This document shows positions 1 to 64,000 of a DNA stretch of 64,000 bases, piece after piece. The notes beneath the pieces are model-generated. The model was not told where the DNA came from. It made no database searches and saw nothing but the letters and a program-made list of their open reading frames with translations. Made by a program: the position numbers and the translations under genes. The DNA comes from Burkholderia puraquae (GTDB lineage: Bacteria; Pseudomonadota; Gammaproteobacteria; Burkholderiales; Burkholderiaceae). The number at the start of each line of letters is the position of its first letter. Within the stretch, counting starts at the first letter, position 1. The stretch is taken from NCBI RefSeq assembly GCF_002099195.1, contig NZ_NBYX01000005.1, positions 248,001 through 312,000 on the forward strand, in the 5' to 3' direction.

Positions 1-265
1 GCGATGTCACGTTCTGGAACGCCTTCGGCTTCGACACGAAGGTGCCCTTGCCATGCAGCTTGAACAGCAGTCCTTCCTTCTGCAGATCGCCGAGCGCCTG
101 GCGCACCGTGATACGGCTGACGTCGAACATCGCACAGAGTTCGTGCTCGGAAGGCATCCGGTTGTGCGGCGCATAGGTGCCGTCGAGAATGCGCGCGCGC
201 AGCGTGTCCTTGATCTGCACGTAGAGCGGGGCCGCCGACAGCGGCACGACGTTGGGTGAGGTCAT
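1..265 (-). CDS. GntR-family transcriptional regulator, N-terminal part (runs off the window)
   Basis: The reverse strand encodes 88 residues from an ATG at 265 to the window edge, so only the DNA-binding part is visible. Residues 14-80 form a GntR winged helix: a segment starting PLYVQIKDTL, then the recognition region with VSRITVRQAL, then the wing ending HGKGTFV. The spacing is that of the HutC-type (UTRA) branch, but the effector domain lies outside the window, so the ligand is unknown. A palindrome sits just upstream at 273-286 and suggests autoregulation. The MFS gene to the right is divergent and may be co-regulated; this is inference. Confidence 0.85.
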   Translation of the reverse strand, partial: MTSPNVVPLSAAPLYVQIKDTLRARILDGTYAPHNRMPSEHELCAMFDVSRITVRQALGDLQKEGLLFKLHGKGTFVSKPKAFQNVTS

Positions 266-272
266 CGATCAA

Positions 273-286
273 CTTGTTATGACAAG
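273..286. promoter_or_regulatory. Candidate GntR operator
   Basis: The 14-bp sequence CTTGTTATGACAAG is an inverted repeat with CTTGT and ACAAG arms around TATG. It resembles GntR-family operators, which often have GT and AC half-site cores, and lies 8 bp upstream of the GntR start codon. Binding by the adjacent regulator is inferred. Confidence 0.5.
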
Positions 287-589
287 ATCGCTCGAGTGTA
301 GTCAGCGCAATCGCGCGTCCCAACCAACTATTTCTGATTTCTACTTTCCGATTCCGGAAAAGCGCGGCGGCAGGGGGCCGGCCGAACGGACGATCCGGCG
401 TGCGGTGTCGGCACGATCCGCACGTTGCGGGCAGAGCGGATCGGCGGACAATGAAAAAATTCGCCGGCGCGTGCGCCGCGCATGTCGATTTCCCGATGCG
501 TCGCCCGTCGTATCCATGTCGACCGGGCATTGCGCCACGCAGGTGGCGCCCGGTTCCCGAGGATCGCCATAACGAACAGGAGGCACCCC

Positions 590-1807
590 ATGCCGGACTC
601 CCGATACCGCTGGGTCATCGTCGCAGCGGGCGGCCTGATGGGCTGCATCGCGATCGGCGCGATGTTTTCGCTGCCGGTGTTCCTGCGCGCGATCGCGCGC
701 GACACGGGCTGGTCGATGACCGGCATATCCGGCGCGATGACGCTCGGGTTCATCGCGATGGCTTTCGCGAGCATGGGGTGGGGCAGCCTGTCGGACCGTA
801 TCGGCACGCGCCCGGTCGTCATGACGGGCGCCGTCCTGCTGTCGGCAAGCCTGGCGCTGGCGAGTCGCGCGCCGTCGCTGCTCGCGTTCCAGCTGGCTTT
901 CGGCCTCGCCGTCGGCGGCGCGACGGCCGCGATATTCGCGCCGATGATGGCGTGCGTGACGGGCTGGTTCGACACGCACCGCAGCCTGGCGGTGTCGCTC
1001 GTGTCGGCCGGCATGGGGATGGCGCCGATGACGATGGCCCCGCTGGCCGCATGGCTCGTGTCGGTGCGCGACTGGCGCACGTCGATGCTGCTGATTGCGG
1101 CGCTGGCGGCCGTCGTGATGATTCCGGCGTCGCTGCTGGTGCGCCGGGCTCCGGCGCTCGATCATGCACCCGCGCACGCGGCGCCTGCGGCCGCCGGCGC
1201 ACCCGCAGCAATGTCGGTCGCGGATGCGCTGCGCTCGCCGCAGTTCATCGTGCTGCTGCTGACCAACTTCTTCTGTTGCGCGACGCATTCGGGCCCGATC
1301 TTCCATACGGTCAGCTACGCGGTGACGTGCGGGATTCCGCTGATCGTCGCGGTGTCGATCTACAGCGTCGAAGGGCTCGCCGGCATGGGCGGCCGGATCG
1401 TGTTCGGGATCCTGGGCGACCGCATCGGCGCGAAGCGCATGCTGGTGGCCGGGCTGCTCGCGCAGGCGCTCGGCGCGCTCGGATACGACTTCGTGCGCAC
1501 GCTCGACGGGTTTTACGCGGTCGCGACCTTGTTCGGCTTCATCTATGCAGGCGTGATGCCGCTGTATTCGGTACTCGCGCGCGAGAACTTCCCGCTGCGG
1601 ATGATGGGCACCGTGATCGGCGGCTGCGCGATGGCCGGCAGCCTCGGGATGGCCGCGGGCCCCGTGGCCGGCGGCCTGATCATCGATACGTTCGGCAGCT
1701 ATGGGTGGTTGTACGTCGGTTCGTTCGCGATCGGCGTCGGCGCGTTCCTGATGGCGATGATGTTCCGCCCGTTTGCGAAAACGCGACCGGAAGCGGTGGC
1801 CGCGTAA
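590..1807 (+). CDS. MFS transporter
   Basis: This gene encodes a 405-residue inner membrane protein with about twelve hydrophobic segments. The loop after the second segment reads WGSLSDRIGTR, matching the major facilitator GxLaDRxGxR signature, and an equivalent loop in the second half reads FGILGDRIGAKR. The length is normal for the family. The start at 590 was chosen over an in-frame ATG at 482 because the Shine-Dalgarno sequence ACAGGAGG lies 7 bp upstream and the hydrophobic N-terminus begins there. The overall look is of a monocarboxylate/organic-anion porter, but the substrate cannot be read from sequence. It is divergent from the GntR gene, separated by about 324 bp. Confidence 0.85.
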   Translation: MPDSRYRWVIVAAGGLMGCIAIGAMFSLPVFLRAIARDTGWSMTGISGAMTLGFIAMAFASMGWGSLSDRIGTRPVVMTGAVLLSASLALASRAPSLLAFQLAFGLAVGGATAAIFAPMMACVTGWFDTHRSLAVSLVSAGMGMAPMTMAPLAAWLVSVRDWRTSMLLIAALAAVVMIPASLLVRRAPALDHAPAHAAPAAAGAPAAMSVADALRSPQFIVLLLTNFFCCATHSGPIFHTVSYAVTCGIPLIVAVSIYSVEGLAGMGGRIVFGILGDRIGAKRMLVAGLLAQALGALGYDFVRTLDGFYAVATLFGFIYAGVMPLYSVLARENFPLRMMGTVIGGCAMAGSLGMAAGPVAGGLIIDTFGSYGWLYVGSFAIGVGAFLMAMMFRPFAKTRPEAVAA

Positions 1808-2085
1808 CCCGTGACGGAAGCGGGGCGGCTTTCCATTTCGCCCGATCGGCGCGGCCTGGCTCGCGTTGCCGCAGATAAAAACAGGGCTCGACACCGCATG
1901 CGTTAGCCGGTGTCCGGACGGCCCGCAGCCCGCTGCGGCGCAGCAGAGCGGCAACTGATGCCGATCGGCGCGCATGCGTCACGATTCGGCCCCTAAAAGC
2001 GCAATATCGAGCATGTATTCGAAGGGCCTGTCATACCCGCGTCACCCTGCTAGAATTCGGCCTGCCGCATTGTTCCAATTGACTG

Positions 2086-3080
<995 letters not shown>

Positions 3081-3191
3081 GCGCGCCCGTCGCGCCCGTC
3101 GCCCCCTGAGAACCGGGCGCGCACGGCTTCGTGAACCGGAGACGGTTCGGACCCTCTAAGCAGGTTTGACGACCCGACACCTTTCTCCACC

Positions 3192-4130
3192 ATGTCCTTC
3201 CAGCCCGCTGCGTCCTACACCATCCGCCTGCTTGCGCCGTCCGGCTATCCGCACGACCCGGACGCGATCAATCGCGCGCTCGAGCGCCTCAGCACCGCGC
3301 AGCACCGCATCGAGAACATCGAGGCGACGCAGCGGCGCTTCCAGCGCTTCGGCGGCACCGACGGCGAGCGGGCGGGCGACCTGAACCGTCTTGCCGATCC
3401 CGAGCGGCCGCTGCCGGACATCGCGCTCGCGGTGCGCGGCGGCTACGGCGCCGCGCGCATCCTGCACGGGCTCGACTATCGCGGGCTCGAACGCAGGCTG
3501 CGCGACCAGCCGGTCGCGCTAGTCGGCCACAGCGACTTCACGGCGCTCCAGCTCGCGCTGTACGCGAAGGCGCGCATCAAGACGTTCGGCGGCCCGATGC
3601 TGTCCGCCGACTTCGGCGCGGAAACGCCGAGCGATTTCACGATGCAGCACTTCTGGCAGACGCTGACGCAGCCGAGCACGACGATCATCGCCGAAGCGCC
3701 GCAGGTGCAGAGCGTGAACGTGACGGGCACGCTGTGGGGCGGCAACCTCGCGATCCTCACGTCGCTCGTCGGCACGCCGTACATGCCCGACATCGAAGGC
3801 GGCATCCTGTTCATCGAGGACGTCAACGAGCAGCCGTTCCGGATCGAACGGATGATCTATCAACTGCACCTGTCGGGGCTGCTCGCGCGCCAGCAGGCGC
3901 TCGTGCTCGGCCAGTTCACCGGCGCGCGGCCGTTCGAGTACGACAACGGCTACGACATGCAGGCGATGATCGACCAGGTGCGCGCAGTGGTCGGGATTCC
4001 GGTCGTCACGGGGCTCCAGTTCGGCCACGTGCCCGATCTGCTGACGCTACCGTTCGGCGCGCAGGCGCAACTGGTCGCGAATGCGCACGGCTTCCGGCTC
4101 ACGCTGTCGGACTATCCGCACCTTGGCTGA
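3192..4130 (+). CDS. ldcA: Muramoyltetrapeptide LD-carboxypeptidase (S66 family)
   Basis: The 312-residue product matches the cytoplasmic LD-carboxypeptidases that trim the terminal D-Ala from murein tetrapeptide during cell-wall recycling. The nucleophile elbow VGHSDFTAL places the catalytic serine at residue 114. Acidic (IEDVNEQPF) and histidine (QFGHVPDLL) blocks follow in the order expected for the Ser-Glu-His triad. The related MccF microcin-C hydrolases share this fold, so a detoxifying role cannot be fully excluded. A GAACCG/CGGTTC hairpin lies upstream at 3133-3148. The gene is followed by a clear terminator. Confidence 0.88.
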   Translation: MSFQPAASYTIRLLAPSGYPHDPDAINRALERLSTAQHRIENIEATQRRFQRFGGTDGERAGDLNRLADPERPLPDIALAVRGGYGAARILHGLDYRGLERRLRDQPVALVGHSDFTALQLALYAKARIKTFGGPMLSADFGAETPSDFTMQHFWQTLTQPSTTIIAEAPQVQSVNVTGTLWGGNLAILTSLVGTPYMPDIEGGILFIEDVNEQPFRIERMIYQLHLSGLLARQQALVLGQFTGARPFEYDNGYDMQAMIDQVRAVVGIPVVTGLQFGHVPDLLTLPFGAQAQLVANAHGFRLTLSDYPHLG

Positions 4131-4148
4131 GATGGGAGCGATCGATCG

Positions 4149-4171
4149 AAAGGCGGGTTTCCCGCCTTTTT
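4149..4171 (+). terminator. Rho-independent terminator after ldcA
   Basis: AAAGGCGGG and CCCGCCTTT form a 9-bp stem with a TTT loop, followed by a T-run. It starts 18 bp after the ldcA stop. Confidence 0.9.
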
Positions 4172-4246
4172 CTTTATGTAAATGCGCAACTAACGGTCAA
4201 GAATTTTCGTCGACGCCAGCCGCATCGGCGCGGATTTTTGCACCAG

Positions 4247-4260
4247 TTTTGTCAACAAAA
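4247..4260. promoter_or_regulatory. Candidate distal operator of the purine-catabolism GntR regulator
   Basis: TTTTGTCAACAAAA is a 14-bp palindrome with perfect 6-bp arms around CA. Its core TTGTNNACAA is the same as in the second palindrome at 4391-4402. The two copies upstream of one regulator gene suggest an operator pair. Confidence 0.5.
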
Positions 4261-4390
4261 TTCCCTGAAGGGTATACAACGAGAAGCGCCTCAGTCGTAC
4301 GTATTGGCCTTGCCATGCATGGATTCGACGCATCGTGCACCGAACGAGGTCGCATCGATGCACGCCAATTGTGCGCAATGCCGGAAAAGA

Positions 4391-4422
4391 ATTGTTGACA
4401 ATCTTTATGTCCGCCCTAGGAT
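4391..4422 (+). promoter_or_regulatory. Promoter of the GntR/FCD gene with overlapping operator
   Basis: A consensus -35 box TTGACA (4395-4400) is followed after 16 bp by TAGGAT (4417-4422) as the -10. The palindrome ATTGTTGACAAT (4391-4402, perfect 5-bp arms) overlaps the -35 box, so a bound protein would block RNA polymerase. Autorepression by the downstream regulator is inferred. Confidence 0.6.
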
Positions 4423-4437
4423 GAGGATCATCACACG

Positions 4438-5142
4438 ATGCCGATCATGAACGAGCCTGATTCCCACCTGTCCGGCGCAGCCAGTCCCGAAGCGATCGCC
4501 GAGCGGATCCGCACCGCGATCCTCGAGCATCGGCTCGCGCCTGGTGCGAAGCTGACGGAGGCGCAGCTCTGCGACGTGTTCAACGTGAAGCGCGGGGCGA
4601 TCCGCCAGGCGCTCGCGCAGCTCGCGACCGACAAGCTGGTCGAACTCGAGCCGAACCGCGGCGCGTTCGTCGCGAGCCCGACGCTGCAGGACGTGCACGA
4701 GGTGTTCGAGATGCGCCGGATCATCGAGCTTGCCGTGGTCGAACGGCTCGCGACCGGGCCGGGCGCGAAGCGGCTGAAAGGGGTCGCCGCGCTGATCGAC
4801 AAGGAACGCAAGGCGTTCGAGCGGCACGACTTCGCGGCCTGGATCCGCCTGTCGGGCGAATTCCATACGGCGCTTGCCACGCTGATGGGCAATGCGACGC
4901 TCAGCGAGTGCCTCGAAGGGCTCGTCGCACGCTCGACGCTGATGTCGGCGCTGTACGAATCGCACGGGCGCAGCCCGTGCTCGTGCGACGACCACGACGA
5001 GATCCTCGCCGCGCTGGAGGCGGGCGATCCGAAGCGGGCGGTGACGCTGATGGCGCACCACCTGCAGCATGTCGAACTGAAGATGCTGGACCGGCCCGCA
5101 CAAGGGCAGGTCGATTTGCGCGAAGTGTTCGGCGGCGCCTGA
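4438..5142 (+). CDS. GntR/FCD-family regulator of the allantoin operon (predicted)
   Basis: The 234-residue protein has an N-terminal GntR winged helix (residues ~18-80; core VKRGAIRQALAQL, wing ending NRGAFVASP) and a C-terminal all-helical FCD ligand domain. Metal-site-type residues are seen in the FCD part (GEFHTAL, and MAHHLQHVE near the end). It heads the cluster permease-racemase-puuE-uraD-alc-allA on the same strand, so it most likely senses a purine-degradation intermediate such as allantoin or urate. The effector is inferred. An alternative start lies at 4447 (MNEP). Two palindromes with the core TTGTNNACAA lie upstream. Confidence 0.82.
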   Translation: MPIMNEPDSHLSGAASPEAIAERIRTAILEHRLAPGAKLTEAQLCDVFNVKRGAIRQALAQLATDKLVELEPNRGAFVASPTLQDVHEVFEMRRIIELAVVERLATGPGAKRLKGVAALIDKERKAFERHDFAAWIRLSGEFHTALATLMGNATLSECLEGLVARSTLMSALYESHGRSPCSCDDHDEILAALEAGDPKRAVTLMAHHLQHVELKMLDRPAQGQVDLREVFGGA

Positions 5143-5291
5143 GCGGCGACGCGAACCCGGCCGCGCGCCACAGAACGAGCGAAATGCAGGCCCGCGGTGT
5201 TTGCCGCGGGCCGCTGGTCCGACTCCGGGCGTCGATCCGGAGCGATATCGATGACGGTGGAGCGGCCGGCCGGCCGCGTCAAGGAGAAGTC

Positions 5292-6776
5292 ATGGCTCAG
5301 TTCAGTGTGGCGCACGACAGCGCCTATCCGGCGGAAGAAGGCGGCGAGGGCGGCGACCCGACACTGCCGAATGGTTACAGCGAACGTCTGTACAACGAAG
5401 ATTTGGCACCCCTTAAAAATCAGACGTGGGGGGCATACAACATCTTCGCGTTCTGGATGTCGGACGTGCACAGCGTCGGTGGCTACGTGTTCGCGGGCAG
5501 CCTGTTCGCGCTCGGGCTGACGAGCTGGCAGGTGCTGATCGCGCTGATCGTCGGCATTGGCCTGGTGAACGGGCTGTGCAACCTGATCGCGCGGCCGAGC
5601 CAGCAGATCGGCGTGCCGTACCCGGTTGCGTGCCGCGCGACGTTCGGCGTGCTCGGCGCGAACGTGCCGGCCGTGATCCGCGGGCTGATCGCGATCGCGT
5701 GGTACGGCATCCAGACCTATCTCGCGTCGAGCGCGCTCGTGATCGTCGTGCTGAAATTCTTCCCGCAATGGCTGCCTTACGCGGACGTGCATCGCTACGG
5801 CTTCCTCGGGCTCTCGGCGGTCGGCTGGGCCGGCTTCATGCTGCTGTGGGTGCTCCAGGCGTTCGTGTTCTGGAACGGGATGGAGACGATCAAGAAGTTC
5901 ATCGACTTCGCGGGGCCGGCCGTGTACGTCGTGATGTTCATCCTCGCCGGCTACATGGTGTGGCGCGCGGGCTGGCGCAACATCGGCCTCAATCTCGGCG
6001 GCGTGAAGTACCACGGCGCGGAAGTGATTCCCGTGATGATCACGGCCGTGTCGCTGGTCGTGTCGTACTTCTCCGGGCCGATGCTGAACTTCGGCGATTT
6101 CTCGCGCTACTGCCGCTCGTTCGGCGACGTGAAGCGCGGCAATTTCTGGGGGCTGCCCGTCAACTTCCTCGCGTTCTCGCTCGTCACGGTGATCACCACC
6201 GCCGCGACGCTGCCGGTGTTCGGCGAACTGATCACCGACCCGGTCGCGACGGTCGGCCGCATCGACCATCCGACCGCGGTGATCCTCGGCGCGCTGACGT
6301 TCACGATCGCGACGATCGGCATCAACATCGTCGCGAACTTCGTGTCGCCCGCGTTCGACTTCTCGAACGTCGCGCCGCGGCTGATCAGCTGGCGTGCGGG
6401 CGGGATGCTCGCGGCCGTCGCATCGATCTTCATCACGCCGTGGAACCTGTTCAACAACCCGGCCGTGATCCACTACACGCTCGACGTGCTCGGCGCGTTC
6501 ATCGGCCCGCTGTACGGCGTGCTGATCGCCGATTTCTACCTCGTCAAGCGCGGCCGCCTCGTGCGCGACGACCTGTACACGATGTCTGAAAACGGCACGT
6601 ACTGGTACACGGGCGGCGTGAACCGTCGCGCACTCGCCGCGCTGTTGCCGGCCGCGGTGATCGCGATCGCGTGCGTGATGGTGCCGGGCTGGCAGGGCGT
6701 CGCGAACTTCTCGTGGTTCATCGGCGCGGGCCTAGGCTTCGTGTTCTACCGGCTGCTCGTGAGCGCGAAGGCCTGA
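5292..6776 (+). CDS. NCS1-family nucleobase/allantoin:cation symporter
   Basis: The 494-residue protein belongs to the NCS1 permeases (PucI, Mhp1, PurP type). The N-terminal family block LKNQTWGAYNIFAFWMSDVH leads into the first membrane helix, and about twelve hydrophobic segments follow. The start at 5292 was chosen because AAGGAGA lies 6 bp upstream; a much longer open frame extends upstream but overlaps the regulator. Its place ahead of the racemase and allantoinase genes makes allantoin the most likely substrate, with hydantoin or uracil as alternatives. It is 10 bp from the next gene, so it is operonic. Confidence 0.85.
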   Translation: MAQFSVAHDSAYPAEEGGEGGDPTLPNGYSERLYNEDLAPLKNQTWGAYNIFAFWMSDVHSVGGYVFAGSLFALGLTSWQVLIALIVGIGLVNGLCNLIARPSQQIGVPYPVACRATFGVLGANVPAVIRGLIAIAWYGIQTYLASSALVIVVLKFFPQWLPYADVHRYGFLGLSAVGWAGFMLLWVLQAFVFWNGMETIKKFIDFAGPAVYVVMFILAGYMVWRAGWRNIGLNLGGVKYHGAEVIPVMITAVSLVVSYFSGPMLNFGDFSRYCRSFGDVKRGNFWGLPVNFLAFSLVTVITTAATLPVFGELITDPVATVGRIDHPTAVILGALTFTIATIGINIVANFVSPAFDFSNVAPRLISWRAGGMLAAVASIFITPWNLFNNPAVIHYTLDVLGAFIGPLYGVLIADFYLVKRGRLVRDDLYTMSENGTYWYTGGVNRRALAALLPAAVIAIACVMVPGWQGVANFSWFIGAGLGFVFYRLLVSAKA

Positions 6777-6786
6777 GGAGCATGCG

Positions 6787-7578
6787 ATGAAGATCCGACT
6801 GATCAATCCGAATACGACCCAGCGGATGACCGACGCGATGGGCCGCTGCGCGCGCGAGGTCGCGGCCGCCGGCACGGAGATCGTGGCGGTGAGCCCGCCA
6901 ATGGGGCCGCCGTCGATCGAAGGGTATTACGACGAGGCGCTCGCGACGCCCGGGCTGCTGGCCGAGATCGCGCAGGGCGAGCGCGACGGCTGCGACGCGT
7001 ACGTGATCGCGTGCTTCGGCGATCCCGGCCTCTACGCGGCACGCGAGCTCGCACGCGGGCCGGTGATCGGCATTGCCGAGGCCGCGATGCATGCGGCGAG
7101 CGTGCTTGCGCCGGGCTTCTCGGTCGTCACGACACTCGCGCGCACCTGCGGGATGGCGTGGCACCTCGCGGAGCGCTATGGGATGAAGCGGTTCTGCCGC
7201 AACGTGCGCGCGACCGATGTCGCGGTGCTCGAGCTCGACCGGCCCGGCTCGGCCGCACGCCGGATCATCGTCGATGAATGCCGGCGCGCGCTCGACGAGG
7301 ACGGTGCCGACGCGATCGTGCTCGGCTGCGCGGGGATGGCCGAGTTCGCGCACGAGATCGAGCAGCAGATCGGCGCGCCGGTGGTCGAGGGCGTCACGGC
7401 AGCCGTCAAGTGGGCCGAGGCGCTCGTTGCGCTGCGCCTCGCGACCGCGAAGCGCGGCGACTACGCGCGCCCGCTGCCGAAGCGCTACGACGGCGCGTTC
7501 GCCCGCTTCAGCCCGCCGGACGGGGATGAGGCGGAACCGGTCCCGAATTTGCCGCAACCGCACATACACACCGTCTGA
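6787..7578 (+). CDS. Hydantoin/allantoin racemase (Asp/Glu racemase superfamily)
   Basis: The 263-residue protein has the two catalytic-cysteine blocks of the family: ACFGDPG with Cys76 and LGCAGM with Cys181. The N-terminus KIRLINPNTT is typical of hydantoin/allantoin racemases (HpxA type). It would interconvert (S)- and (R)-allantoin. That is useful here because UraD yields (S)-allantoin, whereas bacterial allantoinases of the PuuE family may prefer one form. It sits 10 bp after the permease gene and 148 bp before puuE. That gap contains the direct repeat GTATGGGCG (7599-7618). Confidence 0.8.
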   Translation: MKIRLINPNTTQRMTDAMGRCAREVAAAGTEIVAVSPPMGPPSIEGYYDEALATPGLLAEIAQGERDGCDAYVIACFGDPGLYAARELARGPVIGIAEAAMHAASVLAPGFSVVTTLARTCGMAWHLAERYGMKRFCRNVRATDVAVLELDRPGSAARRIIVDECRRALDEDGADAIVLGCAGMAEFAHEIEQQIGAPVVEGVTAAVKWAEALVALRLATAKRGDYARPLPKRYDGAFARFSPPDGDEAEPVPNLPQPHIHTV

Positions 7579-7726
7579 CATGCACTATCTGCGCCGCTGT
7601 ATGGGCGCGTATGGGCGTTTTCGCTACACTGGGCCGTCATCGCATCGGCTTGCGCAGCCGGCCTCCGGCACCCGCGCGGTCGATGCGAACCCATTATTTC
7701 AGCGAGCTTTCGCCGCACTTCGAACC

Positions 7727-8680
7727 ATGTCACTCGATCCCAACTATCCTCGCGACCTGATCGGCTACGGCCGCCATCCCGTGCAGGCGAACTGGCCGGG
7801 GCGCGCCCGCGTCGCCGTGCAATTCGTGCTGAACTACGAGGAGGGCGGCGAGAATTGCGTGCTGCACGGCGATCCGGGCTCCGAGCAGTTCCTGTCCGAA
7901 ATCGTCGGCGCGGCCGCGTATCCCGATCGCCACATGAGCATGGAGTCGATCTACGAATACGGTTCGCGGGCCGGCGTATGGCGCATCCTGCGCGAATTCG
8001 AGAAGCGCGGGATGCCGCTGACGGTATTCGGCGTCGGCATGGCGATCGAACGCCACCCGGAGCTCGCACGTGCGTTCGTCGAGCTGGGCCATGAAATCGC
8101 ATGCCACGGCTGGCGCTGGATCCACTACCAGAGCATGACGCCGGAACTCGAGGCCGAGCACATGCGCCTCGGGATGGAAGCGATCGAGCGCGTGACGGGC
8201 GAGCGCCCGCTCGGCTGGTACACCGGCCGCGACAGCCCCAATACGCACCGTCTCGTCGCGGAATACGGCGGTTTCCTGTACGACTCCGACAACTACGGGG
8301 ACGACCTGCCGTTCTGGATGGACGTCGACGTGTCGGGCGGCAAGAAATCGCCGCAGCTGATCGTGCCGTATACCCTCGACACGAACGACATGCGCTTCGC
8401 GACGCCGCAAGGCTTCAATACCGGCGATCACTTCTTCGACTACCTGCGCGACGCGTTCGACGTGCTGTACGAAGAGGGCGACGAGGCGCCGAAGATGCTG
8501 TCGATCGGCATGCACTGCCGGTTGCTCGGCCGGCCGGGCCGGTTCCGCGGGCTGCAGCGTTTTCTCGATCACATCGAGAAGCACGATCGCGTATGGGTGA
8601 CGCGCCGTGTCGATATCGCGCGTCACTGGCGTGAACATCATCCGTATCAGCCCAATCATCGAAACGAAGGGAAAGCATGA
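7727..8680 (+). CDS. puuE: Allantoinase, PuuE type (polysaccharide-deacetylase fold)
   Basis: PuuE hydrolyses allantoin to allantoate. The 317-residue protein has the features of the metal-independent PuuE family: an RDLIGYGRHPVQANWPG N-terminus, the block EIACHGWRWIHYQ, and GWYTGRDSPNT. This family is unrelated to the zinc amidohydrolase allantoinase. The ATG at 7727 was chosen because conserved sequence begins there; the open frame extends much further upstream but overlaps the racemase gene. The gene overlaps uraD by 4 bp (ATGA), so the two are translationally coupled. Confidence 0.93.
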   Translation: MSLDPNYPRDLIGYGRHPVQANWPGRARVAVQFVLNYEEGGENCVLHGDPGSEQFLSEIVGAAAYPDRHMSMESIYEYGSRAGVWRILREFEKRGMPLTVFGVGMAIERHPELARAFVELGHEIACHGWRWIHYQSMTPELEAEHMRLGMEAIERVTGERPLGWYTGRDSPNTHRLVAEYGGFLYDSDNYGDDLPFWMDVDVSGGKKSPQLIVPYTLDTNDMRFATPQGFNTGDHFFDYLRDAFDVLYEEGDEAPKMLSIGMHCRLLGRPGRFRGLQRFLDHIEKHDRVWVTRRVDIARHWREHHPYQPNHRNEGKA

Positions 8681-9198
8681 AGGCGATGCGCTACACGTTG
8701 GAACAACTGAACACGATGGCGCCGAGTGCATTCGTTGCGGCACTGTCGGGGATTTTCGAACATTCGCCGTGGGTGGCCGAAGCCGCCGCGGGCGAGCGGC
8801 CGTTCGCGAGCATCGACGCGCTGCACAAGACGATGTCGGATGCGGTGGAAACGGGCGGTGAAGCGCGCCAGCTCGCACTGATCAACGCTCACCCGGAGCT
8901 GGCCGGCAAGGCCGCCGTGCGCGGCGAGCTGACCGCCGAGTCGACGCGCGAGCAGAGCGGCGCGGGGCTCGGCCAGTGCACGCAGGAAGAGTTCGACAAG
9001 CTGCTGACGCTGAACCGCACGTATCGCGAGAAGTTCGGCTTCCCGTTCATCCTCGCGGTGCGCGGCTATGACCGGCACGGCATCATCGCGAACTTCGAGT
9101 CGCGCGTGAATCATTCGCGCACCGAGGAGCTGCGCGCGAGCCTCGACCAGATCTACCGGATCGCGCGCTTCCGCCTCGATGACCTGATCGACGCCTGA
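8677..9198 (+). CDS. uraD: 2-oxo-4-hydroxy-4-carboxy-5-ureidoimidazoline decarboxylase
   Basis: UraD converts OHCU to (S)-allantoin, the last step of urate breakdown to allantoin. The 173-residue product shows the family's [10 protein letters not shown] block, which carries the catalytic histidine, and the C-terminal signature [10 protein letters not shown] followed by [10 protein letters not shown]. The length is normal. The start overlaps the puuE stop by 4 bp. Confidence 0.95.
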
Positions 9199-9260
9199 CA
9201 CCGCAATACGGCCTGTTGCGTCGCAGCGGCCCGATCGCCTCACTGAAACAAGGAAACCTC

Positions 9261-10274
9261 ATGGCTGTTCCGCTTCTCGATCCCAACGCACCCGACTTCA
9301 CGCGGCGCTACGTGAATCTTGCCGACCCGCGTCTCGGTGCGCAGGCGCTCGAAGCCAGCGACGATTTCTTCGCGCCGAAGGACCGGATGCTGAATCCCGA
9401 GCCGGCTGTCTTCATCCCCGGCAAGTACGACGACCACGGCAAGTGGATGGACGGCTGGGAAACGCGCCGCAAGCGCACGACGGGCTACGACTGGTGCATC
9501 GTCAAGCTCGCGCGCCCGGGCGTGATCAAGGGCTTCGACATTGACACGAGCCACTTCACCGGCAACTTCCCGCCGGCCGCGTCGATCGAGGCCGCGTTCG
9601 TGGCCGACGGCGCGCCGACGCAGGCGACCGAGTGGGTCGAGATCGTGCCGTCGACGACGCTGCAGGGCAACAGCCATCACTATGTCGAAGCGAGCGATGC
9701 GCGTGCGTTCACGCATCTGCGCGTGAACATCTATCCGGACGGCGGCATTGCGCGCCTGCGCGTGTACGGCCAGCCGCAGCTCGACTGGGCCGGCGCGAGC
9801 GCGACCGAGCAGTTCGACCTCGCGGCGATGGAAAACGGCGGTTACGTGGTGGCCGCGAACAACCAGCACTTCGGCGTCGCGTCGAACCTGCTGCTGCCGG
9901 GCCGCGGTGTGAACATGGGCGACGGCTGGGAAACCCGCCGCCGCCGCGAACCGGGCAACGACTGGGCGATCATCGCGCTCGCGCAGCCGGGCGTGATCCG
10001 CAAGATCGAAGTCGACACGGCGTTCTTCAAGGGCAACTATCCGGATCGCTGCTCGATCCAGGCCGCGTACGTGTCGGGCGGCACGGACAGCTCGCTGATC
10101 ACGCAGTCGATGTTCTGGCCGGTGCTGCTCGGCGAGCAGAAGCTGCAGATGGACAAGCAGCACTACTTCGAACAGGGCATCGCGTCGCTCGGCCCCGTCA
10201 CGCACGTGCGACTGAACATCATTCCGGACGGCGGCGTGTCGCGCCTGCGCCTGTGGGGGACGCTCGACAAATGA
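9261..10274 (+). CDS. alc: Allantoicase
   Basis: Allantoicase cleaves allantoate to ureidoglycolate and urea. The 337-residue protein consists of two homologous jelly-roll halves, visible from repeated blocks: DGWETRRKR with a following [17 protein letters not shown] in the first half, and DGWETRRRR with [16 protein letters not shown] in the second. Each half also has a ...LNIxPDGG.xRLRxxG ending. The ATG at 9261 follows AAGGAAAC. It overlaps allA by 4 bp. Confidence 0.95.
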
Positions 10275-10783
10275 AGACGCTTGCCATCGAGCCGCTGACC
10301 AAGGAGGCGTTCGCGCCGTTCGGCGACGTGATCGAAACGGAAGGGGCGAAGCAGATCCCGATCAACCTCGGCACGACGATCCGCTTTCACGATCTCGCGA
10401 AAGTCGACGTGACCGATGAAGACGGCCGCACGCTCGTCAACCTGTTCCGCGGCCAGCCGCGCACGCTGCCGTTCGAAGTGAAGATGCTGGAGCGGCACCC
10501 GCTCGGCAGCCAGGCCTTCGTGCCGCTGAACGACCAGCCGTATCTCGTCGTCGTGGCGCCCGCGGGCGATCTCGATCCGGCGAAGATCCGCGCGTTCGTG
10601 ACGAGCGGGTGGCAGGGTGTCAACTATGCGAAGGGTGTATGGCATCACCCGCTGATCGCGCTCGGCGGCGTCAGCGACTTCATCGTCGTCGATCGCGGCG
10701 GTGACGGCTTGAACCTGAACGAGCAGGATCTGCAGGAATCGCTGTGGCTCACCGACGACGCGCTGCACGCGCTGACCGCCTGA
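10271..10783 (+). CDS. allA: Ureidoglycolate lyase
   Basis: AllA splits ureidoglycolate into glyoxylate and urea and is the final step of the pathway in this window. The 170-residue cupin-like protein contains the family blocks FAPFGDVIE near the N-terminus, [12 protein letters not shown] in the middle, and [10 protein letters not shown] with the paired histidines. The 4-bp overlap with alc (ATGA) indicates translational coupling. A terminator follows, marking the end of the operon. Confidence 0.95.
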
Positions 10784-10813
10784 GTCGCTCGCGTTTCTGC
10801 CAGCGTCTGGCGA

Positions 10814-10841
10814 AACCCGCGCATCGTGCGCGGGTTTTTTT
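10814..10841 (+). terminator. Rho-independent terminator of the allantoin operon
   Basis: AACCCGCGC pairs with GCGCGGGTT around a short ATCGT loop and runs into TTTTTTT. It lies 30 bp past the allA stop. The convergent LysR gene ends just beyond it. Confidence 0.9.
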
Positions 10842-10864
10842 ATGCGCGGCCGGTTCCGCGCAAT

Positions 10865-11830
10865 TCAGGTCGCCGCGGTCTTGCGCGTATCACGCGAGCT
10901 GCCGCCGCCGCGGCGCCGGTTCGCGACCGGCGCATGCTGCGCCATCAGCTCGGCGACCCAGTCGATGAAGACGCGCAGCTTCGCGCTGACGTGCCGGTTC
11001 GGCGGGAACGCGACGTACATCGGCATCGGCTCGAGCTGCCATCGCTCGAACAGCGGCACCAGTTCGCCGCGGGTGCGATGCACGCCCGCCATATAGTCGG
11101 GCAGCCACAGAATGCCCAGCCCGGCGAGGCCGGCTTCGAGGTACGCATTGCCGTCGTCGACCGCGAGCACGTAGCGCCCGCGTACGGTGACCTGCTCGCC
11201 ATCGCGTGCCATCGCAAACGGCAACGCCTTGCCGGTGCGCGCCCACAGAAAACCGACGATGCGGTGATGCGTGTCCTCCAGCTCGTCAGGATGGGCCGGC
11301 GTGCCGGCGTGTGCGAGATAGGCCGGCGACGCGTACACGCCGAGCCGCAGGTCGCCGATGCGGCGCGCGACCAGCGCGCGGTCGGTCGGTTCGCCGCCGC
11401 GCACGACGCAGTCGACGTTCTCGCCGATCACGTCCACCACGCGGTCGCTCACGCCCATGTCGAGCTGGATATCCGGATAGCGCGCATGGAACGCGGGCAG
11501 TGCGGGGATCAGGATCAGGCGCGCGAACGGGCTCGGCACGTCCACGCGCAGCCGGCCCCTTGGTGATGCCGACGCAGCGGACAGGCTCGTTTCGGCATCG
11601 TCCATGTCGGCCAGCAAGCGCACGACGCGGTCGTAGTACGCGGCGCCGTCGGCCGTGACGACGACTTTGCGCGTCGTGCGGTTGAACAGCTTCACGCGCA
11701 GCCGCGCTTCGAGCTGCTGCACCAGTTGCGTGACGGTGGTGCGGCTCATGTGCAGCGTGTCGGCCGCCTTCGTGAAGCTGCCGGCTTCCACCACGCGGGC
11801 GAACGCCTGCATTGCGTCGAATCGATCCAT
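10865..11830 (-). CDS. LysR-family regulator
   Basis: The 321-residue protein starts at 11830 (MDRFDAMQAFARVVEAGSF, the usual LysR opening) and has a winged helix at ~residues 4-63 followed by a periplasmic-binding-type effector domain starting around residue 90 (GRLRVDVPSPFAR). An upstream in-frame ATG at 11875 would read through the candidate operator and was not chosen. It is divergent from the Rid-family gene, and a LysR-type inverted repeat lies between them, so that gene is its likely target. The effector is unknown. Confidence 0.87.
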   Translation of the reverse strand: MDRFDAMQAFARVVEAGSFTKAADTLHMSRTTVTQLVQQLEARLRVKLFNRTTRKVVVTADGAAYYDRVVRLLADMDDAETSLSAASASPRGRLRVDVPSPFARLILIPALPAFHARYPDIQLDMGVSDRVVDVIGENVDCVVRGGEPTDRALVARRIGDLRLGVYASPAYLAHAGTPAHPDELEDTHHRIVGFLWARTGKALPFAMARDGEQVTVRGRYVLAVDDGNAYLEAGLAGLGILWLPDYMAGVHRTRGELVPLFERWQLEPMPMYVAFPPNRHVSAKLRVFIDWVAELMAQHAPVANRRRGGGSSRDTRKTAAT

Positions 11831-11856
11831 CGGGTCAGGGCTCCGCGTCGCTCGGA

Positions 11857-11881
11857 CATTGTTTGGGGTACGCAAACAGTG
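11857..11881. promoter_or_regulatory. LysR-type operator between the divergent genes
   Basis: CATTGTTTG and CAAACAGTG form an inverted repeat (one mismatch) around GGGTACG, with the T-N11-A geometry expected for a LysR box. It lies 27 bp upstream of the LysR start and about 100 bp upstream of the Rid gene. Confidence 0.6.
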
Positions 11882-11982
11882 TTGGACAAGGTTGCCGGTT
11901 TATCCGCCGTGCAACGGTCCTTAAAGTGCCTTCATCGTTGATACAGGGGCGGTTTCGCCCCGCAGACCGATGGAGGTGTTGA

Positions 11983-12387
11983 ATGGCCAAGCGTAGCGTA
12001 GTTTTTCCGCCCGGTCGCCAGGCGCTGTATGACCGCAACCGCTATTCGCCGGCAGTGCGCTCGAACGGCTTCCTGTTCGTGTCCGGGCAGGTCGGCAGCC
12101 GCGACGACGGCGCGCCCGAGCCGGAGCTGGGCGCGCAGGTCCGCCGCGCGTTCGACAACCTGAATGCGGTGCTGCGCGCGGCCGGCTGTACGTTCGACGA
12201 TGTCGTCGACGTGACGGTGTTTCTCGTCGATCCGGAAGCGACGTTCGAGCGGATCTGGGAGATCGTCCCCGATTACTGGGGCGATGCGCCGCATCCGACG
12301 CTGACCGCCGTCGGCGTGACCTGGCTGTACGGCTTCCAGTTCGAGATCAAGGTGATCGCGCGGCTGCCGGAGACGGTCGACGGGTGA
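11983..12387 (+). CDS. Rid-family protein lacking the catalytic arginine
   Basis: The 134-residue protein aligns over its whole length with the YjgF/YER057c/UK114 (Rid) family: GFLFVSGQVGS in the middle and a FEIKVIARL C-terminus. In RidA an arginine at position 105 (E. coli numbering) is needed for imine/enamine deaminase activity. The corresponding position here is tryptophan (VGVTWL where RidA has VEVARL). The protein therefore probably belongs to the Rid subfamilies without that activity, and its function is unknown. Translation starts at the ATG at 11983 after GGAGGTG. The divergent LysR gene is its likely regulator. Confidence 0.85.
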   Translation: MAKRSVVFPPGRQALYDRNRYSPAVRSNGFLFVSGQVGSRDDGAPEPELGAQVRRAFDNLNAVLRAAGCTFDDVVDVTVFLVDPEATFERIWEIVPDYWGDAPHPTLTAVGVTWLYGFQFEIKVIARLPETVDG

Positions 12388-12418
12388 GCAGGGCGCCCGC
12401 GGTTCGTGGCGGCGTGCG

Positions 12419-13234
12419 TCACGGCGCGACGGGCGGCTCCTGTTCGTACGCACGATGCAGCAGTGCGACGAACGACGTTGGGTCGGGCAGCGTCGCCGTG
12501 CCGAACCGGCGCACGGCGATCCCGGGCGTCCACGAATTCATCACGACGGCGCCGGCCATCAACGGCAGGTCGGCCGGCGTCAGTTCGCGATCGTGCTGCG
12601 CGACGCCCAGGCGCGCCAGTTGCCGGCGCACGATGCGCATCGTGACGCCGCCGAGCAGGCCGGCCACCGGCCACACGACCGTGTCGCCGGTCCAGAACGC
12701 GAGATTCCAGATCGAGCCCTCGCTGATGCGCCCGTGGCGATCGACGAATGCGGCATCGTCGAAACCCAGCGCGATCGCGCGGCGCAGGAAGTGCGTTTTC
12801 GCGACTTCGCCGACGTGCTTGATTTCCGGCAGCACGCGCTCGTATTCGAACGGCGCGAGGTCGAGCGGGCCCGCCGGCCCCGACGACGGCGCGGTCGTGC
12901 GGACCAGCACGTCGAGCGCTTCGTCGTCGCGCGGCGCGACGAATTCGCCGGTCGTCGCATGCACGGTCGCCGTCAGCGACAGCGCCGACGGCGCGTGTTC
13001 GAGCGCAGCGCGCAGGAGCGCGCGAACCTGGTCGTCGGGCAGTGCCTGGCCGAACAGCGTGTTGGACGCATCGCGCAGCCGCTTGAGATGCAGGTCGAGG
13101 CCGCGCACGTGGCCGTCGCGCACCTGCATCGCGGTGAAATGCGCATGGCCCGCGAACGCGCGCGAGGCGAGCGCGTCCGGGGTGGCGGCGACGCCGTTGA
13201 GCTGGACGACGGACGGGAACGGGGCAACGGTCAT
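12419..13234 (-). CDS. Class IV PLP-dependent aminotransferase
   Basis: The 271-residue protein belongs to the fold-type IV PLP enzymes (branched-chain or D-amino-acid aminotransferase, ADC lyase). The PLP lysine is most likely Lys139 in PEIKH. The conserved GRISEGSIWNL block (the E-x-x-x-x-N motif) follows, and MNSW lies near the C-terminus. The ATG at 13234 was chosen because GGAGAT precedes it and the in-frame extension upstream (to 13351) is not family-like. It is divergent from a GcvA-like LysR gene. The substrate cannot be assigned. Confidence 0.85.
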   Translation of the reverse strand: MTVAPFPSVVQLNGVAATPDALASRAFAGHAHFTAMQVRDGHVRGLDLHLKRLRDASNTLFGQALPDDQVRALLRAALEHAPSALSLTATVHATTGEFVAPRDDEALDVLVRTTAPSSGPAGPLDLAPFEYERVLPEIKHVGEVAKTHFLRRAIALGFDDAAFVDRHGRISEGSIWNLAFWTGDTVVWPVAGLLGGVTMRIVRRQLARLGVAQHDRELTPADLPLMAGAVVMNSWTPGIAVRRFGTATLPDPTSFVALLHRAYEQEPPVAP

Positions 13235-13276
13235 CGGCGGATCTCCGGGTTCGGTCGCGAGCGCGGTGCGGCTCGC

Positions 13277-13327
13277 GGCATCTTCAAGAAAGTCTATTGT
13301 TTGCCGATTGATGGCATCTTGAAAAAC
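13277..13327. promoter_or_regulatory. Direct repeat in the divergent promoter region
   Basis: GGCATCTT occurs at 13277-13284 and again at 13313-13320, spaced 36 bp apart, each followed by a similar A-rich stretch. It lies between the aminotransferase gene and the GcvA-like regulator and could be a regulator binding pair. The support is weak. Confidence 0.3.
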
Positions 13328-13368
13328 GAGTAATTTTGCAACGGTTATCAAATCCGGTTTGAAGATCG

Positions 13369-14289
13369 ATGGAACGCATGTGGCCCGGTACGCGCGCGCT
13401 GAGGACGTTCGATGCGGCGGCGCGCCACCTGAATTTCTCGCGGGCGGCCGACGAGGTCGGACTGACGCCGGCAGCCGTCAGTCACCAGATCAAGGAAATC
13501 GAGGCGCAGCTCGACATGGAACTGTTCGTCCGCACGAGTCGCAGCATCCGGCTGACGCCGGCCGGTGCCGTGCTGGCTGCCGCGGCCGCCGATGCGCTGG
13601 CAGGCCTGCAGCGCGCGACGGCGCGGGCACGGCGCATCGCGCGGGAGCAGACGGAGTTGCGTGTATCGGTCGGCGCGCGTTTCGCAGCGCACTGGCTGTT
13701 GCCGCGCCTGCCGCGCTTCAGGGCCGCGCATCCGGCGTTCGAGCTGTCGTTCGACATCACCGACCGGTTGCGCGATTTCGATGACGACGACGTCGATGTC
13801 GCGATCCGCTTCGGCACCGGGCGCTATCGCGATGCGTGCGCGCAGCGTCTGTTCGACACGTCGGTCGTCGCGGTCTGCAGCCCGGCGCTGCTGTCGGCCG
13901 GGTTGCCGTTGCGCAAGCCGCGCGATCTGCTGCGCCACACGCTTTGCCACGTCGATTGCGAGGTCGACGGTGTGACCTGGCCGCGCTGGTCGGCCTGGAT
14001 GGCCGCTGCCGGCGTCGACGGTTTCGACGACAGCCGGTGCGTCTCGTTTCCGGATTCGAGCCACGTCGTGCAGGCCGTGACGGACGGCACGGCGGTCGGT
14101 CTGGCGGAGCCGCACATGATCGCGCGCGATCTCGCGGAAGGGCGCGTCGTGCAGTTGTTCGATGTGAACGTCGAGGTGGCGCCGGGCCTTGCGTATCACG
14201 TCGTGCATCCGGAGCGCATGCAGGGCGATCCGCGCATCGTCGCATTGCGCGACTGGCTCGCAGACGAAGTCGCGACGATGCGCGCGTAG
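13369..14289 (+). CDS. LysR-family regulator, GcvA-like
   Basis: The 306-residue protein has the GcvA-subgroup N-terminus: LRTFDAAARHLNFSRAADEVGLTPAAVSHQIKEIE-type helix-turn-helix in residues 10-45, then LFVRTSRSIRLT. The effector domain contains LSFDITDRLRDF and FGTGRY. An alternative start is the ATG at 13378. It is divergent from the class IV aminotransferase gene, which is its most likely target. Confidence 0.87.
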   Translation: MERMWPGTRALRTFDAAARHLNFSRAADEVGLTPAAVSHQIKEIEAQLDMELFVRTSRSIRLTPAGAVLAAAAADALAGLQRATARARRIAREQTELRVSVGARFAAHWLLPRLPRFRAAHPAFELSFDITDRLRDFDDDDVDVAIRFGTGRYRDACAQRLFDTSVVAVCSPALLSAGLPLRKPRDLLRHTLCHVDCEVDGVTWPRWSAWMAAAGVDGFDDSRCVSFPDSSHVVQAVTDGTAVGLAEPHMIARDLAEGRVVQLFDVNVEVAPGLAYHVVHPERMQGDPRIVALRDWLADEVATMRA

Positions 14290-14358
14290 CGGTGGCGGCG
14301 CATGCTATCGTGCCCGCATTTCCACCGCGCGATGCTCGATTCCGGGCATGTTCCTCCG

Positions 14359-14769
14359 ATGAGCCAACCTGAAAACGACCTCGGGGTCCTGCTGAGCACG
14401 ATGCAGCCCGAACTGCATCCCGGCGCGTTCGCATTCGTATCGCTGCCGCCCGACGCAGATGTATCGTTATCCGAAGCGATCGCAACGTTCCGCGAAGCGG
14501 AAGGGCTGACGGTCGTCGTCGGCGAGGAGAGGGCCGCACGTCGCGGCTGGCCCGTACTGTTCCGCGCCGCCTGGATCACGCTGACCGTGCATTCCGACCT
14601 CGCAGCGGTCGGCCTCACGGCGGCGTTTGCGCGGGCACTCGGCGCGGCGGGCATCAGTTGCAACGTGATGGCGGCCGCGTACCACGATCACATCTTCGTG
14701 CCGTTCGACGACGGCCCGCGCGCGCTCGATGCGCTCGTCGCGCTCCAGCGCGACGCGATGCGCGGCTGA
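14359..14769 (+). CDS. ACT-domain protein (two tandem ACT-like halves)
   Basis: The 136-residue cytosolic protein resembles small stand-alone ACT-domain proteins: a first half with LHPGAFAFVSLP and a second with WITLTVHSDLAAVGLTAAFARALGAAGISCNVMAAAYHDHIFVP. ACT domains bind amino acids. The conserved part starts at MSQP (14359); an upstream in-frame ATG at 14332 is possible. The function of this family is not established. Confidence 0.78.
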   Translation: MSQPENDLGVLLSTMQPELHPGAFAFVSLPPDADVSLSEAIATFREAEGLTVVVGEERAARRGWPVLFRAAWITLTVHSDLAAVGLTAAFARALGAAGISCNVMAAAYHDHIFVPFDDGPRALDALVALQRDAMRG

Positions 14770-14793
14770 TGCGCGAAGGGCATCAGCAACACG

Positions 14794-14820
14794 AAAAAAA
14801 CGGGCCCGTCACCGGGCCCG
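14794..14820 (-). terminator. Terminator of the uraH-puuD operon
   Basis: Read on the reverse strand, GGGCCC-type arms (CGGGCCCG/CGGGCCCG around GTGA) form a strong hairpin running into TTTTTTT. The hairpin can also act on the convergent ACT gene. Confidence 0.85.
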
Positions 14821-14867
14821 CGAACGGAGAGGATGGCGCCGGAAAACGACCCCGGGCGCACGGCGGC

Positions 14868-16061
14868 TTACTTGTTCGCACCACCCTCGAACCAGGCGGC
14901 GAGCTTCGTCCGCTCGTCGTCGGTCATGTGCGTGACGTTGCCGATCGGCATCGCCTTCAGGCGCACGGCCTGTTCGTAGATACGCTGCGCGTTCTTCGAC
15001 ACTTCGTCCGGCGTGTCGAACATCACGCCTGCGGGGGCACTGCCCATCAGCGTCGGCTTCGACGAGTGGCACTCCACACAGCGTTGCTGCAGGATCGGCA
15101 TGATGTCGTTGATCACGACCTTCGGCGCGTTCGCGGCCTGCGCTTCCGGCGCGACCGGCTTCGGCGTCGTCCAGACCAGTGCGCCTGCCAGCAGTGCGAC
15201 GCCGCCGATCGGCAGGTACCACAGCTGCTTGCCGCGGTGGCGCATCACGAAGAACTGGCGGATCAGCGCGCCGGCCAGCATGATCAGCACGAGCACGACC
15301 CAGTTGAACTTGTTCGTGTACGTCATCGCATAGTGGTTCGACAGCATCGCGAACACGACCGGCAGCGTGAAGTACGTGTTGTGCACCGAGCGCTGCTTGC
15401 CGCGCTTGCCGTAGATCGGGTTCGGCTCTTCGCCCTTGAGCATCTTGTCGACCATCTTGCGCTGGCCGGGGATGATCACGAAGAACACGTTCGCCGACAT
15501 GATCGTCGCGAGCATGGCGCCGACGATCAGGTACGCGGCACGACCCGCGAAGATGTGGCACGCGAGATACGCGGCGACGACGACGTAGAGGCCCACGCAG
15601 ATGCCGAGCACGCGGTCGTTGGTGCCGAGGATGCGGCACAGCGAGTCGTAGACGATCCAGCCGGCCGCGAGGAAGCCGAGTGCGGAGGCGACGGCGACCA
15701 CCGGGCCCATGTCGAGCACGCTCTTGTCGATCAGGTACGTGTTCGGTGCGAGCAGGTACAGCACGAAGAACAGCGAGAAGCCCGACAGCCAGGTCGTGTA
15801 CGACGGCCACTTCGACCAGTGCAGGTCATCCGGCATTTCCGGCGGAGCGACCGTGTACTTCTGCATGTTGTAGAAGCCGCCGCCGTGGACGTGCCACAGC
15901 TCGCCGAACACACCGCGCTTGCGCTGGTTCGGGTCGGTCGGCGGTTTCAGGCTGTTGTCGAGCGCGACGAAATAGAACGACTCGCCGATCCACGCAATGG
16001 CGACGATGACGTGCAGCCATCGCAGCGCGAGGTTCAGCCAGTCGGTGATGAAGCCTTCCAT
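14868..16061 (-). CDS. puuD: Membrane-bound urate hydroxylase
   Basis: PuuD oxidises urate to 5-hydroxyisourate using the respiratory chain, replacing soluble uricase. The 397-residue protein has an N-terminal region of about eight membrane segments (opening DWLNLALRWLHVIVAIAWIGESFYF, typical of the family). It ends with a cytochrome c domain with haem motif CVECH at residues 328-332 and a methionine-containing stretch (KAMPIGNVTHM) as the probable axial ligand. It is the second gene of the uraH-puuD pair, 51 bp after uraH. Confidence 0.94.
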   Translation of the reverse strand: MEGFITDWLNLALRWLHVIVAIAWIGESFYFVALDNSLKPPTDPNQRKRGVFGELWHVHGGGFYNMQKYTVAPPEMPDDLHWSKWPSYTTWLSGFSLFFVLYLLAPNTYLIDKSVLDMGPVVAVASALGFLAAGWIVYDSLCRILGTNDRVLGICVGLYVVVAAYLACHIFAGRAAYLIVGAMLATIMSANVFFVIIPGQRKMVDKMLKGEEPNPIYGKRGKQRSVHNTYFTLPVVFAMLSNHYAMTYTNKFNWVVLVLIMLAGALIRQFFVMRHRGKQLWYLPIGGVALLAGALVWTTPKPVAPEAQAANAPKVVINDIMPILQQRCVECHSSKPTLMGSAPAGVMFDTPDEVSKNAQRIYEQAVRLKAMPIGNVTHMTDDERTKLAAWFEGGANK

Positions 16062-16112
16062 GAAACTCCTCCAGACTCAGATTTTGTCTTGATGCGGGCG
16101 CCGATGCGTATG

Positions 16113-16466
16113 TCAGCTGCCGCGATAGGTGCTGTACGACCACGGCGACACGAGCAGCGGCACGTGGTAGTGCGAGCCGGTGTCGGCGATGCCGAAGCGG
16201 AGCACGACGCGGTCGACGAAGCGAGGTTCGGGCACCTTCACGCCGAGCGACGCGAAGTAGTCGCCGGCATGGAACACGAGTTCGTATTCGCCGGCGGCGA
16301 GCGCGGCGCCTTCGAGCAGGGGTTCGTCGCAGCGGCCGTCGCTATTGGTCAGCACGGTCTTGATCGCGCGGCGCGATTCGCCGTCGAGCGCGTAGAGGTC
16401 CACCTTGATTGCAGCGCCGGGACGGCCGTGCGCCGTATCGAGTACGTGGGTAGTGAGCTTTCCCAT
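16113..16466 (-). CDS. uraH: 5-hydroxyisourate hydrolase
   Basis: UraH hydrolyses 5-hydroxyisourate to OHCU, directly downstream of PuuD's reaction. The 117-residue transthyretin-like protein has the family's N-terminal LTTHVLDTAHGRPG, with the active-site histidine, and C-terminal HYHVPLLVSPWSYSTYRGS. The ATG at 16466 is where conserved sequence begins; the open frame extends to 16595 without family similarity. Confidence 0.96.
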   Translation of the reverse strand: MGKLTTHVLDTAHGRPGAAIKVDLYALDGESRRAIKTVLTNSDGRCDEPLLEGAALAAGEYELVFHAGDYFASLGVKVPEPRFVDRVVLRFGIADTGSHYHVPLLVSPWSYSTYRGS

Positions 16467-16977
16467 TCGCAATTGTCCTTGTGTGAATGCGAGGTTCGGC
16501 GGCGACTCGATCCATTGACTGTGCGGCGGATCGAGGCTCCACGTCACGTGGCTACATACCCGTCGGCGAGATTGAAGCGAGCGCCGTGCAGGCATTGTAA
16601 AAAGGTTCCCCGCGCAAATACGGGCGCGATATCAAAGATAATGCGCCGCGCATGAGCGGCTGTCGACGGCACGCCGGATACGGCTTCCGGCGGGCGTTTC
16701 GGGTGCTCGGCGAGGCGTTGCGCGGCGTACCATATCGAAACCGTGAAGCGCGGTATTCCGGATCGCGCATTGTGTGCGGCGCGCGCTTGGGCGATCCTCC
16801 CGCCGTGCGCGTCGGCCGGTGGCCCGCGCGTACCCCGAAGACGGCGAGCACGCCGGGTAACCGGGCCAGGGCGTTCGAACGGACGCAGGCACCGGAGCGT
16901 GCCGCGATTCAGCGTTCGAACGGCTGTGTGACCGTCCCCAGGATCCGCCCCTGGGGGCAGACCGACGCGGAGAACGC
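16467..16977. other. Intergenic region between divergent urate and 8-oxoguanine genes
   Basis: About 510 bp separate the divergent uraH and 8-oxoguanine deaminase genes. I see no convincing open frame on either strand. An A+T-rich patch at about 16596-16645 is the likely site of the leftward promoter. I found no riboswitch-like structure or copy of the TTGTNNACAA palindrome. Confidence 0.6.
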
Positions 16978-18390
16978 ATGAACCTCGAGCAGCACGCAGG
17001 CGCACGCGCGCCGAACCCTTCCTCATCCCGCCCGAAAACCCTGCTGGTCAAGCACGCCGACGTGCTCGTGACCATGGACGACACGCGCCGCGAACTGCGC
17101 GACGCGGGGCTCTACATCGAAGACAACCGGATCGTCGCGGTCGGCCCGAGCGCCGAGCTGCCCGATACGGCCGACGAAGTGCTCGACCTGCGCGGCCACC
17201 TCGTGATCCCGGGGCTCGTGAACACGCACCACCACATGTACCAGAGCCTCACGCGCGCGGTGCCGGCCGCGCAGAATGCCGAGCTGTTCGGCTGGCTCAC
17301 GAACCTGTACCGGATCTGGGCGCACCTGACGCCCGAGATGATCGAGGTGTCGACGCTCACCGCGATGGCCGAGCTGCTGCAGTCCGGCTGCACGACGTCG
17401 AGCGACCACCTGTACATCTACCCGAACGGCAGCCGCCTCGACGACAGCATCGGCGCCGCGCAGCGGATCGGCATGCGTTTTCACGCGAGCCGCGGCGCGA
17501 TGAGCGTCGGCCAGCGCGACGGCGGGCTGCCACCCGATTCGGTCGTCGAGCGCGAGCCCGACATCCTGCGCGACACGCAGCGCCTGATCGAGACCTATCA
17601 CGACGAAGGGCGTTACGCGATGCTGCGCGTGGTCGTCGCACCGTGCTCGCCGTTCTCGGTGAGCCGTGACCTGATGCGTGACGCGGCCGTGCTCGCGCGC
17701 GAATACGGCGTGTCGCTGCATACGCACCTCGCGGAGAACGTCAACGACATCGCGTACAGCCGCGAGAAGTTCGGCATGACGCCCGCCGAATATGCGGAAG
17801 ATCTCGGCTGGGTCGGCCACGACGTGTGGCATGCGCACTGCGTGCAGCTCGACGATGCGGGCATCGGCCTGTTCGCGCGTACCGGCACGGGCGTCGCGCA
17901 CTGTCCGTGCTCGAACATGCGGCTCGCGTCGGGCATCGCGCCGGTGAAGAAGATGCGTCTCGCGGGCGTGCCGGTCGGCCTCGGCGTCGACGGCTCCGCA
18001 TCGAACGACGGCGCGCAGATGGTCGCGGAAGTGCGGCAGGCACTGCTGCTGCAACGGGTCGGTTTCGGGCCCGATGCGATGACCGCGCGCGAAGCGCTCG
18101 AGATCGCGACGCTCGGCGGCGCGAAGGTGTTGAACCGCGACGATATCGGCGCGCTGAAGCCCGGCATGGCCGCGGACTTCGCCGCGTTCGACCTGCGCCA
18201 GCCGCTGTTCGCGGGCGCGCTGCACGATCCGGTCGCGGCGCTCGTGTTCTGCGCGCCGTCGCAGACGGCGTACACGGTGGTGAACGGGAAGGTGGTGGTG
18301 CGGGAAGGGCGGCTGGCGACGCTCGACCTGCCGCCCGTCATCGCGCGTCATAACGCGCTCGCGCAGGCACTGGTCGAGGCATCGCGCTGA
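16978..18390 (+). CDS. 8-oxoguanine deaminase (amidohydrolase superfamily)
   Basis: The 470-residue enzyme matches the cog0402 group that deaminates 8-oxoguanine to urate. It contains the metal-binding NTHHHMYQSLTRA block, then the HTHLAEN block, HAHCVQLDD, and the LGVDGSASND motif with the metal aspartate, in the order of the family. The HHMYQ-type sequence is characteristic of 8-oxoguanine rather than hydroxyatrazine deaminases. Its location opposite uraH/puuD fits: its product is the substrate of PuuD. Related atrazine-chlorohydrolase-like activities are the main alternative. Confidence 0.85.
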   Translation: MNLEQHAGARAPNPSSSRPKTLLVKHADVLVTMDDTRRELRDAGLYIEDNRIVAVGPSAELPDTADEVLDLRGHLVIPGLVNTHHHMYQSLTRAVPAAQNAELFGWLTNLYRIWAHLTPEMIEVSTLTAMAELLQSGCTTSSDHLYIYPNGSRLDDSIGAAQRIGMRFHASRGAMSVGQRDGGLPPDSVVEREPDILRDTQRLIETYHDEGRYAMLRVVVAPCSPFSVSRDLMRDAAVLAREYGVSLHTHLAENVNDIAYSREKFGMTPAEYAEDLGWVGHDVWHAHCVQLDDAGIGLFARTGTGVAHCPCSNMRLASGIAPVKKMRLAGVPVGLGVDGSASNDGAQMVAEVRQALLLQRVGFGPDAMTAREALEIATLGGAKVLNRDDIGALKPGMAADFAAFDLRQPLFAGALHDPVAALVFCAPSQTAYTVVNGKVVVREGRLATLDLPPVIARHNALAQALVEASR

Positions 18391-18482
18391 AGCAAGACTG
18401 ACGATCCGGCGGCTGCGGTGCCGCCGGGCGTGCCGCCAGCCCTTGCCGCGCCGCGCCGTGACGGCGCGTGCGGCGTGTGCCG

Positions 18483-19412
18483 TTACGCCTCGATCAGCGT
18501 GCGGGTCGCTTCGGCGACGAGGCTGCGCAGCCAGCGCACTTCATCGGAGTAGTGGCAGCGCTCGTGCCACAACTGGTAGTACTGCATCGGCGGGAAGTCG
18601 AGCGGTGCCGGCACGACCGACAGCGGCAGGAACTTCGCGTAGTGATCGGCGAACAGGCGCGTCGTCGTGAAGATCAGGTCGGACTTCACGAGCACGTAAG
18701 GCGCAAGGTTGAAGTACGGCAGCGTGACGACCACGTGGCGCTTGAGCCGTTCGCGCGCGAGATGCACGTCGATCGCGCCGCGCTGGCCGACCGAGTAAGG
18801 CGTCGGCGCGAGATGCGGTGCGTTCAGGTACTGGTCGAGCGTGAGCCCGCCGCGCTTCGCGAACGGGTGCGTGTTGCTCATCAGGCAGACGATTTCATCG
18901 ACGAACAGGTTCGACAGGTGCAGCTGCTCGGGCGGTTCGGGCCAGTTGCCGACGACGATGTCGAGCTTGCCGTCTTCCAGCGCGAGCTCGTAGTCGAACG
19001 CGGGGCCGAGCGAATGGAATTCGAGCGTCGCATTCGGTGCGGCCTGGCGGAAGCGCTCGACGACCGTCGGCACGAACAGCACGTTCAGGTAGTCGGGGCA
19101 GCCGATCCGATAGCAGCGGATCGACGTGGCCGGGTCGAAGTTGTGCTGCTGGAACTTGATGCGCTCGATTTCACGCAGCGCGTTCTGCACGGGCTCGAGC
19201 AGGCGCAGCCCGTATTCGGTCGGCACCATGCCGGACTTGCCGCGCACCAGCAGCGGATCGCCGGTGATGTCGCGCAGGCGCCGCAGCGCGGCGCTGATCG
19301 CCGGTTGCGACTGGTTCAGTTTGACGGCCGCGCGCGTGACGCTGCGCTCCATCAACAAGGTGTGCAAGACGCGCAAGAGGTACGTGTCGATCGCCTCGCG
19401 TTGCTGACTCAT
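18483..19412 (-). CDS. LysR-family regulator
   Basis: The 309-residue protein has the NodD/LinR-like LysR N-terminus: LLRVLHTLLMERSVTRAAVKLNQSQPAISAALRRLR-type helix-turn-helix in residues 12-48. A type 2 periplasmic-binding effector domain follows, with LEFHSLGPAFDYELALEDGKLDIVVG. The gene converges on the 8-oxoguanine deaminase gene with a G+C-rich hairpin between them (18407-18428). Its place next to the purine genes suggests, but does not show, a role in purine catabolism. Confidence 0.87.
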   Translation of the reverse strand: MSQQREAIDTYLLRVLHTLLMERSVTRAAVKLNQSQPAISAALRRLRDITGDPLLVRGKSGMVPTEYGLRLLEPVQNALREIERIKFQQHNFDPATSIRCYRIGCPDYLNVLFVPTVVERFRQAAPNATLEFHSLGPAFDYELALEDGKLDIVVGNWPEPPEQLHLSNLFVDEIVCLMSNTHPFAKRGGLTLDQYLNAPHLAPTPYSVGQRGAIDVHLARERLKRHVVVTLPYFNLAPYVLVKSDLIFTTTRLFADHYAKFLPLSVVPAPLDFPPMQYYQLWHERCHYSDEVRWLRSLVAEATRTLIEA

Positions 19413-19633
19413 GGTATCTCCGGGTTATATGGCTGGGCTGATCGAGGGATGGGGTGGGTATATTGTTTTTAATATGAACGAAAATCAGCGTCAAGAGATG
19501 GATACCCGCGGCTACCCGCCGGCCGGGCCGCGACAAGGGGCCCGAGCGGGGGGCGAAGTGAAGCGCGCGGCGCCGCGCGGACACGCGTTGCGTGGATCCG
19601 GATCGCGGCGCGGCGGGTGATGCGACGGGCGCG

Positions 19634-19843
19634 TCAGTCGTCGATGCGCATGCCGACCTTCAGCGTGACCTGCCAGTGAACGACCTGGTCGCCTTCGACG
19701 TGACCGCGCGTTTCGGTCACCTGGAACCAGTGCAGGTTGCGCAGCGTCTTGCCGGCTTTCGAGATCGCGTTGCGGATGGCGTCGTCGCTCGATTGCTGCG
19801 ACGAACCGGTCAGTTCGATCATCTTGTACACGTGGTCGCTCAT
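19634..19843 (-). CDS. Dodecin (flavin-storage protein)
   Basis: The 69-residue protein matches dodecins, which assemble into dodecamers that sequester FAD/FMN. It opens [14 protein letters not shown] and contains the flavin-stacking tryptophan in LHWFQVTE. It ends with the [11 protein letters not shown] strand. The start at 19843 is supported by GGGAGCG 5 bp upstream. Confidence 0.93.
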
Positions 19844-19978
19844 GATGCGCTCCCTGGGATATCGGTATGGATTGCCGGTGCAAGCCGTGGTCCCGAAGCG
19901 GCGCCGCGCGTGCCCGGCTTCTTGAGTGATAGGTATGATGGGCGGCAAGTTCAACCCATATCGGAGACGAGGAACATC

Positions 19979-20872
19979 GTGGAAGTCGGATTTTGCGGAC
20001 CGGGATTGATGGGTGCGCCGATGATTCGGCATTTGCTGGCGGCCGGGCATCGGGTCAGCGTGTGGAATCGCTCGCGCGACAAGGCCGAGGCGCTCGTGAA
20101 GGACGGCGCGCAGGTGGTCGGCACGCCGCGCGAACTGGCGGAGCGCGTCGACACGGTATTGATGTGCGTGCTCGACGGCCGTGCGGTGGGCGACGTCGTG
20201 TTCGGCGAGCACGGGCTGCTCTCCGGCGCCGCCGCTGCGCGCCGCCTGCAGCGCATCGTCGATCATTCGAGCATTCCGCCCGCCGCCACGCGTGATTACG
20301 CGGCGCGTGCGGCCGCACTCGGCGTCGGCTGGGTCGATGCGCCCGTCTCGGGCGGCGTGCCCGGCGCGCAGGCCGGCACGCTCGCGGTGATGGCCGGCGG
20401 CCGCGCGGCCGATCTCGACGCGGTGCGGCCGCTGATCGACACGTACGCGTCGCGTATCACGCACATGGGCGACGCGGGCGCGGGGCAGACGGCGAAGCTG
20501 TGCAACCAGGCGATCGTCACCGCGACGGTGACCGCGATCGCCGAGGCCGTCGGTCTTGCGCAGGCGAGCGGCATCGACGCCGCGCGGCTGGCCGAAGCGC
20601 TGGCCGGCGGCTGGGCCGATTCGGTGCTGCTGCAGACGTTTGTGCCGCGCATGACGTCGGGTGGTCATGCGCCGATCGGCGCGCTCGGCACGTTCCAGAA
20701 GGATGTCGACGCGATCGCCGACGCGGCGCGCGACACGGGCGCGGTGATGCCCGTGTCGGCCACCGTGCAGCAGGTGTTGCGGCTCGGTGCCGCGCAAGGG
20801 CTCGCCGGCGCCGATTTCGCCGCGTTCATCGACATCGTGCGGCCCGGCAACGGGCGTCAGCAGGCATCGTGA
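19979..20872 (+). CDS. NAD(P)-dependent beta-hydroxyacid dehydrogenase (3-hydroxyisobutyrate dehydrogenase family)
   Basis: The 297-residue protein has an N-terminal Rossmann motif [12 protein letters not shown], the substrate-binding [11 protein letters not shown] and the catalytic-lysine block GQTAKLCNQ, as in MmsB, GarR and tartronate semialdehyde reductases. The start is GTG at 19979, supported by GAGACGAGGA upstream; no ATG fits. GarR-type activity on tartronate semialdehyde would connect to glyoxylate from the allantoin pathway, but this is only context. Confidence 0.85.
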
Positions 20873-20937
20873 CGGGCAAGCAGGGTACGTGAATGGCAGA
20901 TGGCCGCCCGGAGGCGGCCCATCGAATGGCAGGCGGA

Positions 20938-21384
20938 TCAGCCGAGAGAGCGGGGTGTCGTGTCGCCGGCGTTCTGGCGGCCGAGCCCGCCGCGCAGGCT
21001 CGCTTTCGTGCCTGCACCAAACTCGGGCAGGATGCGCGCACGCGCACGGCTGGCGAACACGAGGAAGCCGAAGCCGTTCGCTTCATACCAGTAACCGCCG
21101 TTCTCGAGGCCGTCCAGCGGCTGCTCGAGCGCATTGGCGATCGATTCGATGCAGCGCTTGCGCAGCTCGGCGATGGCGGGATAAGGCGGCTGGGCGCCGC
21201 GCACGCTGCACAGGAGCACGTCGAGACCGGGCAGCACATGCGCGTACAGGACAGGTTCGTCCTGCGCGCGGGCGCGGGCAATCTTGGTGTCGAGCTGGGC
21301 AAACGGTTTCGAGTGGCGCAATACCGCGAGGAATGACTCCTGGCCATCCTGCTGGGCACGCCGACGTTTTTTCGGGAAGGACAT
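20938..21384 (-). CDS. Conserved hypothetical protein
   Basis: The 148-residue protein starts at 21384 (MSFPKKRRR). I do not recognise a domain. It has a basic N-terminus, a central part with [23 protein letters not shown], and a C-terminal part with [17 protein letters not shown]. Codon use is like the neighbours and the frame is continuous, so it is probably a real Burkholderia gene. An upstream ATG at 21429 is an alternative start. Confidence 0.6.
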
Positions 21385-21669
21385 AAACACTCGCCTCAAA
21401 AACAATTGCAAGAAATGCGGCACTTTCATGCGACCCACTCCCGGCTATGTACGCCGCATGTCGATCCTTTATAGCACACGAAAATGCTGCCTTCGTGCAG
21501 TACGACGATCAATGTCTCCCGTCGACCTGCTCGCCATGATCGACACAGCCAGCGTCTTGGCGCCCGTACTGTCGTTTAGTCTCCATCATAGACCTGCTTT
21601 TCCCGCGCGTGCATTCGCCCGTCACAAAAAAGTGAGATAGGCCGCATGCGGCGGTGCATCGCGCGCAAT
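21385..21669. other. Intergenic region
   Basis: Between the hypothetical gene and the mscL terminator I see no supported gene. It is somewhat A+T-rich and probably holds the promoter of the leftward hypothetical gene. Confidence 0.5.
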
Positions 21670-21697
21670 AAAAAGGCCCGCACGGGGCGGGCCTGGC
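21670..21697 (-). terminator. Rho-independent terminator of mscL
   Basis: On the reverse strand GGCCCGCC pairs with the GGGCC part of CGTGCGGGCC and runs into TTTTTAT. It lies 19 bp after the mscL stop. Confidence 0.85.
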
Positions 21698-21715
21698 AGG
21701 CGGGGCGCTCGGCGA

Positions 21716-22147
21716 TCAGCGCTGCTTGAGCGAATCGCGGATCTCGCGCAGCAGCACGGTGTCTTCGGGCGTCGCGGCCGGTGCGGCTTCGTCCGGCTTG
21801 CGCAGCTTGTTGATGAATTTCACCATCAGGAAAATGATGAACGCGAGGATGACGAAATTGATCGCGACGGTGATGAACGAGCCGTAACCGAACGCGGCGA
21901 CACCCGCTGCCTGCAGGTCCTTGAACGAATCGGGATTACCCTTGAACGTCGGGGGGATGGTGCCGAGCAGAACGAACTTGTTCGAGAAATCCAGACCGCC
22001 CGTCAGCACGCCGATGACCGGCATGATGAGGTCTTTCACGACCGAGTCGACGATCTTCGAGAACGCGCCGCCGATGATCACGCCGACGGCGAGATCCATG
22101 ACGTTGCCCTTGACGGCGAACTCCTTGAATTCCTTGATGATGCTCAT
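21716..22147 (-). CDS. mscL: Large-conductance mechanosensitive channel
   Basis: MscL opens under membrane tension to release solutes during osmotic downshock. The 143-residue protein has the classic N-terminal amphipathic helix [23 protein letters not shown] leading into TM1, a periplasmic loop, TM2 ([22 protein letters not shown]), and a charged C-terminal helix ([10 protein letters not shown]). The ATG at 22147 follows AGGAG; the longer open frame upstream is not part of the family. Confidence 0.97.
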
Positions 22148-22379
22148 GAGCGGCTTTCTCCTGGTTGGGGCGAGGGGAGGCGTGCCGCGACGCGCAGGGA
22201 TGCAGAGCGTCGAATGAGGGTCGGTGGCACGCCGATGGCCGCATGATAGCGAACGCTCCCCATTGCCGGTAGCCCATCTTGAAATGATTGACAAATCCGC
22301 GCGTCGGCGCGGCCGGCCATGCAGGGGAGCGTGGCGTGCGTTGCAGCGCGTCGCGGGTGCATCGACGCGCTACGTGGCG

Positions 22380-23543
22380 TCAGGTGTTGTCGTCGGTCCA
22401 GCCGTCGTCGTTGCTGCCGAGATCCATGCCGCCGCCGCCGTTGCCGTCGCTCCAGTTCGACGCGTCGCCGCGGCCGAGGTCGAAGCCCGGGTCGTTCTCC
22501 TGCCGGCGGCGCTCGCCGTCTACGATCACGTCGCGTTCGACCACGCGCTCGCGGCCGCCCGACATCGCCTCGCCGAGCAAGACGCCGGTCAGCAGCCCGC
22601 CCATGCCGCCGCCGAAACCGCCGCCGCCTTGCTGAATCACGACAGGCGGTTGCTGTTGCGGGTAGGGTGGCTGCGGATACGGCTGGCCTTGAGCGCCCGT
22701 CATGCGATCGGCTTCCTGTGCGTATACGGAGCCGCTGCCGTTCACCGGTGCAGCCGGTTGCGCGGCCGGATCGGGACGGCCTTCGACGCGTGCCTTCACG
22801 CTCGCATGGCGCTGCTCGAGTTCATCGACGCGATACGGCGGCACCGGATTCTTGCCGTTCGACAGCGCTTCGACGAGCGTGCGCGCGTCGGTCTCGATCG
22901 CTTCGAGTTCACCCGTGAGCGCCGCGGCGCCGGGCGCCGTCGACAGCTTCGCGTCGAGTTTCAGCGGACGGATGTCGTTCAGCACGTCGGTGGCGCGCTT
23001 GAGCTGCGTGCGGCGTTCGTCGTCGGCGCGGCTGTCGTCGGCCGTGCGTGCGCGCCGCAGCGTCCAGCGCAGTACCAGTGCGATCACCGCGACGATCAGC
23101 CCGAGGCCGATCCACATGCCGGTCGACGGGCCGTGTTTCTCGGCCGGTGCGACAGCGGGCGCGAGCGACGATTGCAGCGTGCCGGCCTGCGTGGCCGACG
23201 GCACGTTGCCGCTCGCGCGCGCGGCGTCGGCGCGGATGCGCGACTCCGTCTGCGCGAAGCGCGTCGCGTCGGTGAACTTCAGTTGCGGATCGAGCGACTT
23301 CGCGCGCTGCAGCTGGGCGAGTGCGTCGGACGCGCGACCCTCACGGTCGAGCACCTGCGCATACAGGTAGCGCGCGTGCGCATTGTTCGGATGGGCATCG
23401 ATGACTTGCGACAGCTGCGTGTCGGCTTGCTGCCAGTTGCGTTGCGCGATCGACTGCTCGACCTGCTGCAGCGACGGAACCGCAAACGCGGCGGACGACA
23501 GCAACATCAGCGAGAGGCCGAGTGCGGCGAGAGATTTCTTCAT
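22380..23543 (-). CDS. TPR protein with signal peptide and one membrane segment
   Basis: The 387-residue protein has a signal peptide (KKSLAALGLSLMLLSSAAFA) and tetratricopeptide-like repeats at about residues 25-100. A membrane segment near residues 147-167 (MWIGLGLIVAVIALVLRW) follows, then a charged region. The C-terminus is low-complexity and rich in Gly, Pro, Gln and Asp. It lies 90 bp downstream of the PspA-like gene on the same strand, so the two are probably co-transcribed. An envelope-stress scaffold role is inferred. Confidence 0.75.
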   Translation of the reverse strand: MKKSLAALGLSLMLLSSAAFAVPSLQQVEQSIAQRNWQQADTQLSQVIDAHPNNAHARYLYAQVLDREGRASDALAQLQRAKSLDPQLKFTDATRFAQTESRIRADAARASGNVPSATQAGTLQSSLAPAVAPAEKHGPSTGMWIGLGLIVAVIALVLRWTLRRARTADDSRADDERRTQLKRATDVLNDIRPLKLDAKLSTAPGAAALTGELEAIETDARTLVEALSNGKNPVPPYRVDELEQRHASVKARVEGRPDPAAQPAAPVNGSGSVYAQEADRMTGAQGQPYPQPPYPQQQPPVVIQQGGGGFGGGMGGLLTGVLLGEAMSGGRERVVERDVIVDGERRRQENDPGFDLGRGDASNWSDGNGGGGMDLGSNDDGWTDDNT

Positions 23544-23633
23544 GGTCGAACCGGGCGCGGGCGCCCGTCTCCTGACGATCGGTTCGCGCCGCGCGCCCGG
23601 GGCGGGCGGCGGCGCGGTTGCCCGCAATTTCCG

Positions 23634-24314
23634 TTACTGCGCGGGCGTGTCGAGCTGCTTCTTCAGCGCGGCGAGGCGATCCTCGACCGACGGGCCCTTG
23701 TTCAACGCGGCGAGCTTGTCGTCGAGCGCCTTGCCGCTCGACGTGTCGGCCGAATTCAGGCGTGCGTCCGAGCGCGCATTCTGCAGCGCGACCTTGTCCT
23801 CGAGCTTCTGGAAGTCTTCGGACAGGTTCTTGCCGCCGATGCCGCCCAGGGCGCTCGCCGCGACGTCCTTCGCCTGCGCGATTTCCTGCTTGGCCTGCAG
23901 GATGTTCGAGCGTGCATTCAGGTCGTTGCGGCGCTGACGCATGTCGGCGATCTGCCCCTTCAGCTTGTCGACCGACGGCTCGAGCGTCGACAGTTCGGCT
24001 GCGAGCGCGTCGCGCTCGGCTTCCGCGTTCGACTGTGCGCCGAGCGCCTCGCGTGCGAGTGCCTCGTCGCCGGACTGCAGCGCACGCTTCGCGCCGTCCT
24101 CGTACTTCTTCACCTTGTCGTCGGCCGCATCGCGCTTGCTGCGCTGGGTCGCGACCTGTGCCTCGATCTCGATCAGCGAATTCTCGGCACGGCCGATGCT
24201 GTCGTCGAGCTCCCGCACGATCTGCCGTGCGTCGCGCGACGGATCCTGTACCGAATCGGCCGCATCGTTCAGCAGGCCTTTGATCGTGCGCGAAACAGAG
24301 TCGAAAAGCGACAT
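23634..24314 (-). CDS. PspA/IM30 (Vipp1)-family protein
   Basis: The 226-residue, almost wholly alpha-helical coiled-coil protein opens SLFDSVSRTIKGLLNDA and contains an ARQIVRELDDSIGRAENSL segment, as in PspA and Vipp1. Long heptad-rich stretches run from about residue 25 to 150. Members bind and stabilise stressed inner membrane and form oligomers. It appears to be the first gene of a pair with the TPR membrane protein rather than being linked to pspF/B/C. Confidence 0.85.
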   Translation of the reverse strand: MSLFDSVSRTIKGLLNDAADSVQDPSRDARQIVRELDDSIGRAENSLIEIEAQVATQRSKRDAADDKVKKYEDGAKRALQSGDEALAREALGAQSNAEAERDALAAELSTLEPSVDKLKGQIADMRQRRNDLNARSNILQAKQEIAQAKDVAASALGGIGGKNLSEDFQKLEDKVALQNARSDARLNSADTSSGKALDDKLAALNKGPSVEDRLAALKKQLDTPAQ

Positions 24315-24757
24315 GAAATCCTCCGTGGTTGAAAGGCGCCGCGTGACCGCGGCAGTGCCCGCTGCGAGCCGGTTCCGACCCGCATGAGCCGGCGGATATT
24401 ACACCACCGGTTCACTTAAATACGGCTTAAACGCGCGAGTTCAAGCGGCTTGCGCATCAGGATGCCGAACCTTTCGCGATTGAAAGAAAATCGGCGGTGC
24501 GCGCCATATTGCGTGTCCATGATAGGCAGAGGATGCCGACAATACGTTCCTCAAATCACGGCATTGCGGGAATTTTTACAAAAAATCGCGAAGGCACCCG
24601 GTCGATTTCATTAAAATGCGCTGTCACGTCGCGGGAACGGATCGCCGCGCGGCGGGGTCTGTCGACGTGACAGCCGCATCACGCTGTACCTGCTCTGATT
24701 CATCCGCTTGCATTTCCGCATGCGTCCGAGGGCGCCACGACCGCCCGCCATTCCGAC
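24315..24757. other. Intergenic region with the two divergent promoters
   Basis: About 440 bp lie between the PspA-like gene and the PBP1A gene. The stretch 24,400-24,620 is clearly richer in A+T and probably contains both promoters. I see no supported gene. Confidence 0.55.
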
Positions 24758-27274
24758 ATGCCAATTATCAAACGACCGCCTTCTTCTTCCGACAGGAACG
24801 AACCCCACTACACGTTGCGCCGTTCGCCGTCCGGAGCCTATTACCCCGATGACGACGATCGCGACGACGACCGCCGCACCCAGCGCAGCGGCGGCGGCGG
24901 GCACCGTCGCTCGTTCGGCTCGCGCGTCGTGCTGTGGTTCGCCGGCCTGTTCGTGACGCTGGCGATCGTCGGCGCGCTGATCGTCGGCTACGCGCTGGTC
25001 GTGATGGCGCCGCAACTGCCGTCACTCGATGCGCTGACCAACTACCAGCCGAAGGTGCCGCTGCGCGTGTTCACGGCCGATCACGTGCTGATCGGCGAGT
25101 TCGGCGAGGAGCGCCGCAGCCTCGTGCGCTTCCAGGACATTCCCGACGTGATGAAGAAGGCCGTCCTCGCGATCGAGGACTACCGCTTCTACGAACACGG
25201 CGGCGTCGACTTCGTCGGCATCCTGCGGGCGGGTGTCGCCGACCTGATGCATGGCGGCGCGCGCCAGGGCGCGAGCACGATCACGATGCAGGTCGCGCGC
25301 AACTTCTTCCTGTCGAGCGAGAAGACCTACACGCGCAAGATCTATGAAATGCTGCTCGCGTACAAGATCGAGAAGGCCCTGACGAAGGACCAGATCCTCG
25401 AGCTGTACATGAACCAGATCTATCTCGGCCAGCGCTCGTACGGCTTCGCGGCCGCCGCGCGCGTGTACTTCGGCAAGGACCTGAAGGACATCACGGTCGC
25501 GGAAGCGGCGATGCTCGCCGGGCTGCCGAAGGCACCGTCCGCGTACAACCCGGTCGTGAACCCGAAGCGTGCAAAGGTGCGCCAGGAATACATCCTGAAG
25601 CGCATGCTCGAGGTTGGCTACATCACGCAGCCGCAGTACGACGAGGCCGTGAAGGAAGAGATCCACGTGCGTACGCCGGGCAACCAGTACGCGGTGCACG
25701 GCGAATACGTCGCCGAGATGGTGCGGCAGATGATGTACCAGCAGTACAAGGATGAAACCTATACGCGCGGGCTGACTGTCACGACGACGATCAACTCGTC
25801 CGACCAGGAAGCCGCGTATCAGGCCGTGCGTCGCGGCATTCTCGACTACGAGCGCCGCCACGGCTATCGCGGGCCGGAAGCATCGATCAAGCTGCCCGCG
25901 GCCGGCGACGACCGCGACGAGGCAATCGACGACGCGCTCGCCGATCACCCGGACAACGGCGACCTGCAGTCGGCGGTCGTGCTGTCGGCGTCGCCGGGCG
26001 CGGTCGAGGTGCAGTTCGTCGGCGGCGCGACCACGACGATCGGCCCGGCCGGGCTGCGCTTCGTCGCGGCCGCGCTCGGGCCCCGCGCGAACGACACGCT
26101 GCGCATCAAGCCGGGCTCGGTCGTGCGCGTGCTGAAGGACGGCAAGACGGGCTGGCAGGTCGTGCAGCTGCCGCAGGTCGAAGGCGCGCTCGTCGCGATC
26201 GCGCCGCAGGATGGCGCGATCCGTTCGCTCGTCGGCGGTTTCGACTTCAACAAGAGCAAGTTCAACCACGTGACGCAGGCATGGCGGCAGCCGGGCTCGT
26301 CGTTCAAGCCGTTCATCTATTCGGCGTCGCTCGACAAGGGCATGGGGCCGGCGACGATGATCAACGACGCGCCGCTGTATTTCCCGCCGAGCGTGCCGGG
26401 CGGCACCGCCTGGGAGCCGAAGGACGACGACCAGCCGGATGGCCCGATGACGATGCGCACCGGCTTGCAGCGTTCGAAGAACCTCGTGTCGATCCGGATC
26501 CTCGCGTCGATCGGCACGCAGTATGCGCAGCAGTACGTGACGCAGCGCTTCGGCTTCGATCCCGCGAAGACGCCGCCTTATCTGCCGATGGCGCTCGGCG
26601 CGGGCCTCGTGACGCCGCTGCAGCTCGCGACCGGCTATGCGGTGTTCGCGAACGGCGGCTACAAGGTCGATCCGTACCTGATCGCCGAGGTCGACGACGC
26701 ACGCGGCCAGCCGTTGCAGAAGTCGCAGCCGGTGCTCGCGGGCAGCACGGCGCCGCGCACGATCGAAGGCCGCAACGCGTACGTGATGAACAGCCTGCTG
26801 CATTCGGTCGCGACGGCCGGCACGGGCGCGGGCACCAACGCACTGGGCCGCAGCGACCTGCAGGGCAAGACGGGTACGACGAACGACGCGAAGGACGGCT
26901 GGTTCGCCGGCTACCAGCAGTCGCTCGTCGCGGTCGCGTGGATGGGCTTCGACCAGCCGAAGAGCCTCGGCAGCCGCGAATTCGGCGCGCAGCTCGCGTT
27001 GCCGATCTGGGTGAACTACATGCGCACCGCGCTGAACGGCGTGCCCGAGCAGCAGATGCCGATGCCGGACGGCCTGACCTCGATCGACGGCGAGCTGTAC
27101 TACGCCGATCGCACGCCGGGCAACGGCTTCGTCGCGAACGTCGACATCAACCCGGCCGAGAACGCGATCAGCGCGAACGACGCACTCGGCTCGGCTGGTG
27201 CGGCGGGCCTTGCGCCGCCTCCCGTGACGGCGCAGGAGAAGCAGCAGATCATGGACATGTTCGAGAACAAGTAA
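24758..27274 (+). CDS. mrcA: Penicillin-binding protein 1A (bifunctional transglycosylase/transpeptidase)
   Basis: The 838-residue class A PBP builds and crosslinks peptidoglycan. A short basic, Asp-rich cytosolic tail precedes one membrane segment at about residues 57-79. The glycosyltransferase domain follows, with catalytic Glu140 in EDYRFYEHGG and the later QGASTITMQ block. The transpeptidase domain has SxxK at 514-517 (PGSSFKPF), a following RSKNLVSI (SxN) and KTGTT at 704-708. The length is typical of betaproteobacterial PBP1A. A strong terminator follows. Confidence 0.92.
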   Translation: MPIIKRPPSSSDRNEPHYTLRRSPSGAYYPDDDDRDDDRRTQRSGGGGHRRSFGSRVVLWFAGLFVTLAIVGALIVGYALVVMAPQLPSLDALTNYQPKVPLRVFTADHVLIGEFGEERRSLVRFQDIPDVMKKAVLAIEDYRFYEHGGVDFVGILRAGVADLMHGGARQGASTITMQVARNFFLSSEKTYTRKIYEMLLAYKIEKALTKDQILELYMNQIYLGQRSYGFAAAARVYFGKDLKDITVAEAAMLAGLPKAPSAYNPVVNPKRAKVRQEYILKRMLEVGYITQPQYDEAVKEEIHVRTPGNQYAVHGEYVAEMVRQMMYQQYKDETYTRGLTVTTTINSSDQEAAYQAVRRGILDYERRHGYRGPEASIKLPAAGDDRDEAIDDALADHPDNGDLQSAVVLSASPGAVEVQFVGGATTTIGPAGLRFVAAALGPRANDTLRIKPGSVVRVLKDGKTGWQVVQLPQVEGALVAIAPQDGAIRSLVGGFDFNKSKFNHVTQAWRQPGSSFKPFIYSASLDKGMGPATMINDAPLYFPPSVPGGTAWEPKDDDQPDGPMTMRTGLQRSKNLVSIRILASIGTQYAQQYVTQRFGFDPAKTPPYLPMALGAGLVTPLQLATGYAVFANGGYKVDPYLIAEVDDARGQPLQKSQPVLAGSTAPRTIEGRNAYVMNSLLHSVATAGTGAGTNALGRSDLQGKTGTTNDAKDGWFAGYQQSLVAVAWMGFDQPKSLGSREFGAQLALPIWVNYMRTALNGVPEQQMPMPDGLTSIDGELYYADRTPGNGFVANVDINPAENAISANDALGSAGAAGLAPPPVTAQEKQQIMDMFENK

Positions 27275-27300
27275 GCGGCACGCCGCTGTTCCGGTATGCG

Positions 27301-27330
27301 ACGGGCGCCTTCGGGCGCCCGTTTGTTTTT
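27301..27330 (+). terminator. Rho-independent terminator of the PBP1A gene
   Basis: ACGGGCGCC and GGCGCCCGT form a perfect 9-bp stem around TTCG, followed by TTGTTTTT. Confidence 0.92.
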
Positions 27331-27361
27331 ACGGCACCGGCAGACGGCGGCAGAAGCGGAA

Positions 27362-27832
27362 TCAGAACGACGCGCAGGCCGGTATGAGCGTCATGCCGAC
27401 CGCCTGCTGATGGAATCGCTCCGTGTACGCTTGCCGGATCGCGGCGAGCCGCGCACGCGTGTCGGGCGTATCGTCGGCAACGATACGGATCACAAAGCTG
27501 TCTTCGCGGGTGATCCCGCCGCGTGCGCGGTCGCGCCACTGGCCGTGCGTGTCCCAGTAGGTGAGGCCGTCGGGGAACCGCGGCGTGACCGTGTCGGCGA
27601 GGAACGTTGCACGTTCCGCATCGGTGACGGGGCCGCGGCCGGCGATGTCGCGCCCGAACAGCAGGTCGGCCTGCAGCATGCGGTTCTCGCCCGGCTGCGT
27701 GCAGGCCGACGGTGCGCCGACGACGGGCGAGGGCGGTGCCGCGCAACCGGCGAGCAGCGCGATCGCGACGCCGCCGATCACGGGCACCGCGCGGTGCCGC
27801 CAGGTCGCGGCGCATGTGGCTGGCGGCTGCAT
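27362..27832 (-). CDS. Lipoprotein with DUF3574 domain
   Basis: The 156-residue protein starts at 27832 and has a lipobox LLAGC with Cys30 preceded by a short hydrophobic stretch, so it is predicted to be lipid-anchored. The rest matches DUF3574: LLFGRDIAG, the TPRFPDGLTYWDTHGQWRD block, and SFVIRIVADDT. The function is unknown. An open frame extends upstream to 27931 but without family similarity. Confidence 0.75.
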   Translation of the reverse strand: MQPPATCAATWRHRAVPVIGGVAIALLAGCAAPPSPVVGAPSACTQPGENRMLQADLLFGRDIAGRGPVTDAERATFLADTVTPRFPDGLTYWDTHGQWRDRARGGITREDSFVIRIVADDTPDTRARLAAIRQAYTERFHQQAVGMTLIPACASF

Positions 27833-27977
27833 TTGCCCATTTCGTGTCGATCGACCTCCGCGCACGCAAAACGCTGCGCGCTCAACCACTTGCGTGCTCG
27901 TCCGGCGGGTTATCAACAGGGCTGTCAACATAATCTGGGGATAACCCTAGGTTTGTCCGCGTGTGCCCGATGCGGGG

Positions 27978-28997
27978 TCAGGGATGCAATTTCGCGTGCG
28001 CGAGATGCATGCCGAGCGTGCCGGGGTCGGTATTGGTGCCCGACAGCAGCACGCCGACGCGCTTGCCCTGCAGCGTTTCGCGCAGCGGGCCGAGCAGCGC
28101 GGCGAGGGCGGCCGCGCACGCCGGTTCGACCGACAGTTTCAGTTGCGAGAACAGGAACAGCATCGCGGAACGCAGCGCGTCGTCGGACACGGTGACGATG
28201 CGGTCGACGTGGCGCCGGCACAGCTGGTAGCTGTATTCCTCGGTATGCGGCGCCATCAGCGAATCGGCGATCGTCTGCATCGCGCTCATCTTGATCGTGT
28301 GATTGGCCGCGAAGCTGCGGCTCATCGCATCGGCGCCTTCCGGCTCGACGCCATACACGTGCACGCGCGGATTCGCGAGCCGCAGTGCGGTCGCCATGCC
28401 GGCCGCGAGCCCGCCGCCGCCGATCGGCACGATTACCGCGTCGAGGTCGGGGGTCTGCGTCGCCCATTCGTAGCCGAGCGTCGCGGTGCCGAGGATCGTG
28501 TGATAGCCGTTGAACGGATGGATGAAGAAGCGGCCTTCCTCGGCCTCGATGCGCCGCACGAGATCGAATGCCTGCGACGCGCTGCCCGCGAGCACGACTT
28601 CCGCACGGTACTGCTTGCACTGCGCGATGCGCGCCGGGCTCGCGGTGTGGAACATCACGACCTTTGCGCTGCTGCCGAGCCGCATCGCCGCATATGCGAC
28701 GGCCGCTGCATGATTGCCGGCCGACACGCAGGTAACACCCGCATTCTTGCGGGCCTCGTCGAGCGCGAGCAGATGCGTGAACGCGCCGCGCGCCTTGAAG
28801 CTGCCGCTCGCCTGCAGCAGCTCGAACTTGAAGTTGACGTGCGTGCCTTCGAGGGACGGCAGGTCGGCGCGTTCGAACACGGGCGTGCGCGCGACCCACG
28901 GTGACAACGCGAAATGCTGCGCGGCGATTTCGTCGAGCGTCGGGATCGGCTCGCCGTCGATCGTCGTATGGGCGATGCCCTGTTGTTCAGTCGACAT
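27978..28997 (-). CDS. PLP-dependent threonine/serine dehydratase family protein
   Basis: The 339-residue enzyme of fold-type II has the PLP-lysine block GSFKARGA, the catabolic-dehydratase pattern SAGNHAAAVAYAA, and the phosphate-binding GGGGLAAG. It lacks the C-terminal regulatory ACT domain of biosynthetic IlvA and so resembles catabolic threonine dehydratase or serine/threonine racemase. The start at MSTEQQ (28997) is preferred over the in-frame ATG at 29033. It lies downstream of argE on the same strand. Confidence 0.85.
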   Translation of the reverse strand: MSTEQQGIAHTTIDGEPIPTLDEIAAQHFALSPWVARTPVFERADLPSLEGTHVNFKFELLQASGSFKARGAFTHLLALDEARKNAGVTCVSAGNHAAAVAYAAMRLGSSAKVVMFHTASPARIAQCKQYRAEVVLAGSASQAFDLVRRIEAEEGRFFIHPFNGYHTILGTATLGYEWATQTPDLDAVIVPIGGGGLAAGMATALRLANPRVHVYGVEPEGADAMSRSFAANHTIKMSAMQTIADSLMAPHTEEYSYQLCRRHVDRIVTVSDDALRSAMLFLFSQLKLSVEPACAAALAALLGPLRETLQGKRVGVLLSGTNTDPGTLGMHLAHAKLHP

Positions 28998-29019
28998 GAC
29001 GTGGCGGGTGGCGGAGTGG

Positions 29020-29043
29020 GCCGGCCCGCACACGCGGGCCGGC
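29020..29043. other. Perfect G+C-rich hairpin between argE and the dehydratase gene
   Basis: GCCGGCCCGC and GCGGGCCGGC form a perfect 10-bp stem around ACAC. There is no T-run on the reverse strand, so it is not a standard terminator; it may stabilise the 3' end of argE mRNA or attenuate read-through. Confidence 0.55.
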
Positions 29044-29057
29044 GTGGCGGGAGGCAG

Positions 29058-30278
29058 TCAGTGCGCGTCGACCGACATGCTGCGGATGAACTTGCGCAGG
29101 AACTGCTCGCAGCCGGCGAGCTGCGCGAGCTCGACATATTCGTTCGGCTTGTGCGCCTGCTCGATGTTGCCGGGCCCGCATACGACGCTCGGGATGCCCG
29201 CGCGTTCGAACAGGCCGGCCTCGGTGCCGTACGCGACCTTGCGCTTGTCCTGGTCGGCCGTCAGCGCACGCACGAGCTGCGTGATCGCGGCCTGTTCGGT
29301 GGCGTCGAGGCCCGGCGCCGCAGCGATCTTCGAAAACTCGATCGCGGCATTCGGATGCTCGCGCAGCATCTGCGGCAGCAGCGTGTCTCGTGCATACGCT
29401 TCGATGCGCGTGAAGATCTGCTCGGGATCGAGCGTTGGCAGGTTGCGGAACTCGAAGTCGAAGCGGCATTCGGCCGGCACCGTGTTGATCGCGTTGCCGC
29501 CCTGGATCGTGCTCGTTTGCGCAGTCGTGAACGGCACGTCGTACAGCGCATCGAACGGGCCTTCGGCACGGAAGCGGTCGGCGATGTCGCGGATGTGGCA
29601 GATCAGGCGCGCCGCATACTCGATCGCGTTCAGCCCCTTCGGCGTCAGCGACGAATGCGCCGCGTGGCCGCGCACGCAGCAACGGTATGCGTTGATGCCC
29701 TTGTGCGCGATGATCGGCCGCATGCTGGTCGGCTCGCCGACGATGCAGCCGGACGGTTGCACGCCGCGCTTGACGAGGTCGGCGATCATCAGCGGTGCGC
29801 CCGCGCAGCCGATTTCCTCGTCGTAGGACAGCGCAAAATGGATCGGCTTCGCGAGCTTCGTCGCCTGCATCTCGGGCAGCAGCGCGAGCGCCGCGCCGAT
29901 GAAGCCCTTCATGTCGCAGGTGCCGCGGCCGTACAGGCGGCCGTCGCGGATTTCCGGCGCGAACGGGTTGCTGTCCCATTGCTGGCCGTCGACCGGCACG
30001 ACGTCGGTATGCCCCGACAGCACGATGCCGCCGTTCGTCGAGCCGTCGTGCGCGGGCACGGTCGCGAACAGGTTCGCCCAGCCTTCGCGCGGATCGTGCG
30101 TGATCGTCGAAACAATGCCTTTCGCGGCGAGCGCGTCGCGCACCGTTTCGATCAGGCCGAGGTTCGGCACGCGGCTCGTCGTGTCCATCGACACCAGTTG
30201 CTTGATCCAGGGCAGGCTGACGAGCGACGCGTCGCCTTGGTCGGCGGCGGACGGCGCCGTCGCGTCGAGAGTGGACAT
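29058..30278 (-). CDS. argE: Acetylornithine deacetylase
   Basis: ArgE removes the acetyl group from N-acetylornithine in arginine synthesis. The 406-residue M20-family metalloenzyme shows SGHTDVVPVDG with a metal histidine, GRGTCDMKGF with the bridging aspartate, and SYDEEIGCAG with the catalytic glutamate pair. The start at MSTLDATA (30278) is preferred over 30317. The neighbours do not form an arginine operon, so the specificity could also be for a related acyl-amino acid. Confidence 0.85.
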   Translation of the reverse strand: MSTLDATAPSAADQGDASLVSLPWIKQLVSMDTTSRVPNLGLIETVRDALAAKGIVSTITHDPREGWANLFATVPAHDGSTNGGIVLSGHTDVVPVDGQQWDSNPFAPEIRDGRLYGRGTCDMKGFIGAALALLPEMQATKLAKPIHFALSYDEEIGCAGAPLMIADLVKRGVQPSGCIVGEPTSMRPIIAHKGINAYRCCVRGHAAHSSLTPKGLNAIEYAARLICHIRDIADRFRAEGPFDALYDVPFTTAQTSTIQGGNAINTVPAECRFDFEFRNLPTLDPEQIFTRIEAYARDTLLPQMLREHPNAAIEFSKIAAAPGLDATEQAAITQLVRALTADQDKRKVAYGTEAGLFERAGIPSVVCGPGNIEQAHKPNEYVELAQLAGCEQFLRKFIRSMSVDAH

Positions 30279-30383
30279 GGCAAAACTCCGTCTGATGAAT
30301 GGGAAAATCATACTCAAAAACGCGTCGGCCCGCCTTCGCCGGACGCGATGCGGTGCAGCAACGCCGCACCCGCCGGTATCGCG

Positions 30384-33300
30384 TCAGCGCACCGCGGCAG
30401 CCGCTCCCTGCTTGGGGCTGAGCGCGCGCAGCGTTTCCTTGATCGTCGACACGCGGATCGCGAGATCGGGCGAGCGCGTCTCGATGCGCAGCTTGTCCTG
30501 GCCCGCGAGCTTGATGTGCCGGTGCTTCTGCACCATCTCGATGATCCGCATCGGATCGATCGGTGGATTCGGCTCGAACTGCAGCCCGATCGCAACCTCG
30601 CTCGCGTCGATCTTCACGATGCCGAGCGGCTTCGCGGCGATCCGCAGCCGGTGCGTCTCGACGAGTGCGTGCGCCTGCGGCGGCAGCTTGCCGAAGCGGT
30701 CGATCAATTCTTCCTGGATGCCGTCGATCGCGTCGCCGTGCTCGCAGTTCGCGAGACGCTTGTAGAGCGACAGCCGCTCCTGTACATCCGCGCAGTAATC
30801 GGCCGGCAGGATCGCCGGCGCATGCAGGTTGATTTCCGTCGTCGCGGCGAGCGGGGCGGTGAGGTCGGGCTCCTTGCCGTTCTTCAGCGCCTTCACCGCG
30901 TCGTTCAGCATGTCCGTATAGAGCTGGAAACCGATCTCGTGGATCTCGCCCGACTGCTTGTCGCCGAGCACTTCGCCGGTGCCGCGGATCTCGAGGTCGT
31001 GCATCGCGAGATAGAAGCCCGAACCGAGTTCCTCCATCTGCTGGATCGCTTCCAGCCGGCGCTGCGCCTGCTTGGTCAGCGCCTGCGGATCGTGGACCAG
31101 CAGGTACGCGTACGCCTGGTGATGCGAGCGGCCGACGCGGCCGCGCAGCTGGTGGAGCTGCGCGAGGCCGAACTTGTCCGAGCGATGCATGATGATCGTG
31201 TTCGCGCTCGGCACGTCGATGCCGGTCTCGATGATGGTCGTGCACAGCAGCACGTTCGCGCGCTGCGCGACGAAATCGCGCATCACCCGTTCGAGTTCGC
31301 GTTCGTGCATCTGGCCGTGCGCGATCACGATGCGTGCTTCGGGCACGAGCGCCTCGAGCATCGCCTTGCGGTTCTCGATCGTCTCGACCTCGTTGTGCAG
31401 GAAGTACACCTGGCCGCCGCGCTTCAGCTCGCGCAGCATCGCCTCGCGGATCACGCTTTCTTCCTCGCGGCGCACGAAGGTCTTGATCGCGAGCCGCTTC
31501 TGCGGCGCGGTTGCAATGACCGAGAAATCGCGCAGCCCTTCGAGCGCCATCCCGAGCGTGCGCGGGATCGGCGTCGCGGTGAGCGTCAGCACGTCGACTT
31601 CCGCGCGCAGCGCCTTCAGCGCTTCCTTCTGGCGCACGCCGAAGCGGTGTTCCTCGTCGATGATCACGAGCCCGAGGCGCTTGAACTGCACGTCCGACGA
31701 CAGCAGCTTGTGCGTGCCGATCACGATGTCGACGCTGCCTTCGTTGATCTGCGCAATCGCCGCGTTGACTTCCTTCGTGGTCTTGAAGCGCGACAGCTCG
31801 ACGATCCGCACCGGCCAGTCCGCAAAGCGGTCGACGAAGGTCTGCGTGTGCTGCTCGGCGAGCAGCGTGGTCGGCGACAGCAGCGCGACCTGCTTGCCGC
31901 CCAGCACCGCGATGAACGCGGCACGCAGTGCGACCTCGGTCTTGCCGAAGCCGACGTCGCCGCACACGAGGCGGTCCATCGGCTTGCCGCTCGTCATGTC
32001 GCCGATCACGGCCGCGATGGCGGCCGCCTGGTCGGGCGTTTCCTCGAAGCCGAAGCTTTCGGCGAACTTCACGTAGTCGCGCGGATCGAGCGAGAACGCG
32101 TGGCCTTCGCGGGCCGCGCGGCGCGCGTACAGGTTCAGCAGCTCGGCGGCCGTATCGCGGATCTGCTGCGCGGCCTTGCGCTTCGCGCGCTCCCACTGGC
32201 CGGAGCCGAGCGCGTGCAGCGGCGCGCTGTCGGGATCGGCGCCGCTGTAGCGCGAGATCACGTGCAATTGCGCGACGGGCACGTAGAGCTTGCTGTCGCC
32301 CGAGTATTCGAGATGCAGGAATTCGGTCTCGCCTTCGCCGAGATCCATCGACACGAGGCCCATGTAGCGGCCGATGCCGTGCTGCGCGTGGACGACCGGG
32401 TCGCCGATCTTCAGTTCCGACAGGTCGCGCACCATCGCGTCGACGTTGCTGGCCTGTTCCTGCCGGCGGCGCCCCGCGCGGCGGCTGAGCGCGCCGTACA
32501 GCTCGGTTTCGGTGACGACCGCATAGCCTTCGCCCGGCACCGCGAAGCCATTTGCGAGCGGTGCGACGCCGAGCGCGAAGCGTTCGTCGCTCTCGAGCCA
32601 GCCCGCGAAGTGGTCGTTCGACGCGGGGCGCAGATGGTGTTCGGCGAGCAGTTGCAGGATCGTCTCGCGGCGGCCGGCCGATTCGACGGTCAGCAGGATG
32701 CGCTTGCCTGACGATTCGACGAACGTGCGCAGCGACGCGAGCGGATCGTCGGCATGGCGATCGACGGTGAGCTCGGGCAGCGCCGTCGCCCAGCCGCCGG
32801 CCGGCTGCGCGGGCAGCACGACGCGGGCGAACGGCTTCGCGAACGCGAAGAAATCCTCGTCGGACAGGAACAGGCGCTGCGGTTCGAGGATCGGCCGCTC
32901 GCGATCGTGCGCGAGGAACGCATGGCGCTGCTTCGTATCGGCCGTGAAGCGGCGGATCGACGCTTCGAGATCGCCGGCGAACACGAGGTGCGCGTCCTGC
33001 GGCAGGTAGTGGAACAGCGTGGCGGTTTCGTCGAAGAACAGCGGCAGGTAGTACTCGATGCCGGCCGACGGCACGCCGTTGCCGATGTCCTTGTAGATCG
33101 GCGCGCGGCTCGGGTCGCCTTCGAAGGTTTCGCGCCAGCGGCTGCGGAAGGCCGTGCGCGCGGCTTCGTCGAACGGAAACTCGCGGCCGGGCAAGAGGCG
33201 CACGTCGCGCACCGGGTAGAGGCTGCGCTGCGTGTCGGGGTCGAACGCGCGGATCGAGTCGACCTGGTCGTCGAACAGGTCGATCCGGTACGGCAGCGGC

Positions 33301-33854
33301 GAGCCCATCGGGTACAGGTCGATCAGCGAGCCACGCACACAGTATTCGCCGGGCCGCACGACCTGGCTCACGTGTTCGTAGCCGGCCAGCGTGAGCTGCG
33401 CCTTCAGCTTCGCTTCGTCGAGCCGCTCGCCCTGTGCGAATGCGAACGTGTACGCGGCCATGAACGACGCGGGCGGCATCCGGTACAGCGCGGTGGTCGC
33501 GGGCACGAGCAGGATGTCGCAGCGGCCCTCGCCGAGATCGTGCAGCGTCGCGAGACGCTCGGATACGAGGTCCTGGTGCGGCGAGAACGTGTCGTACGGC
33601 AGCGTTTCCCAGTCCGGCAGCAGGCGCACGCGCGTATCGGGCGAGAAGTAGCGGATTTCCTGCGAGAGCCGCTGCGCGTCGACCGCGTTCGCGCAGATCA
33701 CCGCGAGGAGCGGCACGTCCTGGCGGTTGTCGGCGAGATAACGGGCGATGGCGAGCGCGTCGGCGGAACCATGCGCGCCGTCGAAGGCGAAACGCTGGCC
33801 GGGTTTGACGCGGGCAACGGGCGAGGCGGACGGGGTGGAAGCGTTATCTGGCAT
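30384..33854 (-). CDS. mfd: Transcription-repair coupling factor
   Basis: Mfd removes stalled RNA polymerase and recruits UvrA. The 1156-residue protein has the full domain set: an N-terminal UvrB-homology region (RLLPDWETLPYDTFSPH), the CarD-like RNA-polymerase-interaction domain (GDPVVHAQHGIGRYMGL), and a RecG-like translocase with Walker A GDVGFGKTE and DEEH box IIDEEHRFG. The C-terminal TRCF domain follows. The ATG at 33854 is preferred over 33878. It is divergent from ispD. Confidence 0.97.
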   Translation of the reverse strand: MPDNASTPSASPVARVKPGQRFAFDGAHGSADALAIARYLADNRQDVPLLAVICANAVDAQRLSQEIRYFSPDTRVRLLPDWETLPYDTFSPHQDLVSERLATLHDLGEGRCDILLVPATTALYRMPPASFMAAYTFAFAQGERLDEAKLKAQLTLAGYEHVSQVVRPGEYCVRGSLIDLYPMGSPLPYRIDLFDDQVDSIRAFDPDTQRSLYPVRDVRLLPGREFPFDEAARTAFRSRWRETFEGDPSRAPIYKDIGNGVPSAGIEYYLPLFFDETATLFHYLPQDAHLVFAGDLEASIRRFTADTKQRHAFLAHDRERPILEPQRLFLSDEDFFAFAKPFARVVLPAQPAGGWATALPELTVDRHADDPLASLRTFVESSGKRILLTVESAGRRETILQLLAEHHLRPASNDHFAGWLESDERFALGVAPLANGFAVPGEGYAVVTETELYGALSRRAGRRRQEQASNVDAMVRDLSELKIGDPVVHAQHGIGRYMGLVSMDLGEGETEFLHLEYSGDSKLYVPVAQLHVISRYSGADPDSAPLHALGSGQWERAKRKAAQQIRDTAAELLNLYARRAAREGHAFSLDPRDYVKFAESFGFEETPDQAAAIAAVIGDMTSGKPMDRLVCGDVGFGKTEVALRAAFIAVLGGKQVALLSPTTLLAEQHTQTFVDRFADWPVRIVELSRFKTTKEVNAAIAQINEGSVDIVIGTHKLLSSDVQFKRLGLVIIDEEHRFGVRQKEALKALRAEVDVLTLTATPIPRTLGMALEGLRDFSVIATAPQKRLAIKTFVRREEESVIREAMLRELKRGGQVYFLHNEVETIENRKAMLEALVPEARIVIAHGQMHERELERVMRDFVAQRANVLLCTTIIETGIDVPSANTIIMHRSDKFGLAQLHQLRGRVGRSHHQAYAYLLVHDPQALTKQAQRRLEAIQQMEELGSGFYLAMHDLEIRGTGEVLGDKQSGEIHEIGFQLYTDMLNDAVKALKNGKEPDLTAPLAATTEINLHAPAILPADYCADVQERLSLYKRLANCEHGDAIDGIQEELIDRFGKLPPQAHALVETHRLRIAAKPLGIVKIDASEVAIGLQFEPNPPIDPMRIIEMVQKHRHIKLAGQDKLRIETRSPDLAIRVSTIKETLRALSPKQGAAAAVR

Positions 33855-33961
33855 AGGGACGACAGGGGTGGCGTGCACGGGCGCATCGCGGTGCGCCGGT
33901 CGAGACGAAAGACCTATTATAAAATCCGCTTCTCGATTTCATCTTTCCGGCGTTTCCCTTC

Positions 33962-34672
33962 GTGACTCCCCGACTTTTCGCCCTGATTCCCTGTGCCGGC
34001 ACGGGCAGCCGTTCCGGTTCGGCCGTGCCGAAGCAATACCGCACGCTGGCCGGCCGCGCGCTGCTGCACTACACGCTCGCCGCGTTCGACGCGTGCAGCG
34101 AATTCGCGCAGACGCTCGTCGTCCTCGCGCCCGACGATTCCCATTTCGACGCACGCCGCTTCGCGGGCCTGCGCTTCGCGGTGCGCCGCTGCGGCGGCGG
34201 CTCGCGCCAGGCGTCGGTGCTGAACGGTCTGCTCGAGCTGGCCGAGTTCGGCGCGACCGACCACGACTGGGTGCTCGTGCACGACGCCGCGCGCCCGGGC
34301 ATCACGCCGGCGCTGATCCGCACGCTGGTCGCGACGCTGAAGGACGATCCGGTCGGCGGCATCGTCGCGCTGCCGGTGGCCGATACGCTCAAGCGCGTGC
34401 CGGCCGGCGGCGACGCGATCGCGCGCACCGAGTCGCGCGACGCGCTGTGGCAGGCGCAGACGCCGCAGATGTTCCGCATCGGCATGTTGCGCGAGGCGAT
34501 CCTGCGCGCGCAGCGCGAAGGGCACGACCTGACCGACGAAGCGAGCGCGATCGAATGGGCCGGCCATACGCCGCGCGTCGTGCAGGGCAGCCTGCGCAAT
34601 TTCAAGGTCACGTACCCGGAAGATTTCGCGCTCGCGGAAGCGATCCTCGCGCGCCCCGCGAACGCTTCCTGA
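33962..34672 (+). CDS. ispD: 2-C-methyl-D-erythritol 4-phosphate cytidylyltransferase
   Basis: IspD forms CDP-ME in the MEP isoprenoid pathway. The 236-residue enzyme starts at GTG 33962. It has the nucleotide-binding [11 protein letters not shown] loop, the VLVHDAARP block, and the C-terminal [13 protein letters not shown]. It lies 28 bp before ispF, as usual in betaproteobacteria. An A+T-rich patch (TATTATAAAAT, about 33914-33924) supplies a likely promoter. Confidence 0.96.
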
Positions 34673-34700
34673 CTTTCACCCCCTCTCAATCGGAACACGC

Positions 34701-35186
34701 ATGGATTTCAGAATCGGACAAGGCTACGACGTGCACCAGCTCGTCGAGGGGCGCCCCCTCATCATCGGCGGCGTGACGATTCCGTACGAGCGCGGCCTGC
34801 TCGGCCACTCGGACGCGGACGTGCTGCTGCACGCGATCACCGACGCGCTGTTCGGCGCGGCGGCGCTCGGCGATATCGGCCGCCATTTCTCCGACACGGA
34901 CGCGGCGTTCAAGGGCGCGGACAGCCGCGTGCTGCTGCGCGCGTGCGCCGAGCGCGTGAAGGCGGCCGGTTTCACGATCCAGAATATCGACAGCACGGTG
35001 ATCGCCCAGGCGCCGAAGCTGGCACCGCATATCGACGGGATGCGCGCGAACATCGCGGCCGATCTCGGGCTGCCGCTCGATCGCGTGAACGTGAAGGCGA
35101 AGACCAACGAGAAGCTCGGCTATCTTGGCCGCGGCGAGGGGATCGAGGCCCAGGCCGCCGCGCTGCTGGTGAAGCAGGGCGGCTGA
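34701..35186 (+). CDS. ispF: 2-C-methyl-D-erythritol 2,4-cyclodiphosphate synthase
   Basis: IspF cyclises CDP-ME-2P to MEcPP. The 161-residue protein shows the metal-binding GQGYDVHQL and [16 protein letters not shown] motifs and the C-terminal [21 protein letters not shown]. It is co-transcribed with ispD and ends before a clear terminator. Confidence 0.98.
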
Positions 35187-35237
35187 CGCCCGGTGGCAGC
35201 GGTGCGCGGTTCGCCCGGCGCGCCGCGTCGCAGCAAT

Positions 35238-35267
35238 GAAAAATGCCACGCGGATGCGTGGCATTTT
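35238..35267 (+). terminator. Terminator of ispD-ispF
   Basis: AAAAATGCCACGC pairs with GCGTGGCATTTT around GGAT. The hairpin is A- and T-flanked on both sides and can work on both strands. Confidence 0.9.
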
Positions 35268-35319
35268 CGTCTGGAGCGACCACCGGGCCGGCGCGGCGGC
35301 CGGCCGAGCGGCGTACCGC

Positions 35320-35847
35320 TTATTCGCCTTCTGCTGCGATCACTTGCGCCGCGGCGTTGATCACCGACGCGATGCGGCCGACGTCGCGCAACTGCGTGAC
35401 GGTCATCCCTTGCTCGTTCTTCAGCAGCGCGTAGTGCGACTTCACGCAGAAGTGGCACTTGCCGACGATCGACGCGGCGAGCGCGTACATCTCGAACTTC
35501 CGCTTGTCGACACCGCCGTGCGTCGCATACGCGCCCATCCGCAGCTCGGCGCGTTGCGTCTTCAGGTCGGCGTCGTCGGCCATCTCGACATACGGATACC
35601 AGGTGTTGTTCATCCCCATCAGCGCGGCCGCCGTCAGCACGGCGTTCGTCTCTTCGGGCGACAGGACGCCGGCTTCGCGGATCGTCTTGATGAGCACCGT
35701 GCTCTTCGCCGCGATCGCTGCCGCCAGCGCGACGCCGACCGCGTCGGTGCCTTCGAGCGACGAGCGCGAGATCGTGCCGTCGAGGTTCAGGCGAATGTCC
35801 TTCGCGTAGTCGGGAATACGTGCCTTAATCGAGTCGATGAATTCCAT
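35320..35847 (-). CDS. ahpD: Alkyl hydroperoxidase AhpD
   Basis: The 175-residue protein of the carboxymuconolactone-decarboxylase-like fold has the redox motif CHFC at 131-134 with His138, as in AhpD, which reduces AhpC. It lies 76 bp downstream of ahpC, with a terminator between them, so expression may be partly by read-through. Confidence 0.93.
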   Translation of the reverse strand: MEFIDSIKARIPDYAKDIRLNLDGTISRSSLEGTDAVGVALAAAIAAKSTVLIKTIREAGVLSPEETNAVLTAAALMGMNNTWYPYVEMADDADLKTQRAELRMGAYATHGGVDKRKFEMYALAASIVGKCHFCVKSHYALLKNEQGMTVTQLRDVGRIASVINAAAQVIAAEGE

Positions 35848-35872
35848 TGATATCTCCTATGGGTTGGCCGTT

Positions 35873-35908
35873 AAAAAAGCCCGCAGGCAGGACGTGCGCC
35901 GCGGGCTT
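35873..35908 (-). terminator. Terminator between ahpC and ahpD
   Basis: On the reverse strand AAGCCCGC pairs with GCGGGCTT around a 20-bp loop and runs into TTTTTTAA. It lies just after the ahpC stop and would limit ahpD expression. Confidence 0.8.
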
Positions 35909-35923
35909 CGTGCATCGATGCGC

Positions 35924-36472
35924 TTACAGCGTTGCGCCGCCGACTGCACGGTTGCACGGGCACAGTTCGTCCGTTTGCAGGCCGTCCAGAATCCGCAGGA
36001 CTTCTTCCGGGCTGCGGCCGACGTTCAGGTTGTTCACCGAAACGTGCTGGATCGTGTTGTCCGGATCGACGATGAACGTTGCACGCAGGGCCACGCCGGC
36101 TTCCTTGTCGCGCACGCCGAGCTGGTCGATCAGCTCGCCCTTGACGTCGCCGAACGAGTAGTGGTTCAGCTTGTTCAGGTCCTTGTGCTCACGGCGCCAT
36201 GCGAGCTTGACGAATTCGTTGTCCGAGCTGCCGCCCAGCAGGACGGCATCGCGCTCTTCGAACTGCTTCGTGAGCTTCGCGAACTCGACGATTTCCGTCG
36301 GGCACACGAACGTGAAATCCTTCGGATAGAAGTAGATGATCTTCCACTTGCCCGGGAACGACGCTTCGGTGACGGTCTCGAACGCCGACTGGCCGTTTTC
36401 CTCGTGATTGTTGAAGCCCGGCTTCGCGGCTACGACGGTGAAAGCTTCGAGTTTATCGCCCACGGTTTTCAT
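35924..36472 (-). CDS. ahpC: Alkyl hydroperoxide reductase AhpC (peroxiredoxin)
   Basis: The 182-residue 2-Cys-type peroxiredoxin has the peroxidatic Cys57 in FTFVCPTE and a C-terminal ELCPCNRAV with the candidate resolving cysteines 171 and 173. This matches the AhpE/AhpC form paired with AhpD rather than AhpF. The upstream region (36473-36661) is A+T-rich and contains ATAG-N7-CTAA at 36583-36597, a partial match to an OxyR half-site. Confidence 0.95.
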   Translation of the reverse strand: MKTVGDKLEAFTVVAAKPGFNNHEENGQSAFETVTEASFPGKWKIIYFYPKDFTFVCPTEIVEFAKLTKQFEERDAVLLGGSSDNEFVKLAWRREHKDLNKLNHYSFGDVKGELIDQLGVRDKEAGVALRATFIVDPDNTIQHVSVNNLNVGRSPEEVLRILDGLQTDELCPCNRAVGGATL

Positions 36473-36661
36473 GCGGATACTCCTGTATGAGTTGGGAAGA
36501 AGACTGAGTCAAGCTACCTCGGTGCTGCAACGATGATGTGACAGCATGGGCAAAACTATAACACTATTAGTAAAGCGCTTCAATAGATTTTGACTAACGA
36601 TCTTCATAGTTTTTTTCAACCGGATCGATAGTGTGGCGCGCGGAAGGCGTGCGTGAGCGCG
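36473..36661 (-). promoter_or_regulatory. A+T-rich ahpC promoter region
   Basis: This stretch between ahpC and the sensor kinase gene is much richer in A+T than its surroundings. One element (36583-36597) fits a single OxyR half-site with two mismatches, but a second half-site with correct spacing is not visible, so OxyR control is only a possibility. Confidence 0.4.
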
Positions 36662-38023
36662 TCACGCAGTCGCACGCGCCTTGCCGGCACCGGGGAATTC
36701 GAGCGTGACTTCGAGGCCCGCGTCGGGGTTACGGTTGCGCAGGCGCAGCGCGCCGCGATAGCGGCCGACGAGGCGCAGCACGATCGCCATCCCGAGGCCC
36801 GTGCCGTCCGCCTTGGTGCGGGCGGTGTCGACGCGGTAGAACGGCCGCATCACGAGCGGCAGCTGATCCTCGGGGATGCCGGGGCCTTCGTCGCTCACCG
36901 ACAGCTCGACGCGCGCGTGCGATACGCGCGTCTCGAGCGTGATGCGCGACACGCCGTCCTGCTTGCTCTGGCCGTACTTGCGTGCGTTCTCGACGAGGTT
37001 GCCGATCACGCGGCGCATGTCGGTCTCGTCGGCTTCGATCACCGCGCTCGGCGCGAGCCGCGTGCGGATCTCGACACCGTCCTCGCCCGACACGCGTGCG
37101 GCGACCTCCTGCGCGATCGACGACAGGTCGACGGGCTCCGGCTTGCGTTGCGACGGGCGCGCGTAGTCGATGAAGGCCGCGATGATGCGGTCCATCTGCT
37201 CGATGTCGTCGACCATTGCATCCTTGGTCGCCTGGTCGGACGGGCTCATCTCGGTTTCGAGCCGCAGCCGCGCGAGCGGCGTGCGCAGGTCGTGCGAGAT
37301 GCCTGCAAGCATCAGCGCGCGGTCGGCCTCGAGCTGTTCGAGGTCGCGCACCATCTGGTTGAAGCTGCGGTTGGTGTCGGCCGCAACGCCCATCCCGCGC
37401 TCGGGCAGCAGTTCGGGCGTCTGGCCCGAGCCGATCTGGCGCGCGGCAAGCGCGAGCCGCGAGAACGGCCGGTTCACGAGGCTCGTGATGAACGCGGAGC
37501 CGAACAACGACAACGCGAGCGCGAACAGGCCCCAGCCGGCCCATTGCAGGCCCGTGACGTTGTCGAGCTGGTCGCGGTCGAGCGCGACCCAGTAATCGTC
37601 GTCGTCGATCTTGAAGCTGATCCACACACCGGGAATGTCGTTGACCGACTGCGCGATCACGGTATCGTCGCCGAGGCGGCTGCGGATGTCGTGTTCGATC
37701 AGGCGGTTTAGCGATTCGTCGGGCTGCAGCTTGAACTTGTCGGTCTTTTCGCGCGGGTACACGCGCACGCCCTCGTTGCTCTCGAGATCCTGCAGCAGCG
37801 CGCGCCGCAGATCGGGATCGGAATAGAGCAGGGCGGTGCGCGTGAGCTTCACGACCGCGACGAGCTGCAGCGCGACGCGCTGCGCACGCGGCTCGCGCTC
37901 GATCACGCGAAAGCTCTGGAACCACGCGGCGAGACTGACCGAGATCAGCAGCGCGATCAGCAGGAAGGTGCGCCAGAACAGCCCGCCGAACGCGAGCTGC
38001 AGGAGGCGCCGGTCGATACGCAT
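36662..38023 (-). CDS. Sensor histidine kinase, EnvZ/RisS-like
   Basis: The 453-residue kinase has two membrane segments (about residues 18-36 and 161-181) flanking a ~125-residue sensor region. A HAMP linker follows, then the H-box GISHDLRTPL with phospho-acceptor His244. The ATPase domain has NLVENARKYG (N-box) and GPGIPEDQL and GTGLGMAIV (G-boxes). It pairs with the OmpR-type regulator just upstream in the operon. This arrangement matches the EnvZ/OmpR (RisS/RisA) system of Burkholderia and Bordetella. Confidence 0.92.
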   Translation of the reverse strand: MRIDRRLLQLAFGGLFWRTFLLIALLISVSLAAWFQSFRVIEREPRAQRVALQLVAVVKLTRTALLYSDPDLRRALLQDLESNEGVRVYPREKTDKFKLQPDESLNRLIEHDIRSRLGDDTVIAQSVNDIPGVWISFKIDDDDYWVALDRDQLDNVTGLQWAGWGLFALALSLFGSAFITSLVNRPFSRLALAARQIGSGQTPELLPERGMGVAADTNRSFNQMVRDLEQLEADRALMLAGISHDLRTPLARLRLETEMSPSDQATKDAMVDDIEQMDRIIAAFIDYARPSQRKPEPVDLSSIAQEVAARVSGEDGVEIRTRLAPSAVIEADETDMRRVIGNLVENARKYGQSKQDGVSRITLETRVSHARVELSVSDEGPGIPEDQLPLVMRPFYRVDTARTKADGTGLGMAIVLRLVGRYRGALRLRNRNPDAGLEVTLEFPGAGKARATA

Positions 38024-38063
38024 GGGACGGGCCGTGGGCAGGCGAAACCGGAAGGGAAAAAGA

Positions 38064-38798
38064 TCAGGCGGCGCCGTCCGGGATGAACACGTAGCCGAGG
38101 CCCCAGACGGTCTGGATGAAGCGCGGGCTGCCCGGATCCGGTTCGATCAGCTTGCGCAGGCGCGAAATCTGCACGTCGAGGCTGCGGTCGAACACTTCGT
38201 ATTCACGGCCGCGCGCGAGTTCCATCAGCTTCTCGCGCGACAGCGGCTGGCGCGGATGGCGCGCGAACACCTTCAGCACCGAGAATTCGCCGGTGGTGAG
38301 CGGAATTTCCTGGCCGGACTTGGTCAGGGTGCGCGTCGCGAGGTTCAGCGAGAACTCGCCGAACTCGAACACCTCGGTGGTTTCCGACGGCGCGCCCGGC
38401 AGTTCGGCCGGCGCCTGGCGGCGCAGCACCGCATGAATGCGCGCGACGAGTTCGCGCGGGTTGAACGGCTTCGGCAGGTAATCGTCGGCGCCCATCTCGA
38501 GGCCGACGATGCGATCCACATCCTCGCCCTTCGCGGTGAGCATGATGATCGGCGTGCGGTCGTTGCTGCCGCGCAGGCGGCGGCAGATCGACAGGCCGTC
38601 TTCGCCCGGGAGCATCAGGTCGAGCACGAGCAGGTCGAACCGCTCGCGTACCCACAGCTTGTTCATTGCTGTCGCGTTTTCCGCGACGTAGACATTGAAA
38701 CCCTGCTCGCCGAGATAGCGGCGCAGCAGATCGCGCAGGCGCGGGTCGTCGTCGACGACGAGAATCTTGGAGGGGTTTTTCGTTTCCATGATCGGCAT
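38064..38798 (-). CDS. ompR: OmpR-family response regulator
   Basis: The 244-residue regulator has a receiver domain with the acidic pocket VVDDDP, phospho-acceptor Asp60 in VLDLMLPG, and the conserved lysine in LPKPFNP. A winged-helix domain follows, with EYEVFDRSLDVQISRLRKLIE. The start could also be 38789 (METKN). It is the first gene of the operon with the sensor kinase and is divergent from a small exported protein. Confidence 0.93.
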   Translation of the reverse strand: MPIMETKNPSKILVVDDDPRLRDLLRRYLGEQGFNVYVAENATAMNKLWVRERFDLLVLDLMLPGEDGLSICRRLRGSNDRTPIIMLTAKGEDVDRIVGLEMGADDYLPKPFNPRELVARIHAVLRRQAPAELPGAPSETTEVFEFGEFSLNLATRTLTKSGQEIPLTTGEFSVLKVFARHPRQPLSREKLMELARGREYEVFDRSLDVQISRLRKLIEPDPGSPRFIQTVWGLGYVFIPDGAA

Positions 38799-39056
38799 CT
38801 TATCGCGAATGGGAATTGACGCACGGCCGCGTATTTTCGTGCGTTACAGTCGGTTACAAAATTTACCCGTAGTGTCGCGCGGAGTAAAGGCAGGCTATAG
38901 AGATTCCTTTACTCGAAGCCGAAATTCGGTAGATACTCCCCTGCACTCCATCTTTCATCTTTGCACACCCGAATTCCGCAGGGTTTTTCAAGTACCAGAG
39001 GTAACCGGTTGCCGCGTGACGAAGGGAACAAATCGACCAAAGAAGCGAGGACGGTC

Positions 39057-39332
39057 ATGCGATCTGCCCGGATTGCACTGATGCTGACGATCGCGCTTGC
39101 CGGTCCGTATGCGTCTAACTTCGCGTATGCGCAACGCCCCGAGCAGGGCGCATCGTCGCGCAAGCTGCCGCGCAGCAAGGCGCCGCCCGATCGTGCCGCC
39201 GAGATGCCGGCTCGTTCCGCCGTGCCCCCCGATCTCGAGCAGCACCGCCGCGACGGGCACATGACGCCCGAGGAACGGCACCTGCTGCGCCAGCATATCG
39301 AAGACGCCGTTCGCGAGTTGTACAAGCGCTGA
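39057..39332 (+). CDS. Small exported protein
   Basis: The 91-residue protein has a signal peptide (RSARIALMLTIALAGPYASNFAYA, probable cleavage after AYA). The mature part is short, basic and Pro-rich and ends HRRDGHMTPEERHLLRQHIEDAVRELYKR, a probable amphipathic helix. The family resembles small periplasmic proteins often seen next to ompR in Burkholderia. A ribosome site GCGAGGA precedes the ATG. The function is unknown. Confidence 0.7.
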   Translation: MRSARIALMLTIALAGPYASNFAYAQRPEQGASSRKLPRSKAPPDRAAEMPARSAVPPDLEQHRRDGHMTPEERHLLRQHIEDAVRELYKR

Positions 39333-39458
39333 CCCGCCGTCGTTCGCCCTGCGCGGAACCTGCCGCGCGGAAAAGATTCGTAGCAATTTTTCCGTCAACT
39401 TTCGCCTGCCGAATGCCGTTGTACCGGCATCCGCACCGCCGGTGCGTTCCGGGAGTCC

Positions 39459-40967
39459 ATGACGATGAAAGCGAACGCTGCCGCACCGGCGCCGTCGCCC
39501 GCCATGCAGTCGCCGCTCGACGCCGACGATGCATTGTTTTTCCTGAGCCGTACCGGTTTTTCTCCCGCGCCCGCCGATGTCGCGCGCATCGTCGGCATGA
39601 CGCGCGCGCAGGTCGTGGCCGACACGCTCGGCAGCGTTCGCCGCGACCCCGTCACGACGTGGCCCGACTGGATCGCCGAGCTGCCGCCGACGCGCGCGCA
39701 GCGCCAGGCGCTGACCCCCGACATGCGGCGCGACGAGCAGCGCGAGCGCAACGTTCGGTACGATGTGTTGCGCGCGGCGTGGGTCAACGAGATGATCGTC
39801 ACGCCGTCGCCGCTGACCGAGCGCATGACGTTGTTCTGGCACGGGCACTTCACGTCGGGGCAGGACAAGGTGCCTTACCCGCAGACGATGGCCGCGCAGA
39901 ACGCGCTGTTTCGCCGCGAGGCGCTCGGCAACTTCGGCGCGCTGCTGCACGCGGTCGCGAAGGATCCGGCGATGCTGCAGTACCTCGACGGCGCGAGCAA
40001 TCGCAAGGGGCGCCCGAACGAGAATTTCGCGCGCGAGGTGATGGAGTTGTTCACGCTCGGCGAAGGGCATTACACGCAATACGACGTGACCGAAGCCGCG
40101 CGCGCGATGACGGGCTGGACGGTCGATCCCGATACGCTGCGCTTCGCGGTGCGGCCGGAATGGCACGATGCGGGCGACAAGACGATCCTCGGCGAAACCG
40201 GGCCGTTCGATGGCGACGGCTTTCTCGACATCCTGCTGAAACGGCCCGGCACCGCGCGCTTCATCGCCGGCAAGCTGTGGCGCGAGTTCGTGTCGGATGC
40301 GCCCGATCCGGGCGCGCTCGATGCGGTGGCCGAACGGTTTCGTTCGAGCGGCTACGAGATCCGCGCGGCGCTCGCCGCACTGTGGTCGACCGACGCCTTC
40401 TGGGATCCGCGCAACCGCGGCGTGCTCGTCAAGTCACCGGCGGAATTCGTCGTCGGCTCGGTGCGGCTGTTCGACGTTTCATACGGCGACCCGCAGATGC
40501 TCGCGAACACCGTGCGCACGCTCGGGCAGAACCTGTTCTACCCGCCGAACGTGAAGGGCTGGCCGGGCGGCGCGCTGTGGATCAACAGCACCACGCTGCT
40601 CGCGCGCAAACAGTTCGTCGAGCAACTGTTCCGCGCGACGGAAACGGCCGGCATGCACCCGCCGGCGCACGCGACGGTGCCGCCGCCGAACGTCCGCGCA
40701 CACGCGATGCCGGTGGTCGATACGGCGTCCGCCGCCGGCATGCGCGGTGCGCCCGCCAAGCCCGCGCGCGCCGGCCTGCGTTTCGACCTCGAACGCTGGC
40801 TTGCGCAATATCATGCGCGGCCGCAGGCAATCGCGGGTTTGTCGACCGAGCTTCAGTTGCAGCATGCGGTGCTGCAGCTTTCGCCGGTCGCGGCGATCGA
40901 CACGGATTCGACCGGCAGTGCGTATCTCGAGGCGCTGCTGATGGATCCGGCCTATCAACTGAAATGA
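39459..40967 (+). CDS. DUF1800 domain protein
   Basis: The 502-residue protein matches the DUF1800 family, with FLSRTGFSPAPADV near the start, WHGHFTSGQDKV, NENFAREVMELFTLGEGHYT, and LGQNLFYPPNVKGWPGG. These proteins always travel with DUF1501 proteins. The role is unknown; the pair has been linked to extracellular polymer or mineral metabolism in other bacteria, which is not demonstrable here. An alternative start is 39465. It lies 67 bp before the DUF1501 gene. Confidence 0.9.
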   Translation: MTMKANAAAPAPSPAMQSPLDADDALFFLSRTGFSPAPADVARIVGMTRAQVVADTLGSVRRDPVTTWPDWIAELPPTRAQRQALTPDMRRDEQRERNVRYDVLRAAWVNEMIVTPSPLTERMTLFWHGHFTSGQDKVPYPQTMAAQNALFRREALGNFGALLHAVAKDPAMLQYLDGASNRKGRPNENFAREVMELFTLGEGHYTQYDVTEAARAMTGWTVDPDTLRFAVRPEWHDAGDKTILGETGPFDGDGFLDILLKRPGTARFIAGKLWREFVSDAPDPGALDAVAERFRSSGYEIRAALAALWSTDAFWDPRNRGVLVKSPAEFVVGSVRLFDVSYGDPQMLANTVRTLGQNLFYPPNVKGWPGGALWINSTTLLARKQFVEQLFRATETAGMHPPAHATVPPPNVRAHAMPVVDTASAAGMRGAPAKPARAGLRFDLERWLAQYHARPQAIAGLSTELQLQHAVLQLSPVAAIDTDSTGSAYLEALLMDPAYQLK

Positions 40968-41034
40968 TTCGAACGACGATGAAGCGGGGAGCCGTTGCGG
41001 CGAAGGTGCCGGGCGGCGAACCAAAGGATGCACG

Positions 41035-42255
41035 ATGAACCGACGTGATTTTCTGACGCTGACGGGCGCGGCGGCCGCGGCCGGCGTGTCGATGTGGCAG
41101 GCGCCTGCGATGGCGGCTTCCGTGGCGCAGGCGGGGCGCCAACCGGCGGCCGGGTATGCGAACGTGCTGATCCTCGTCGAGTTGAAGGGCGGCAACGACG
41201 GCCTCAACACGGTGGTGCCGTATGCGGACCCGCTGTACTACCAGTTCCGGCGCAGCATCGGCATCAAGCGCGAGCAGGTGCTGCAACTCGACGCACACAC
41301 GGGGCTGCATCCGTCGCTTGCGCCGCTGATGCCGCTGTGGCGCGACGGGCAGGTCGCGGTCGTGCAGGGCGTCGGCTATCCGCAGCCGAACCTGTCGCAT
41401 TTTCGCTCGATCGAGATCTGGGATACCGCGTCGCGCTCGGATCAATACCTGCACGAAGGCTGGCTCACGCGCACGTTCGCGCAAGCGCCCGTGCCGCCCG
41501 GTTTCGCGGCGGACGGCGTCGTGCTCGGCAGCGCCGAGATGGGGCCGCTCGCGAACGGTGCGCGTGCGATCGCGCTCGTCAATCCCGCGCAGTTCATCCG
41601 GGCGGCCCGGCTCGCCGAGCCGTCGTCGCTGCGCGAACAGAACCCCGCGCTCGCACACATCATCGACGTCGAGAACGACATCGTGAAGGCAGCCGATCGG
41701 CTGCGCCCGCGCGGCGGGATGCGTGAATTCCGGACGGCCTTTCCGGCCGGCGCGTTCGGCACGTCGGTCAAGACCGCGATGCAGGTGCTGGCCGCGTGCG
41801 AAGCGTCCGGGCCCGGCGCGCAGGATGGTGTCGCGGTGCTGCGCCTGACGCTCAACGGCTTCGATACGCACCAGAACCAGCCGGGGCAGCAGGCTGCGCT
41901 GCTCAAGCAGTTCGCGGAAGGGATGAGCGCGATGCGCGGCGCGTTGATCGAACTTGGGCGCTGGAATCAGACGCTCGTGATGACGTATGCGGAATTCGGG
42001 CGGCGCGTGCGCGAGAACCAGAGCAACGGCACCGATCACGGCACGGCCGCGCCGCATTTCGTGATGGGCGGCCGCGTGGCCGGAGGGCTGTACGGTGCGC
42101 CGCCGGCGCTCGGGCGGCTCGACGGCAACGGCAACCTGCCGGTCGCGGTCGATTTCCGCCAGCTCTACGCGACCGTGCTCGGGCCGTGGTGGGGGCTCGA
42201 CGCGACGCGCGTGCTGCAGCAGCGCTTCGACACGCTGCCGCTGCTGAAGGCGTGA
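41035..42255 (+). CDS. DUF1501 protein with Tat signal
   Basis: The 406-residue protein begins with a twin-arginine signal (NRRDFLTLTGAAAAAG) and so is probably exported folded. The mature part matches DUF1501: VELKGGNDGLNTVVPY, then LNGFDTHQNQPG, then the C-terminal YAEFGRRVRENQSNGTDHGTAAPHF and GGLYG blocks, which resemble alkaline-phosphatase/sulfatase-type metal sites. It is the second gene of the DUF1800-DUF1501 pair. Confidence 0.92.
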   Translation: MNRRDFLTLTGAAAAAGVSMWQAPAMAASVAQAGRQPAAGYANVLILVELKGGNDGLNTVVPYADPLYYQFRRSIGIKREQVLQLDAHTGLHPSLAPLMPLWRDGQVAVVQGVGYPQPNLSHFRSIEIWDTASRSDQYLHEGWLTRTFAQAPVPPGFAADGVVLGSAEMGPLANGARAIALVNPAQFIRAARLAEPSSLREQNPALAHIIDVENDIVKAADRLRPRGGMREFRTAFPAGAFGTSVKTAMQVLAACEASGPGAQDGVAVLRLTLNGFDTHQNQPGQQAALLKQFAEGMSAMRGALIELGRWNQTLVMTYAEFGRRVRENQSNGTDHGTAAPHFVMGGRVAGGLYGAPPALGRLDGNGNLPVAVDFRQLYATVLGPWWGLDATRVLQQRFDTLPLLKA

Positions 42256-42267
42256 TGCGTGTGGGGG

Positions 42268-43101
42268 TTAGCGGCGGCGCGATGCGCGCCACGCGATCCA
42301 CAGCTTGCGGATCGGCGTCAGCGCGATGCGCTGATGCAGCACCTGGTAGCCGTCGCGCTCGATTTCGTCGAGCAGCGAGGCGGCCAGTGCGATCTGTGCG
42401 CGCAGCGTGCGCTGGTTGCGGCGCTCGGATGCGGGGATTGCCGCTTCGGCGGCCACGAGCGCTTCGCGTGCGCGGGCTGTCTGGAATTGCAGCAATTCGG
42501 TGAAGGCCGGGCTGTAGCGGCGGTTCAGCAGATCGGCCGCGGTCACGTTGTAGCGCTGCAGTTCGTCGATCGGCAGGTAGATGCGGCCGTGGCGCGCGTC
42601 GTTGCCGAGTTCCTGCACGAATTGCGCGAGCAGCAGCGCGCGGCCGGCGTCCGCGGCCCATGGTTGCGGGTCGGCAGGGTTTGCAGCGCTGGCGCGCGCG
42701 ACCAGCGACGCGAAGGTGCCGCCGACTTGCGCGATATAGCGCTGCAGGTTCGCGAAATCGAGGTAGCGCGCCTGTTCGAGATCCATCCCGTAACCGTTGA
42801 CGAGCGTGCGCAACGCCTCGGTCTCGGCGGCGATCGCCGGATGATGTTTTGCGAGCGCCTTCGTGACCGGGTGCGACGGCTGCCCGTTGGCCAGCGCGGC
42901 GAGTTCCTTGTGCCACCACGCGAGCTTCGTGTGCCCGACGGTCGGGTCGCTGGTTTCCTTGACGGTTTCCTCGAGTTCGCGCCGCAGCGCGAACAGGGCG
43001 GTCAGGCGCGGTTGCGTGGCGGGCGGTGCCTGACGCAGCGCGTAGTAGACGCTGGAGCCCGCAGGGGCGGCCTTTTGCTGACAGTAGTCGTCGAAGTTCA
43101 C
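42268..43101 (-). CDS. Squalene/phytoene synthase-like protein with altered active-site motifs
   Basis: The 277-residue protein starts at GTG 43101 and aligns along its whole length with the trans-isoprenyl synthase (HpnC/HpnD, squalene/phytoene synthase) family. The first Asp-rich motif is replaced: DDxxDE-type residues become ELEETVKE at residues 42-49. The second motif reads QELGNDARHGRIYLP, keeping Glu164 and Asp168. Such changes argue against ordinary prenyl condensation; the enzyme could act differently or be structural, as in the NDUFAF6 family. No other hopanoid gene is visible nearby. Confidence 0.75.
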   Translation of the reverse strand: MNFDDYCQQKAAPAGSSVYYALRQAPPATQPRLTALFALRRELEETVKETSDPTVGHTKLAWWHKELAALANGQPSHPVTKALAKHHPAIAAETEALRTLVNGYGMDLEQARYLDFANLQRYIAQVGGTFASLVARASAANPADPQPWAADAGRALLLAQFVQELGNDARHGRIYLPIDELQRYNVTAADLLNRRYSPAFTELLQFQTARAREALVAAEAAIPASERRNQRTLRAQIALAASLLDEIERDGYQVLHQRIALTPIRKLWIAWRASRRR

Positions 43102-43337
43102 GGGCGGAATCGTGTGGGGCGGGTTCGGGGGACGCGTGGCGGCGCGGTGCCGAAACGTCGAGCGCGGCATTCTAGCACCGCAGCACGACGGGTGACGGCG
43201 GGGGGCGAGACAAGGCCGCCGGGATCGGGTAGAATCTCGCGCTCGCCTGATCGGGCGTGCCGGTTCCAGGCCGGCGCAATGTCCGGGGCGCGTGGAAACG
43301 CATCTTGCGTGCCGCGTGGTCAGGCGACAAAAAATCC

Positions 43338-43424
43338 GCGTGAGTGGCGAAATTGGTAGACGCACCAGGTTTAGGTCCTGACGCCCGCAAGGGTGTGCCG
43401 GTTCGAGTCCGGCCTCACGCACCA
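43338..43424 (+). tRNA. tRNA-Leu (anticodon UAG)
   Basis: The 87-nt gene folds as a class II tRNA: acceptor stem GCGTGAG/CTCACGC, anticodon loop TTTAGGT with anticodon TAG, a long variable arm, GTTCGAGTCC in the T-arm and an encoded ACCA end. The 3' end is the attachment site of the adjacent genomic island. Confidence 0.97.
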
Positions 43425-43445
43425 ACTCTCGTTCCGGTTTGTTCC
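43419..43445 (+). repeat. Left attachment site (attL) of the island
   Basis: The 27-bp sequence from GCACCAACTCTC to GGTTTGTTCC begins in the last six bases of the tRNA-Leu gene. It is repeated identically at 57694-57720. Similarity continues past the core on the right side because a related element once occupied the same site. Confidence 0.9.
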
Positions 43446-43457
43446 CGAGAACTCTTG

Positions 43458-43491
43458 AAACCCGCGATAGCTAAAGGCTTCGCGGGTTTTT
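43458..43491 (+). terminator. Terminator of tRNA-Leu
   Basis: AAACCCGCG pairs with CGCGGGTTT around ATAGCTAAAGGCTT and runs into T. A near-identical copy exists past the right attachment site (57733-57767). Confidence 0.8.
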
Positions 43492-43530
43492 CCATTCTGC
43501 GATGTTCCCGTCATTACCGGTTGAAGCTGG

Positions 43531-43556
43531 GGGCAAGTTGGGGCAAGTTGGGGCAA
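43531..43556 (+). repeat. Short tandem repeat upstream of the integrase
   Basis: GGGCAAGTTG is repeated twice followed by a partial third unit (GGGCAAC). The relic copy at the right end of the island carries only one unit, so the repeat number changed after duplication. Confidence 0.7.
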
Positions 43557-43607
43557 CATTGGGGATAACATAGAAGTGCGTCCCGTCCCAGTCATGGAGT
43601 TGCCCCC

Positions 43608-44810
43608 ATGCCGCTGACCGATACCGCTATCAAGAATGCCAAGCCTGCCGCGAAGCCTACGCGCTTGTTCGACGGTGGCGGCTTGTACCTGGAAATTTCT
43701 CCCGCTGGTGGGAAGTGGTGGCGATTGAAGTACCGGTTCGGCGGCAAGGAAAAGCGGATTTCTCTTGGGGTCTATCCCGATGTCTCGCTAAAAATGGCGC
43801 GCAAGCGATGCGCCGAGGCCCGCGAACGTCTTGCGGTAGGGACCGATCCGGGAGAGGTGAAGAAGGCGGACAAGCGCGCCGCCAAGCTGGCAGCGTCGAA
43901 TTCATTCGAGGCTGTCGCGCTCGCTTGGATGGAGGAGCGCCGCGCTTCGGTCGAACCCGCGCAGTACGAAAAGACGCTGGCGCGCTTCAGGAATGATGTG
44001 TTCCCGTGGGTCGGCAAGCGGCCAATCGCCGAGATCGACGCGCCGGAGGTGCTTACGCTGCTCAAGCGCATTGATTCGCGAGGCGCGCGCTATACGGCTC
44101 ATCGGGTGCGTGCGGAACTCAGTCAGGCGTTCCGATATGGCATCAAGGAAGGTTACTGTAAGGCCGATCCGGCACGTGACCTGCTTGGAGCAATTCCATC
44201 GACACGCACGATTCACTTCGCCTCTATCACCGAGCCGATCAAGGTGGGCGAAATGCTACGCGCGTTCGACGGCTTCACCGGTACTTTTCCCGTTCTCTGC
44301 GGGCTCAAACTGGCCCCTCTGCTGTTCGTACGCCCCGGTGAGTTGCGGAAGGCTGAATGGTCGCAACTCGATCTTGACAAGGCCGAGTGGCGTTATCTCG
44401 TTACGAAGACGAAGACCGATCATCTCGTGCCGCTTGCGACTCAGGCGGTCGCGATTCTCCGTGAGTTGCACTCGCTGACCGGAGGCGGTCGCTACTTGTT
44501 TCCTGGCGCGCGCGATCGGAATCGCCCGATGAGCGATGCCGCTATCAATGCCGCACTGCGTCGGCTGGGCTACGACACACGTACAGAAATAACCGGACAC
44601 GGATTCCGCGCGATGGCCAGAACGATCCTCCACGAGGAACTTGAGCAGAAGCCCGAAGTAATCGAGCATCAACTCGCGCACGCGGTTCCTGATGTGCTCG
44701 GCGGCGCATATAACCGGACGCGGTTCATCAAAGAACGCCGGGCGATGATGCAGAAGTGGGCCGACTACCTCGACCGGCTCAAGAAAGGCCCGGTGACTGC
44801 TGTTTCTTAG
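43608..44810 (+). CDS. Tyrosine integrase of the island
   Basis: The 400-residue enzyme belongs to the P4-type integrases that use tRNA 3' ends. The N-terminal arm-binding DUF4102 domain covers residues ~1-90 (LTDTAIKNAKPAAKPTRLFDGGGLYLE, KEKRISLGVYPDVSLKMAR). The catalytic domain contains the active-site residues of the R-K-H-R-H-Y set: Arg in VRPGELRKAEW, His and Arg in HGFRAMART, His in QLAHAVP, and Tyr in GGAYNRTR. It lies 184 bp from the tRNA gene. The frame is intact, so excision may still be possible. Confidence 0.95.
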   Translation: MPLTDTAIKNAKPAAKPTRLFDGGGLYLEISPAGGKWWRLKYRFGGKEKRISLGVYPDVSLKMARKRCAEARERLAVGTDPGEVKKADKRAAKLAASNSFEAVALAWMEERRASVEPAQYEKTLARFRNDVFPWVGKRPIAEIDAPEVLTLLKRIDSRGARYTAHRVRAELSQAFRYGIKEGYCKADPARDLLGAIPSTRTIHFASITEPIKVGEMLRAFDGFTGTFPVLCGLKLAPLLFVRPGELRKAEWSQLDLDKAEWRYLVTKTKTDHLVPLATQAVAILRELHSLTGGGRYLFPGARDRNRPMSDAAINAALRRLGYDTRTEITGHGFRAMARTILHEELEQKPEVIEHQLAHAVPDVLGGAYNRTRFIKERRAMMQKWADYLDRLKKGPVTAVS

Positions 44811-45144
44811 GGATGCGTAATCGCGCAATTCGCGGTTGCGTCGATTACCGATAGCCGTGGTGCCGAATGCTGCCGTTGGCGTCCAGGGACTAAATTCCGT
44901 TGTAGACCTGTCGCTGCCCTTCGTATCTGTTGCATCGACCGGTTGAATCCGCCAGTGTGGCAGGACATTCATCGGTGTGCGCCAAGCTCACGATTACTCT
45001 TCCATCGCGTTCACCGATCCACCCCGTGCGTAAGGAGCGGCAATTACTGGTATCGGACGCCTTTCCGACATACGATCGACGGTGCGTGGTCAACTAGGCC
45101 GTGCACACGATCAATGACTGCTACGCACGGCAATGAGCTCACAT
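44811..45144. other. Non-coding stretch between integrase and IS element
   Basis: About 330 bp without a supported gene. I see only short, unremarkable open frames on both strands. Confidence 0.55.
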
Positions 45145-46382
45145 TGATCCGCTTGGGTTTCCCGGACCAGATCTAGAGCGAGTTTTGCGGCGTTTCGGGT
45201 TCAGTCGGACCCGATGAAGGCACCAACTGACGGGCGAATTCGGCTGGTGCCAACTCGTTGAGAGCCGAGTGAGGACGACTCTCGTTGTAATCCCGGCGCC
45301 ACGCCTCGACGATCGCCTTGGCCTCGCCCAGCGTTTCGAACCAATCGAGGTTCAAGCACTCGTCGCGGAATGATCCGTTAAACGTCTCGATGTGGCAATT
45401 GTCCGTTGGCTTCCCGGGCCTGCTGAAGTCGATTTTGGCCCGATAGTGGTACGCCCACATGTCGAGCAGGCGCCCCGAAAATTCGCTGCCGTTGTCGACG
45501 AACAGATGCCGCGGAGCCCCGCGCCGAGCGGCGATTCGATTCAGCGCAGACACCACATGTTCGCCTTTCAGCCGTTGTCCGACTTCGATCGCCAATGCTT
45601 CCTTCGTGAAGACATCCACGATCGTCAAGGTGCGAAATTTCGAACCATCAGCGAGCTGGTCGGCCACAAAATCCATACTCCACGCATCGTTTGGTTTGAT
45701 CGGAACGATCTTCGCCACCCGCGTCACCACCATCTTTCGTCGCTTCGGCAACTTCGAGCGCAACTGCAACTGCTCTTCGCAATACAGCCGGTACGCCTGG
45801 TTCCGGCCCAACTGCCAGCCTTCCCGACGCAACAGCACATAGACACGTCGATAGCCGTAGCGCACCCGCGTATGGGCAATCCCGCGCATCCGCGACCGAA
45901 GCTCCGGGCGGGGATCTTTGATGCCTCGGTAGTACTGAACGCTGCGCGGTTGCTTCACGAGCCGACAGGCCCGCCTCATCGTCAATCCGTAGTGGCTCAC
46001 CACGTAATCCACCACGTCTCGCCTCAGCGCGGGCCGGGCCACTTTTTTGATGCAACGTCCTGCAAAATGGCCTTGTCTAGGCTCAGTTCGGCAACCAGCT
46101 TCTTGAACCGCGCGTTCTCCTCTTGCAGTTGCTTGAGCTCGCGCACCTGATCTGACTGCATGCCGGCATATTGCTTCTTCCACCGATAGAACGTCTGTTC
46201 CGAAATACCGACCTGCCGGATCACATCGGCCACTGGCATGCCCAGTTCAGCTTGCTTGAGCACCGCTACAATCTGTTCGATCGAAAAGCGTTTCCGATTC
46301 ATGACAAACCACCTCCTGGTTCAGGGTCAAGTTTGCCGCAAAACTCACGCTCGGATCGGTCCGAGATTCCCAAAGCGGATCA
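45145..46382. mobile_element. IS3-family insertion sequence
   Basis: The element is 1238 bp with TG...CA ends. The left end starts TGATCCGCTTGGG and the right end, read inward on the reverse strand, TGATCCGCTTTGGG. The inverted repeats stay similar for nearly 50 bp, through GAGTTTTGCGGC (45180-45191 and 46335-46346). It contains OrfA and OrfB with a -1 frameshift. I see no target-site duplication in the flanks (CAT/TTT), so either the duplication was lost or a deletion followed the insertion. Confidence 0.88.
45173..46302 (-). CDS. IS3 transposase OrfAB (programmed -1 frameshift)
   Basis: OrfA (46024-46302, 92 residues) holds the helix-turn-helix and leucine-zipper part, with MNRKRFSIEQIVAVLKQAE and YRWKKQYAG. 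OrfB (in frame from about 46060 to 45173) is the DDE catalytic part, with NDAWSMDFVADQL, FVDNGSEFSG and CHIETFNGSFRDECL carrying the D, D and E residues. A run AAAAAAG (reverse complement at 46042-46048) lies at the end of OrfA. A -1 shift there joins the frames as ...VASKKVARPALRR. Both frames appear intact. Confidence 0.9.
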
Positions 46383-46432
46383 TTTTGTGGGCCAGCCTCA
46401 TAGGCGGCTTTTTGCTGGCACTCGTCAATCAT

Positions 46433-47551
46433 CTATCGGGAATTCTGTTCGCAGCTTTGCGAGTCGAAGAGGGCCGCGAGTCCACAGGCCGACGCAAACA
46501 TCCGGGAACTGGAATGTGCTACGCCGGAGACCGTGAGCAGATGGTGGGGCGTGTTCGGATCAAGATGATGGATGTACGCGTCAAAGGCCAATCCACGGGC
46601 GTAGCGCGTCGGTCCTTGTGCTTCGGCACCGCACGACCGGTCAAGACCATCCGCATCCGCCGCGTCGTCTTCCGTGCCCAGTAGATAGACAACATCGCGT
46701 TTGAGGTAGTCCGCTTCCCATTGAGCCGCAGGCCGCTGCGACGATACGTACGGGGGCACCTCAGTCTGCATCCCATAGTTCCATCGATTGAACGTGGGGC
46801 ATGAGCCCGCGTCGAATGGCACAAGCGCGCCACTTGCATTCGGCCGGTCATCGGTGAAATACAAGTACGTGGACGGGTTTGCCACGACATATCGAACATG
46901 GATCGGCGTGCCCGCGATCAACGCTTCGCCCCGTCCGACTGCGGCATACCGCTGGACGAACTGTCCGCCTGCCGAATGTCCCGCCAGTACGATCATGCGA
47001 AGGTTAGGGAAGATGGCACGATCCGCAAGGTGCTTGAAGATTTCGTCGACAACCTGAAAGGAACTGACGGTCGCTCTGTCGTCGGATGGCTTGCCTTTAG
47101 GCCAGTCGTTGATGCCCCAACCGAGTATGTCGGCTGGCAGGCGATGTGCGGCAATGTCGTTCTCAGTCAAAAACTGAGGCGTGACAATCAGCGCATCTTT
47201 CGACGCCGCACCCGCTACCTCTGCAGCATGTTCGCCGGAAACCAAATCGCGTCGAGGCCAGCCGTGAATAATGATGACGGCGCGAGTCACGTCGTTCTGT
47301 TTGACGGTCCAGTCGCGAGATACCGCGATCGGTATTTCAGCCGTACCCGACAGCGACGAGACGGCCAAGCGCCCCGGTAGCACGACCGGTACAGGCGTAT
47401 CGACAAGCTGACGCTCGGGCATCGTGGCCGTCTTGGTCATCGGTCCGGCAGCGGATGACGTTGATTCAACGATTAGTACAACAGACAAGGCCCGGACAAG
47501 AAGTCGCAAAGAAGGCAAGGAAATTCTCCGTTGTAGCGTTGTTGGCGACAA
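46433..47551 (-). CDS. Secreted alpha/beta hydrolase in the peptide export locus
   Basis: The 372-residue protein has an N-terminal signal-like region (LRLLVRALSVVLIVESTSSAAG) and the alpha/beta-hydrolase core: an oxyanion HGW at residues 96-98, the nucleophile elbow GHSAGG with Ser193, and GVAHSS near the C-terminus as the likely catalytic-histidine block. It starts 6 bp after the TolC stop, so it belongs to the operon. It may process or protect against the exported product, or act on a lipid or ester; the substrate cannot be assigned. Base composition follows the island. Confidence 0.75.
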   Translation of the reverse strand: MSPTTLQRRISLPSLRLLVRALSVVLIVESTSSAAGPMTKTATMPERQLVDTPVPVVLPGRLAVSSLSGTAEIPIAVSRDWTVKQNDVTRAVIIIHGWPRRDLVSGEHAAEVAGAASKDALIVTPQFLTENDIAAHRLPADILGWGINDWPKGKPSDDRATVSSFQVVDEIFKHLADRAIFPNLRMIVLAGHSAGGQFVQRYAAVGRGEALIAGTPIHVRYVVANPSTYLYFTDDRPNASGALVPFDAGSCPTFNRWNYGMQTEVPPYVSSQRPAAQWEADYLKRDVVYLLGTEDDAADADGLDRSCGAEAQGPTRYARGLAFDAYIHHLDPNTPHHLLTVSGVAHSSSRMFASACGLAALFDSQSCEQNSR

Positions 47552-47557
47552 ATATCG

Positions 47558-49030
47558 TCATGGCGCTTCAGCGTGCGGTGTCCAACGCTGACCGTCGAGT
47601 GTCCCAATCGAAAATGCCAGCACTAGCCGCGACACACGCCAATCGGCCTGCGATTGCACGACCTGACGTTGCGCCGTTGCGAGAGTAGTTTGTGCGTTCA
47701 GAACATCGAGCAGGGGGCCGACGCCGGCACTGTAGCGTTTGCTCGCCACGTCGTACGCTTCCTGCGCGCTTTCCTGCGTCGAAGAGGCGACCTGTAGATT
47801 GGCCGTCTTCGTTATCACGTCCTGATAGTTGCGCCATACGGCCGACGCGACTTCCAGTTCGGCTTTATGCAGGCTTGCGCGATCGATATCAACCTGAGCT
47901 TCCGATGCCTGACGGTGATACTCCTGACCAAACCCGGAAAAGATCGGGATGCTGATCTGAATTCCCACATATTTGCTGTACGTGCGCGTGTCGCGTGGAA
48001 ATGCGCCTAATGACTTGTCGTTGCTCAACGAGCCCGACAAGGAAATCGTGGGAAGTTCCTCCCTGCGTGCAAGTTTCGCGTTCGCTTCGTCAGCTTCGAT
48101 CAGTGCTTGCGCCTCGCGTAACTTCGGGTTGACAGCTTTTGCCAGCGCCAGCAGATCAGCAATCGAAGACGTGAAATTCACGTCCGGTTGAGCGCCCGCG
48201 CTCACATCAACTTCAATGGCAGTTTCGACGGGAATTCCCATGCGTAGGCACAAGGTGCCTTGCGCGGCCTTGAGCGCACCCGTCGCGTTCACGCGTGTGT
48301 AAATTGCTTCCTGCCATGCGGCCTTTGCCTGCAATTCATCGTTTAGTGTACCGGCGCCTGCAAGGTGTTTATGACGGGCAATCTGAAAGCTTCGTTCGGC
48401 ATTCGCCTCGGCGTTGCTCGCCGCATCAAGTGTGCTTTGTGCAGTCCAGACCGCATAAAACGCCGCTGCAGCCTGCTCGAACACAGATTGCAGTGCTTCG
48501 GTATGGCTCGCCTTGGAAAGCTCAAGCAGCCCGTTATAATAGGTCAGATTCGCGTCACGCCTACCGAAATCGAAGAACACCCACGACAGCCGCAACTCAC
48601 CATAACGATCCGATGCGCGGCCCATCGCATCAGGCAGTGTCGGACCAGATAGGGTTTCAGTTTCAACTGTACGCGAACGTGTGCCACTGGCGTCTAACGT
48701 TGGCAACCACGCAGATTTTGCGACACCCACCTGAGCCGCGTTCAAGACCATGTTCGCCCAGCTTTCGCGCACGGTCGGATCGCTGCACAGAGCGCGGCTG
48801 ACTGCTTCATACAGGGAAACAGGCGAATTAAGGCGCGCCTCGCTACAGGCGCCTGTAGCACGTGCCATCCGGTTCAAATCGGGCGATACGTCTTCCAATC
48901 CTCTTCGTGTCGAAAATGGATCGAGTTGCGCATGCGTCAGCGGAACGACGAGCCCGGCGACCGCGAGGCAGGCAACAACAAGCGCACAACGGTATGAAAG
49001 CATTCGAAGCGCGACATTCTTCTTTCTCAT
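47558..49030 (-). CDS. TolC-family outer membrane export channel
   Basis: The 490-residue protein has a signal peptide (VVACLAVAGLVVPLTHAQ) and two homologous OEP repeats. Typical blocks are SVFFDFGRR-like WVFFDFGRRDAN in the first half, IPIFSGFGQEYH in the second, and the C-terminal RYSAGVGPLLDVLNAQTTLATAQRQVVQSQADW. It overlaps the ABC gene by 4 bp. It completes a type I secretion trio with the HlyD and ABC proteins. Confidence 0.92.
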   Translation of the reverse strand: MRKKNVALRMLSYRCALVVACLAVAGLVVPLTHAQLDPFSTRRGLEDVSPDLNRMARATGACSEARLNSPVSLYEAVSRALCSDPTVRESWANMVLNAAQVGVAKSAWLPTLDASGTRSRTVETETLSGPTLPDAMGRASDRYGELRLSWVFFDFGRRDANLTYYNGLLELSKASHTEALQSVFEQAAAAFYAVWTAQSTLDAASNAEANAERSFQIARHKHLAGAGTLNDELQAKAAWQEAIYTRVNATGALKAAQGTLCLRMGIPVETAIEVDVSAGAQPDVNFTSSIADLLALAKAVNPKLREAQALIEADEANAKLARREELPTISLSGSLSNDKSLGAFPRDTRTYSKYVGIQISIPIFSGFGQEYHRQASEAQVDIDRASLHKAELEVASAVWRNYQDVITKTANLQVASSTQESAQEAYDVASKRYSAGVGPLLDVLNAQTTLATAQRQVVQSQADWRVSRLVLAFSIGTLDGQRWTPHAEAP

Positions 49031-51120
49031 GCCGTTTCCCGCACACGCCCAAGCTCAATGACGCGATCGGCCGATGCGATGGTTTCAGGACGGTGCGCGA
49101 CAATGATCCGCGTGATATTCAGCTTGCGCATCGCTGCGTTCACGGCGCGTTCGTTGTTCACGTCAAGATGACTCGTCGCCTCATCGAGCAGGAGCAGTTT
49201 CGGACGGCGGTAAAGGGCGCGTGCGAGCATCACGCGTTGCCGCTGACCTGCGGACAGGGCAGACCCCATGTCTCCGATGTAGGTGTAGTAGCCCATCGGC
49301 ATCGCACGAATATCGGCATGGACGGAAGCCATTTCCGCGCATTCCGCGATCCACGCGAAGTCGGGCGTTGGATCGAAGAAGCTGATGTTCTCGGCAATCG
49401 ATCCGGCGAACAGTCGATCCTCCTGCATCACAACGCCGATCAGGGAACGATAGTTCGCAAGACCCATTTGCCGAATCGGCAAGCCGCCCGCGATAATTTC
49501 CCCCGAATGCGGTGCCAACAAGCCTGCGAGCAGTTTCAGCAACGTCGTTTTGCCTTGACCGGATGGCCCGACAATTGCAACGGCTTCGCCCGCCTCAACA
49601 CGCAGATCGAGGTTGTCGATGATCTTCGGTCCGTTCTTCGAATAGCTGTATGACAATTTCTTGACTTCGAGCGTCGGCACAAATTCATCCACGTCCGGCG
49701 CTCGCATCACTTCATCCGGCTCCCGTTTCGTGAGTACGATATCCGCCAGCCGCGCCGCGTGAAGTTTGAGAATTCGCAGCTCGTACACTTTGTCGATCAG
49801 AGCAGTAAAGCGTGCGGTGAACTGCCCGCGATAGGACAGGAAGGCGAACAGCATCCCGAGCGAGAGTGACCGGTCGATGACGGCAAGCGCGCCGAAGTAG
49901 GTCACTAGAATCGCTTCGAGCCCGAAGATGAAATGATTGCTTGTGGTCGCGATCAGTTGAAGCCGTCGCGTTCGCAGATCAGCGTTCTTCTCGCTTACGA
50001 TCACGTTCAGCCAGCGGGCCAGCCGGTCCTCCGCCTTACCGAACAGGCGCACGCTCTGAATGCCCCGGACCGATTCCATGAGCAGACTTTTGCCCCGTGC
50101 AGCGAAAACGATCTGCTTCTGGTTCGACATGCGCAGCGCGCCATAAATGCAGGCGCGCAAGATCGCGTAGAGCACCACGGCAACCACGCTGATAAGCGAT
50201 AGCCGGGCGTTGTAGACGATCATGATAATGATGGTGCCGATCGACATGAGACCATCGAGCACAGATTCAACGAAGCCGACCGTCAGCGCTTGCTGGATCG
50301 TGTTGACGCTATCGAAGCGGGAAACGATATCGCCGATGTGACGTTTGCCGAAATAGTCGAGCGGAAGATTCAGCAGATGGCGGAACACGTTCGCCAACCA
50401 TTGCACATTCACGAGCGTGCTGAACGTCGTAACAGCCCACGATCGCATTGCCTCTGTCGCGATATGGATCACCAGCACCAACCCGAAACCCAACGCCAAA
50501 ATCAGAAGCAGGTGTCGATCGCCGGTCGTAATGGCTTGGTCCGTGACCCACTCGGGATAGAAGGGCGCAACGATGGTGAAGACTTCAAGCGCAAGGGCGA
50601 GCAGGAAGACTCTGAGCAACCCGCGCCCGACACCACTGGCACGACCCATCAGGGAACGCAGACCGATCTCCTGCTTGTCCCGGCGTGGCTGAAAGGCCGG
50701 CGTCGGCACGAGTTCCAATGCCATGCCGCTGAAATGCAGCGACAATTCCTTGAACGACATGCGCCGCGCGCCGAGCGCGGGGTCAACCAACAGCACATGA
50801 TCGCGGCCAACACGTTCGAGGACGACAAAATGCCGAAAATCCCAATGCAGAATGCACGGCAGCCGCAGCAGGTGAAGCTCTTCCGGTTCCAGTCGAACCG
50901 CGCGCCCGGCAAGATCGAGGGATGCGCCGATCTTGACAAGATCGAGCAGCGTAAGCCCCTTGAGTGATGGCGAAAAGCGTCGCCGCAACGTTGGCAGATC
51001 GGTGTCGTAGCCATGAAACGTTGCGATCATGCTGATGCAGGCTAGTCCGCATTCCGTTGCTTCGGTTTGCAAATGCACGTCAATACTGCGCCGAAATCCG
51101 AATTGAAGTTGGCGGTTCAT
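49027..51120 (-). CDS. Peptidase-containing ABC exporter (C39-type, CvaB-like)
   Basis: The 697-residue protein processes and exports GG-leader peptides. Residues 14-140 form a C39 peptidase with the catalytic triad Cys24 (QTEATECGLACISM), His97 (FRHFVVLER) and Asp113 (DPALGARR), plus Gln18. The six-helix membrane domain spans about 170-440. The nucleotide-binding domain has Walker A GPSGQGKT at 518-525, signature LSAGQ at 622-626 and Walker B LLLLDE at 642-647. All catalytic residues are present, so it should be active. Confidence 0.95.
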   Translation of the reverse strand: MNRQLQFGFRRSIDVHLQTEATECGLACISMIATFHGYDTDLPTLRRRFSPSLKGLTLLDLVKIGASLDLAGRAVRLEPEELHLLRLPCILHWDFRHFVVLERVGRDHVLLVDPALGARRMSFKELSLHFSGMALELVPTPAFQPRRDKQEIGLRSLMGRASGVGRGLLRVFLLALALEVFTIVAPFYPEWVTDQAITTGDRHLLLILALGFGLVLVIHIATEAMRSWAVTTFSTLVNVQWLANVFRHLLNLPLDYFGKRHIGDIVSRFDSVNTIQQALTVGFVESVLDGLMSIGTIIIMIVYNARLSLISVVAVVLYAILRACIYGALRMSNQKQIVFAARGKSLLMESVRGIQSVRLFGKAEDRLARWLNVIVSEKNADLRTRRLQLIATTSNHFIFGLEAILVTYFGALAVIDRSLSLGMLFAFLSYRGQFTARFTALIDKVYELRILKLHAARLADIVLTKREPDEVMRAPDVDEFVPTLEVKKLSYSYSKNGPKIIDNLDLRVEAGEAVAIVGPSGQGKTTLLKLLAGLLAPHSGEIIAGGLPIRQMGLANYRSLIGVVMQEDRLFAGSIAENISFFDPTPDFAWIAECAEMASVHADIRAMPMGYYTYIGDMGSALSAGQRQRVMLARALYRRPKLLLLDEATSHLDVNNERAVNAAMRKLNITRIIVAHRPETIASADRVIELGRVRETA

Positions 51121-51153
51121 GGTTGCTTTGGTTAGGTGAAGCGTGAACTGCGG

Positions 51154-52479
51154 TCAGGGCGAGCGGCGGGTGAGCGTGTACAGCGGTTCCAGTACCCATT
51201 CGTACAGCTTGCGCGTATCGAGCACTACGTCTGCGTCGACGCGCATTCCGTCCTGCAAGGGAATCGCCTCGCCGTAGGCGTTGATGGTCTGTGAATCGAG
51301 CGCAACCGTAATCTGATACAGGTTCTCGGACCTGTCGGCATCACCCGTTTCGGTTGCGGTCTGCAATTGCGACGGGCTCAAGGCGGTGCGCGCGATCTGC
51401 GTGACCTTGCCCGCGTAGGCCCCGAATTTCTGATACGGGAACGCTTCGTATCGCAATTCGACGCGCGCGCCGATCTTGACGAAACCGACTGCCTTGCTCG
51501 GCGCAAATAGTTTCACGTCGAGGTGTCCGCCTTGCGGCAGTAGCGACATCAAAGGCGTTGATCCGTTGACCGACTGACCGGGACGAGTGAGCAGGGCCGT
51601 TACGGTGCCTGCGATTTGCGCCGGTATCGTGATTTCTCGGTTGGATTCGTTGTCGGCGATTTCGCCGTCTACCTGTAGCATTTGCCGGTGGATCGTGCCG
51701 AGTTGGTTTTGTTCATCAAGCGGTGCATTTCGAAGATCGGCCTTAACCCGCGCGAGTTCTGCTTGAGAGGCCGTGCGTTGCTTTCGCAGGTCTTCGAGTT
51801 GCGCCTGACTCATCAGCATGCTTTGCTCGTGCTGCTCGAGTTCGGATTGGGACACCACATCGTCACGCCGCAATTGTGCGAACCGCGCACTGTCGATTTC
51901 TGCCAGCTTCGATCGCGCCTCAAGCGTCGTAATTTCCGTATCCAGATGCTGAATACCCGCGCTCAGTTCGATGGCCTTCGCCTTGAACATCGCAATGTTC
52001 TGTTCGAAGATGCTTTGTATATGCCGCGAGTCGCTTTCCAGGCTGGACCGCCGCGCATTCAGTTCGACACCGATCTGCTGCCGCGAGTTGCCGCCCGCGA
52101 TAGTGCGCTCTGTGGACACGACGACCAAAGGCTGGCCGACATTGACCACGTCCCCTTCGTTGACGAGCACGCGGATAACCGTGCCGACCGTCGGCGCGAA
52201 TATTTCCGCCGCGCCGTTGTCGATCATGACCCGGCCTTGTACCTCTTCCTTGCGCGTGTACTCGCCGAAGATCAGGAACAACACCACGGCGGTCGCGATT
52301 GCGAAGAACACGATACTAGTCGTGAGGCTGCGTGCCGAACCCGTCAGCACGACCTCACCGAGCCATTGATGCTGACGAAATTCGAGCGCAGCGGGGCGGA
52401 ACAGCAACGCACGCTTACTTTGCCGAGGCTGTTCCTCTTCCGGCTGGTCTGCGCTGGGGACGGTCGATATTTCGCTCAT
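51154..52479 (-). CDS. HlyD/CvaA-family membrane fusion protein
   Basis: The 441-residue adaptor has a cytosolic N-terminus, one membrane segment at residues 53-72 (TTSIVFFAIATAVVLFLIFG), a split lipoyl domain (APTVGTVIRVLVNEGDVV), a long alpha-helical hairpin, and the C-terminal beta domain (VELRYEAFPYQKFGAYAGKV). This order matches CvaA/HlyD adaptors of bacteriocin exporters. It lies between the CPBP and ABC genes with short gaps, so it is part of the operon. Confidence 0.92.
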   Translation of the reverse strand: MSEISTVPSADQPEEEQPRQSKRALLFRPAALEFRQHQWLGEVVLTGSARSLTTSIVFFAIATAVVLFLIFGEYTRKEEVQGRVMIDNGAAEIFAPTVGTVIRVLVNEGDVVNVGQPLVVVSTERTIAGGNSRQQIGVELNARRSSLESDSRHIQSIFEQNIAMFKAKAIELSAGIQHLDTEITTLEARSKLAEIDSARFAQLRRDDVVSQSELEQHEQSMLMSQAQLEDLRKQRTASQAELARVKADLRNAPLDEQNQLGTIHRQMLQVDGEIADNESNREITIPAQIAGTVTALLTRPGQSVNGSTPLMSLLPQGGHLDVKLFAPSKAVGFVKIGARVELRYEAFPYQKFGAYAGKVTQIARTALSPSQLQTATETGDADRSENLYQITVALDSQTINAYGEAIPLQDGMRVDADVVLDTRKLYEWVLEPLYTLTRRSP

Positions 52480-52503
52480 GCTTATCTTGTGGTCAGCTGA
52501 TGA

Positions 52504-53457
52504 TCAAACGCGCTGAGCATCGACTGCGCTTGCGGCTTCTTTAGACACAAACCAGCCGTTCGTCTTCTTCAAAAACCAGTACATCAAAGCGAAAGGCAGG
52601 ACACCTTTGAGAATGGAAAAGACAACTGCATCAACTATCAGGACTGGATTGTTTACGAATCCGGATGTTGAAATTTGCGCATGTGGCTGCGCATGGGTGA
52701 ACAGGATCGGCAGCATCATTGCGCAGATGTTCATCATCGTATGCGCACCGATCGACAGTTCCAGTCGTTGATCGCGTAAGCTCAATGCAGAAAAACCAAA
52801 CGAGCAAAAGAACAATGTCGTTTTGATGGGCCAGTCGTACTGTGTGTGGTAGATCGCGAAGAGGGCGGCAACGATTGCCACGACGATGAGCGGGGATCGC
52901 ACATATTGCCCGAGTGTTTGCGTCAACCACCCACGAAAAAACAATTCCTCGGCGAACGCGAGAACGAGAATGCCGAGCCACGCAGCGAGCATCCCGAGAA
53001 TCCGACCGAAACTTGGAATGTCCTGCAGCGGTTGAAGATGCCCGAACGGAAGCGTCCATGCGCCAATTCGAAACGACGTATAGATGGACATGACTACGGC
53101 GGCTATCACGAAGGCAGGCAGATAAAGAGCCGCGCCGAACAGGCAACGCCGAAGTTTGAAACGCAGGTCGACGGAAATCAGGGAGAGGTACGGGCGTCGC
53201 AAGACGATCTTGCATGCAAGCCAGAAGCCTATGATGCCCGTGGTGCTAGCTGTATTGGTGTACAGCGAGATAGCTGCCCGAGCGGCATCAAAATTCTTGA
53301 AATACAGAGTCCAGCCCGAAAACATCAGGACTCCAAGCGTGCTGATGATACTGACGAGCGCGCTAAGAAGGATCGTCAATGCGGTTGCTCGCCAATCAGT
53401 CCGGCCCAGCTTGGCAAGATCAATAAACGCACGCGCTATATCGTCTTTAGTTTTCAT
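52504..53457 (-). CDS. CPBP-family membrane metalloprotease
   Basis: The 317-residue protein has about eight hydrophobic segments and the CPBP (Abi) motifs EELFFR (Glu170, Glu171, Arg175), His204 in FAIYHTQ, and His239-x3-Asn243 in GAHTMMN. Enzymes of this family include Rce1 and many bacteriocin-operon members that process precursors or give self-immunity. It lies directly downstream of the peptide gene and upstream of hlyD. Immunity is the most likely role by analogy with PlnI/SkkI-type proteins, with a second cleavage of the peptide as an alternative. Confidence 0.88.
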   Translation of the reverse strand: MKTKDDIARAFIDLAKLGRTDWRATALTILLSALVSIISTLGVLMFSGWTLYFKNFDAARAAISLYTNTASTTGIIGFWLACKIVLRRPYLSLISVDLRFKLRRCLFGAALYLPAFVIAAVVMSIYTSFRIGAWTLPFGHLQPLQDIPSFGRILGMLAAWLGILVLAFAEELFFRGWLTQTLGQYVRSPLIVVAIVAALFAIYHTQYDWPIKTTLFFCSFGFSALSLRDQRLELSIGAHTMMNICAMMLPILFTHAQPHAQISTSGFVNNPVLIVDAVVFSILKGVLPFALMYWFLKKTNGWFVSKEAASAVDAQRV

Positions 53458-53622
53458 GGGATGCTGATCGAGTGAAACAACGGTTGCTTGCTTTTAGCAA
53501 CGCAATTGCGGTGAGCGGTGTGGTGCTATACCGATGAAGATCAGGCGTCCAGTCGCGGGACCAGTAGCGCGCCGTCATTCATCGATCAGGCTTGGTTCAT
53601 AGCCTGTACATCAGGGCGCTGC

Positions 53623-54075
53623 TTAGTGGTTATGACCGCCGCCACCGATACCGAGCCCGTGTGCGGCAGCGCCAACCGCGTATCCTGCGGCGAAACCGAT
53701 CGGAGAAGATTGGAAGGAGCCGAGGTTGGCAGTTTCAGCCTGACCCAACGAAAGACCCTGTTGCGCGGCGTCATATCCGGCAACGGCCGCGCCGCCCCAC
53801 GTGGACATTGATTCGTCCTGCAAGCCCTTCGTGGCTTCCGCGAGTTGACCGTTGTTTTCAGCCTGCCCGATGGAATCGTTGGCATCGGAGTTGAAGCCTG
53901 CGTCGGCCAACGACGTCGCGTCGCTGCCTACTGCCGAATCGGCTGCGGAATCACCGTCGCCGTCACCATCCCCGTCGCCATCGCCGTATCCACCATCACC
54001 ATCACCATCGCCGTCACCGCCGCCATCACCACCGGCCACGTAGCGCAGCAAATCCAGATCGTCAATCGTTTGCAT
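53623..54075 (-). CDS. Double-glycine-leader peptide with Asp-Gly repeat (predicted C39 substrate)
   Basis: The 150-residue product begins MQTIDDLDLLRYVAGG, a 16-residue leader of the GG type with hydrophobic residues at -4 (Val) and -7 (Leu). C39 cleavage would leave 134 residues. The mature part starts with an Asp-Gly repeat (residues 17-42), then an acidic, Ala/Ser-rich part with DSAADSAVGSDATSLADAG, then a Gly/Ala-rich segment ending HGLGIGGGGHNH. It has no cysteine. The start at 54075 is supported by CAGGAG upstream. I do not recognise the mature sequence; it lies in the operon of its exporter. It may be a bacteriocin or signal, and the Asp-Gly part may bind Ca2+. Confidence 0.85.
   Translation of the reverse strand: MQTIDDLDLLRYVAGGDGGGDGDGDGDGGYGDGDGDGDGDGDSAADSAVGSDATSLADAGFNSDANDSIGQAENNGQLAEATKGLQDESMSTWGGAAVAGYDAAQQGLSLGQAETANLGSFQSSPIGFAAGYAVGAAAHGLGIGGGGHNH
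53950..54027 (-). repeat. Asp-Gly coding repeat
   Basis: This 78-bp stretch encodes residues 17-42 of the peptide, mostly alternating Asp and Gly with one Tyr and one extra Gly pair. The DNA is a degenerate 6-bp tandem repeat (GGCGAT/GGTGAT-type units on the reverse strand) and is likely to vary in copy number between strains. Confidence 0.85.
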
Positions 54076-54186
54076 GTGATCCACTCCTGAAATAAGCGGG
54101 TTTGACGTGTACATCCACAATGGCACCCGCGCAGCCATTGATTCTCAATCGGTTGTCGAAACAGCCGACATGAAAAAGGTCGTGCG

Positions 54187-56949
54187 TCAGGAATCCGAGC
54201 GTTGCAGCACTTGCGACGGCGGTTGCGTGTGCGCCTGCTCGATGAATGCGCCGCGCACTGGAAGGGGATTTGCGCCGTCCGCTATCGCCCAAGTCAGGCA
54301 AGGAGCGACTTCCCACGTTGAGGCCGGAATATCCGGCAGCGCCGCGATAAACGACTCTTCGTCCTTCCACTGATGCAATGTCGATACAGGCAAGAAAGCT
54401 TGCGCCTGATTGCCGTTTCGGCAAATCAGCGCATCCCGATCCATGCGGAAGTGACCACGATGGCGCGTGCGATCAACAGGACGGCCTTTGAATATCAGCG
54501 ACAGGAACACGTGCGACGCACCGGCACGTCGGTCCGGCAGGGACTGTTGCAGATCACGCAATTTCGCCATCTTGGGCGCCGGCACAAGCTGCGTGGTGAA
54601 TGCTGCATCCACGTACCGAGTGACGGCCAGAGCGGAAAGTCGATCTACCACACCCGAGAACGAATCTTCCAGCTCGTCCTGCTTTCGTGGATCGAGCAAC
54701 CACGACACGAAGTGCGTTAGTGCCGTCGCGTCGTATGGAAGCGGAACACCATAGGCCGGCCACGACATATCATCGGTCTGCCGTTCAACGGTATGGCGGT
54801 AAAGCGTGTGCCCTTCGCCGGGCGTCAGTTTGGCGTTGCGCAGCGCGTGCAGATACTGGCCGTGTTCGTTGCTGTATTCAGGGGAGTTCGGCAGCCCTCC
54901 GCCGAGCTTGCCGCCTGCCGTTGCGCGCACGAGTATTCCGAATTTTTCGTGATCCAACTGGTCGACTGCGACTTGCTCAAGCGGTCCGAACAGGCTCACG
55001 CTAACAGCGGTATCGCGCAGCGAATCGACGGCCAGGTTCGCGCACGCCTTCGTCACCGCCACGATGACCGACAACTCCGGTGATAGGTCACGTGGGTCGA
55101 ACGTCCATTGACCGCCGCGCCCGATGCGCTGCAAGGTCGCGCGATTTCGCAGGCTAACGAAGACGCCACCTTGCGGGCGTGCGCCGGTCAATTTGTATCC
55201 CCGCGGATCAGGCAGAGCGGAGCGATTCGCAATTGCATCGACAGCAAGCCGTGCAAGCTGTAATGCGGTCACGTCAACCGGCGACTGCGCGTCTTGTGCT
55301 GGTTCGCGCATGACTGGCGGCGTCACAGACACGCCGTACAGGCGATTGGCCGTCGTCGCAACCATGAGCATCTGATTGACCGCGTCGTATTCGACGGCTG
55401 TTGTCACGGCATCAGGAAGCTGAAACACACCTGAGAGCGCAAACGTTTGAGGATCGATTGCACGTACGCGCCCGTTCGTGCTTCCGAACCAAATCCACGG
55501 GCCGATGCGGGCAGGCGACGAAAAAATCTTCGAGTGCGCGCCGATCTTCGCGATGCCTTCGCCGGTCACCAAATCGATCACGTACAGGTATTTGTCCGTA
55601 GAGCCGCAGTAGGCGCGAGCACCGTCGATCAGCGGTGTTGTGTAGACGGCGTTGCCGGTCTGGATGCAGAAATTCAGTTCGCCGCTATCGAGGCTCACGC
55701 CGCGAATGCCGCCGTCGAACGATCCGAACACGACTTGCCGGCGATCGGGATCGAGTGCGGGCGCATGCTTGACGGCGCCGTTCGTCTGAAACTGCCAACG
55801 AAGTGCGCCGGTACGTGCGTCGAGCGCCAGCAGGGCACCGTCGTTCGTGCCGCAGAGCACCAGCGAACTATCAGCGGCATAGAGCGGGGAGCCATGGACG
55901 TAGCAACGGACTGGGCATTCCCAGACCTTGTGACCGGTTTCAGCGTCGATCGCGGCTATGCCGCCGCCTCGCGTCGGACTGGCGTATTCAACGCCGATAA
56001 AGACCAGATTCAGGTCGGATGCGTAGGCCGGTGAAGAGCCAATCCAATCGGGTTCGACGTATCGCCAGATTTCCCGGCCGCTTTGGGCACACAACGCGTA
56101 CAGGTTACCGTCGTAGCCGCCGAAGAAGACGCGCTCGGGCGTCACGTACGGCGTAGACCAAATCCCTTTCGAGCGCGCCGCCTCGATCTTGAAATTCCAG
56201 CGCGTTTCGCCGCTTGCGCCATCGATGCAACGCATTTCGCCGCTGTCGGTTCCGAAATAGATCAGGCCGCCTTGCGCGCGCGGTGCGGATTTCGGTACGA
56301 CATAGTGATGATTCGCGGAGGCTGCTTTATTGAGCCAGCGCACGAGGAACGAAAGCTGCGTCGAATGGTTCTTCGGAACCGACAGTTTCAGACCGAAATC
56401 ACCTAGAGTGTATGCAGATTCTACTGTAACGCTATGTCGATTTTGCCAGTCCTCACCCGTATTAGACTGGTAGTCGATCACGCTCCACACTTTCCAGATC
56501 GGGCGATCAATTTCCGCTAATACAACTCGTGATTGTTCGATGCTCGCGCCGCTGTTGAAAATATCATCCACGAGCAGAATAGGCGCATCCGAAACTTCAC
56601 CTTCGATAGCGTTCATCCGGCCGTAACGCTTACGCTCTTTGTGAATGATGAAGCCGCCGAGGTTGTGCCCTTTACGTGCGCCGGCTATAAGAATCGCAGC
56701 CACGAGCGGGACAGCGGCCATTTCCATGCCGCCAACCTGAAACGGCAATTGATCCGCATAACGATTCCAGAATAAATCCGCAAGCGTATCGAGCCCTTCC
56801 GTAGAAAGAAGGAGTGGTCGCAAATCGATCAGCCATTTAAGGGACTTTCCGCTTGACGATACAAGCTTGTGTTCTGGCGCGCGAAATATGCATTTCGACT
56901 CAATTAGATCACGTAGCGCGGCCCGCCTGTTCAGGCTGAAATCATTCAT
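54187..56949 (-). CDS. Phosphoribosyltransferase-PQQ propeller-AMMECR1-like fusion protein
   Basis: The 920-residue protein is the first gene of the export operon. Residues ~1-160 resemble an orotate-type phosphoribosyltransferase, with ILLVDDIFNSGAS (124-136) as the PRPP loop. Residues ~230-560 form a propeller of seven PQQ-like blades, each with an SGExxW-like repeat (GEMRCIDGASGETRW, GALLALDARTGALRW and so on). From ~565 to the end the pattern resembles AMMECR1: QLARLAVDAI, GGVFVSLRNRATL and the late AFLPVSTLHQWKDEESFIAAL block. I see no signal peptide. I do not know a characterised protein with this layout. It might modify or regulate the peptide, or bind a nucleotide. A clear Shine-Dalgarno is not visible at the ATG. 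Confidence 0.8.
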   Translation of the reverse strand: MNDFSLNRRAALRDLIESKCIFRAPEHKLVSSSGKSLKWLIDLRPLLLSTEGLDTLADLFWNRYADQLPFQVGGMEMAAVPLVAAILIAGARKGHNLGGFIIHKERKRYGRMNAIEGEVSDAPILLVDDIFNSGASIEQSRVVLAEIDRPIWKVWSVIDYQSNTGEDWQNRHSVTVESAYTLGDFGLKLSVPKNHSTQLSFLVRWLNKAASANHHYVVPKSAPRAQGGLIYFGTDSGEMRCIDGASGETRWNFKIEAARSKGIWSTPYVTPERVFFGGYDGNLYALCAQSGREIWRYVEPDWIGSSPAYASDLNLVFIGVEYASPTRGGGIAAIDAETGHKVWECPVRCYVHGSPLYAADSSLVLCGTNDGALLALDARTGALRWQFQTNGAVKHAPALDPDRRQVVFGSFDGGIRGVSLDSGELNFCIQTGNAVYTTPLIDGARAYCGSTDKYLYVIDLVTGEGIAKIGAHSKIFSSPARIGPWIWFGSTNGRVRAIDPQTFALSGVFQLPDAVTTAVEYDAVNQMLMVATTANRLYGVSVTPPVMREPAQDAQSPVDVTALQLARLAVDAIANRSALPDPRGYKLTGARPQGGVFVSLRNRATLQRIGRGGQWTFDPRDLSPELSVIVAVTKACANLAVDSLRDTAVSVSLFGPLEQVAVDQLDHEKFGILVRATAGGKLGGGLPNSPEYSNEHGQYLHALRNAKLTPGEGHTLYRHTVERQTDDMSWPAYGVPLPYDATALTHFVSWLLDPRKQDELEDSFSGVVDRLSALAVTRYVDAAFTTQLVPAPKMAKLRDLQQSLPDRRAGASHVFLSLIFKGRPVDRTRHRGHFRMDRDALICRNGNQAQAFLPVSTLHQWKDEESFIAALPDIPASTWEVAPCLTWAIADGANPLPVRGAFIEQAHTQPPSQVLQRSDS

Positions 56950-57542
56950 GGTTTTTAGTCGGTCGATTACTTCACGTGTCCCCGCCGCGATTCGCTTGCG
57001 AAGACGGATTACATCAATCCCCGTCGCACTATGTGGGATTTCGCGAACGCCAAGAATTTCAGTTATAATAACGAAAGATTACGGATGCATTCCGCATTTG
57101 ACGCGTGAAATCAACTGCGCGGCGCTCGAATTCTGCATTGCTCATACGAAATAAAGTGGAAGTATTTTTAGAATATTTTCACGATGGAATTCGTTGCCTA
57201 TTTTTTATTGACGACATAAGCGGGATTATCCCGCGAGGCAGAGGATAAATATTCGATTTATCGATACCAAAAATCGCTGTCGTCAAAATTAAATTCTCGT
57301 TGAAACCGATTTCAGCCGAGTGGGTATCTTGGAGCGAACGCGCCTGTTTTCGCAACTTGAGCGGCGTAAGAGGGCCGCTAACACCGGCGTCTTTGTCTTG
57401 TAAACGCGACAAAGTGCCGGGTGCACGGGGCGCGATCGTCAACCTGGCACCAAATGAAAGAACCGGCGCGAAGGCCGGTTCGGGAGATGCGCCCTGCATG
57501 GGCGTGGAGGGCGTTGTCCGGTGCACTTGACGGTTCCGTTAC
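56950..57542. other. Island promoter region and structured non-coding stretch
   Basis: This A+T-rich region ahead of the operon contains TTATTATAACT on the reverse strand (about 57062-57072) as a possible -10 area of the leftward operon. Between 57391 and 57505 four hairpins follow each other: 57391-57397/57408-57414, 57414-57422/57442-57450, 57460-57467/57474-57481 and 57489-57494/57500-57505. Two of the pairs are G-T on the + strand, which would be G-U in a rightward RNA but mismatches in a leftward RNA. Opposing open frames of 76 and 115 codons cover it; I do not consider them supported genes. Confidence 0.5.
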
Positions 57543-57635
57543 ATCCGAGAGGAGAGCACGGTAGCGGGGCTGCGCCTTGGCGTGTCAGCTTCGAGTGTTT
57601 CGCGGGTCATTAATGGTCAGGCGGATATCGCGCTG
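57543..57635 (+). pseudogene. Possible fragment of a helix-turn-helix (HigA/XRE-type) gene
   Basis: An in-frame stretch reads REESTVAGLRLGVSASSVSRVINGQADIALNQ, similar to the helix-turn-helix of HigA/XRE antitoxins (GVS-x-SxVSRVLNGxADI). No start codon or continuation of the domain is found, so it looks like a relic cut by the island's end. The match is short. Confidence 0.35.
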
Positions 57636-57693
57636 AACCAGGCCGGCTGGAATGCGCGGGGGGGAGTACTGCGGGTTTCTGGGTCGCGGCTCA

Positions 57694-57720
57694 GCACCAA
57701 CTCTCGTTCCGGTTTGTTCC
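57694..57720 (+). repeat. Right attachment site (attR)
   Basis: This 27-bp sequence is identical to 43419-43445. It contains the CACCA end of the tRNA but not the rest of the gene, as expected for the displaced copy after integration. Confidence 0.88.
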
Positions 57721-57732
57721 GGAGAATTCTTG

Positions 57733-57767
57733 AAACCCGCGATAGCGAAAGGCTTCGCGGGTTTTTT
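57733..57767 (+). terminator. Copy of the tRNA-Leu terminator beyond attR
   Basis: AAACCCGCG/CGCGGGTTT hairpin with T-run, homologous to 43458-43491, here with no tRNA ahead of it. Confidence 0.75.
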
Positions 57768-57862
57768 ATTCTGCGGTGTTCCGGTCATTGCCGGTTGAAG
57801 CCGGGGGCAACATTGGGGATCACCTGGAAGTGTGTCCTGTTCCGGCTCCGGCGTTGTCCCCG

Positions 57863-58055
57863 TGCCGCTGACCGACACCGCCATCCAGAACGCCAAGCCT
57901 GCTGCAAAGCGTATGCGCTTGTTTGACGGTGGCGGCTTGTAGCTGGAATCTCTCCCGCTGGCGTGAGGCGGTGGCGGTGGAATACCGCTTTGGCGGCAGG
58001 GAAAAGCGGATCTCTCTGGGCGTCTTCCTGGTGTATCGCTACAAGCGGCGCACAA
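57863..58055 (+). pseudogene. Remnant of a second tyrosine integrase (N-terminal part)
   Basis: From GTG 57863 the sequence reads VPLTDTAIQNAKPAAKRMRLFDGGGL then an in-frame TAG where the intact integrase has Tyr. Past a frameshift, EYRFGGREKRISLGVF continues the same domain up to about residue 65. It is the same family as the intact integrase at 43608, so an older element once sat in this attachment site. Confidence 0.88.
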
Positions 58056-58098
58056 GCGTCCCGCCGATATTGCCGGTCCCGATGATGCCGATTTCCAT
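58039..58098 (-). pseudogene. Truncated NADP-reductase fragment
   Basis: The reverse strand from 58098 reads MEIGIIGTGNIGGTLVRRL and then stops. This is the Rossmann start (GTGNIGG) of NADPH-dependent F420-type reductases and related NAD-binding proteins. The rest of the gene is gone; its end coincides with the integrase remnant, so a rearrangement at the old island border removed it. Confidence 0.75.
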
Positions 58099-58139
58099 GC
58101 TGGATACCTCGTTCAACGATGATTCGCCGGCTCGCCGCG

Positions 58140-58946
58140 TCACGCGAGCCGGAATTTTTTTCGCAGGCTCGAATCGACAGGGCCGGCCGGCATGAAGCGC
58201 CTCAACTTGCGCAACAGCGACGCCTCGCCGGCCGGCGTGCGTCGCATCCGCCATGCGCCGAGCGCTGCGTCGACGATGGTGGCGGCCACGCCCTCGGGGT
58301 GCGGCGCGGTTTTCACGCTGTCGACGACGGCGCGCGACGCAAGCGTTCGTTCGCGGTCGTAATCGGCGATCGGCGCGCTTGCCTGCGGCGCATTGACGTC
58401 CAGGTTGGTCCGCGTAAACGACGGTTCGACCAGCGTCGCGCGAATGCCGAACTGGCGCAGTTCGTGATCCAGCGTTTCGGTCAAACCCTCCACCGCATGT
58501 TTGGATGCCGAATAGAGTCCAATATAGGGCGCCGGCAGGAAGCCGAGCACCGAGCTGACATTGACGATCCGGCCGCGCCGTTGTGCCCGCATGTGCGGAA
58601 GCACCGCGTGGGCCGTACGCAGGATGCTGAATACGTTGGTGTCGAACAACGCCACGGCTTCGGTCACCGAGGTTTCCTCCACCGCGCCGATCAGGCCCGT
58701 GCCCGCATTGTTCACGAGCACGTCGATACGCGCGGCGCGATCGATGATCGTTTGAATACCCGATTGAACGGACGCGTCGTCACGAACGTCCATCTCGATC
58801 AACTCGACGCCGGCGACGGGCGCCGTTCGCGCGATGCTGCGCACGGTACCGAACACGCGGCATCCGCGTTTTGCGAATTGTTCTGCGGCGACACGCCCGA
58901 TGCCCGACGACACGCCGGTCACGACGACAACGGTGGAATTCGACAT
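58140..58946 (-). CDS. Short-chain dehydrogenase/reductase
   Basis: The 268-residue protein has the classical SDR features: TGVSSGIG cofactor motif, NNAG, and the YSASK active-site block with Tyr and Lys. The start at MSNSTVV (58946) is preferred over 58982. It lies 32 bp after the RND pump gene on the same strand and is probably the last gene of the efflux operon. The substrate is unknown. Confidence 0.9.
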
Positions 58947-58978
58947 GGCAGTTTCCTTCGATACTGTGAATGGGGGTG

Positions 58979-61900
58979 TCAATCGCGCGCATCCAGCGCG
59001 GTCTGCAGCGCAGGCTCGGCAGGCGATGCCGGTTCATGCCGGTCGTGGCGGGCGCCGGCGGAATGGCCGGGCCGGATCCTGTACCAGATCGCGTACATCG
59101 CCGGCAGGAACACCAGCGTGAGGACGGTCCCGGCGAACGTCCCGCCGATCAGCGTGTACGCGAGCGTGCCCCAGAACACCGAATGCGTGAGCGGAATGAA
59201 TGCGAGCACGGCCGCCATGGCGGTCAGGATCACCGGACGCGCACGCTGCACGGTCGCTTCGACGACCGCATGGAACGGACCCAGTCCCGCCTGTTCGTTT
59301 TGATGGATCTGCCCGATCAGGATCAGCGTGTTGCGCATCAGGATCCCCGATAGCGCAATGAGCCCGACCAGCGCGTTGATGCCGAACGGCTGCCGGAACA
59401 GGATCAGCGTGGGCACTACGCCGATCAGCCCGAGCGGGCTCGTCAGGAACACCATCACCATCGCGGAGATCGAGCGCACCTGGAAGATGATGATGACGAG
59501 CGTGATCGCCAGCATGATCGGGAACAGCGGCAGCATCGCCGTCGTCGCCTTGCCCGATTCCTCGATGGAGCCGGCCTGCTCGATCCGGTAGCCGCTCGGC
59601 AGCTTGTCGACGATCGGCTGAAGCTGCTTCGTGATTGCAGTCGATACGTCCGGCGGCTGCAAGCCGTCGGCGATGTCGCCGCGCACCGTGATCGTCGGCA
59701 CGCGATCGCGCCAGCGCATGACCGGCTCCTCCATCCGCACGTCGACCTTGCCGACCTGCGAAAGCGGGATGCGCTGCCCGTTCGCGCCGGCGAGCGTGAA
59801 GTCGTCGAGCCGCGCCGGGTCGAGCCGAGCATCGCCGCCCGAACGCGCGATCACCTGCACGGTCCGGATATCCTCGCGCACCTCGGTGACGGGCACCCCG
59901 GTAAGCAGGAACTGCAACTGCTGCGCGACCGCGCTGGACGTCAACCCGACTGCCTGCAGGCGGTCCTGCTGCAACGTGAAGTGCAGCGTCGGCGCGCGCG
60001 TGCCCCAGTCGGCATTGACGGTGCGCATCATCGGGCTGTTCAACATCACGCGCTGGACGTCGGTGGCGATACCGCGCAGCTTGTCGGGATCGGGGCCCGT
60101 GATCCGGTAGGCCACCGGGAACGGCGAATACGGGCCGAACACGAGTTGCGTCACGCGCACGCGCGCTTCGGGCGCGAGGCCGTCTGCGACGGCTTTCCGC
60201 AGTCGCGCCTTCAATGCCTCACGTTCCTCCTGATTGTCCGTGCGGATCACGATCTTTGCGAACGACGGATCGGGCAGCTCCGGCCCCATCGCCAGGAAAA
60301 AGCGCGGCGCGCCTTGACCGACGTATGCGGTAACGATCCGGGCTTCCTTCTGTCCGGCGAGCCATGCCTCGACCTTCGACGTGGTGGCGCTGGTTTGCGA
60401 AATCGACGTGCCGTAGGGCATCTGCACTTCGACGAGGACCTCGGGGCGATCAGAGATCGGGAAAAACTGTTTCTTCACGACCGCCATGCCGAGAATGGCG
60501 AGCACGAACAGGCCGACGACTGACCCGGCGACAAGCCATTTGCGGGCGATCACGCGAGTCAGCAACTGGCGGAAGCGGTTGTAGCGGGGCGTGTCGTAGA
60601 TCGCATCGTGACCGCCTTCGAACTTCTTGAAATCCGGCAGCATCTTCACGCCGAGATACGGCGTGAAGACCACCGCGACGACCCACGAAGCGATCAGCGC
60701 GATGCCGACGATCCAGAACATGTTGCTGGTGTACTCGCCGGCGGTGGAGCGCGCGAAGCCGTTCGGCATGAAGCCGACCGCGGTCACGAGCGTGCCCGCC
60801 AGCATCGGGGCCGCAGTATGGCTCCACGCGTACGCGGAGGCCGCCACGCGGCCGTAGCCTTCCTCCATCTTCACGACCATCATTTCGATCGCGATGATCG
60901 CGTCGTCGACGAGCAGGCCGAGCGCGAGGATCAGCGAGCCGAGCGTGATGCGATCGAAGTTCTTGCCGGTCGCTGCCATCACGACGAACACCACGGCCAG
61001 CGTCAGCGGCACGGCCGCGGCCACGACGAGGCCCACGCGCCAGCCCATGCTGACGAAGCTCACCAGCATGACCACGAGCAGCGCGGCGAAGAACTTGACC
61101 ATGAACTCGTCGACCGCCGAACTGATGTTCACGGACTGGTCGGTGACCTTGGTCAGGCTCATGCCCAGCGGCAGCTCGCGATTGATCGCGCCGACCGTGC
61201 TGTCCAGCGCCTTGCCGAGATCGAGCCCGTTCCAGCCGTCGCGCATCACGACGCCGAGCAGCAGCGCGGGTTCGCCGTTGCTGCGGATCATGAACGTTGC
61301 CGGATCTTCATAGCCGCGCTCGACGGTGGCGACGTCCGACAGCTTCAGCGTGCGGCCCTGCGAAACGATCGGCGTGTCGCGGATCTTCCGCAGCTTGTCG
61401 AATGCGCCGTCCACGCGTATGAAGATCTCCGGCCCGCGGGTCTCGACGGAGCCGGCCGGCGTGAGCGCGTTCTGGCCGTTGAGCGCGGCGAACACGTCCT
61501 GCGGACTGACGCCGAGCGTGGCGAGCCGGTCGTGCGACAGCTGGACGTAGATGCGCTCGGCCTGCTCGCCGATGATGTTGACCTTCTTTACCCCGGGCAC
61601 GTGCAGCAGCTGCTGGCGCAGCGTCTCGGCGTCGCGCACCAGCAGGCGCTGCGGTTCGCCCTTGGCCTTCAGCGCGAAGAGCGCGAACGTGACGTCGGCA
61701 TATTCGTCGTTGATCATTGGCCCGATCACGCCCGACGGGAGATTGTTCGCCTCGTCGCCGATTTTTTTTCGTGCCTGATAGAACTGCTCCTGCACTTCCG
61801 ACGGCGGCGTGCTGTCGAGCATGGTCAACGTCGTAAACGCAAGGCCGGGCCGCGTATAGGTTTCGGTCCGGTCGTACCAGCGCAGCTCCTGCATGCGCTT

Positions 61901-62119
61901 TTCGATCTTTTCGGCGACCTGGTCGTGCATTTCCTGCGCGGTGGCGCCCGGCCATGCGGTGACGATGGTCATCACCTTGATCGTGAATGCCGGGTCTTCC
62001 GCGCGGCCCAGCTTGAAGAACGATACGAGCCCCGCGAGCGAAATCAGGCAGATCAGGAACAGCGTGATCGCGCGCTCGCGCACGGCGAGTGCCGACAGGT
62101 TGAATCGGCGTTCGCTCAC
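58979..62119 (-). CDS. RND efflux pump permease
   Basis: The 1046-residue inner membrane protein has twelve membrane segments in the AcrB/MexB pattern with two large periplasmic loops. The TM4 block [15 protein letters not shown] carries the proton-relay aspartates, with [21 protein letters not shown] following. It overlaps the adaptor gene by 4 bp. Overall the sequence is nearer to TriC/MexK/OqxB-like pumps than to AcrB; the substrate is not assignable. No outer membrane channel gene is visible in the window for this pump. Confidence 0.93.
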
Positions 62120-63240
62120 GGCCGTGCTCCTTCGCTCGCGACCGCGATGGCCTGCGCGGACACGCGGACCGGTTCGCCTTCGCGCAACAGCTGTGCGCCG
62201 AGCGCGACGATGCGCTCGCCTTGCTTCAGTGCGCCGTTGCCGGCCACGCGCGCGCTATCGTCGTCCAGATGCTCGACCTTGACCGGCCGCCACGCCACCT
62301 TCGCGGGATCGCCGGCAACGACCCACACGCCGGGCCCTTTGCCCGTGTCCAGCAGTGCGCCGATCGGTACCTGCAGGCCGGCTTCCTGCGCCGAGTGCGC
62401 GTCGTCCGGGATCCGGATCGTGACGGTCGCACCCAGCGGTGCGTCGGCCAGCGCACCCTGCAGCACATAGCGTGCTTCGAACGTGCGCGTTCTCGCATCC
62501 GCGGTGTCGGAAAGCTGGCGCAGCGTCGCGGGGACGCTTACGCCCTGCGTGCCGAACAGCTCGGCCTGCGCGACCGACCCGGCCGCCGGGCGCAGGGTTT
62601 CGGGCAGCTGGATCACGGCCTCGCGGCTGCCGGCGCGCGCGAGCCGCACCACCGGCTGGCCCGCGCTGACGACCTGACCGGGCTCCGCGAGCGTTTCCAT
62701 GACCACGCCGTCGCTGTCCGCGACGAGTTCCGCATAGCCGGTCGCATTGCGCGCGACGCCGGCGTCGGCCTCGGCGGCGCTCAGCTGCGCTTTCGCGGCA
62801 TCGGCCGCCGCCTTGATCTGGTCGTAGGCCGATGCCGATATCGCGCCGGTGCCGCGCAGGTCGCGGTAGCGGGCTTCGTCTTCGGCGGTCTGCCGCGCGC
62901 GTGCCCGCGCGGCGGCGACGGCCTCGTCGCGTGCGCGCGCCGCCAGCTTCAGGTCGACGGGGTCCAATCGCATCAGCGGCTGGCCGCGCCGGACGGCTTG
63001 TCCGGTATCGACGAGCCGCTCCAGCACCTTGCCGGACACCCGGAACCCGAGGTCGCTCTGCACGCGTGCGGCGACGGTTCCGGTAAACGAGCGGGACGCG
63101 GGAACGGCCGCCTGCACGACGGCGGTACGCACCAGCGGCGCCTCCGTGCGCGGATCGGAAGGCACTTTTCCGCTGCAGGCGGCTAGCGCGAGGGGGAGTG
63201 CGGAAGCGACTACGAGGAGAGCGAGGCGACGCCGAACCAT
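62116..63240 (-). CDS. RND efflux periplasmic adaptor (lipoprotein)
   Basis: The 374-residue protein has a lipobox LALAAC with Cys22, then the lipoyl/barrel arrangement of membrane fusion proteins (SDLGFRVSGKVLERLVDTGQAVRRGQPL, ELVADSDGVVMETLAEPGQVV). It is translationally coupled with the RND pump gene. A 24-bp candidate TetR operator lies upstream. Confidence 0.92.
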   Translation of the reverse strand: MVRRRLALLVVASALPLALAACSGKVPSDPRTEAPLVRTAVVQAAVPASRSFTGTVAARVQSDLGFRVSGKVLERLVDTGQAVRRGQPLMRLDPVDLKLAARARDEAVAAARARARQTAEDEARYRDLRGTGAISASAYDQIKAAADAAKAQLSAAEADAGVARNATGYAELVADSDGVVMETLAEPGQVVSAGQPVVRLARAGSREAVIQLPETLRPAAGSVAQAELFGTQGVSVPATLRQLSDTADARTRTFEARYVLQGALADAPLGATVTIRIPDDAHSAQEAGLQVPIGALLDTGKGPGVWVVAGDPAKVAWRPVKVEHLDDDSARVAGNGALKQGERIVALGAQLLREGEPVRVSAQAIAVASEGARP

Positions 63241-63285
63241 GAAAGACCCAGTGACGAAGTAATCGGGGCTTTCATTGTGTATCTA

Positions 63286-63309
63286 GTGACCAATATAGTC
63301 AATAGTCAC
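63286..63309. promoter_or_regulatory. Candidate TetR operator upstream of the adaptor gene
   Basis: GTGACCAATATAGTCAATAGTCAC has GTGAC and GTCAC ends, 24 bp long, with an inner TGAC/GTCA repeat. Its reverse complement starts GTGACTATT, like the second site at 63970-63993. It lies about 46 bp upstream of the adaptor start. Confidence 0.65.
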
Positions 63310-63322
63310 AAGCGGTGACACA

Positions 63323-63940
63323 TCAGGGCGCGAGGCTACGGAGGACGAGGCTGGACAGTTGAGCGGGCGCGGCGTCGGTCGTGTCGAGGTTGTACTGCAG
63401 CAGCAGCGGATTCAGGTAGGGACGCATCACCAGGTAGACCGCCGTCGCGGTTTCGTCCAGCGGCGTCTTGCGTTCGAACTCGCCGTTTTGCCGGCCTTCC
63501 TGCAGCACGTCCTGCAGCAGCTTCTGCACGCGCGCTTCGTAGGCCTGCACCGACTGCCAGTTTCCGGTGGCGGCAGACGCCGCGATGTCGTACAGCTTGC
63601 GGTCGCGGAAGAACAGCCGAAGGCTCGCTTCGGTAAAGACCTTGAACATCCGTCGCAGCTTCTCGGTGGGCAGATCGGCCTCGGCGACGGCCGCGCGCAC
63701 GTCCGTTTCGATCTCGTGCAGACAGTTCGCGCAGATCATTTCGCCGATCGCCTGTTTCGACTCGAAGAATTTGTAGATGTAGGCCTTCGAGAAGCCGATC
63801 GCCTTCGCGAGGTCGGACACGGTCGTCTTTTCATAGCCGTACCGGCTGAAGTGCTCGGTCGCGGCGGCCACGATCTGGTCCCGGACATCGTGGTCGGCCG
63901 GACCGCGCGCGGGGGCCAGGGAAGGGGCGGTTTTTTTCAT
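63323..63940 (-). CDS. TetR-family repressor of the RND operon
   Basis: The 205-residue regulator has a TetR helix-turn-helix at residues ~20-65 (AATEHFSRYGYEKTTVSDLAKAIGFSKAYIYKFF) followed by an all-helical ligand domain with FTEASLRLFF and LDETATAVYLVMRPYLNPLLLQYN. It is transcribed in the same direction as the adaptor and pump genes, and candidate operators lie upstream of both it and the adaptor gene. A role as the repressor is inferred from this. Confidence 0.9.
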   Translation of the reverse strand: MKKTAPSLAPARGPADHDVRDQIVAAATEHFSRYGYEKTTVSDLAKAIGFSKAYIYKFFESKQAIGEMICANCLHEIETDVRAAVAEADLPTEKLRRMFKVFTEASLRLFFRDRKLYDIAASAATGNWQSVQAYEARVQKLLQDVLQEGRQNGEFERKTPLDETATAVYLVMRPYLNPLLLQYNLDTTDAAPAQLSSLVLRSLAP

Positions 63941-63969
63941 GGGCTGCAGCTGGCGGGAATGGACAACGA

Positions 63970-63993
63970 GTGACTATTTGGTATTATAGTCAC
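63970..63993. promoter_or_regulatory. Candidate TetR operator upstream of tetR
   Basis: GTGACTATTTGGTATTATAGTCAC has perfect 7-bp arms (GTGACTA/TAGTCAC) and the same total length as the site at 63286-63309. It lies 30 bp upstream of the tetR start codon and contains an A+T-rich centre. Confidence 0.75.
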
Positions 63994-64000
63994 CAACGGA

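Follow-up and report, generated by a model that had tools for sequence, protein, structure and literature searches.

The window analyzed here, a whole stretch of 64,000 nucleotides from Burkholderia puraquae (contig NZ_NBYX01000005.1, positions 248,001 to 312,000), carries on its minus strand a leftward operon of seven genes (46433–56949) with intergenic gaps of 111, 165, 24, 33, –4, and 6 bases. In the order of transcription, these genes code for a 920-residue fusion protein (54187–56949), a 150-residue GG-leader peptide (53623–54075), a CPBP (Rce1-like) membrane protein (52504–53457), an HlyD-type periplasmic adaptor (51154–52479), a C39 peptidase ABC exporter (49027–51120), a TolC-family outer membrane protein (47558–49030), and an α/β-hydrolase with a TTG start and a GHSAG motif (46433–47551). 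All seven ORFs lie where a preliminary description of this DNA, drawn from the sequence alone, had placed them, and its reading of a single island-borne export operon holds. The operon sits in a genomic island adjoining a tRNA-Leu gene (43338–43424, plus strand), which is the integration site and the sole match in an Rfam scan; a tyrosine integrase (43608–44810, plus strand) and an IS3-type transposase pair (45173–46302, minus strand) were recognized by reading. The island ends are marked by a direct repeat (347 bases, 81% identity), whose left copy (43419–43765, plus strand) has a counterpart on the right (57693–58016, plus strand) bearing a tRNA tail and an integrase remnant, and the GC content drops at the island from about 0.67 to about 0.57. 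Promoter and terminator scans gave matches no commoner than in shuffled sequence. A defense-system reading was dropped, as a PADLOC search with six of the seven proteins (HlyD left out) matched the exporter alone, over its ATPase part.

The export half of the operon is ordinary and of the microcin V/Cdz kind, in keeping with the colicin V-type trio to which it was initially assigned. The exporter matches Peptidase_C39 (110 bits), ABC_membrane, and ABC_tran above the Pfam cutoffs, has its Walker A motif at residue 518, and retains an intact C39 triad (C24/H97/D113), numbered at a constant offset of 8 from the C32/H105/D121 triad of CvaB (given in the available part of PMC9746304). Together with the adaptor and the outer membrane protein, which match HlyD_3 and OEP above cutoff, this bears out the earlier claim of a C39 exporter with full catalytic residues and its HlyD and TolC partners. 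The model for NHLP/NHLM RiPP exporters (TIGR03796) scores 445.9 bits against a curated cutoff of 853.3. In a tree of 19 hand-chosen exporters, that of the window forms a clade with those of two other genomes, G162 and G225 (support 100/99), both sisters being on long branches with their placement flagged as unsure. The peptide encoded beside the G162 exporter combines a GG leader, a glycine zipper, and a Gly-Asp tail, matching Gly-zipper_Omp above cutoff and, in a weak likeness to microcin V, MccV (PF17508) below cutoff (E = 4.9e-4); its G225 counterpart, by reading, has a GG leader followed by a Ser/Thr-rich part and a zipper. Zipper peptides do not single out this clade since a pattern search recovered them also beside other exporters, at 4/10 exporter loci (L041, L064, L065, and L069).

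We place the start of the peptide at the ATG at 54075, which is preceded by AGGAG, rather than at that of a longer ORF from 54138, because the match among three species begins at 54075. Its leader (MQTIDDLDLLRYVAGG), identical in 3/3 species, is followed by a Gly-Asp-rich stretch, which differs in length among the three while keeping its composition, and a well-conserved 108-residue core (79% against Paraburkholderia solitsugae past the repeat) that ends in GFAAGYAVG...GGGGHNH. The predicted mature form (134 residues, 12.5 kDa) is hydrophilic and acidic, with 22 Asp/Glu, a single Lys, a pI of 4.05, and a G+A+V+I content of ~47%. The one glycine zipper in the core (GFAAGYAVG, after PI) is weak evidence, as 688 of 10,000 shuffles of the core also hold a GxxxGxxxG. 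The peptide matches no Pfam family, and thus no known microcin by Pfam, at E ≤ 1; NCBIfam returns Ser-Asp-repeat adhesins only, far below cutoff. The preliminary description had called it a previously unseen type lying outside recognized systems. The absence of a Pfam match agrees with the latter, but the former was too strong: the leader is of the usual GG sort, the sister exporters adjoin GG-leader glycine-zipper peptides, and the peptide nominally fits the four criteria for Cdz-like bacteriocins given in the available text (PMC5380434). These are a precursor of 60–151 residues (here 150), a leader ending in G[G/A/S] (here GG), one or two glycine zippers flanked but not broken by a Pro or charged residue (here one weakly supported candidate), and a short polar or charged C-terminus (here GGGGHNH). 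We read the peptide as a putative extended, acidic relative of the Cdz-like class II microcins.

Like Cdz of Caulobacter, as far as the available part of its description goes, the system brings together a GG leader, a 150-residue precursor, a putative zipper, a polar C-terminus, a type I exporter, an island setting, and a nearby CaaX protease. It differs in having a single, acidic peptide whose Gly-Asp repeat is long and whose zipper is short, in the G+A+V+I content of the mature peptide (75% for CdzC/D in that text, PMC5380434), and in an operon with its own TolC gene and the PRTase-propeller-AMMECR1 protein. With microcin V (CvaAB-TolC; available part of PMC9746304), it shares a PCAT with the C39 triad, HlyD, TolC, and a GG leader, and it departs from it in the size and acidity of the mature peptide, the 317-residue CPBP protein as the candidate for immunity, and the extra 920-residue protein. 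Counting against a microcin are the hydrophilic, acidic character of the mature form and the conservation of the core, microcin cores being described as highly variable in the available part of the same source.

Six of the genes, the hydrolase excepted, recur in the same order (920-residue protein, peptide, CPBP, HlyD, C39, TolC) in Burkholderia seminalis and P. solitsugae, i.e., in 2/2 other species in which a full-length 920-residue protein was found, the CPBP gene being present in two copies in the latter. These six genes are under purifying selection (dN/dS = 0.04–0.21, with the hydrolase outside the comparison), the peptide gene at 0.06–0.13. This conservation indicates that the system, found in full in three genomes only, is real and more than chance. 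A peptide gene never conserved beside C39 exporters, which had been named as a refutation, was not seen: the peptide is encoded beside the C39 exporter in 2/2 other genomes in which the system was found. A tblastn search of plasmids (E ≤ 1, with low-complexity filtering) returned no match to the peptide, and none was obtained for the C-terminal part of the 920-residue protein; a pattern scan of viral contigs found no relative of the latter.

We reject the hydrolase as a core component because its family is widespread in the genus (35/65 genomes at E ≤ 1e-10, partial matches counted), no copy of its gene turned up at the P. solitsugae locus, and only a 5' remnant persists in that of B. seminalis; its initial listing as part of a novel system is therefore to be reduced to an accessory. 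It scores 21.2 bits against the Abhydrolase_6 cutoff of 26.3, and its N-terminal stretch, by reading, resembles a signal peptide. Of its three closest relatives (L081–L083), one (L081) had its surroundings assessed, and there BLAST detected no relative of the C39, HlyD, or TolC proteins beyond two short ATPases matching the exporter.

The new element of the system is the PRTase-propeller protein. It consists of an orotate-PRTase-like domain (~1–205), a PQQ/BamB-type propeller (~205–545), an AMMECR1-like region (~565–710), and a C-terminus without assignment. Of the make-up proposed for it earlier, the PRTase stands, with 16 matches among PDB sequences at E ≤ 0.001, 16/16 of which are named orotate PRTase, OMP/UMP synthase, or phosphoribosyltransferase, as does the propeller (Pfam and Foldseek), but the AMMECR1 domain falls short of the Pfam cutoff of 25 bits (20.5 for the whole protein, 23.0 for the fragment). 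A fold search with the model of the protein gave propellers only among the best 50 of 1997 matches and is uninformative on the other domains. S31, G34, WLIDLR (39–44), KERK (104–107), and DD (128–129), which fall in the stretch aligning with orotate PRTases, are invariant in 5/5 members (motif positions 31, 103, and 124 in the 920-residue protein). Among these, D128/D129 and K104/K107 correspond to the PRPP-loop aspartates and flexible-loop lysines, respectively, which have catalytic roles in orotate PRTases. The PRTase domain aligns with orotate phosphoribosyltransferase (PyrE) over most of its length and keeps these residues, and it is unlike PyrE in that a propeller and a weakly matching AMMECR1-like region are fused to it, that its gene belongs to an export operon, and that PRTase-propeller proteins have Tyr, Ser, or Thr where 2p1z has its loop His; the pyrE equivalog model scores 57.1 bits, below the cutoff of 106.8. 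The C-terminal 376 residues were found in 1/398 genomes of the phylum, namely, their own, and a further count of 1/398 is a lower bound (limit E = 1e-40, at most two candidates scored per genome). Their structure model, built from three sequences, was set aside for its pLDDT of 41, and a tandem AMMECR1 in this region is unproven: a profile comparison of its halves gave a probability of 0.2%, and no Pfam family matched the second half at E ≤ 1. A search of the available literature found no described peptide system, microcin systems included, with a PRTase-propeller-AMMECR1 protein, consistent with the earlier view that this partner lies outside known systems.

PRTase-propeller relatives without AMMECR1 occur at seven distant loci, recovered by a non-exhaustive search (one search missed the L038 locus). 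A large secreted-type protein is encoded within ~7 kb in 7/7 of them (a raw count, L035 and L036 being related), with RTX- or RHS-type proteins near some, and genes for modifying enzymes lie near four: GT4 glycosyltransferase-type (L037, L038), FGE-like (L048), and FkbM methyltransferase (L035). Directly upstream in three of the seven is a Gly/Asp/Glu-rich short ORF, absent from the other four; the control, ~395 kb of other sequence, held two such ORFs, viz., the peptide of the window and that of G162. We infer that the family might comprise cytoplasmic, PRPP-using maturation factors for exported polypeptides.

The best explanation of the whole, which we advance tentatively and at slightly less than even confidence, is that the product of the operon is a class II microcin of the Cdz-like/microcin V type, unusual in its acidic build. 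Its 150-residue precursor, evident from the gene and its leader, is made in the cytoplasm, where the 920-residue protein might act on it, the propeller gripping the peptide or the Gly-Asp repeat within it while the PRTase domain draws on PRPP to modify the precursor or a co-substrate. The C39 domain would cut after the GG and the ABC-HlyD-TolC conduit export the 134-residue mature peptide, as the intact catalytic residues and gene order suggest. Outside, the Gly-zipper C-terminus may enter, or aggregate at, the membrane of neighboring bacteria, with the CPBP membrane protein shielding the producer; the hydrolase would be optional. Export and cleavage are very probable from the sequence features, an antibacterial action of the peptide is an evenly balanced proposition, and a role of the PRTase protein in maturing it is possible, if somewhat doubtful. 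To our knowledge, phosphoribosylation is not an established RiPP modification. In a speculative and improbable extension, the PRTase-propeller protein would be the founding member of a new enzyme class for peptide maturation, in which PRPP serves to attach a phosphoribosyl or nucleotide-like moiety to polypeptides rich in Gly-Asp/Glu ahead of their export (a microcin here, giant secreted proteins in the distant relatives), yielding in this case a phosphoribosylated, Trojan-horse-like microcin.

Some of the evidence would also suit other readings. CdzC/D are likely unmodified according to the available text (PMC5380434), and in the two genomes with the sister exporters (G162 and G225), the matches listed for the 920-residue protein were of propeller strength only (best E = 2.3e-7 and 1.5e-7), as would be expected of a plain Cdz-like microcin whose 920-residue neighbor never touches the peptide, serving instead as a regulator of the operon or in the synthesis of a small molecule. 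Given that the gene for this protein lies directly upstream of the peptide in 3/3 genomes and that its distant PRTase relatives are found near secreted-type proteins and modifying enzymes, we regard this as unlikely. RaxX leaves the cell via a C39 type I system, and the peptide might, in a similar vein, be a modified signaling or host-directed molecule rather than a bacteriocin. RaxX of Xanthomonas is a tyrosine-sulfated peptide with a dedicated enzyme (available part of PMC6637879), and the likeness to RaxX-RaxSTAB would reside in a leader peptide with a type I exporter and a modifying enzyme of its own, as proposed here. The conserved core, the hydrophilic character, and the possible dedicated enzyme would accord with such a role; however, the CPBP gene, the island setting, and the microcin-like sister peptides point to competition, making it improbable, and Pfam detected no RaxST-type sulfotransferase domain in the seven operon proteins. 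We give still less credence to a non-toxic role as an acidic secreted protein that binds metal or belongs to a surface matrix, in which the Gly-Asp repeat would bind calcium and the GGGGHNH end metal. The repeat of variable length and constant composition and the RTX- or RHS-type neighbors of distant relatives are compatible with it, but in our judgment a CPBP gene and a dedicated C39 exporter for a mature form of 134 residues depart from the usual adhesin layout.

Few class II microcins have been validated, and most of those come from Escherichia coli (available part of PMC9746304); the same export kit is now seen in Burkholderia and Paraburkholderia, where it accompanies a conserved 920-residue protein and a peptide that is long and acidic. 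Were this protein to modify the peptide, ribosomal peptides would be seen to undergo a new, PRPP-based chemistry, which would offer an entry point to the rare PRTase-propeller family found near large secreted-type proteins.

The CPBP protein (317 residues; Pfam match above cutoff) has the motifs EELFFR at 170, HTQYD at 204, and HTMMN at 239, and its gene shows the highest dN among the six conserved genes. By position and divergence, it is a candidate immunity protein, a role we rate as nearly, but not quite, an even prospect; it is longer than the verified microcin immunity proteins (51–216 residues in the available part of PMC9746304), which counts against that role. In the available text on Cdz-like clusters (PMC5380434), CaaX proteases occur in or near many of them, and the one adjoining Cdz in Caulobacter is dispensable for it.

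The seven minus-strand genes between 56949 and 46433 code, in operon order, for a 920-aa fusion protein (54187..56949), a 150-aa GG-leader peptide (53623..54075), a CPBP protein (52504..53457), HlyD (51154..52479), a C39 ABC exporter (49027..51120), TolC (47558..49030), and an alpha/beta-hydrolase (46433..47551), with successive intergenic gaps of 111, 165, 24, 33, -4, and 6 bases. The segment is a genomic island in an 8.1 Mb genome of 82 contigs: one end lies at a tRNA-Leu gene (43338-43424) followed by an integrase identified by reading, a direct repeat of 347 bases (81% identical) marks both ends (43419-43765 and 57693-58016), and GC content drops from ~0.67 to ~0.57. The leftward, island-borne export operon of the preliminary description is real, and it is also rare. 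A second integrase start persists as a remnant at the right island end (57693-58016), and may reflect repeated insertion at the tRNA-Leu gene.

The export half of the operon is ordinary, with transport of a known kind. The C39, ABC, HlyD, OEP, and Rce1-like domains of the operon proteins all score above Pfam cutoffs, and the exporter retains the full catalytic residues ascribed to it (C24/H97/D113), offset by a constant 8 from the CvaB triad (C32/H105/D121) in PMC9746304, in agreement with the earlier assignment of the C39-HlyD-TolC trio to a known type. A plasmid search with the exporter hit at least 5000 records, and the 30 listed are all exporters, 44-51% identical; the best exporter among 65 genus genomes after that of Burkholderia seminalis LMG 24067 is 53% identical. 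A second C39 exporter, 48% identical, occurs in the B. puraquae genome itself on contig 57 (L067, 7167-11079), accompanied by a GG-leader peptide candidate starting MQELNQQEIAQVSGG.

The new element of the operon is the fusion protein. Over residues 1-205 it aligns with orotate PRTases: each of the 16 PDB sequences found at E<=0.001 carries the name of an orotate PRTase, a phosphoribosyltransferase, an OMP synthase, or a UMP synthase. S31, G34, WLIDLR (39-44), KERK (104-107), and DD (128-129) do not vary among five members. Residues 201-540 fold as a propeller in the structural model (pLDDT ~85, against ~74 for the PRTase part, both means over blocks), with designed propellers, whose name gives eight blades, and the eight-bladed BamB as best matches. 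Residues 565-710 match AMMECR1 below cutoff, and a search of 398 genomes of the phylum recovered the C-terminal 376 aa in one, that of B. puraquae itself. No signal peptide was recognized by reading, and the protein is therefore predicted to be cytoplasmic. Short result lists from the open-licence literature yielded no recognized description of a PRTase-propeller-AMMECR1 protein or of a PRTase in a microcin cluster, which is not proof of absence.

The peptide (start at 54075, with AGGAG upstream) consists of the leader MQTIDDLDLLRYVAGG, a Gly-Asp repeat of variable length, and a 108-aa core. The predicted mature form has 134 aa (12.5 kDa, pI 4.05), with 22 acidic residues against a single Lys; a lone GxxxGxxxG lies near its C-terminus, and when the core was shuffled 10000 times, 688 of the shuffled sequences had one too. 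The peptide has no counterpart in Pfam at E<=1, and its only NCBIfam matches are to Ser-Asp-repeat adhesins, far below cutoff. The proposal of a previously unseen GG-leader type goes too far: by the criteria in PMC5380434 the peptide is nominally Cdz-like, but its composition is unlike that of CdzC/D (~47% versus 75% G+A+V+I). We read it as an unusual relative of the Cdz-like/microcin V-type peptides.

Six of the seven genes recur in B. seminalis at 94-98% identity, the hydrolase surviving there as a 5' remnant after TolC (L034, about 3640-3850). The same six are found in Paraburkholderia solitsugae 1N (C39 protein 93%, HlyD 86%, TolC 82%, 920-aa protein 75%; peptide 72% in BLAST and 85% when counted over the aligned residues of a codon alignment), where no hydrolase was seen after TolC and two adjacent CPBP genes (L046, 13572-15466; 45% mutually identical, 53 and 55% identical to the window CPBP) replace one. 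The co-occurrence of peptide and 920-aa homologs, suggested beforehand as a check, is seen in both loci. At E<=0.001 the 920-aa protein has matches in 368 of 398 family genomes. Among the matches listed, those from B. puraquae and B. seminalis alone are full length, five more are PRTase-propeller proteins, and the others cover the propeller only. dN/dS is 0.07-0.21 against B. seminalis (dS ~0.14) and 0.04-0.20 against P. solitsugae (dS ~0.9-1.8, nearly saturated), with dN lowest in the exporter and highest in CPBP. The linkage is conserved, and the six genes are under purifying selection.

The genes, the leader, and the intact catalytic residues are directly observed. We propose that the peptide would be cut after GG, exported by C39-HlyD-TolC, and act antibacterially, that the PRTase protein might act on it, and that CPBP, because of its position, divergence, and duplication, could be the immunity protein. 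Against this mechanism stand the acidity and conservation of the peptide, a CPBP longer than verified immunity proteins (51-216 aa in PMC9746304), the reported dispensability of a neighboring CaaX protease in Caulobacter (PMC5380434), and the finding that, among the matches listed to the 920-aa protein, those in two genomes with sister exporters, G162 and G225, are of propeller strength only.

In a tree of 19 self-chosen exporters the window clade groups with G162 and G225 (support 100/99); an 18-row tree from which G225 was left out places it with G162 (100/99). G162 and G225 both sit on long branches flagged unsure by the tree program. The G162 exporter is adjoined by a peptide whose GG leader, MRLLNDNELAIPSGG, precedes a glycine zipper and then a Gly-Asp tail (Gly-zipper_Omp above cutoff; MccV at E 4.9e-4, below cutoff), and that of G225 lies in a C39 operon (L085, 4260-11123) with a GG-leader, Ser/Thr-rich, glycine-zipper peptide of 288 aa by reading, longer than the 60-151 aa reported for Cdz-like proteins in PMC5380434. 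By the build of these peptides, this exporter branch goes with GG-leader peptides in which a low-complexity stretch is coupled to a zipper. A zipper by itself is not special to the branch: in a pattern search, 4 of 10 exporter loci had a GG-leader candidate containing one, three of these loci lying outside the branch. The G162 operon also encodes TraB/GumN, a 2OG-Fe(II) oxygenase, a DUF6817-GNAT protein, HlyD, TolC, and an alpha/beta-hydrolase without significant similarity to that of the window. Its combination of a microcin V-like Gly-zipper/Gly-Asp peptide with oxygenase and GNAT proteins (L064, 1616-10806) makes it a possible second modified-microcin cluster.

When 84,980 species genomes were pattern-scanned with the 920-aa family alignment, 224 matches and eight confirmed loci resulted. 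PRTase-propeller proteins lacking AMMECR1 occur at seven distinct loci, with 39-41% (L047, L048) or 22-26% (L035-L039) identity. All seven have a large secreted-type protein within ~7 kb, a raw count with five loci from one family: RTX (L037, L038) and RHS/Big (L036) by Pfam, a 2940-aa protein without Pfam match at L048, and the remainder (L035, L039, L047) judged by reading. Neighboring enzymes include GT4 at L038 (Pfam) and L037 (71% identical to it), an FGE-like protein at L048, and an FkbM methyltransferase at L035. In L035-L039 the PRTase-propeller gene is followed by a conserved ~370-aa partner, whose L036 copy scores above no Pfam cutoff. At three of the seven loci (L035 and L036, which are related to each other, and L039) the gene is immediately preceded by short Gly/Asp/Glu-rich ORFs, and at the other four by none; a further ~395 kb, made up of the window and 46 loci that partly overlap, held only two, the window peptide and the G162 GG peptide. 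This association, from few independent cases, is suggestive. At L048, from Bradyrhizobium tropiciagri (6315-21593), the PRTase-propeller gene is flanked by a type I exporter pair on one side and by the FGE-sulfatase-like enzyme with the 2940-aa protein on the other.
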